From positions 1 through 26,271 of IMG/VR virus record IMGVR_UViG_3300048033_000677: a DNA stretch of 26,271 nt; one strand, 5' to 3'. Shown in pieces: positions 1-26,271 of this stretch (position 1 is the stretch's first letter; the number at the start of each line of letters is the position of its first letter). The position numbers and the translations under genes are program-made. The notes beneath the pieces are model-generated. The model did no database searches. It saw nothing but the letters and a program-made list of their open reading frames with translations, and was not told where the DNA came from. This stretch comes from a virus.

Positions 1-763
1 TTGCAGAAGCAAGAGTAGCTTCACCATCTACATCCAATGTAGTATTAAAGTCTACAGCACCGTCAACCTCTAAAGCACCAGCAGTAATAACATTACCGCT
101 ACCAGCAGTGACACGGAATTTATCAGTACCTGATGTACCAACTTTAAATGTTGTACCATCGAAAGTAAAGTTAGCATCATCTTCAAGTTCACCTGAAGTA
201 CCAGCAATAACGATTCGGTTATTTGTCAGATCTTCGATATTTACTGAAGCAAGAGTTGACTGACCATCAACATCTAGTGTTCCAGTAATTTGTGCGTTAC
301 CTGTTAGAGTAGTTGTACCAACAACATCGAATGTTCCATTTACCGTTGCATTACCTGTTACTACAAGTTCACCTGTACCGCCTGGTGCAATTGTTAAATT
401 GCCGTTAGCATTAGATGTTTGGTTAATAGATAATGTATTGCCATTCATTACAAGGTTATCAACGTTCCATACGTCAACCTTGCTATTTGAATCTACGATA
501 ACTGCAGATGATGCTGTCAATGTACCATGTACGTGATCCAACATAGTAGTGAAATATTCACCACCAATTACCTGATAGTTTGGTGCAAAGCCTGTAGAGC
601 TATCGTCGCCGATACCAATATAAAGACGTCCACCATTATTTGACTGACTTGAAGTTGTAAACGACGAATATGCTAATTCGCCTGTTGCGATTACCGGATT
701 ATTGCTTCCGTCTAACGGCAACTTGTTCTGGTCAGTATTTTTAATTTTAATGACTGTTGCCAT
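1..763 (-). CDS. repeat-containing tail fibre / virion structural protein, C-terminus beyond left edge
   Basis: The frame is open from ATG at 763 to the left edge (254 codons seen). The N-terminus (MATVIKIKNTDQNKLPLDG) resembles the opening of the 671-aa fibre protein (MAIVKIQNTNTF), as is common for marine T4-like fibre proteins that share an attachment end. From about residue 140 the protein is low-complexity Thr/Gly/Asp/Val sequence with recurring units, such as TLDVDGQSTLAS near residue 180 and TLDVDGEATLAS at the edge, separated by a module containing LTNNRIVIAGTSGELEDD. That module is familiar from marine phage fibre-like proteins (from memory). It is probably a trimeric beta-rich fibre or tail-surface protein. 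Its start overlaps the stop of the upstream 70-aa gene as TAATG, so translation is likely coupled. Receptor specificity cannot be read because the C-terminus is missing. Confidence 0.85.
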   Translation of the reverse strand, partial: MATVIKIKNTDQNKLPLDGSNNPVIATGELAYSSFTTSSQSNNGGRLYIGIGDDSSTGFAPNYQVIGGEYFTTMLDHVHGTLTASSAVIVDSNSKVDVWNVDNLVMNGNTLSINQTSNANGNLTIAPGGTGELVVTGNATVNGTFDVVGTTTLTGNAQITGTLDVDGQSTLASVNIEDLTNNRIVIAGTSGELEDDANFTFDGTTFKVGTSGTDKFRVTAGSGNVITAGALEVDGAVDFNTTLDVDGEATLASA

Positions 764-975
764 TAGTATGTTCCTCCAATGATTTTAGTGTTGGGATTTC
801 TCATATCCCGTCTGATCTCAAATTTTTCTGATGTTTCATTATATACTATAACTGCGCCATCATTCAAATCTAGTGGGTCGATGTCAGCTAATTCTATTAA
901 CCGGCCGGATGAAAGGTTAAGAGTCTTAACCCTCATACTTGTAGCTGGTTTAATTGCGCCTTTAAGTACAGTCAT
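763..975 (-). CDS. small virion-associated protein, 70 aa, function unknown
   Basis: The 70-aa ORF starts at ATG 975 and is preceded by AGGTG about six bases upstream. It ends in a TAATG overlap with the fibre gene downstream. The sequence is soluble, with no signal peptide or membrane segment, and contains a short beta-rich stretch (DGAVIVYNETSEKFEIRR) of the kind seen where small proteins cap or join fibre proteins. I do not recognise a named family with certainty. Its position between a 110-aa structural-type gene and a fibre gene, all in tight late-gene spacing, argues for a tail or fibre accessory protein. A 7-of-8 match to the late promoter octamer lies just upstream at 986-993. Confidence 0.7.
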   Translation of the reverse strand: MTVLKGAIKPATSMRVKTLNLSSGRLIELADIDPLDLNDGAVIVYNETSEKFEIRRDMRNPNTKIIGGTY

Positions 976-988
976 TCATTACACCTAT

Positions 989-1321
989 TTATCTAGTAAT
1001 TCCAGGGCCAACATAAAATTGTCCCTCGATTACCCGTGTTATAGCTCCGTTAGCATCTGTAACTTCAACGTCGTACAGATATCTTCCAGACATTGTTTCA
1101 GTAATTGATGAACTCATAGCAAGCGTTATTGTTCCTGTTGCCGGCTGTGTAACAGTAGCAACAAAAGGATAAGATGTCGATGATAGATAAGTTCTTCGGG
1201 CTTGTGCTGCTGCACTATACCCTGTTAGGTCTGCGGCGTCAACCCCGTTGGCTCCGGTTACAGAAATAGTTGCTGTAAATGTTGTACCTTGGTCCGCATT
1301 AATGTTTGCATATACTGCCAT
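989..1321 (-). CDS. small beta-sandwich-like phage structural protein, 110 aa
   Basis: The frame can be opened at TTG 1324, but ATG at 1321 is preferred. It encodes MAVYANINADQGTTF and has GAGAAG a few bases upstream. The protein is rich in Thr, Ala, Val and Gly in alternating hydrophobic strands (TFTATISVTG, GTITLAMSSSI, RYLYDVEVTD), which suggests one beta-sandwich domain of the Ig-like or upper-baseplate type common in phage tails. No enzyme motif is visible. It is the first gene of the left-hand minus-strand structural block, directly downstream of two exact late-promoter octamers at 1355-1362 and 1406-1413. Only 13 bases separate it from the next gene. The structural role is inferred from context; I cannot name a family. 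Confidence 0.75.
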   Translation of the reverse strand: MAVYANINADQGTTFTATISVTGANGVDAADLTGYSAAAQARRTYLSSTSYPFVATVTQPATGTITLAMSSSITETMSGRYLYDVEVTDANGAITRVIEGQFYVGPGITR

Positions 1322-1354
1322 CAACTTCTCGCATTTAGTTAAGATTTCTACAAC

Positions 1355-1362
1355 TATTTATA
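1355..1362 (-). promoter_or_regulatory. T4-type late promoter octamer (TATAAATA)
   Basis: An exact TATAAATA reads on the minus strand about 34 bases upstream of the first gene of the left structural block (ATG 1321). This is the T4 late promoter -10 element recognised by the phage late sigma factor. Position, orientation and adjacent structural genes all agree. Confidence 0.65.
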
Positions 1363-1405
1363 CAATTTAAAATCTAGATGATAGATAAATAATTGCATAT
1401 AATGT

Positions 1406-1413
1406 TATTTATA
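1406..1413 (-). promoter_or_regulatory. second T4-type late promoter octamer (TATAAATA)
   Basis: A second exact TATAAATA on the minus strand lies 51 bases upstream of the first one, in the same divergent region. It may be a tandem late promoter for the left structural block. An AT-rich octamer can occur by chance, so this one is less certain than the nearer copy. Confidence 0.45.
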
Positions 1414-1415
1414 GG

Positions 1416-1444
1416 TGTACAAAGCCATAGAAATATGTTATAAT
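1416..1444 (+). promoter_or_regulatory. sigma70-like promoter for the plus-strand operon
   Basis: TATAAT at 1439-1444 is a perfect -10. A TGTACA hexamer (4 of 6 to TTGACA) at 1416-1421 is separated from it by exactly 17 bases. It points at the kinase gene starting at 1478. This would make the plus-strand operon readable by unmodified host RNA polymerase, unlike the flanking late genes. No operator or transcription start evidence can be seen. Confidence 0.55.
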
Positions 1445-1464
1445 AAGAGAGTGCACCGGTGAGG

Positions 1465-1471
1465 AAGGAGG
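1465..1471 (+). promoter_or_regulatory. strong Shine-Dalgarno that fixes a TTG start
   Basis: AAGGAGG ends six bases before TTG 1478. The next in-frame ATG, at 1493, would remove the beta strand that precedes the P-loop of the kinase. The TTG is therefore the likely start. Confidence 0.7.
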
Positions 1472-1477
1472 TATACC

Positions 1478-1924
1478 TTGAAGGTTTTAATTATGGGTCT
1501 TTCAGGTTCTGGTAAAACAACTTTAGCTAAAGAGCTAGCATACCATTTTGAGCTGCCTCATTATAACGCTGATACAATGCGAGAGGCATACGATGATTGG
1601 GATTTTTCTATTGAAGGTCGATTACGACAAGCAAATAGAATGGCCTCACAAGAATACGGAATATTAGATTTTATTTGTCCATTAGAGAAAACTAGAAATA
1701 TTGTTACACCAGACTCGATTATTTATATGGACACTATACAAAAATCCCTGCACGAAGATACAAACAAAATATTTGAAAAGCCTAATACAGGTTTAAGGAT
1801 TACACAATGGATACCACAAAGCCAACTACACAGCTCCTTGGAAGGTTTCAGCCCTGGCATCAAGGGCATACAGAATTATTTAGACGGGCCTTTGCAAAGA
1901 CTGGTCAAGTCGCTATCTTACTAA
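1478..1924 (+). CDS. adenylylsulfate-kinase-like P-loop kinase
   Basis: The 148-aa product opens with a Walker A loop (GLSGSGKTT, residues 7-15) directly after a beta strand. NAD..R at 30-35 and DWDFS...GR.RQA.RM around 40-55 match the pattern of phage proteins annotated as APS kinase (CysC-like), as does the DTI....EDTNK.F run at 86-99. CysC phosphorylates adenylylsulfate to PAPS, but relatives of this fold can use other substrates. The recognisable domain ends near residue 109. The last 38 or so residues are read out of frame over the start of the next gene, a 118-base overlap, and look unlike kinase sequence. The start is TTG behind a strong ribosome site. It is the first gene of the plus operon, under a sigma70-like promoter. 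An ancestral kinase-nucleotidyltransferase fusion split by an indel is possible. Confidence 0.75.
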   Translation: MKVLIMGLSGSGKTTLAKELAYHFELPHYNADTMREAYDDWDFSIEGRLRQANRMASQEYGILDFICPLEKTRNIVTPDSIIYMDTIQKSLHEDTNKIFEKPNTGLRITQWIPQSQLHSSLEGFSPGIKGIQNYLDGPLQRLVKSLSY

Positions 1925-2163
1925 GGGAACAAGATGGTACTAAAAAGAATCCTTTTGACTTTGAAGAAAGAACATACCAGATATCATATGCTCTAGATTT
2001 TGCTGGTTACCAGAGAGGGAAAGATTATGAAATTTATCTAGTTCCTAATATTACGCATATTACATATGGCCGCGATGTAGGTTATAGTATTAAACAAGAA
2101 CATTTAGGTGAAGACTTAGAATCAATTAGTGCATCTAAAATCAGAGAAAAAATACTAACATGA
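1807..2163 (+). CDS. HxGH-type nucleotidyltransferase (cytidylyl/adenylyltransferase-like)
   Basis: The 118-aa protein has the T-loop GRFQPWHQGH (residues 12-21, with HxGH at 18-21) and a C-terminal ISASKIR (107-113). These are the two nucleotide-binding signatures of the nucleotidylyltransferase superfamily, whose members transfer AMP or CMP from ATP or CTP to a phosphate- or sulfate-bearing acceptor. The middle section (NPFDFEER, NITHITYGRDVGY) resembles nucleotidyltransferase domains often found beside or fused to APS-kinase-like domains in marine T4-like phages (from memory). ATG 1807 has AAGGA seven bases upstream, so independent translation is plausible even though the gene begins inside the kinase frame. 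It overlaps the next gene as ATGA. The substrate is unknown. With a sulfotransferase next door, an APS-forming role is one option, but the protein lacks the usual ATP sulfurylase architecture. Confidence 0.75.
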   Translation: MDTTKPTTQLLGRFQPWHQGHTELFRRAFAKTGQVAILLREQDGTKKNPFDFEERTYQISYALDFAGYQRGKDYEIYLVPNITHITYGRDVGYSIKQEHLGEDLESISASKIREKILT

Positions 2164-2765
2164 AAATACTTATTACCTTTCCTCGGTTTGGTTCTACATG
2201 GATTCAAAAGTACATTAACAAAGAAAATAAAGATAAACACAATGCTTTAGATTTGTATGACTATTTTGGAAAAAAGAATCCTGGATCTGTAGAAGACAAA
2301 ATGTATTTTCTTCAGACTGAGCGAGATAGGGGACAAGAATACTCTGTAAAATATTTTACATATCATGCACCTGTTAAAACAAAATGGTTTACAACATTCT
2401 ATAAAGATGATACAATAATAAAGTTAACTCGTAGAGATGTGTATGGTGCCTATCTTAGCTATCTTACGCAGTATGTAACAGGCTGGAAATACCATAATGC
2501 TAAAATAAAAGACGATTTAAATACGTATGATAATGTGTGCAATGACCTATACATAACCCAGGAATCAATTGATGAATGGTTTTATAGATACGAAACCTTT
2601 TTGACGTTTAATAACTATGATCAAGAAATAATATATGAAGATTTTATACCTAATGATTCTTCGGTAAATAGCACTATTAAATATAATATTGATTATGAAT
2701 CCCGGATTAACAATATCACTTATGTGAAAGATGAATACAAAAGATGTATGAAATTATTAAATTAG
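2160..2765 (+). CDS. sulfotransferase-family protein
   Basis: The 201-aa protein begins MKILITFPRFGSTW. PRFGSTW at residues 8-14 fits the 5'-phosphosulfate-binding loop of PAPS-dependent sulfotransferases. IIKLTRRDVYGAYLSYL (86-102) fits the 3'-phosphate site, with Arg92 and Ser100 at the canonical spacing of eight. Such enzymes move sulfate from PAPS to a hydroxyl or amine on a sugar, tyrosine or small molecule. The protein is shorter than most (250-300 aa), as in compact phage and bacterial forms. No membrane segment is seen. Its start overlaps the nucleotidyltransferase stop as ATGA and its end overlaps the radical SAM gene by 22 bases, so it is an integral part of the operon. The acceptor is unknown. 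The neighbouring APS-kinase-like gene makes local PAPS supply plausible. Confidence 0.72.
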   Translation: MKILITFPRFGSTWIQKYINKENKDKHNALDLYDYFGKKNPGSVEDKMYFLQTERDRGQEYSVKYFTYHAPVKTKWFTTFYKDDTIIKLTRRDVYGAYLSYLTQYVTGWKYHNAKIKDDLNTYDNVCNDLYITQESIDEWFYRYETFLTFNNYDQEIIYEDFIPNDSSVNSTIKYNIDYESRINNITYVKDEYKRCMKLLN

Positions 2766-3784
2766 ATACCGAGATTACAAATAGGTGTAATGCTGCTTGT
2801 CCTCAATGCCCACGTACCGGTACTAATACCGGAGGACTGTCTGATATTATGAATAGATCTGGTATCTACGACGTTCCTGTAGAATCATTCGACAAGATAT
2901 TATGCTCGGCTGCTGGATTAAACATTAATAAAGTCACCTATTGTGGTAATTATGGCGATCCCATCATGCATCCTAAAGCAATGGAGATCTTTGAAAAGGT
3001 CGCAGGATACGGTGTAAAATATCAAAACATTGATACAAATGGAGGAGTTAGATCAGTTGAATGGTGGAGCCAATTAGGCAAAATTCCTGGTATGCATGTT
3101 ACCTTCGCTCTTGATGGTCTTGAAGATACCAACCACTTGTATCGCGTAAAAACTAAATGGTCTCGCATTATGGAAAATGTACAGGCATTTATAGAAGCCG
3201 GCGGGACAGCACATTGGATCATGATTGTCTTTAAGCATAACGAACATCAAGTGGAAGAAGCTGAGCAACTATCAAAAGAAATGGGATTTGAATCATTTAG
3301 TTATAAATTAACTACACGCAATTTTAATCCAAAGGTCCCAGGTAACCTAAAAGTTAACGACTATAAAAGAAAGAAAAGTGATAAAGTAATTCAAGCAGAT
3401 ATAGGTCTACCTAAGAATCCTAAGTTTCAACCGTCGCTTTTAAAAGATGGTCTTATAGAAAAACCAGTTAGCTGTATGGCAGAAAACACAAAGCAGGTAT
3501 ATCTAACGTCTGATAACAGAATCCTACCTTGCTGTCATGTTCAACCAACAATGTGGGAACGTAAATTTAAACCAGAAGAACATCGAAAAGAACCCGAGTT
3601 TGCTGACTTTATAGAAAACCAAAAGGTAATAACAGATTTAACCGATAATACATTTGATGCTATTATAGAAAGCTATACGACAGTTTACCCTGAGTTAAAG
3701 AATCAGTGGGATAAAAGAAATTTGAGTGTATGCAATAGAAAATGCGGGAGCAATTTTAAAAATGTTAAAGTACAATCTTCCTAA
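2744..3784 (+). CDS. radical SAM enzyme with SPASM-like C-terminal cysteines
   Basis: In the 346-aa protein C15-x3-C19-x2-C22 binds the radical SAM [4Fe-4S] cluster. GNYGDPIMHP (68-77) stands where the GGEP motif normally lies, and LDTEITNRCNAACPQCPRT is typical of SPASM-type radical SAM proteins. C-terminal cysteines at 244, 263, 264, 330 and 334 could bind auxiliary clusters. Members modify peptides or carry out sugar dehydrogenation and epimerisation; the substrate here is unknown. ATG 2744 is used, inside the end of the sulfotransferase gene. The protein is complete, with no missing cluster residue. It is clearly different from the other two radical SAM proteins of this window (4210-5409 and 10756-12162). 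Confidence 0.85.
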   Translation: MYEIIKLDTEITNRCNAACPQCPRTGTNTGGLSDIMNRSGIYDVPVESFDKILCSAAGLNINKVTYCGNYGDPIMHPKAMEIFEKVAGYGVKYQNIDTNGGVRSVEWWSQLGKIPGMHVTFALDGLEDTNHLYRVKTKWSRIMENVQAFIEAGGTAHWIMIVFKHNEHQVEEAEQLSKEMGFESFSYKLTTRNFNPKVPGNLKVNDYKRKKSDKVIQADIGLPKNPKFQPSLLKDGLIEKPVSCMAENTKQVYLTSDNRILPCCHVQPTMWERKFKPEEHRKEPEFADFIENQKVITDLTDNTFDAIIESYTTVYPELKNQWDKRNLSVCNRKCGSNFKNVKVQSS

Positions 3785-4217
3785 AATCATAGAAGAGCTT
3801 TCTCTTTTACCCGAGTATAATAACCAAATATACCTTCAGGGCAATACGCCATTCATGGATCCTATTGAACCAACAATAGGTCAAAACTATTTACATGTAG
3901 ATAATAACGAATTACAGTATGATCAGCCTTTATTTGACATGCCATACATTAATGAGATCATGGAAGAGCATCAATTAGTTCGGACCCGTGTAATGAAAAT
4001 GAAACCAAAAACTTGTTATTATTGGCATAACGATTCAACAAAGCGATTACATATTCCTATTGTAACACACGAACACTGCTTTCTTCTTGTTGATAATGAA
4101 CGCTTACATTTACCAGCAACTGGAGAAGCATATATCGTTGATACAACAAAAATGCATACAGCACTAAATGCAAGTAAGATAGATCGTATCCATATAGTAG
4201 GTGCTTTCAGTGTATGA
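3762..4217 (+). CDS. aspartyl/asparaginyl beta-hydroxylase-like 2OG-Fe(II) dioxygenase
   Basis: The frame opens at GTG 3726, but ATG 3762 is a better start (151 aa, GGGAG upstream, smaller overlap with the preceding gene). The core matches the AspH family. HND at 89-91 is the HxD iron pair, RLHIPI at 95-100 is the usual following strand, H132 is the distal iron ligand, and R142 is placed to hold 2-oxoglutarate. The family hydroxylates Asp/Asn side chains and, in bacteria, lipids, free amino acids or peptides. At 151 aa it is a minimal single domain. It lies between two radical SAM genes and its stop overlaps the start of the second, so all three probably act on one product. The substrate is unknown. 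Confidence 0.75.
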   Translation: MLKYNLPKIIEELSLLPEYNNQIYLQGNTPFMDPIEPTIGQNYLHVDNNELQYDQPLFDMPYINEIMEEHQLVRTRVMKMKPKTCYYWHNDSTKRLHIPIVTHEHCFLLVDNERLHLPATGEAYIVDTTKMHTALNASKIDRIHIVGAFSV

Positions 4218-5409
4218 CATACTCATTGTCTCTCTACCAGAAATGGATAAAGATAAACCTGCACCTGCATTAGGTTTCTTAAAATCATATATTGAACAGA
4301 ATGGCTTCAGTGTAAAAACTGTTGATGGGAATCAAATAGAAGATATAGATCTTATACATCTTACTATATCACAGTTTCCAGCAAAGTACATAGGTATTTC
4401 AGTTTTTTCTTATGAGCAAAAAGATATTGCTTTAGAGATAGGATATGAATATAACAATGTACTTTATGGTGGAAGTGGCGTACAATGTAATTGGCCTCAT
4501 GGTGATTATATTGTAGGCGAAGGTGAGTATGCACTACTAGAATACTTAAAGGGTAACAAAGATTATCCAGGTATTAATGGAAAGCCGCCACAACAAATAG
4601 ATAATTTAAACGATCTACCTCCACCTGATTATACAGAAATTCATGACGAACACAACTATGAATCAGCGGTCATATCCGGCTCACGTGGGTGTGTACGTAA
4701 TTGTACATTTTGTGACGTGGCGTCTATATGGCCCAAATATAGGTGGTGGGATGGTAAGACTTTAGCAGAGAATATGCATAAGCTTGCTGATCAAGGATTT
4801 AAACGTATATCTTTTTCTGATTCTCTTGTTAATGGTTCTATGAAACACTTTAGAACGCTGTGTGCTGAACTATCTAAAATAGATCGTAAGCTTAAATGGA
4901 ACGGTCAATTTATTATCCGTGCAAAGAATACATTTAAAGAATCTGACTTTGATAATCTTGCAAACTCTGGTTGTACAGGCCTGACTCTTGGTATAGAATC
5001 AGGTAATGAATCTGTACGTCATCATATGAGAAAGAAATTTACTAATGACGATCTTGATTGGTTCGTGACTAATCTTGGCAAAAGAAAAATTAAAATGAAG
5101 TTCTTATTAATTGTTGGTTATCCTACCGAAACTGAAGAAGACTTTCAAGAGACGCTTGACATGCTGCACAAATATAAAGAGTATTCAAGTACAACGGAAA
5201 TATCTCCGCACATGATGTTAATAGATAAAGGTACACCACTTGACTATGACCATAGAGAGTTATACGACGATTTTGGTTTTGAATGGTCTAACGAAAACTC
5301 TGACTATAAAGAAAGATATCGTAGATTCTTAAAGATATTTGAAGTAGGTCAAAGTTTAGGATATGGATTTAAGAAGCACGCGTTGGATAAGATTGAGAAA
5401 TTTGGATGA
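4210..5409 (+). CDS. radical SAM enzyme of the cobalamin-binding-type architecture
   Basis: The protein is about 399 aa. GTG 4210 is preferred because AGGTG lies six bases upstream; GTG 4201 is the alternative. The first 150 residues resemble the N-terminal Rossmann-like part of B12-binding radical SAM proteins (APALGFLKSYIEQNGF, VGEGEYALLEYL), but the DxHxxG cobalamin ligand motif is not evident, so B12 may not bind. C161-x3-C165-x2-C168 (in GCVRNCTFCD) is the cluster motif, followed by the family-typical FSDSLVNG and LTLGIESGNESVRHHM. Relatives methylate unactivated carbons or rearrange rings, and many are uncharacterised. It overlaps the stop of the hydroxylase gene and hands over to the carbamoyltransferase by ATGA. 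The choice between the two GTG starts is uncertain. Confidence 0.8.
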   Translation: MYDILIVSLPEMDKDKPAPALGFLKSYIEQNGFSVKTVDGNQIEDIDLIHLTISQFPAKYIGISVFSYEQKDIALEIGYEYNNVLYGGSGVQCNWPHGDYIVGEGEYALLEYLKGNKDYPGINGKPPQQIDNLNDLPPPDYTEIHDEHNYESAVISGSRGCVRNCTFCDVASIWPKYRWWDGKTLAENMHKLADQGFKRISFSDSLVNGSMKHFRTLCAELSKIDRKLKWNGQFIIRAKNTFKESDFDNLANSGCTGLTLGIESGNESVRHHMRKKFTNDDLDWFVTNLGKRKIKMKFLLIVGYPTETEEDFQETLDMLHKYKEYSSTTEISPHMMLIDKGTPLDYDHRELYDDFGFEWSNENSDYKERYRRFLKIFEVGQSLGYGFKKHALDKIEKFG

Positions 5410-6716
5410 TTATTGGATATTCTAACGGCTTCCACGATGCTGGAATGGCTGTTATTGATAATGGAAATATATTATATGCAGGTCATGCTGAAAGATACAG
5501 TAGAATAAAGAACGATAAAAATCATTCTATACTTATGCCACAGTATGACGGCAAAACTGTATTTTATGAAAAGCCACTTTTAAAAAATACTAGGCGAAAG
5601 TTTGCAGGACAAAGATGGAAGTCTCGTCCTAAATATGACAAATATGTATCTCACCATTGGTCACATGCCGCAGCATCTTATTACACAAAACCATTTACAA
5701 ATGAGCCGGTTTGTGTTATAGTAGATGCAATAGGTGAATGGGATACTATTTCTATATGGTATAAAAAGAAGAAGGTATGGTCTCGTAAATACCCGTATTC
5801 TCTTGGTTTATTTTATTCAGCCGTGACAAAGGCATGTGGATTAAAGCCTATGGAAGATGAATATATTACTATGGGTATGGCAGCATATGGAGAACCAGTG
5901 CACGCTCTAGATTATTTACTAGAAACAAATCTACATAAAGGTGTTCAACTTAATGGAAGGCCTGAAGATTTAGCTGCTTCTGCACAAGATACTCTTGAAA
6001 GAAAACTTATTGAGGTTATGCAAATCGCTCGTAAGTATTCATCATACTTGTGCTATGGCGGAGGAGTAGCACTTAACTGTGTAGCTAATAGTAAAATTCA
6101 AAATCTATTTGACGAAGTATGGATTATGCCGAATCCAGGAGATTGTGGTTCAGCATTGGGGGCTGCTGCAGCTGTATATGGTAAGCCTCTTAATTGGATT
6201 GATCCCTACCTTGGATACGATATTAAACGTGATATTAATCCGATATCTGTTGCAAGATTTCTTTCACAAAGTTCAGTATGTGGCATTGCTAATGGTAAGG
6301 CTGAGTATGGGCCAAGAGCATTGGGCAATAGATCTTTACTTGCAGATCCTCGTAAAAACATTAAAGATACTGTTAATAAAATAAAGAAGCGTCAGTTGTT
6401 TAGACCCTTTGCACCAGCGATTCTTGAAGAATTTGCTGAATCATATTTTGATGGACCAATGAATGAGTATATGCAATATACTTCACAAGCAAAACACGAT
6501 TATAAGTCTGTCACCCACGTAGACGGGTCCGCCCGTGTACAGGTAGTTAAAAAGAATTGTAGATCTATACTAAGACCTATATTAGAAGAATTCTATAATC
6601 AAACTAAATGTCCTATGTTACTAAACACAAGTCTAAACATTAAAGGTCAGCCTATGGTGAATACAATAGAGCACGCAAAAGAGTTCCAGAACAAATACAA
6701 AGTTAAAGTGTTTTAA
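5406..6716 (+). CDS. carbamoyltransferase, NodU/CmcH/TobZ family
   Basis: The 436-aa protein opens with GYSNGFHDAGMAVIDNG and HAERYSRIKND, the family's N-terminal Kae1/YrdC-like signature. It then shows VSHHWSHAAASYY (81-93), EDEYITMGMAAYG (150-162), GGGVALNCVAN (218-228), and the C-terminal domain signature KAEYGPRALGNRSLLADPR (298-316) with FRPFAPAIL (332-340). These enzymes transfer carbamoyl from carbamoyl phosphate, through carbamoyl-adenylate, to a hydroxyl on a sugar or antibiotic. At 436 aa it is shorter than the roughly 550-600 aa bacterial enzymes, yet both domains end naturally (LNTSLNIKGQP near the C-terminus). It is the last gene of the plus operon, starts by ATGA overlap, and its TAA interlocks with the stop of the convergent gene. 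Carbamoyltransferases have been reported in cyanophages; the acceptor here is unknown. Confidence 0.88.
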   Translation: MIIGYSNGFHDAGMAVIDNGNILYAGHAERYSRIKNDKNHSILMPQYDGKTVFYEKPLLKNTRRKFAGQRWKSRPKYDKYVSHHWSHAAASYYTKPFTNEPVCVIVDAIGEWDTISIWYKKKKVWSRKYPYSLGLFYSAVTKACGLKPMEDEYITMGMAAYGEPVHALDYLLETNLHKGVQLNGRPEDLAASAQDTLERKLIEVMQIARKYSSYLCYGGGVALNCVANSKIQNLFDEVWIMPNPGDCGSALGAAAAVYGKPLNWIDPYLGYDIKRDINPISVARFLSQSSVCGIANGKAEYGPRALGNRSLLADPRKNIKDTVNKIKKRQLFRPFAPAILEEFAESYFDGPMNEYMQYTSQAKHDYKSVTHVDGSARVQVVKKNCRSILRPILEEFYNQTKCPMLLNTSLNIKGQPMVNTIEHAKEFQNKYKVKVF

Positions 6717-8110
6717 TTCCAGAAATCTTTAATCCAATCATGCTTCTCCATTGCCTCTGTAATTAAGTTATCTGCATTTGAGAAGTGGACCATTTTAATC
6801 GATTCTGCAAAGTCTCCACCCATATAGTATGGCTCGCGTTTATTAACATCTTCGTTCCAATTCTTTTGAATCTTTAACCAATCATCTTCTTGCCATTTAG
6901 CAAACCATTTCATTGGTAACCATTCACGGTCAAGCTCTACATGCATGTCAATAAAGTTCTGTTCGCCATTAACTGGTCCTGTTGCTAATCCATTCTTAAC
7001 ATAGTAATTTTGCCAATGATCAGGGTTCTTACTAAATGTCATCCATAGTCTATGCGTATCTCCCATATAATACATCTGAAAGCCACCATTAATTTTACAT
7101 AAGTGTCTTAGATTAGACCACCATCTTTCAAAACAACCAAAAGTTTTCTCTGGTAAATCATAATCAAGTATATCATCGATATTACCTGTAATAATCCAGT
7201 CGATATCAAGTATAATACATTTTTCGCCAGTAGGTATATTAGCAAAATTTATTTTATGAAACTTAACTTTATGCCACTGTAAAGAAAACTCTGAAGGATC
7301 TTCTAACGGTACTACAACAATATCTTCATCTAATCCTGTAGAATCTTCAGTGTAACAATACAACGTGAATGGCGTTGTACTATTTTTCTTAATAGAACGA
7401 TATAAGTTATTTACGTACTCAGAACCATACTTAGTTCCCACTTTAAGAGTTAGTATATGAATCATTTTAGGTTTTACGCCTCCGTCATAAGAGCCAAATG
7501 CCCAATATTTTTCTTGACACCATTTACATTTTCTACACGGAATAGAATGTGATTCTGATGTACATGAAACTGTTAAATTATAATATTCTCCCATTAAATC
7601 AAATTTTTTATAGTGATAAGCAAAAAAACGTTTATCTACGTTTACATACGGCCGATACGTTAGCATCTGATCTTTTATAAGAGATTCTTTATTTCTAAAG
7701 CCTTTAATAAATTTTGGCCCGCGCTGAATAGAATTAATAACAATTGAATCGTTTCCTCCTGCAATATCAGCAATTTTTTGTAATATAGGTCCTTTGTTTT
7801 TATTTGTTGTTTCTGCTTTAAGCTTCCATAACTTAATTTTTACTCCGGCAAACTTACTTTCAACATATTTAATAAGTAAAGGAACTTTAGTTCCAGTATC
7901 CTCAAATCCATATGAAGTATTTTGCACGTAAATACAATTTAATATTTCATTAGTTCTCTTTTTATCATATAGGCATTTAGCCATAATATAAAGAGTTAAA
8001 GCGCTGTCAGTTCCACCTGATAAATGCATATAGTGATTAGTTTGTTTAGTAGTATTAAAGTATGTTTCAAACCAATCTACAGTATTTCCGCTATCATCTG
8101 TTAAAACCAT
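6713..8110 (-). CDS. fusion: PP-loop ATPase (QueC-like zinc motif) + GT-A-like glycosyltransferase
   Basis: The frame opens at TTG 8128. ATG 8110 (465 aa) is preferred, with AAGAG about seven bases upstream. Residues 1-213 form a PP-loop ATPase. SGGTDSAL near 31-38 binds ATP pyrophosphate, and C183-x8-C192-x2-C195-x2-C198 followed by WAFGSYDGGVK resembles the zinc site of QueC-type enzymes. From residue 216 (Met) a second domain starts as if it were a free protein (MIHILTLKVGTKYG), with CYTED and ILDIDWI, a DxD-type sugar-nucleotide and metal motif at 302-304. Each half has a clear separate relative in this window: the PP-loop gene at 9313-10020 and the plus-strand glycosyltransferase at 12761-13492. 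The start overlaps the SGNH hydrolase gene by 17 bases. Function is unknown. A PP-loop enzyme activates a carboxylate or carbonyl by adenylation, so the fusion suggests coupled activation and sugar transfer. Confidence 0.8.
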   Translation of the reverse strand: MVLTDDSGNTVDWFETYFNTTKQTNHYMHLSGGTDSALTLYIMAKCLYDKKRTNEILNCIYVQNTSYGFEDTGTKVPLLIKYVESKFAGVKIKLWKLKAETTNKNKGPILQKIADIAGGNDSIVINSIQRGPKFIKGFRNKESLIKDQMLTYRPYVNVDKRFFAYHYKKFDLMGEYYNLTVSCTSESHSIPCRKCKWCQEKYWAFGSYDGGVKPKMIHILTLKVGTKYGSEYVNNLYRSIKKNSTTPFTLYCYTEDSTGLDEDIVVVPLEDPSEFSLQWHKVKFHKINFANIPTGEKCIILDIDWIITGNIDDILDYDLPEKTFGCFERWWSNLRHLCKINGGFQMYYMGDTHRLWMTFSKNPDHWQNYYVKNGLATGPVNGEQNFIDMHVELDREWLPMKWFAKWQEDDWLKIQKNWNEDVNKREPYYMGGDFAESIKMVHFSNADNLITEAMEKHDWIKDFWN

Positions 8111-8828
8111 TGTACATCTCTTTTGCAATCATACTGTGACCTTTAAAGTTAGGATGAAGATCAAATATTGTGTCGCTGTACTTATGAAATCCAATACAAT
8201 ACTCAGACTTACCAACTTCTTTCATATATTTAGATGTAAACTTCCACCATATACTATTTTTATCATGATTAATTGCTAGATCACTTGGATCTAAAGAAAA
8301 CCTACATATATATTTTTTGTCTATTGTTTTTAGTAACTCATGCTTCTCAAGGTAAGTCTTTATTTCCTGTCGTTCCGTATTTTTTTCATAAAACCATAAT
8401 GGTTTAACAAGCTGTGTAATAACTAATTTTATACCTTTATTTTCACACAAATCTATTATAGCACGAATCCAACCTATTGTACAATCGATATAGTACTTAG
8501 AATTAAAATATGCATTATATACATCTAATAGTTTTTCTGAATGTTTAATAGATTTTTTCATAGTTTTAGTTGCTGAGTTCCATTCAGTATATTTAGACTT
8601 TGCTCCAAGTTCTAGCCTGTCCCAGTTAGATAAGCCAATAACAACATGCGTAATATCTGGGTTTAAAGATATCCCATATACAAAATTGCGGAATATAAAT
8701 TCATTACTCATTCCTTCTCGAGCGAGATTAAGTAAAGGCATTCCCATATTAAAAGATAGTATTTCTGGCCAAGGTCTATCATCATCCCAACGCTTTGCCG
8801 TAAAGCTATCTCCAACTGTTAATAACAT
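8094..8828 (-). CDS. SGNH/GDSL-type hydrolase
   Basis: The 244-aa protein begins MLLTVGDSFTAKRW. GDSF at 6-9 is block I with the nucleophile Ser8, Gly39 in AREGMSNE fits block II, GLSN at 65-68 fits block III (GxxN), and DLHPNFKGH at 223-231 is a block V-like catalytic Asp/His pair, here spaced D-x-H. The family hydrolyses or transfers esters, often O-acetyl groups on glycans. No signal peptide is present, so it acts in the cytoplasm or on nascent material. The start codon overlaps the stop of a 32-codon gene as TAATG, and its end overlaps the fusion gene by 17 bases. With glycosyltransferases on the same strand, deacylation or acylation of a sugar is the natural guess; the substrate is not shown. 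Confidence 0.75.
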   Translation of the reverse strand: MLLTVGDSFTAKRWDDDRPWPEILSFNMGMPLLNLAREGMSNEFIFRNFVYGISLNPDITHVVIGLSNWDRLELGAKSKYTEWNSATKTMKKSIKHSEKLLDVYNAYFNSKYYIDCTIGWIRAIIDLCENKGIKLVITQLVKPLWFYEKNTERQEIKTYLEKHELLKTIDKKYICRFSLDPSDLAINHDKNSIWWKFTSKYMKEVGKSEYCIGFHKYSDTIFDLHPNFKGHSMIAKEMYNGFNR

Positions 8829-8926
8829 TAATCATCATCCTCATAAATAAATTCATCACTAATATTTTTAAACTTTATATAATACCAGGTTTTAATCCTG
8901 TAGTACAATGTCTTTAAGGCGCTCAT
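8828..8926 (-). CDS. 32-aa micro-protein gene between an unknown gene and the SGNH hydrolase
   Basis: ATG 8926 lies inside the 3' end of the 146-aa unknown gene in another frame, with AAGGGA about six bases upstream. The frame stays open for 32 codons and its TAA overlaps the ATG of the SGNH hydrolase as TAATG. The product has a Tyr/Lys/Trp-rich middle (YYRIKTWYYIKFKN) and an acidic tail (DEFIYEDDD). The exact fit between neighbours, with both junctions of the type used elsewhere in this operon and a good ribosome site, is the main reason to call it real. There is no signal peptide. The middle could be a short amphipathic or membrane-associating helix. No family is recognised. It could be a small accessory subunit, a peptide substrate of the neighbouring enzymes, or a coupling leader for the hydrolase. 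Confidence 0.55.
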   Translation of the reverse strand: MSALKTLYYRIKTWYYIKFKNISDEFIYEDDD

Positions 8927-9332
8927 CGATATCCCTTTCGTCATAACCACAAAAAAACCAGCCGTTATCAGGTTTTTCTAATCTACAATTAGTTGTACAT
9001 TTTGATATAGCTTTAATTATAGCAATATTAGTTTCTATTAAGTACGGAAAATTTGCATAATGTGCAAAGTATTCTCTATAAAATTGTTTTGACATATAAG
9101 TTTCCCATTCTTTATAATGGTATTTTTTTATATTTTCACTGTAAAAAATTGCACCGTGGCCATGATACTTACTTTTTTTTCTATTCTCATATACAGCGTA
9201 CGCTATGATATTTGATCCATACATCATCTCAACAGCATCGAACGGCATTAACTCTATAGTTAAATCACTTATAGTATTTTCAGTTACATACCTAAGTATC
9301 TCTATGTTTGTTTTATTTAACTCCACCGTCAT
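8892..9332 (-). CDS. unknown protein, 146 aa
   Basis: The open frame runs upstream to 9449, but ATG 9332 is the likely start. It overlaps the PP-loop gene by only 20 bases and has GGA upstream, whereas the longer version would run 137 bases over the PP-loop coding end in another frame. The protein starts MTVELNKTNIEILRYV, has a predicted mixed alpha/beta character, and has a Tyr/His-rich middle (KYHGHGAIFY, KKYHYKEWETY). A late cluster of cysteines (SKCTTNC at residues 116-122 and WFFCGYDERD about 12 residues on) might bind metal. I recognise no family. It lies in a coupled run between the PP-loop ATPase and the 32-codon gene, so a role in the same pathway is likely, perhaps as an acyl- or amino-group-handling partner, but this is a guess. 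Confidence 0.7.
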   Translation of the reverse strand: MTVELNKTNIEILRYVTENTISDLTIELMPFDAVEMMYGSNIIAYAVYENRKKSKYHGHGAIFYSENIKKYHYKEWETYMSKQFYREYFAHYANFPYLIETNIAIIKAISKCTTNCRLEKPDNGWFFCGYDERDIDERLKDIVLQD

Positions 9333-10020
9333 ACATTCCAAATGCCCATTTTTTTTCTCTACACCACCAACATTCTTTACAGGGCTTTGTAAAGTAATCA
9401 GTCTTTTCTGCATATTCGACACATGATGCTGTAAGTGGGAATAACTCATCCATAAGATTAAACCTATGATACATATCTGCTACAAATCTTTTATCTACAA
9501 ATTCAAATGGACAATAGAAAGGTTTACCATGGTGTTCATGATATGGCTCTCGGTCGTTGCCGTGTTTATCTCTACGTTCTTCTCGCTTATACAATAGGTT
9601 ATAAGCTTCTGCTTCTTCTTTATCTGGATTTGCTGTACGGCCGTGGAACAATACATCAATCTTGCCTTCATCTCTTAATCTATTCTCATGTGCAGCATGA
9701 TGGTTTACTTTGTCTTTTTCATGCTCTTTATCATAATAGTCAAAGTAATGTTCGCCGAAATTTACATTAGGAAACATTTCTCGAAATAAGTCAGCTATTT
9801 CCCTTGCATTCCATTCGTTTGTTGGTCTAGCATTATGCACGCCAGTAATAAAATTGACTTGTGCATTAGACTCGCGCTCTGTTAATTCTTTGCATACCAT
9901 AAATGTAACCAATGAAGAATCAGCACCACCCGACAAGTTAATGCCAATCTTTTTAAATTCGTTTAATCTTGGATAAGGATCCCAAAAATCAACAGTGCCA
10001 TATTTAGATTCATATATCAT
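9313..10020 (-). CDS. stand-alone PP-loop ATPase with QueC-like cysteine motif
   Basis: The frame opens at GTG 10029. ATG 10020 is preferred, with AGGTGG six bases upstream and a TAATG overlap with the preceding gene, giving 235 aa. SGGADSSL near residues 31-38 is the PP-loop. The C-terminus carries C-x13-C-x2-C-x2-C followed by WAFGMYDGGVK and then stops exactly where the paralogue at 6713-8110 continues into a glycosyltransferase. The two share TVD[WF], VDKRF.A..Y..F.LM.E...LT.SC and the terminal motif, so they are true paralogues, although the middle is divergent. Here the middle is unusually rich in His, Glu and Lys. QueC makes preQ0 by amide and nitrile formation, but no queD, queE or folE partner is seen here, so another ATP-dependent amidation, thiolation or ligation is as likely. 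Confidence 0.8.
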   Translation of the reverse strand: MIYESKYGTVDFWDPYPRLNEFKKIGINLSGGADSSLVTFMVCKELTERESNAQVNFITGVHNARPTNEWNAREIADLFREMFPNVNFGEHYFDYYDKEHEKDKVNHHAAHENRLRDEGKIDVLFHGRTANPDKEEAEAYNLLYKREERRDKHGNDREPYHEHHGKPFYCPFEFVDKRFVADMYHRFNLMDELFPLTASCVEYAEKTDYFTKPCKECWWCREKKWAFGMYDGGVK

Positions 10021-10763
10021 TAATTCCACCTAACAACATTATCATTTAATGTTGGCCGCAATTTCATCCTTCCATGTTTAGAATCTGGTCCATCATAACA
10101 ATTAATATCTTTATATCCTAAACCCATAAATTTAATAATTTTATCGTCATTGTGCCATATCCTATTAACATTGAAATCATTCATAATAAAACAGCCACAA
10201 AAGGAAGAGTCAACATTATATTTACGAGCTATAACTGCAATAGCGTAGGCCTGAGCCATAGCTCCCTGATGCGCCTTAAAATTCATACCCTTAAGTGATC
10301 CATTATTAGGATTAACTTCTTCTGGTTTTTGTTTTCCAAATGTATACGGATTAAACGTAAATTTTAAAAGATACGGAGCTAGCACTTGGGTATTAAATGT
10401 AATAGGCTCTTCAAAAATTGAAAAGCCATCTTTTTTAACTTTACCAGTTTTTATAGCTTCCTCAAATATCTCTAAATCATTATGTAAAAGTTCAATTCCA
10501 GGCTGGCCTTTTTTCCTATTATCGAACATACTTCTATAAGCAATGTGTTCTACTGTTTGTACGCACACATCACGTTTATCTTCAGCATACTCAGGTCCAT
10601 ATACATCAACTCTATGATGCCACAGATTAGCAAATATTGGAGTTACTTTTAAAGATTCTTCTAAGATAGTATTAATTAAATCTTTACTAGGAATATCATC
10701 TTGCTTATAATAGCATGTGCTATATCTATCTGATATGCTATTGTATAATTCGTCGTTATTCAT
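10020..10763 (-). CDS. nitroreductase-like flavoprotein
   Basis: The 247-aa protein begins with LYNSISDRYSTCYYKQ.D.IP, which fits the N-terminal SI..R.S.R.F....I pattern of the FMN-dependent nitroreductase fold. A central AHQGAMAQAYAIAVIARKYN resembles the dimer and FMN helix region where LA...GLG.C usually follows; here it reads VDSSFCGCFIMN. The usual Arg residues for FMN phosphate are not all obvious, so the assignment rests on overall pattern and is moderate. Family members reduce nitro or quinone groups, oxidise azolines in peptide natural products, or dehalogenate. ATG 10763 has AAAGGA seven bases upstream and overlaps the radical SAM stop by eight bases. The stop overlaps the PP-loop start as TAATG. 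It may act as an oxidase or reductase in the surrounding pathway. Confidence 0.55.
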   Translation of the reverse strand: MNNDELYNSISDRYSTCYYKQDDIPSKDLINTILEESLKVTPIFANLWHHRVDVYGPEYAEDKRDVCVQTVEHIAYRSMFDNRKKGQPGIELLHNDLEIFEEAIKTGKVKKDGFSIFEEPITFNTQVLAPYLLKFTFNPYTFGKQKPEEVNPNNGSLKGMNFKAHQGAMAQAYAIAVIARKYNVDSSFCGCFIMNDFNVNRIWHNDDKIIKFMGLGYKDINCYDGPDSKHGRMKLRPTLNDNVVRWN

Positions 10764-12162
10764 AATACTTTCCTTTAAAATGTGCAGACCATTCTGGGAA
10801 ATGATTTAAAATATTATCATTACGCAGTTTATCTCTTGCTTTAATTCTTACAATCATCTCTTCGTATAAAGACTGATCAAACTCTCGCTTCTCAAGGTAT
10901 TCAATCGCCTTTGTACATTTTTGAATCATCTTAAAGTCTTGTGCATATAATCTATCAAGATAAAAATCTCTTACGTCATCTGGCAGTGACTTGAGTGTAA
11001 ACCAACGAGGCCGGGTCACATTAAAATAGCTTGGCATAATACCAAATTCTTCACCTGCTTTCATTGCCTCGTCGACATATCCAATCGATATAGGATTGAG
11101 CGTCATCGCAAAACCGATGTCAACATTAGGCAGAGAATTAATTAACCTAATGTTTCTTTCTACCTCATCCCATTTTGATGGGAATCTAATATAATCATTT
11201 TTTGGCCCCCACAGTTCCATGGAACATTTGTAATGGACTCTTTCAAAGTGTGATAAAAGCTCTTTGATTTTTTCCATTTTAGGATATCCATAGTTGTTAC
11301 TAAATATGAATAACTTTTTATCCTTAGCCCAACCTTCTTCAACACAACGTTCAAGAATCTGAATGTTTTGTTTAATAAGAAATGTCTCGCCACCAATAAG
11401 TTGAATACGCTTTGTCTTTTTAATATTACGCCAAAACTCCTCTTCATCTATTGCATTATCTTCATAGCGAATAAGCGGAGGTGTGAACGGAACTGTTGAT
11501 CCAGATCTTTGCTCTGATCTTAATTTGATTTCATCGGGAGTATATTCACCTAGTGCAATCCATTCTTCGGCAACTGAGGATGAATCTTCAGCAGAACACA
11601 TAAGGCATTTAAGGTTACAATAGTTGCCCCATACTTTTATTTGTGCAGTATGAATCTTGTCTGGAATAGGGTATTCAGCTGCAGGATTATTTTTAACAAA
11701 CTCTACAAGTCGATCAAGCTCTGCCATTTCTTCTTTATCATTTTTCATATCATTGTTATATGCAATACGCGGTGTAGGAAACCCTAGGTACTCAGTTTCA
11801 ATGCAGCGATAACATGTTTTAATTGTGCGATCGCGTTCTTTATTTCCATTAGCCATCTCTTCTCTAAGGCCAGCAAGCTCAGGTTGATTCCATACACCGT
11901 CAATACCTATCTCAGCAATATGTTTTTTAACGTTCATAGATGTATTGCAACACGGATGAGCAAACCCGTAAGTAGGGATATACATATGGATAAACGGTTG
12001 AGAACAAAAGAATGGTCCGTCTCGTTTAATTACGTCATCTAACATTTTTCCAATGTCAGGCTTATCTGATTGTACAGGAGAAACAGCAGTAGCATGATCA
12101 TCGGGATCTTGCTTAAGCTCAATGCGATTAAGCTTAATATCTTTTTTACTTTTAATCTTCAT
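10756..12162 (-). CDS. twitch-type radical SAM protein
   Basis: In the 468-aa protein C182-x3-C186-x2-C189 (VWGNYCNLKCLMC) is the radical SAM cluster site, GGETFL at 257-262 is the GGEP-like SAM-binding motif, and SNNYGYP follows. Upstream of the core, C53, C71, C72, C117 and C120 (FFCSQPF, AHPCCN, CYRC) form an N-terminal auxiliary-cluster region of the SPASM/twitch kind. I recognise this architecture from proteins called twitch-domain radical SAM in marine T4-like phages (from memory). It is the longest of the three radical SAM enzymes of the window. It starts at ATG 12162, overlapping the methyltransferase-like gene by 11 bases, with AGGAAG upstream. The substrate is unknown. Confidence 0.85.
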   Translation of the reverse strand: MKIKSKKDIKLNRIELKQDPDDHATAVSPVQSDKPDIGKMLDDVIKRDGPFFCSQPFIHMYIPTYGFAHPCCNTSMNVKKHIAEIGIDGVWNQPELAGLREEMANGNKERDRTIKTCYRCIETEYLGFPTPRIAYNNDMKNDKEEMAELDRLVEFVKNNPAAEYPIPDKIHTAQIKVWGNYCNLKCLMCSAEDSSSVAEEWIALGEYTPDEIKLRSEQRSGSTVPFTPPLIRYEDNAIDEEEFWRNIKKTKRIQLIGGETFLIKQNIQILERCVEEGWAKDKKLFIFSNNYGYPKMEKIKELLSHFERVHYKCSMELWGPKNDYIRFPSKWDEVERNIRLINSLPNVDIGFAMTLNPISIGYVDEAMKAGEEFGIMPSYFNVTRPRWFTLKSLPDDVRDFYLDRLYAQDFKMIQKCTKAIEYLEKREFDQSLYEEMIVRIKARDKLRNDNILNHFPEWSAHFKGKYYE

Positions 12163-12748
12163 TACGTATTCTTCCTATTACCATAAACCTGTTATATTCA
12201 CCCATACTCTTAAAGTCTTTATACCATGTTTTAGAAAAATCGTATTGACTTTCTAGCTCATCTTCAGATTCTACACAATGAGTATGATCATCTACTTCAT
12301 AATAATCATTTGATTGTACTGCATAGATTGCGGATTTAATATTAAGCGGTTTCATATGTTCAGCTGAAGTATTTATTACAAGATTAGAACCACAGTCGTA
12401 TTCTATATCGGTGGCGTCTCCATGGATCCATTTTATTTTTGTATGATTTTTAAAGAGAATTTCCTTTGCAATATACAAAGCTTCTTCATCTTGTTCTATA
12501 AAATGTATTTGTTTATATCCGATTGCATTATCTAGCATTGGTATTAGTTGATTACCATACCAGCCACCAATAATATAGATTCTTTCTATATTAGGTTTAA
12601 GCATACCCTGATGTTGTATCTTAGCAAGACGCTTTACCAACCAATTCTTACAATAAATCTTTTTATAATCAAAAGAATTAACGATATCGACTGCACGATG
12701 TGGAAACTTTTTAATTGCCCGTTGTGTATGTTCATCCATTGTAAACAT
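12152..12748 (-). CDS. SAM-dependent methyltransferase-like protein
   Basis: The 198-aa protein has a Rossmann-like core. IYIIGGWYGNQLIPML (58-72) is a glycine-rich loop after a strand, IHFIEQDEEALYIAKE has an acidic residue (Glu85) at the end of strand 2, and WIHGDATDI carries Asp111. SNLVINTSAEHM follows as motif IV. This is the order seen in class I methyltransferases, but the loop is GGxxG and the protein lacks a clear substrate domain, so it could be a degenerate or non-methylating member. It begins at ATG 12748 with only a weak ribosome site, 12 bases from the divergent glycosyltransferase start. Its end overlaps the radical SAM gene, so the two are probably co-translated. The methyl acceptor is unknown. 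Confidence 0.6.
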   Translation of the reverse strand: MFTMDEHTQRAIKKFPHRAVDIVNSFDYKKIYCKNWLVKRLAKIQHQGMLKPNIERIYIIGGWYGNQLIPMLDNAIGYKQIHFIEQDEEALYIAKEILFKNHTKIKWIHGDATDIEYDCGSNLVINTSAEHMKPLNIKSAIYAVQSNDYYEVDDHTHCVESEDELESQYDFSKTWYKDFKSMGEYNRFMVIGRIRNED

Positions 12749-12760
12749 GATATATAACCC

Positions 12761-13492
12761 ATGATAAATGTTATATGCGTGAAATGGGGTACTAAGTACT
12801 CTGCCTCTGACGTTAATCGCTTAAAGCGTAACGTTGAGAAATACTTAACAATTCCACACAAGTTTATTTGCTATACCGAAGATCCTACAGATCTTAAGTG
12901 TGATACTATATCTATACCTCCAGATAATGACCTAGAAGTATGGTGGAATAAGCTAGCAATGTTTCAAAAAGACTTTGTTGAAGGGACTTGCCTGTTCTTT
13001 GATATTGATGTAGTTATCCAAAACAATATAGATCATATTAAAGATTATTTATCCGATAACTTAACAATGGTTCGTGCCTATTGGAAAGGAGACTTTGTTA
13101 CAGATGGGTCTTCATCAAAAGAAAAGGAACGATGGGACATGTACGTCAACTCATCATGTTTACTTTGGAAGGCCGGATCATTAGATTACATATGGGATTA
13201 TTTTGACGAGAATGCAGATTACTATATGATAAAATATAAAGGCATTGATCGTTTCTTATTTCATGAAGGATTTGATTTAGATTTTTTTCCACAAGGATTA
13301 ATATATTCTAGGCTTGCCGGAATATCTGAAGAAAACATTGGATATGCGCAGAAGGTAAAGAATGAAAAGAAAACAACTATGCTTCCTTATGACGAACTTG
13401 ATTTGTTTAATATCCCAGAAGCTTTAATATGCTTATTTAATGGTCCTACAGAAGATTGGATGTACGACAAATACCGGCATCATTGGGAATAA
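12761..13492 (+). CDS. GT-A-like glycosyltransferase, inverted in the minus-strand run
   Basis: The 243-aa protein begins MINVICVKWGTKY and carries CYTED (37-41) and LFFDIDVVIQNNID, with the DxD-type motif at 81-83. These match the C-terminal half of the fusion protein at 6713-8110 (VGTKYG, CYTED, LDIDWI..NID), so the two are paralogues. The C-terminal part (SCLLWKAG, FLFHEGFDLDFFPQG) fits the acceptor side of small nucleotide-sugar transferases. The gene lies on the plus strand among minus-strand genes. It is divergent from the methyltransferase-like gene with a 12-base gap, and its 3' end overlaps the oxygenase gene by 13 bases. No convincing promoter or strong ribosome site is visible, so how it is expressed is unclear. 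The sugar donor and acceptor are unknown. Confidence 0.75.
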   Translation: MINVICVKWGTKYSASDVNRLKRNVEKYLTIPHKFICYTEDPTDLKCDTISIPPDNDLEVWWNKLAMFQKDFVEGTCLFFDIDVVIQNNIDHIKDYLSDNLTMVRAYWKGDFVTDGSSSKEKERWDMYVNSSCLLWKAGSLDYIWDYFDENADYYMIKYKGIDRFLFHEGFDLDFFPQGLIYSRLAGISEENIGYAQKVKNEKKTTMLPYDELDLFNIPEALICLFNGPTEDWMYDKYRHHWE

Positions 13493-14097
13493 AGGTCTTC
13501 ACACATCATTTCCCACATATTTTTATCAGGTATAACAAACCCAAGGGTTAGTCTATCCTCATGTGCCCTTGCGCAATGCCAATAGATATCATCTGGTTCA
13601 TCATTAGAACCATAGTATCCAACTTTAGCAGTCCAACCTGGAGAATCATAAAGAGTAACGATTTCTTTTGTTGCTGGATCTTGATACCTAAACCAACCAT
13701 CACCATTTTGAGTATAAGACAATAATATATTGTAACCTGGCACGTTGTGATTATTGTGCCATCCCATATAACCACCAGATGGATAATACATTTTTACTGC
13801 ATTAAATTTAGATCCAAAGAACATATTTAAATTTTTTGTTACATCAGTAATCATATCTCTAAATTCAAGGGGAGTTGATTTAATATCAGTTAGATCTACA
13901 CCATGTGCCTTTTCAGGATAGCCTATGTGTGTTTCTTTATTGATAGAATCTAGATATTCGTCTGATGTATAATATTCATTTTCATCAAGTTCACCATTAA
14001 GATTAATCAGTGAACGATCTTGTTTAAAGAACCAGTCAGAAAACGGTTCTACAATATCTAATACTTCTCTGTTCAATCCACCTTCAATAACTTTCAT
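13480..14097 (-). CDS. phage 2OG-Fe(II) oxygenase-like protein, with Asn at the usual acid position
   Basis: In the 205-aa protein the double-stranded beta-helix core is visible from YYPSGGYMGWHNNHNVPGYN (residues 104-123) through NILLSYTQNGDGWFRYQDP to WHCARAHEDRLTLGF (173-187). H114 and H174 are the likely iron histidines and R182 the 2-oxoglutarate arginine. Position 116, where most hydroxylases have Asp or Glu (HxD), reads Asn. The protein may therefore bind iron differently or be altered in chemistry, although I have a weak memory of similar H-x-N motifs in marine phage relatives. AAGGA sits about seven bases before ATG 14097, and the gene is almost continuous with the glycosyltransferase upstream. 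Possible roles are hydroxylation of a small molecule, protein or nucleobase; context favours the tailoring pathway. Confidence 0.72.
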   Translation of the reverse strand: MKVIEGGLNREVLDIVEPFSDWFFKQDRSLINLNGELDENEYYTSDEYLDSINKETHIGYPEKAHGVDLTDIKSTPLEFRDMITDVTKNLNMFFGSKFNAVKMYYPSGGYMGWHNNHNVPGYNILLSYTQNGDGWFRYQDPATKEIVTLYDSPGWTAKVGYYGSNDEPDDIYWHCARAHEDRLTLGFVIPDKNMWEMMCEDLYSQ

Positions 14098-14098
14098 A

Positions 14099-14785
14099 TT
14101 ATGTCCTTATAGTATGATGATAAACAACAATAGGTTTATCTGTTTCATCTTCTCTATATGTATTAATAAAATTCCAGCGAGCATCATCATCTAAGAACTC
14201 GCGTTTAATTTTTAAATCAGTTTTATTTTGAATCCACCAGTATGTCCATTGATCCCACGGCCGTAACTTTTCTGGGTATAAATCAGTATCCCATTGCCAT
14301 TCACCTGACGCTTGTTTTAAATACAGGTCATACCATTCTTTCATAAATGCCATAGTTCTTTTATTTTTCTTATACATGAACATGCCACAATGATCAGTAA
14401 GATTGCCGCCTGGAAATTCTGATATTTTGCCAGAATACGGCCGAATTTTTGTAATCATTATGTCAGCATTATTCTTATACTGGTCAAACAATAGATGAAT
14501 GTCTTCATGTTGGATTTCTGTATCAGAATCCAGGTAAACAGTGTTTTTATACGGGGTTTTACTTAAAGCCCAGAGTTTGGCTCTAATATTGTCTGGAACA
14601 TCTTCGTATACTACATTATCAAATATATCATATAGATCATCTGTTACCCACCGTTTATCAGTAAACAGTGTTATGTGCGCTTCCGGATAATAATCTTTTA
14701 ATGATATCGCAGAATAAAGTGCACCAGCTAAAAACTTTTTGTTGACAGTTGCAACATATAAAAAGCCTTTATTCGCTTTCTCCAT
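14099..14785 (-). CDS. GT-A-fold glycosyltransferase
   Basis: The 228-aa protein has LYVATVNKKFLAGALYSAISLKDYYP at the N-terminus, ITLFTDK, IRAKLWALSKTPYKNTVYLDSDTEI with the DxD motif at 86-88, and a C-terminal WDQWTYWWIQ..T acceptor-side region. This is the layout of GT-A glycosyltransferases that use a metal and a nucleotide sugar. It differs from the other two glycosyltransferase modules of the window. ATG 14785 overlaps the end of the preceding structural-type gene by 17 bases, with AAGGA eight bases upstream. This places the first enzyme of the metabolic run in direct translational contact with the late structural operon, so it is probably expressed late. The target is unknown: virion protein, lipid-linked glycan or small molecule. 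Confidence 0.78.
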   Translation of the reverse strand: MEKANKGFLYVATVNKKFLAGALYSAISLKDYYPEAHITLFTDKRWVTDDLYDIFDNVVYEDVPDNIRAKLWALSKTPYKNTVYLDSDTEIQHEDIHLLFDQYKNNADIMITKIRPYSGKISEFPGGNLTDHCGMFMYKKNKRTMAFMKEWYDLYLKQASGEWQWDTDLYPEKLRPWDQWTYWWIQNKTDLKIKREFLDDDARWNFINTYREDETDKPIVVYHHTIRT

Positions 14786-15200
14786 TATTCATTTCCTTTG
14801 TAACCAATGCTGAAGTCAATACCATGACTTCCATAATATTTTTAGCTTTTCTAATTCGTGATTTTAGTACACGATCTTTTGAGCTTTTTACTTCTTCAAT
14901 TTCAAATGCTTCAAGCTTTGCATTAAACAATGCACCCGCCATATCGACTTCTACGGCTTCTTTCTTTTGAGCTTCTTCAATTTCTTTGTGGCGTTTCCGC
15001 TCTGATGCAAATTTTTCTGTAGCAGCATCTAATTCTTCCATACCGAAAGTTTCAATGATTTCAGCCCAGTCAGGATTACCGTCTTCAGTATCCATAACAG
15101 AAGCCTCTAGCACTTCTCCTGAATCATAATGAAATTGACATACAATTTTTGTTTTTGTTTCGTCAGCCCAAAATGGGTGTTTTATAGTTCTATTTGTCAT
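14769..15200 (-). CDS. conserved phage protein with charged coiled-coil middle, 143 aa
   Basis: The frame opens at TTG 15218, but ATG 15200 is the start. It forms TAATG with the preceding stop and has GAGGA upstream. The first half (HPFWADETKTKIVCQFHYDSGEV) looks like a small beta domain. Residues 60-130 are strongly charged and helical (ASERKRHKEIEEAQKKEAVE, VKSSKDRVLKSRIRKAKN). No enzyme motif is present. I do not recognise a named family, but proteins of this look sit next to fibre and tail genes in marine T4-like phages, so an assembly or tail-accessory role is likely. It is the last structural-type gene before the enzyme run and its end overlaps the glycosyltransferase gene. Confidence 0.7.
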   Translation of the reverse strand: MTNRTIKHPFWADETKTKIVCQFHYDSGEVLEASVMDTEDGNPDWAEIIETFGMEELDAATEKFASERKRHKEIEEAQKKEAVEVDMAGALFNAKLEAFEIEEVKSSKDRVLKSRIRKAKNIMEVMVLTSALVTKEMNNGESE

Positions 15201-16315
15201 TAAGATGTCCTCATCCAAAGGCTGATCTGAGATGGTGTCTCAGATGCATTTAAAATTGTTGCGCCAGTATATGTTCCAGAATATGATCCAGAATAATTAG
15301 CTGAATATGTTCTAGATCCAGCATAGTAGCCGGTATAGTTACCAGTAAAGTTTCCTGTATAATAGCCAGTATAATAACCGGTATAGTATCCACCTAGGCG
15401 ACCTACGAAAAATCTGGCGTAGGCTCCGGCGTAAGTTCCAGCGAAGTTTGTACTATATGTTCCAGCGTATGTTCCAGCATAATTAGCTGAATATGTTCTA
15501 GATCCAGCGTAATAACCAGTATAGCTACCAGTATAGTTTTGATCCGCCCGCTGGCGTCTAGTATCTTGGAAAATAGTACCGCTTCTTACCCAGGTTCCAC
15601 CTGATGGTGAGTTTTGTTGTACCTTATATGTACCAATGCCAGATTCTATAATTCTGTTTCTAAAGCGTGTTACAAGTGCTTTGATTTCAGTATCGGACAT
15701 TTCTTGTAAATGACCATCTGACCTCACTTTTAATGGCCTATAAAGTGTACTATATGTTGTTCCTTGAGATTGCTTTCTCCAAAGAGTTGTAGTATTTTCA
15801 TCAAAACCAGTTCCAGCAGTATTTTGTATTCTATTTGTTATTACAGCATGAGATGTCCAAGTTCCACCGCCTGGGTTTGATGGTTGTAATCTATACTGAC
15901 CCATTCCATAACTATTAGACGTAGAAGTTAACATTGATAATGCCCGTGAGATAATAGTAGAATTTAAATCGCTATTATCCATTTCTTGAATAGAATCAAG
16001 GGGAGTATCAAATTCTATAGGACGTTCAAAGTTTTCTGTTTCAGCCGAAGTATATTGATAAAAATTAGTAGTTGAAGTATTAATCGTAGTTCCAGCTGGA
16101 TGAGTACCCACAGTATCAGCACGCCTAGTATCTGTAAAAGACCCTATAGATGACGCACCTGCTGGTGTTGAGCCAACATGAATATTTCCTGCATCAACAT
16201 CGCTTACTAAAAACTCTTGTAAGATTCTATAAGCAATAGAATCCATTTGAGTATTGCTCATCTCTTGTAGAGAAACATCTCCAGAAATAGTCGTTTGTCT
16301 TAATGGTAAAGCCAT
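15200..16315 (-). CDS. virion structural protein with three internal repeats and a Tyr-Gly repeat tail
   Basis: The 371-aa protein has three related segments. [LI]QEM[SD] followed by a helix begins at residues 16, 109 and 203; the last two are followed by G.G.Y..Q...P.GGTW, for a repeat of about 93 residues. Residues 261-351 are then a run of Y-x-G-x units (YTGSYTGYYAG, GYYTGYYTGYYTGNFTGNYTG), low in charge and rich in Tyr, Thr, Gly and Ser. Such Tyr-Gly tails occur in marine T4-like phage structural proteins (from memory) and probably form a glycine-rich or beta-solenoid surface structure. The last 20 residues (ILNASETPSQISLW) are non-repetitive. AAGGA precedes ATG 16315. It may be a fibre or baseplate appendage. 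The repeats could expand or shrink by recombination. Confidence 0.8.
   Translation of the reverse strand: MALPLRQTTISGDVSLQEMSNTQMDSIAYRILQEFLVSDVDAGNIHVGSTPAGASSIGSFTDTRRADTVGTHPAGTTINTSTTNFYQYTSAETENFERPIEFDTPLDSIQEMDNSDLNSTIISRALSMLTSTSNSYGMGQYRLQPSNPGGGTWTSHAVITNRIQNTAGTGFDENTTTLWRKQSQGTTYSTLYRPLKVRSDGHLQEMSDTEIKALVTRFRNRIIESGIGTYKVQQNSPSGGTWVRSGTIFQDTRRQRADQNYTGSYTGYYAGSRTYSANYAGTYAGTYSTNFAGTYAGAYARFFVGRLGGYYTGYYTGYYTGNFTGNYTGYYAGSRTYSANYSGSYSGTYTGATILNASETPSQISLWMRTS
15293..15322 (-). repeat. 30-base direct repeat, copy 1 (copy 2 at 15479-15508)
   Basis: Thirty identical bases recur exactly 186 bases away (62 codons, in frame) inside the Y-x-G-x region and encode AGSRTYSANY. Similarity continues imperfectly on both sides. 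This marks a relatively recent in-frame duplication within the repeat tail. Confidence 0.85.
15479..15508 (-). repeat. 30-base direct repeat, copy 2
   Basis: This is the partner of 15293-15322. The unit offset of 186 bases preserves the reading frame, as expected for duplication or recombination inside a fibre repeat domain. Confidence 0.85.
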
Positions 16316-16328
16316 GCTTTATATATCC

Positions 16329-18344
16329 TTACGGGTACAGCTGAGTTCCGCTAACGTTATATACTTTAAGTGTAGGAGCAGTTGCAACTGTAGTAGCGAT
16401 ACTAATTGAACCTAAGTTAGTCATTGTAGCGGTACCAGTAACATCGCCTGTTAGTGTAATTGTAGGATCGTTAACATCAAAGTTTAGTTTGCCATTATTA
16501 TCATCATATGTTACATTAATACCAGATTCAGTATTTGTTGGATTGACCATACCTCCAACAATGTCTTGTACATTCTCAGTAAAGTCATCAATATTAGCAG
16601 TTGTATGATTATGAGAGTCATCTGCAACCGTTGTAGTAATAGTAACGTTACCAAGGTTTGACATAGTAGCAGAACCGGTAACGTCTCCACTTAATGTAAT
16701 TACCGGGTCAGCAGTAAGAGCAAAGTCTAGTGTTCCGTCACCGTTCTGATATGTCACGGATAAACCTGTTTCAGTATTACCAGTGACCATTGCACCAACA
16801 ATATCTTGCACCGCTTCACTGCTTAGTGTAGTAGCAATGCTAACATCACCGAGATTAGTCATGGTAGCAGTACCAGTGGTACCACCAGTTAACGTGATAG
16901 TTGGGTCATTAACATTAAAGTCAACGGTTCCATCGCCATCTTGATATGTTACACTAATACCTGATTCGGTATTACTAGAGAACATTGCTCCAGCAGTATC
17001 TTCAATAAATTCTTGAAGTCCAGTAATATTTCCTGTTGTATGAGAGTGAGCATTGTTCGCAATAGTCATTGTAATTTTACCGGTACTGTCATCATAAACA
17101 GCAGATATACCGCCAGATTCAGTATTACCAGTAAACATTGCTCCAGCAGTATCTTCTACAAATTCGCTAATTGTTAACGAAGAAGATGCAATAGTAGTTG
17201 TTCCTAAGATAACAGTATCAGAGAATGTGTTAGATCCGCTAAATGTATTAGCAGCAGCAATAGCATTTGTACCAGATTTGGCAACGTATTTGTTAGTTAG
17301 TGTTGTTCCACCTTCGTTAAAAGCAGTAGCTTTTACTGTACCTTGTACATCTACTTTAGAAGCTGTAGCAGCTTTACCGATACCTATATTACCATCAGAA
17401 GCTCTAATAGTCATACGTGTTACATCAGATGCACCTGTCTTAATAAGCATATTATCTGAACCAGAAGAGATACCAAGGTTATCTAATGTTAATAGTCCAG
17501 TTAAATCACCTACACCATCACGTCTAACATATTCAGTATTTAGAGTAGATACACTACTTGCTGCAAATAGGTTATTAAGAGCAGTAATAATATTTGTATC
17601 ATCGCCATCATAATCAGTGGCCATGTCTCCGCCAATTTCAGCTTGTGCATCATCAGCAGTAACTTTAATTTCATTAATAGCTGCAGTTAAGTCATTTGCT
17701 GTTGTATTAAGCGACATGTCACCAATATCAGATTCATGCTCGTTAATGGCTCCAGTTAAAGTAGATGAAGCAGTATCTAGTGCATCCCCACCTTGTTTAG
17801 CATCTAGCTCATTAATAGCAGCAGTTATATTAGTACCGGTTGTCGTAAGAGACATTGTACCAAGATCTGCTTCATGCTCGTTAATAGCATCTGCAAGAGT
17901 AGTAGCTGTAGTATTTAAAGTTTGAGTAGGATCTACATAATCCTGTATAAATTTAACTTCAGTAGCTAAGGTCGCAGCCGCTGTTCCTGCAATTGTAGCA
18001 GTATCGATATTACCGCCGGTTTGGCCAGTAACCGTAATAGTAGCATCGTTAACTGTATCTACGCCGCCAAGATCAGATCCTTTAATAAGAATAGTATCAC
18101 TATCAGCATAACCAGATCCGGCTTGTGTAACTGTAACTCCATATGTTCCAGCAGTATTTGTTACAGTAAATGTAGCAGCAGATCCTACAAAGTCGTTAGC
18201 ATTAATACCGTTAAGTCCAGTAAAAGTTGTAGTAGCATTGTTAGTAACATTACTACTTACATCTCCGAGTTGACTACCAATCTCATTTGTTTTAATACGC
18301 CACTCGTTAAACGTATTAGTATTTTGAATCTTAACAATGGCCAT
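16329..18344 (-). CDS. repeat-rich tail fibre-like structural protein, 671 aa
   Basis: The N-terminus (MAIVKIQNTNTFNEWR) is of the fibre-attachment kind shared with the left-edge fibre. A GSGYADSDTILIKGSDLGG module lies at 77-95. Helical AINE[HL] repeats follow at about 143-226, a type seen in trimeric fibre stalks. From about 394 to 655 there are four units beginning E.V.D..GAM.[ST]GNTE[ST]G, most continuing V.DPTITLTGDVTG.ATM.NLG..[ST]I.TT. The C-terminus is short and non-repetitive (VYNVSGTQLYP). No lysis or enzymatic motif is seen. It starts directly after the 70-aa coiled-coil gene (TAAATG junction), with a late-promoter octamer 135-142 bases upstream inside that gene. It is probably a long or short tail fibre; I do not assign a T4 gene number. 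Confidence 0.85.
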   Translation of the reverse strand: MAIVKIQNTNTFNEWRIKTNEIGSQLGDVSSNVTNNATTTFTGLNGINANDFVGSAATFTVTNTAGTYGVTVTQAGSGYADSDTILIKGSDLGGVDTVNDATITVTGQTGGNIDTATIAGTAAATLATEVKFIQDYVDPTQTLNTTATTLADAINEHEADLGTMSLTTTGTNITAAINELDAKQGGDALDTASSTLTGAINEHESDIGDMSLNTTANDLTAAINEIKVTADDAQAEIGGDMATDYDGDDTNIITALNNLFAASSVSTLNTEYVRRDGVGDLTGLLTLDNLGISSGSDNMLIKTGASDVTRMTIRASDGNIGIGKAATASKVDVQGTVKATAFNEGGTTLTNKYVAKSGTNAIAAANTFSGSNTFSDTVILGTTTIASSSLTISEFVEDTAGAMFTGNTESGGISAVYDDSTGKITMTIANNAHSHTTGNITGLQEFIEDTAGAMFSSNTESGISVTYQDGDGTVDFNVNDPTITLTGGTTGTATMTNLGDVSIATTLSSEAVQDIVGAMVTGNTETGLSVTYQNGDGTLDFALTADPVITLSGDVTGSATMSNLGNVTITTTVADDSHNHTTANIDDFTENVQDIVGGMVNPTNTESGINVTYDDNNGKLNFDVNDPTITLTGDVTGTATMTNLGSISIATTVATAPTLKVYNVSGTQLYP
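16380..17165 (-). repeat. four beta-rich units of 50-80 codons in the fibre gene
   Basis: Four units, starting near residues 394, 445, 511 and 591 of the 671-aa protein, share D..GAM..xNTE[ST]G and most share a DPTITLTG...G.ATM.NLG block. They differ by substitution and in length, so they are old duplications with continuing drift. Confidence 0.8.
17667..17918 (-). repeat. AINE[HL] helical repeats in the fibre gene
   Basis: Codons 143-226 of the 671-aa protein contain four copies of a unit ending AINE[HLI], alternating with DLGTMSL/DIGDMSL spacers. This fits a coiled or trimeric stalk. Confidence 0.75.
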
Positions 18345-18557
18345 TTACATTCTCTCTAATAGTTGTTTCAAGATGCCTTTTATTTCTTGCACCTCAGATT
18401 GTAACTCTTCTATTTTATTTTCTTTTTCGAGAAACCTTTGTCTGGCCTCTCGCGCTTGCTGTGCAGCAGATCTATTCTTATTTATAATAGCACCAGAGCG
18501 AGAATCCCGGTATAGTCCAGGATTCCCTTCTACAGGTATATAATTATTGTTACTCAT
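18345..18557 (-). CDS. small conserved phage protein with C-terminal coiled coil, 70 aa
   Basis: The N-terminus (YIPVEGNPGLYRDSRSGAII) is a short globular segment recalling small structural proteins of T4-like cyanophages, which also read YI.VEG...L.RD...AI.N.N. It is followed by a long charged helix (residues 28-70, LEKENKIEELQSEVQEIKG) with a heptad pattern typical of a coiled coil. Both ends are interlocked: ATG 18557 overlaps the stop of the 1746-aa gene as TAATG, and its own stop is followed at once by the fibre ATG. It probably trimerises as a connector or fibre collar, or assists fibre assembly. The octamer at 18479-18486 lies inside it. Confidence 0.75.
   Translation of the reverse strand: MSNNNYIPVEGNPGLYRDSRSGAIINKNRSAAQQAREARQRFLEKENKIEELQSEVQEIKGILKQLLERM
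18479..18486 (-). promoter_or_regulatory. T4-type late promoter octamer inside a coding region
   Basis: An exact TATAAATA on the minus strand lies within the 70-aa gene (codons for IINK) and points to the fibre gene starting at 18344. Extra late initiation ahead of a highly expressed fibre gene is plausible, but the match is also forced partly by the codons. Confidence 0.4.
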
Positions 18558-21500
18558 TATACTAACGCGATTGCCCTTAGTGCTGAAGATTGTGGCACAA
18601 ATGCCGGATTCTCTGATTTCATAACAATCTTAAGTTTAAATGCTTTGAAGTCTTCACTTGGATCTATTGACCATTCAGCTTCACTAAACTCTCCAGTGTC
18701 ACTTACCGGAATTGGCGATGTTGGAGAAACCAGTGACCATGCTACAGCATCAATTGCTGTTTCATCTTCTGCTGATTTGTAGTATACTTCAAGCTGTGTA
18801 TTATTTGGTTGAGAAACATCCATAAAGATTTTCAATGTAGATGATGGCTCATCAAGCAATACTGTTTTTGTAACATATTTGGCAAGAGCCGAACCAGTAT
18901 TAGTAGTATTCTCTGCTTCATAATTAATTACTGTATTAAAACCAGCAGTTGCTGATCCAACTGGCCGATCAATACGATTACCAATAGTAAACACTGTTGC
19001 ACGCTCAAGGTCAACTGCAGGAGATAGATTTTGCCTGGTTGAACTAAATGCACCACGCACAAGTAATGAAGAACTTGATTTATTATCACTTGTTGCAATT
19101 ACTCGAGTAGTATCAGTATACATGGTTTCATTTGGAATGATTGGACTAAACGCTGTATCAAGAACATATGGTGTACGTGCTGTTTCAGTAAGTCCTAAAC
19201 CAGATGATGTTTTAGCAGACCAAGTGATATTTGTATTACTTACAAGAACCTGTTGTATATTCGCTTGGAATGCTTGGAATGCACGGTTGTCAGTTGCGAC
19301 AACAGTTCCTGCACCACCGATACCTGTTGTTGCAGCATTGGTTGATACTGTAATTGTATAAGAATCTTGTTCAACATTGTCTACCACATGAGTAGCATTT
19401 AATTCAGATGCTGGAATACCATGTACTGCACTTGCAACTCCGCTAATAGTAACACTTGAGTTAACGCTCGCATGTTTAAAGAATCCATGATCATCATGGT
19501 ATACTCTAACCTGATTAGAGCCTGATGCCATGCGTAGTGCATCGTATCTAAGCTGTACTTTTTCTGGCTCATCATTCTTAAGAATCAGATTAGCAGTTGC
19601 TCCAGTAGTAAAGTCAGCACGATGAATCTTAAACTTAAGATCCGCGTTTTGATCAGCTGTCCATGTAGAAGCGTTTTGAGATTTAAACATAACACCAGCA
19701 TATGGCTGCTTATTAATCTTAACACCAGCAGTGTCATCTTCTCCCATTACAGCGTGCCATACTTTATACTTATTTGTATTAGCAAGAATCACAATACAGT
19801 ATTCTACATTTTCTTGTAGGAAGACTGGAGATTCAAATACAAATGATGTTGCAGTTGCACCTGTTGCTGAGGTATTAACATCTGCCGCATTTTTAACAAC
19901 TTCTCCAAAAGGAGCAATACGAGGTGATGGAAAACCATTTGACATTTCACGGATCTGAACAGTAACAGGAATGTTATCATCCTTTTCACCGAAGAAGATA
20001 TCAGCTTGAGTAATATATGCTCCACCTACTTCATCAATCAAGAATGACTGAGCTAGTGGATCCCACCAACCTTCTTGCGTACGTGTACGTGTATTTGTAA
20101 TGATTCTATTACCAGTTACATTTGATTGCTCAACACGAGGAACCCTTGTTGACAAGAATACTTCTTCAACATTATCAATTAGGCCTGAAGCAGTATAAGT
20201 TGCTTGAGCTTCAGTTGAGTTTGTTGTAGCATTTGTTGGTGAATCAGTAAGTCTAAATACTCGAGAACCAGTATTAAATCTGCGCGCTGCATTATTAGGA
20301 ATAAAGAACGAACCAGTTACTTTACCGGTTCCATCAGTTACCAGAGCACCAGCAGTACCTGGGTGAGATGTAATATTATTTTGACCTGTAACAACACTTG
20401 TATTATTATCTGACCAAAGAGTATATGCTTCTTCTTTAACAAAGTCTGCTACAGCAACACCATCAAAGAAAGCGTATACTTGAGTATTTGGTTTCATTCG
20501 AGTAGCACTGAATGAAATCTGTCTAGATCTGATAAACGGCGCAATATCAATTGATACAATACGATCGCCCTGAGATTCAACTTGTGTAGACCATGCCAAT
20601 GCTGTAGTTGTCCCTACACGTGTTTGATTTTCTGTTGTAGTAGAAGTAATTGTTCTAAATCGACGCAAACCACCGCCAACCTGAGAACGCTCTCGTGTAC
20701 GTATCCAGTTTCCTGTTTGAGTCTGAGTACCCGTCCATTGTGTCTGCCAGTTATTCCATACAGTACCAAAAGATGTTGTTTCATTAATTTGTTCAATCAT
20801 AGCTTCTGTTACGCCAGCATTATCAATAGTAACACTTGGACGTCGACGAGTATCTCTCCATTCATCAGATGATGGTGAAAGATCTACCGAACCCTGCCAT
20901 GTAAATACATCATATGGGTTAACGTTAATGAGAGATGAGGCTTGCGGCTGATTAACTAAATCGGCATTACTATATGGTAATGTAACTAGGTCACCTGTCT
21001 TTTGAACACCTGAAGAACTACTTGCATCGTAACGCAAACGTGTTGCTTCTTGAACAAACTGCGGACGTAGAATGCCGTCGTCAGGATCAATAGCTGCTCT
21101 ATATTCTGGCGACTTTACATCAGCTACATTATAAGATTTAAATGAATCTACAACAAATCCATTTTTAAACCGCTGCAATGCACCAGTTGAATCAACGATC
21201 TGACGACCTGAAGCCTCTTTTTCAAGGAATGAAAGAGATGTGTAATATTCTAGAGTATTAACTCGCCGCTCGATCTTACCAATATCACGCATTGTATAAC
21301 GCTTATTATCGAGGATAGTAATTTCTACTTCGCTTGGCTTAAGTGTATATGCCGGTACCAGTAGATGGTAAAGAACCATTCCATCTTTTGGATCATCTGG
21401 CAATTCAGGATTTAGACCTGATACACCTTCAACAACTCCAAATTCACCATTCTTATCTAAGAATACTTTATCTTTACGATTTAAATAATATTGTACATCT

Positions 21501-23797
21501 GTTGTAAATGTGGTTGCAGGCTCTGGTACAAGTTTAGTAACAGCTCCTGTGCCGCTAAAGTTATTACCAGCATCTGACACTCTTGGTCGGAAGTCAATAG
21601 CAGAACGAAGTTCTACAATTTTACCTGTCGATTTAACTGTATAAGATGGAATATCTTCATATGTTACTGCGTTACCATCGTTATCAGTCAAACCAGAATA
21701 TGAATCAACCGAGAAGAAGTCACCTGTGCCGTCATGAGTAAAGAATTCATATTTAACTAGAAGACGTCCAGTAGGAATAAAGTTTGTTTCAGGTTTAATA
21801 GTAATCTTTGAGATACCATAGAAGTTATCTTTTTGCCCATTGTCAAAGTCATAATACTCTTTTACATCTACATCAGTATCAACAGCATCAGTACTAAAGT
21901 CAGCTGACATATACACAGCAAGTAAGCGATAACCATCAGCCTTACCTAGTTGTAAATCACCGGCTTCAATTGTTGCTTGATTAGTAAATGCTACCTGATG
22001 AATATTTTGAGAACCGTTACTTGTTAATGATTTAGAATCATGATCAAGGGTTTTCTTTACGCCAGCAATCAATTCTACTGATTCACCGTTATATGATGTT
22101 AAACCCGAAATGTCAACTGACTGACTATTACCTGAGATAGAGATATCGCCTGAACCTAAGGTAACAATCGTACCAGCAGATGATCCAGAAGTAACAGCAA
22201 GGATCCAGTTGTCTGTATCAAATGGTTCAAATAATTCAGTAGATCCTGATGTAGTAAATGTAGCTTCCCCAGCAGATACTGTATCTGCACCAAACTTTTT
22301 ATTTGAAAAATACACATAGTTAAAATCACCAGTACCATCATCGCATGTTTTTACACGATCAAATGGTAAAGAAAATACTAATGTATTACGAGAGGGTTCA
22401 TTAAGAACCGCTTTAGAATTTACGAGAGTAACATTGCCACTGAATCCAGAAGATTGAATAGACTTAACTGCAGTAAATGATTGTGAAGCATTCATCTCAA
22501 TATCAAATAGATATACTTTATAATCAGTTCCATCTTTTTCGATACTGCGTACGCGGGCAAACCCAATAGTAGAGCCGCCACCTGAAGTTGCAGACTTAAG
22601 ATTAACTTGGCTAAACGTTGTAGTATCAGGAAGACCAGTTACTGTAGATGCTGTCAATCTTACAAAGTTACCAATAACAGAAGATACAGAAGCACCTTCG
22701 AACAATGCAGCTTCGCGAGATTTATTTACTGAAAGATTTGTAGTAGAAAGCGTCTCAATTTCGTAACCACGAACATAAGCCTTTGATGGCTCAATGGCAG
22801 CAACTAATTTAGCAGCATCTCCTGGAGTATTTACATCGGTATCTTCCTTCATTGTAACTTTAAATGGTCGTACAGTATAGTCACCCGATTCATCAAATGT
22901 ACGGCGAGCTAGTGTATCCTCAATCACATTATAATCAGATTCACGAACTTGCTTTTGAATTTTACCGTTAACAATACGAAGTAATAGCAAGAAGTTATCA
23001 ATAGTAGATGCAAAGTTGACTTGAGTTTTTAATTCTGTTTTAATTGAATATCGATGTGCACCAGGAGCAGCATAGTTAGGTGTACCAGTTGCATTATCAT
23101 TTAGGTTTGCATCTTCAGCTGAAGTTGTTACAGCTTCAGTAATTTCTAAACCTACATCAAATGACACGTTATTAGTATATTTAGATAGAATTAATGTTGC
23201 ACCTTTAACGACAACAAAATGGCCACGTATAAAATAAATACCTTCTTCAACCTGAACTAATGCACCATAGCCGGTAGGAGAAGTTGTTCCCACAGTGGCC
23301 GTTATTGTACCATCATCGTATGAACTTGTGGTAGTATTATATACTTGTTCTGTAAGAGTATCAGATGCACTAAATGTTTTATCAGTATTAGTCGTACCAT
23401 TTGAATTCTGATAAACAACATAGAGCGTATCAGGATCAGATCCAGTTGCCGCAACAGCAGCAACAACTTTAGCACGCAATCCATCTGCGTTTTTAAAGTG
23501 CTTTCCAACCATGGCATCTGTAACAGTAGTAGATACCGCAGATAGTTTAACATAGTCTGCATAGTTATTATATGCATTACCACCAGGAATTACAAGTGAA
23601 CCCTCTTTAAACATATGGTTACCAAATTGTGTAACCTGATTTTGCAGTATAGACTGAAGTTGTGTTAACTCCCGGGCCTGTACGGCAATCCCTGGACGAA
23701 AGAGTACTTTATGATATTTTTCCTGAGGCGTAAGCGTATCAGCTCCGGCCTGTTGGAAATCATCGTAGTATGGGTCTACGTTAAACTTAATTGCCAT
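18557..23797 (-). CDS. large DUF4815-type virion structural protein, 1746 aa
   Basis: The N-terminus (DPYYDDF, YHKVLFRPG.AVQARELTQL, LQNQVTQFGNHMFKEGSLVIPG) is the hallmark of the DUF4815 family of very large structural proteins in marine T4-like myoviruses. Later blocks typical of the family are IERRVNTLEYYTSLSFLEKE and the C-terminal WWDPLAQSFLIDE..GAYIT..DIFF. At 1746 aa it is the largest gene here, with no enzymatic signature. It lies directly downstream of the gp8-like gene, in the place where T4 carries gp9/gp10-type peripheral baseplate genes, so it may replace these functions. AAGGA precedes ATG 23797. The frame is continuous with no sign of damage. Confidence 0.88.
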   Translation of the reverse strand: MAIKFNVDPYYDDFQQAGADTLTPQEKYHKVLFRPGIAVQARELTQLQSILQNQVTQFGNHMFKEGSLVIPGGNAYNNYADYVKLSAVSTTVTDAMVGKHFKNADGLRAKVVAAVAATGSDPDTLYVVYQNSNGTTNTDKTFSASDTLTEQVYNTTTSSYDDGTITATVGTTSPTGYGALVQVEEGIYFIRGHFVVVKGATLILSKYTNNVSFDVGLEITEAVTTSAEDANLNDNATGTPNYAAPGAHRYSIKTELKTQVNFASTIDNFLLLLRIVNGKIQKQVRESDYNVIEDTLARRTFDESGDYTVRPFKVTMKEDTDVNTPGDAAKLVAAIEPSKAYVRGYEIETLSTTNLSVNKSREAALFEGASVSSVIGNFVRLTASTVTGLPDTTTFSQVNLKSATSGGGSTIGFARVRSIEKDGTDYKVYLFDIEMNASQSFTAVKSIQSSGFSGNVTLVNSKAVLNEPSRNTLVFSLPFDRVKTCDDGTGDFNYVYFSNKKFGADTVSAGEATFTTSGSTELFEPFDTDNWILAVTSGSSAGTIVTLGSGDISISGNSQSVDISGLTSYNGESVELIAGVKKTLDHDSKSLTSNGSQNIHQVAFTNQATIEAGDLQLGKADGYRLLAVYMSADFSTDAVDTDVDVKEYYDFDNGQKDNFYGISKITIKPETNFIPTGRLLVKYEFFTHDGTGDFFSVDSYSGLTDNDGNAVTYEDIPSYTVKSTGKIVELRSAIDFRPRVSDAGNNFSGTGAVTKLVPEPATTFTTDVQYYLNRKDKVFLDKNGEFGVVEGVSGLNPELPDDPKDGMVLYHLLVPAYTLKPSEVEITILDNKRYTMRDIGKIERRVNTLEYYTSLSFLEKEASGRQIVDSTGALQRFKNGFVVDSFKSYNVADVKSPEYRAAIDPDDGILRPQFVQEATRLRYDASSSSGVQKTGDLVTLPYSNADLVNQPQASSLINVNPYDVFTWQGSVDLSPSSDEWRDTRRRPSVTIDNAGVTEAMIEQINETTSFGTVWNNWQTQWTGTQTQTGNWIRTRERSQVGGGLRRFRTITSTTTENQTRVGTTTALAWSTQVESQGDRIVSIDIAPFIRSRQISFSATRMKPNTQVYAFFDGVAVADFVKEEAYTLWSDNNTSVVTGQNNITSHPGTAGALVTDGTGKVTGSFFIPNNAARRFNTGSRVFRLTDSPTNATTNSTEAQATYTASGLIDNVEEVFLSTRVPRVEQSNVTGNRIITNTRTRTQEGWWDPLAQSFLIDEVGGAYITQADIFFGEKDDNIPVTVQIREMSNGFPSPRIAPFGEVVKNAADVNTSATGATATSFVFESPVFLQENVEYCIVILANTNKYKVWHAVMGEDDTAGVKINKQPYAGVMFKSQNASTWTADQNADLKFKIHRADFTTGATANLILKNDEPEKVQLRYDALRMASGSNQVRVYHDDHGFFKHASVNSSVTISGVASAVHGIPASELNATHVVDNVEQDSYTITVSTNAATTGIGGAGTVVATDNRAFQAFQANIQQVLVSNTNITWSAKTSSGLGLTETARTPYVLDTAFSPIIPNETMYTDTTRVIATSDNKSSSSLLVRGAFSSTRQNLSPAVDLERATVFTIGNRIDRPVGSATAGFNTVINYEAENTTNTGSALAKYVTKTVLLDEPSSTLKIFMDVSQPNNTQLEVYYKSAEDETAIDAVAWSLVSPTSPIPVSDTGEFSEAEWSIDPSEDFKAFKLKIVMKSENPAFVPQSSALRAIALV

Positions 23798-23809
23798 TAT
23801 TATTTTTCC

Positions 23810-25174
23810 TTAGAATTCAAGTACTAGTTTTACTGTTTCGATCTGATCATTTGCACGGTTAACCGCAGTACGATTTTCAAGGAAAATAACTTCACCTGAA
23901 TCGTGTTCTATGCCTGGGTTACCAACAGCTGTCACATTACGCGCAGTATTACTTGTACCGTCGATTTTAACATTATCGCTTGTAGTAAATGCAGTAAATC
24001 CTGTTGTTTCATCTTGATGATAATATACTATACCGTTTGTAGCATCGTAGTCATCAATAATACCTTTTGCTCCAGTAGAGCTACCAACAATTACTGAGTC
24101 ATTTGTAAATTCCCCAGCTGCAGGAGGACCTGATAGTGTCAAGCTATATGTTGCTCGCAATGAACCGGCAGATGCTACTGTAGTTGTTCCATAGTTAAAT
24201 GGATTACGAACCAAACCTAACTGACGGAATTCATTGCCAGTAATAAATGTATCGTTCTCATCACCTGTTAATGATTGGTTAATAGTGATATAATGCGCAC
24301 GAAGATCTTGGCGAGGGTCATATCCAAATCCGTTTCGAGGACCTAGGATTGCTCGGGCTGTTGCACCAGAACCAGAACCATCAGATGTAATTGTTATCTT
24401 TGCCTTCGTATAACCAGAACCTGGATTACTTACAAGAATATTTGTAATTACTCCTCCGGATACAACAACGTTTGCATCAGTTACAGCAGCACCAGTACCG
24501 TCTCCATTAATAGTAACAGTAAAGTTATCTGATGCAGAATAACCTGTACCGCCTGCAGTAATTTTAATATTGTAAATTGCACCATCAATTGCAGCTTGTT
24601 TTACTGCCCATTGATCTTGAAGAGCCTGAGCTGAAGCAGCACCAGGGTCAGAATCAATATCCTCTGTAGGAATAAATGCTGATGTTAAGAATTTATTCGC
24701 AGCTGTAGTTGATAGTGTGTACAAGTATTTCCAAATATAACCATCAGATGCAGTATTATCAATAACTCCAGCAACAGTAACACCAGCATTATCTGGGTTA
24801 GTAGTTGATGCACCAGGACCAGCTTTAATACAAAGCATGATATGGTTGTTATCTGTAATCACATAGAATTTCTTAGATTCTAGTGTAGCATCACGATCAT
24901 CATATTCTGCATATGTTGTACCAGAAATCCACTGATAACGAGGAGCAGCGAACTGCAAATCGGTAGTAGCTAATTTCTTTAGTGATGTCATATTTTGCCA
25001 TACATTAGTAGTATGCGAATATGTGTTGTCGAAAGGCGCATCGGGTGTACTGTCATCCGTCCACGCTGATGAACGGCCAACAAACAAATAATAATTGTTC
25101 GCTGCCGCTTCAATGTCAGCTACAAACTGCTTAGCAGCTCTTAGCCTAAAGTTTTGGGTTACAATGGCGGCCAT
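23810..25174 (-). CDS. 8: baseplate wedge protein, T4 gp8-like
   Basis: The 454-aa protein shows MAAIVTQNFRLRAAKQFVAD at the N-terminus, YYLFVGRSSAWTDD, WKYLYTLSTTAANKF, and a C-terminus SGEVIFLENRTAVNRANDQIETVKLVLEF. These match the way gp8-like proteins of T4-like cyanophages begin and end (from memory). gp8 is a wedge component of the baseplate. An insertion between about residues 198 and 280 carries two GxGY units (209-212 and 252-255) with TINGDGTGAA and TSDGSGSGATARA, a glycine-rich surface module also echoed in the 671-aa fibre. AGGAG precedes ATG 25174 at a slightly long spacing. The late octamer at 25240-25247 lies 66 bases upstream, within the preceding gene. Confidence 0.85.
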   Translation of the reverse strand: MAAIVTQNFRLRAAKQFVADIEAAANNYYLFVGRSSAWTDDSTPDAPFDNTYSHTTNVWQNMTSLKKLATTDLQFAAPRYQWISGTTYAEYDDRDATLESKKFYVITDNNHIMLCIKAGPGASTTNPDNAGVTVAGVIDNTASDGYIWKYLYTLSTTAANKFLTSAFIPTEDIDSDPGAASAQALQDQWAVKQAAIDGAIYNIKITAGGTGYSASDNFTVTINGDGTGAAVTDANVVVSGGVITNILVSNPGSGYTKAKITITSDGSGSGATARAILGPRNGFGYDPRQDLRAHYITINQSLTGDENDTFITGNEFRQLGLVRNPFNYGTTTVASAGSLRATYSLTLSGPPAAGEFTNDSVIVGSSTGAKGIIDDYDATNGIVYYHQDETTGFTAFTTSDNVKIDGTSNTARNVTAVGNPGIEHDSGEVIFLENRTAVNRANDQIETVKLVLEF

Positions 25175-25189
25175 TGATTTTGACTCCTA

Positions 25190-26271
25190 TTAAATGTCTG
25201 ATATAGTAATTTCCGCAGTCGCGTTTATATCTATTGTTTTATTTATAGCCTCAGAAATGGTGTAATCAGCAAAGTTCGAATTTGGATTAGGTAATAAGAA
25301 CTTTAAATCTTCTAAGTATTGCTTCGGCCCTATTTTGTTTTGTTGTCGTGTATTATCATTTATAATTTGTTCAGTAAAGTATACTGTTGCTAAATCGCCA
25401 GTATAACCAAGATCTGAACTGACAACACCATGACCAGTACGAGTCGCAATTGCCTGAGCACTGATCTCTACTGGAGGTATAATAATTGGAACTGGAAGTC
25501 CAGCACCAAGTTGTAAGCCAGGCTGATCGAAAGGCATAGTAGTGCCAACTTGACTTTTTTCAAGTATCTCAATGAAGAGAAGGATCTCACCAAAGAAAAT
25601 AAATCCAGCTGGGTGTACCAACCGGTTAAATGCGTTTTTCCACTGGTCAATGTTTGCACCAGTTTTAAGGATATACGAGAACTTCTGATACTTAAATGAA
25701 TCTTGAATTCTCTTATCATCAGATACAAATGATCTTGAAGTTGACCCTGAACCTGAACGATATACTTTAACTACGTCTCCATCCGATAATGCCGGTGTAA
25801 ACGTAAGCTTATATGCTAATGTTTGTGTGACGCTATCCTCATCTTCTGGATCGTCACCGCTATATGTTCTAAAATATGTACTAGATTTCCAAGTGTTATT
25901 AAGTACACCATTCACAAACACAATAGGTGTGTTATATAATAGCCAAAAGTTATTATCATCTTGGCCAAATACTTCTGATGTTGTTCCAGAGATAGTAAAT
26001 GTATTTATTGGTTGATAGCTACCAGGGTTTGCTTTTACATCATCTGCAAAATCTGTCCATGGGTTATCTGATGGAATAAACATATCTTCTTTTGGAAAAT
26101 ATATTTCTACCTCATCGTTAAACAATAAGTTAAAAAATGAAACAATAGAATCTGGAGTACCACGAGACTGATAGAAATCAACAAGCTTAGTATAAAATAG
26201 TCTAGGATCGGCGGCAAAAGAACGAGGTATAGAGATACCAATCTCTTGTTGTAGGTTTGTTAAAAACTGTT
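25190..26271 (-). CDS. baseplate-type structural protein, N-terminus beyond right edge
   Basis: The frame is open to the window's right edge; a TTG at 26125 is internal, not the start, because coding continues upstream without a stop. The visible N-terminal part (AADPRLFYTKLVDFYQSRG and then SFFNLLFNDEVEIYFPKEDM) resembles the segment found in a tail or baseplate protein near gp6-gp8 in T4-like cyanophages. The C-terminal half contains mixed beta segments (TFTPALSDGDVVKVYRSGSG) and ends NATAEITISDI. It lies immediately upstream of the gp8-like gene, 15 bases away, where T4 has gene 7. I do not see enough to call it gp7. About 359 codons are present. Confidence 0.75.
   Translation of the reverse strand, partial: QFLTNLQQEIGISIPRSFAADPRLFYTKLVDFYQSRGTPDSIVSFFNLLFNDEVEIYFPKEDMFIPSDNPWTDFADDVKANPGSYQPINTFTISGTTSEVFGQDDNNFWLLYNTPIVFVNGVLNNTWKSSTYFRTYSGDDPEDEDSVTQTLAYKLTFTPALSDGDVVKVYRSGSGSTSRSFVSDDKRIQDSFKYQKFSYILKTGANIDQWKNAFNRLVHPAGFIFFGEILLFIEILEKSQVGTTMPFDQPGLQLGAGLPVPIIIPPVEISAQAIATRTGHGVVSSDLGYTGDLATVYFTEQIINDNTRQQNKIGPKQYLEDLKFLLPNPNSNFADYTISEAINKTIDINATAEITISDI
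25240..25247 (-). promoter_or_regulatory. T4-type late promoter octamer upstream of the gp8-like gene
   Basis: An exact TATAAATA on the minus strand lies 66 bases upstream of ATG 25174, inside the 3' end of the preceding gene. Spacing and direction fit late transcription of the gp8-like gene and the long structural run that follows. Confidence 0.5.

Follow-up and report, generated by a model that had tools for sequence, protein, structure and literature searches.

In marine phages, glycosyltransferase genes are usually taken to modify the host surface or DNA. Mycobacteriophages glycosylate their virions, and we know of no oxygenase partner in that system. As far as the available account goes (PMC12619734, citing Freeman et al. 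2023), mycobacteriophages share with the locus proposed here phage glycans on virion proteins, but carry them at capsid and tail-tube C-termini, with no repeat fibre. In pelagimyophages, the interval from VrlC to the neck genes has been described as a "host recognition cluster" (Zaragoza-Solas et al. 2020, PMC7029224).

Our window was the whole stretch of 26,271 nucleotides of IMG/VR record IMGVR_UViG_3300048033_000677. At 1478-14785 the ORF listing holds 17 ORFs, nearly gapless and mostly backed by a family, a profile or a motif, so the island of tailoring enzymes reported in an earlier note is real. It is hypervariable and follows immediately on VrlC within the structural region. In this position, in its hypervariability and in its glycosyltransferase and radical SAM cassettes it resembles the host recognition cluster as the available part of PMC7029224 describes it. 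The functional unit reaches past 14785, taking in S4 and S5 up to 16315; both are placed upstream of the enzymes, S5 within the tail operon. The window ends inside the tail-fibre gene S1, and the neck genes, whose product gp14 bounds the pelagimyophage cluster on its far side, lie beyond it. A near-identity search against named phages gave no match. The features are:

989..1324, - strand: S3, L-shaped-tail-fibre-assembly family (phrog_3304, E 8.9e-18), the island's right border
1406..1414, - strand: T4-late-type CTATAAATA upstream of tail gene S3 (consensus match only)
1416..1444, + strand: sigma70-like extended -10 candidate for the + strand enzyme block (consensus match only)
1478..1924, + strand: P-loop kinase half of a kinase/nucleotidyltransferase pair (phrog_10255 residues 3-102)
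1807..2163, + strand: nucleotidyltransferase half, cytidylyltransferase-like, overlapping the kinase ORF (phrog_10255 residues 125-227)
2160..2765, + strand: possible sulfotransferase (PRFGSTW motif only)
2744..3784, + strand: radical SAM/SPASM-like enzyme, rSAM (PF04055 above cut-off)
3726..4217, + strand: AspH, Asp/Arg beta-hydroxylase-type 2OG oxygenase (PF05118, 34.4 bits, cut-off 22.6)
4201..5409, + strand: radical SAM similar to B12-binding rSAM of PhpK/HpnJ type (family scans)
5406..6716, + strand: NodU-type carbamoyltransferase (Pfam E 2e-47 and 2e-37; phrog_1601)
6713..8128, - strand: PP-loop domain fused to a small glycosyltransferase domain (family matches, profiles)
8094..8828, - strand: SGNH/GDSL-like hydrolase (GDS...DLHP motifs; sub-threshold Pfam match, E 0.1)
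8892..9332, - strand: 146-aa protein of unknown function; the ORF is open to 9449, but the start is probably at 9332
9313..10029, - strand: PP-loop ATPase, QueC/NadE/asparagine-synthetase superfamily, C-terminal Cys cluster (weak family match, profile)
10020..10763, - strand: nitroreductase-like flavoprotein (profile to nitroreductase 3gfa, E 5.5e-6)
10756..12162, - strand: rSAM13, radical SAM enzyme carrying a twitch/SPASM domain at its N-terminus (NCBIfam NF033640, 273.8 bits, cut-off 170)
12152..12748, - strand: MT14, methyltransferase-like (weak Pfam match)
12761..13492, + strand: GT15, small glycosyltransferase (phrog_1962)
13480..14097, - strand: 2OG16, prolyl-hydroxylase/AlkB-fold oxygenase, H-x-N...H...R motif (AF2, Foldseek)
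14099..14785, - strand: GT17, GT8/glycogenin-like glycosyltransferase (AF2, Foldseek, profile)
14769..15218, - strand: S4, small obligate companion protein of the enzyme island (co-occurrence across complete intervals)
15200..16315, - strand: S5, fibre-like, three LQEM modules and C-terminal YxG repeats; proposed substrate
15263..15535, - strand: segment of S5 with the (Y/F)-x-G repeats (17 motifs at residues 261-351)

All three radical SAM genes named in the earlier note have Pfam, NCBIfam or PHROG support, and the profile of rSAM13 also matches SkfB, viperin and BtrN. Its carbamoyltransferase, nitroreductase-like and methyltransferase-like genes were borne out by the matches listed above, as were its two dioxygenase-like genes, 3726-4217 by PF05118 and 2OG16 by a 2OG-oxygenase fold model. 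Its glycosyltransferase modules reappear in the fold of GT17, the phrog_1962 match of GT15 and the domain fused at 6713-8128. The weak family matches of its PP-loop pair (9313..10029 and 6713..8128) were confirmed by profiles built here, in which SGG.DS and C..C.WC are invariant. Its kinase and nucleotidyltransferase both match phrog_10255, and the two halves form one fused gene in locus L159 and separate genes in L160. Two calls stood in part: the putative sulfotransferase has its motif but no sulfotransferase family match in Pfam, PHROG and NCBIfam scans, with a relative in none of the compared loci, and the SGNH hydrolase has its motifs with a sub-threshold Pfam match. As for the tail-gene blocks drawn as borders, S3 is secured by phrog_3304, while a structural role for S4 is something we infer; it is possibly a fibre-assembly factor.

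We compared the locus across more than 100 related phages, using 50 complete relatives for interval counts and scoring enzyme absence with profiles built from the window's relatives. A first tree test on 86 rows, two of them not cleanly scorable, was underpowered (p 0.125). Before the final test a VrlC-anchored sample, independent of the repeat criterion, was added, and final scoring was restricted to loci in which S4 or S3 was reached. Among 115 loci, S5 carried YxG repeats together with GT17 and 2OG16 in 67 and lacked the repeats together with both enzymes in 48, without exceptions; all 9 independent tree contrasts agreed (p=0.0039). In complete intervals both enzymes were present in 23/23 with YxG versus 0/27 without. 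YxG-bearing and YxG-free S5 are homologous (hhalign 97.7%); where this one fibre family, at one place and with one partner S4, lacks the repeats, GT17 and 2OG16 are both absent. Enzymes accompanied S4 in 37/37 complete intervals, and profile-recognised enzymes occurred in none of the 13 intervals free of S4 (n=50). The MT14 family was found in 36/37 intervals with S4 and 0/13 without, and a glycosyltransferase (GT15 family together with GT8C) in 36/37 with S4.

Blind scans of IMG/VR starting from either end of the quartet S5-S4-GT17-2OG16 gave the same picture, with S4 left aside as a collection-wide query because its profile is too diverse. A DNA-pattern scan for (YTGx)3 returned 106 loci in which a repeat ORF or some member of this quartet was present; all repeat ORFs were S5, and S4, GT17 and 2OG16 lay downstream of 62 of the 64 distinct repeat ORFs with room. 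A 2OG16-based scan found GT17, S4 and YxG upstream in 51/54 cases, with degenerate repeats in two more, among the matches listed. Distances within the quartet correlated with one another at 0.85-0.89 versus 0.68-0.75 with the neighbouring VrlC (partial 0.67-0.79); part of this may be linkage alone, since adjacent genes recombine together.

Glycogenin is a GT8 enzyme that glucosylates tyrosine. The GT17 model (AF2 pLDDT 95) has a GT-A fold with GT8 as best match, and Foldseek aligned it to glycogenin (E 8e-11, TM 0.6), as did its profile (E 0.002). The DxD metal motif (D86, D88) is invariant in 55 sequences. A protein-tyrosine acceptor is suspected here too. GT17 is 20% identical to glycogenin and, in contrast to it, would modify a different protein and not itself. 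The 2OG16 model (AF2 pLDDT 95) is a double-stranded beta-helix nearest to P. putida P4H, PHD2 and AlkB (E 4e-5 to 1e-3, probability 1.0 or close, TM low at 0.3-0.4). H114, N116, H174 and R182 are invariant, and WHxN occurs in 165/165 members with the motif found, two more having no readable motif, among the matches listed. The canonical HxD/E...H iron triad is thus replaced by H-x-N...H. 2OG16 may work like a 2OG-Fe(II) oxygenase, but we do not class it as a canonical hydroxylase, and hydroxylase activity is not assured because Asn replaces the expected iron-binding Asp.

S5 itself matched no known family in our scans, and giant forms reach about 3,700 aa. Across 96 proteins, repeat position 1 is Y in 80% and F in 19%, and position 2 is T in 49%, S in 20% and A in 13%. 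Tyrosine is therefore not modifiable at every unit, which counts against the proposed substrate, as does the alanine in place of Thr/Ser at position 2.

A conserved set exists (S5, S4, a glycosyltransferase and MT14, plus GT17 and 2OG16 with YxG) and hence a real unit. From the strict co-occurrence with YxG and the enzyme folds we conclude that S5-S4-GT17-2OG16, a set with conserved order and concerted gain and loss, is probably a fibre-modification module. Given this tight link of GT17 and 2OG16 to the fibre repeats, virion decoration is favoured among the options of the earlier note. We consider it probable that the island is a fibre-modification locus whose core decorates the repeats, with optional cassettes. 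S5, by context a presumptive virion protein, would be a baseplate-proximal fibre with its C-terminal (Y/F)-(T/S/A)-G repeats as substrate, and S4 would aid its presentation or assembly. GT17 would transfer a sugar from a host nucleotide-sugar to the repeat, with tyrosine as first candidate acceptor and Thr/Ser as second; 2OG16 would oxidise either repeat or sugar. MT14 and the small glycosyltransferases (GT15/GT8C) might then extend or cap the glycan, and the rSAM, PP-loop, carbamoyl-, sulfo-, SGNH, AspH and nitroreductase genes would be optional cassettes diversifying the product. MT14, GT and rSAM genes persist at loci whose S5 lacks YxG, so these enzymes may act on another target.

At the same position in relatives S5, S4, a GT and MT14 were conserved, with GT17 and 2OG16 wherever the fibre has YxG, the remaining enzymes being sporadic. 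The rSAM, PP-loop, carbamoyl-, SGNH, NR and AspH families each occur in 1 to 14 of 50 complete relatives and come and go among phages whose baseplates are almost the same. Such gene-by-gene turnover gives no support to one fixed 15-enzyme pathway, as first envisaged for the whole island, or to a single fixed small-molecule pathway; the radical SAM, PP-loop, carbamoyl- and sulfo-enzymes look from sequence like variable add-ons. A peptide (RiPP) product found no support in Pfam/NCBIfam scans, which gave no match naming a precursor peptide or RRE element beside the SPASM rSAM, and a queuosine-type product was rejected, the PP-loop genes matching QueC weakly with partner genes absent. It is a real possibility, if short of even, that two systems share one hotspot: the quartet with MT14 and the glycosyltransferases decorating the fibre, and independent rSAM/PP-loop/carbamoyl/kinase cargo making a small molecule, cofactor or modified peptide. 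The sporadic presence of rSAM, PP-loop and carbamoyltransferase genes independently of YxG state points that way, as do the inversion of the + strand block with its own promoter candidate and blocks whose identity stays high although the backbones have diverged, such as rSAM4-AspH-rSAM6-Carb in L073. However, neither a precursor peptide nor a scaffold gene was recognised, enzymes of these types also tailor glycans, and among 50 complete intervals the cargo occurs only in those bearing S4. The quartet part is compatible with the fibre-modification locus that we prefer; the two readings part over the cassettes.

O-chains commonly bear carbamoyl-, sulfo- and O-methyl groups, as would suit serotype conversion, in which the infected cell's LPS O-chains are remodelled by the enzymes to block superinfection. 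GT8-type enzymes include LPS transferases such as LgtC, lower in the GT17 fold list, and such a role has been proposed for glycosyltransferases of the pelagimyophage cluster (available part of PMC7029224). A sigma70-like candidate also precedes the + strand block, but in T4-late and sigma70 scans matches were no more frequent than in shuffled sequence, which leaves timing by promoters at most suggestive. We nevertheless regard host-surface modification as unlikely: it does not predict that the enzymes track S4 and the YxG add-on, and family scans of the window's island proteins found no nucleotide-sugar synthesis, flippase, polymerase or ligase (Wzx/Wzy/WaaL-type) proteins of an LPS O-antigen cluster, nor did any island protein contain a hydrophobic membrane segment. 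That the locus is a recombination hotspot gathering unrelated morons fits the strong turnover of most genes between close relatives, but is very improbable overall and disfavoured for the quartet, where order is fixed, co-occurrence perfect, S4 tied to enzymes, and gains and losses independent and concerted.

The strict, phylogenetically repeated link between repeat type and transferase-oxygenase pair gives fibre modification a concrete substrate hypothesis. If true, it would introduce a tyrosine-repeat protein class and an HxN oxygenase family and mean variable surface glycans on the phage adhesion apparatus, bearing on receptor choice, grazing, lectins and phage-phage competition. More doubtfully, marine T4-like phages might build a Tyr-repeat fibre that GT17 glycosylates on Tyr with the HxN oxygenase acting alongside, and exchangeable GT, MT, rSAM, PP-loop, carbamoyl- and sulfo-enzymes might then give it a strain-specific surface coat, comparable to O-antigen variation. 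The system is widespread: the 2OG16 scan of IMG/VR gave at least 591 related stretches, whereas of 50,697 named phage records a single one, C48C1, carries relatives of S5, GT17 and 2OG16. Literature searches found no tyrosine-repeat or hydroxylate-and-glycosylate tail-fibre system.

The island's position is already known and its internal logic is new relative to the available part of PMC7029224, which infers host O-chain modification instead and describes neither S5/S4, the YxG repeat, the GT17-2OG16 pair nor the concerted way in which these are gained and lost. The culturable Pelagibacter phage Mosig EXVC030M (MT647606) shares VrlC, S5/S6-like genes, an epimerase and S4, followed by nitroreductase, PP-loop/GT, MT, carbamoyltransferase and rSAM genes; it differs in an S5 without YxG and in lacking GT17 and 2OG16, with aminotransferases and further enzymes in their stead. 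Phage C48C1 (OQ984149) shares a giant 3347-aa YxG S5, S4, GT17, 2OG16 and S3 in order, but has no rSAM, PP-loop, MT or carbamoyltransferase gene between S4 and S3. It is the minimal natural version of the locus, the quartet followed by S3 with no further island enzyme between.

The window (26.3 kb) is a virus record from a T4-like marine phage whose closest isolates, judged by the VrlC baseplate protein, are the Pelagibacter phages Mosig and HTVC008M (37-38% identity). We confirmed the enzyme island described in an earlier note, with 17 ORFs lying between S4 and S3. Most of the gene labels proposed there were upheld by family scans and by profiles built here, with the sulfotransferase and SGNH labels based mainly on motifs. 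The features considered are:

15200-16315, minus strand, S5, fibre-like protein
14769-15218, minus strand, S4, small partner protein
14099-14785, minus strand, GT17, GT8/glycogenin-like glycosyltransferase
13480-14097, minus strand, 2OG16, 2OG-oxygenase-fold protein
8892-9332, ORF without assigned function
989-1324, minus strand, tail gene S3

The kinase and nucleotidyltransferase ORFs (1478-2163) share 118 nt, read in different frames, and correspond to successive halves of a single PHROG (10255); they are fused in one relative (L159) and form two ORFs in another (L160). Back-to-back promoter candidates at 1406-1444, of T4-late type toward S3 and of extended -10 sigma70 type toward the plus-strand enzymes, hint at different timing of the two.

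Relatives were taken from IMG/VR using VrlC and several island genes as queries. Most share the order VrlC, S7, S6, S5, (epimerase), S4, enzymes, S3, S2, S1, and some (L102, L103, L106) have additional enzymes between S5 and S4. One relative, L377, is a phage fragment with the same island on a contig (NHBR02000105.1) binned as a Muricauda MAG, and is likely mis-binned. Complete VrlC-S3 intervals (n = 50, window included) had a median length of 7.3 kb; that of the window, at 17.2 kb, was among the largest and the richest in recognised enzymes. Enzymes were present in every one of the 37 intervals bearing S4, with a methyltransferase-like gene (MT14) in 36 and a small glycosyltransferase of GT15/GT8C type in 36, and profile-recognised enzymes occurred in 0 of the 13 intervals lacking S4. 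On the VrlC tree, this association was concordant in 8 of 8 independent contrasts (p 0.008).

Other enzymes were sparser among the 50 intervals: the radical SAM genes rSAM4 in 14, rSAM13 in 11 and rSAM6 in two, PP-loop in nine, carbamoyltransferase and SGNH in four each, the Asp/Arg-hydroxylase type (AspH) in three, nitroreductase in two, and kinase/nucleotidyltransferase in one. Such cassettes differ between phages with 94% identical VrlC, yet are common to diverged phages; rSAM4-AspH-rSAM6-carbamoyltransferase recurs in L073 within a different genomic context, at 53-67% identity. The earlier note had proposed a single pathway, a reading that is partly right, in that a conserved core exists with exchangeable tailoring cassettes around it.

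A separate ORF of ~100-125 aa frequently comes after radical SAM genes of this family (L007, L011, L017, L090, L102, L103, L106 and L064, Mosig 37348-38314). In those read, its C-terminal part is Cys-rich and SPASM/twitch-like, as if one enzyme were encoded in two pieces. Well outside this context, three genes near one another in the jumbo Vibrio phage K566 (L177; 149587-174747) carry a radical SAM annotation, one of them ~25% identical to rSAM13 of the window.

Within the core, a (Y/F)-x-G repeat (YxG) in S5 was always accompanied by S4, GT17 and 2OG16 downstream, the four making up a quartet. We tested this link in three ways. Searching IMG/VR with a DNA pattern for (YTGx)3 gave 120 loci, of which 106 had S5 or another quartet member and 14 had no repeat ORF. 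With at least 2.5 kb downstream, all three partners followed 62 of 64 distinct repeat ORFs, the two exceptions running off the fetched DNA. Scanning with a 2OG16 alignment, we found GT17, S4 and YxG upstream in 51 of 54 among the matches listed; two of the others had degenerate repeats and one was inverted. Finally, a VrlC-anchored sample pooled with earlier loci gave 115 scorable loci, 67 with repeat and enzymes, 48 with neither and none mixed. Independent contrasts of YxG against GT17/2OG16 were concordant in 9 of 9 cases (p 0.004). L073, outside this tree set, calls for caution, having GT17 and 2OG16 beside an S5 with degenerate repeats.

Pairwise distances among the quartet were correlated at 0.85-0.89 across 72 loci; correlations with VrlC distances were 0.68-0.75, and partial correlations 0.67-0.79. 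L377 has a VrlC only 50% identical to that of the window, but GT17 and 2OG16 are 73% and 77% identical, whereas L013 has 77% for VrlC but 41% and 45%. The quartet travels as a unit between backbones, with physical linkage contributing to this.

The window S5 comprises three LQEM modules and a C-terminal stretch with 17 (Y/F)-x-G motifs, and repeat-free S5 is homologous to repeat S5 across the modules (hhalign 97.7%). Since position 1 is Tyr in 80% (Phe in 19%) and position 2 Thr/Ser in 69%, Tyr and Thr/Ser are both possible acceptors. Tandem or giant S5 forms of up to about 3,700 aa carry dozens of repeats (L188, L190, L243, L239 and C48C1, L176), and repeat number is therefore widely variable.

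The GT17 model (pLDDT 95) best matched glycogenin (E 8e-11, TM 0.6, 20% identity), with UGGT and LgtC ranking behind it. The acceptor of glycogenin is a tyrosine, which is in keeping with a tyrosine-repeat partner for GT17. The 2OG16 model (pLDDT 95) matched bacterial prolyl-4-hydroxylase, PHD2 and AlkB at low TM scores. All aligned members have the motif H-x-N...H...R, in which Asn takes the place of the usual iron-binding Asp. Stand-alone relatives with a WHTN motif occur on bacterial contigs (L382, L383, L385, L386, L387, L390) from Halieaceae, Luminiphilus, Cellvibrionaceae, Planctomycetaceae, the PVC group and Thiobacillus, and may represent an unnamed HxN oxygenase-like family. No membrane segments were found in any island protein, which fits cytosolic protein modification better than O-antigen export. 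The conserved core is best explained as virion-fibre decoration, its established basis being genomic; we infer the acceptor, sugar and oxygenase reaction of the quartet.

The island as such is not new, because its region corresponds to the published host recognition cluster; PMC7029224 calls that cluster hypervariable and reports both glycosyltransferases and radical SAM cassettes in it. At the equivalent place, Mosig carries a different enzyme island, whereas HTVC008M and Melnitz have tail or hypothetical genes only. Phage C48C1 has the module alone: a 3347-aa YxG S5, S4, GT17, 2OG16 and S3.
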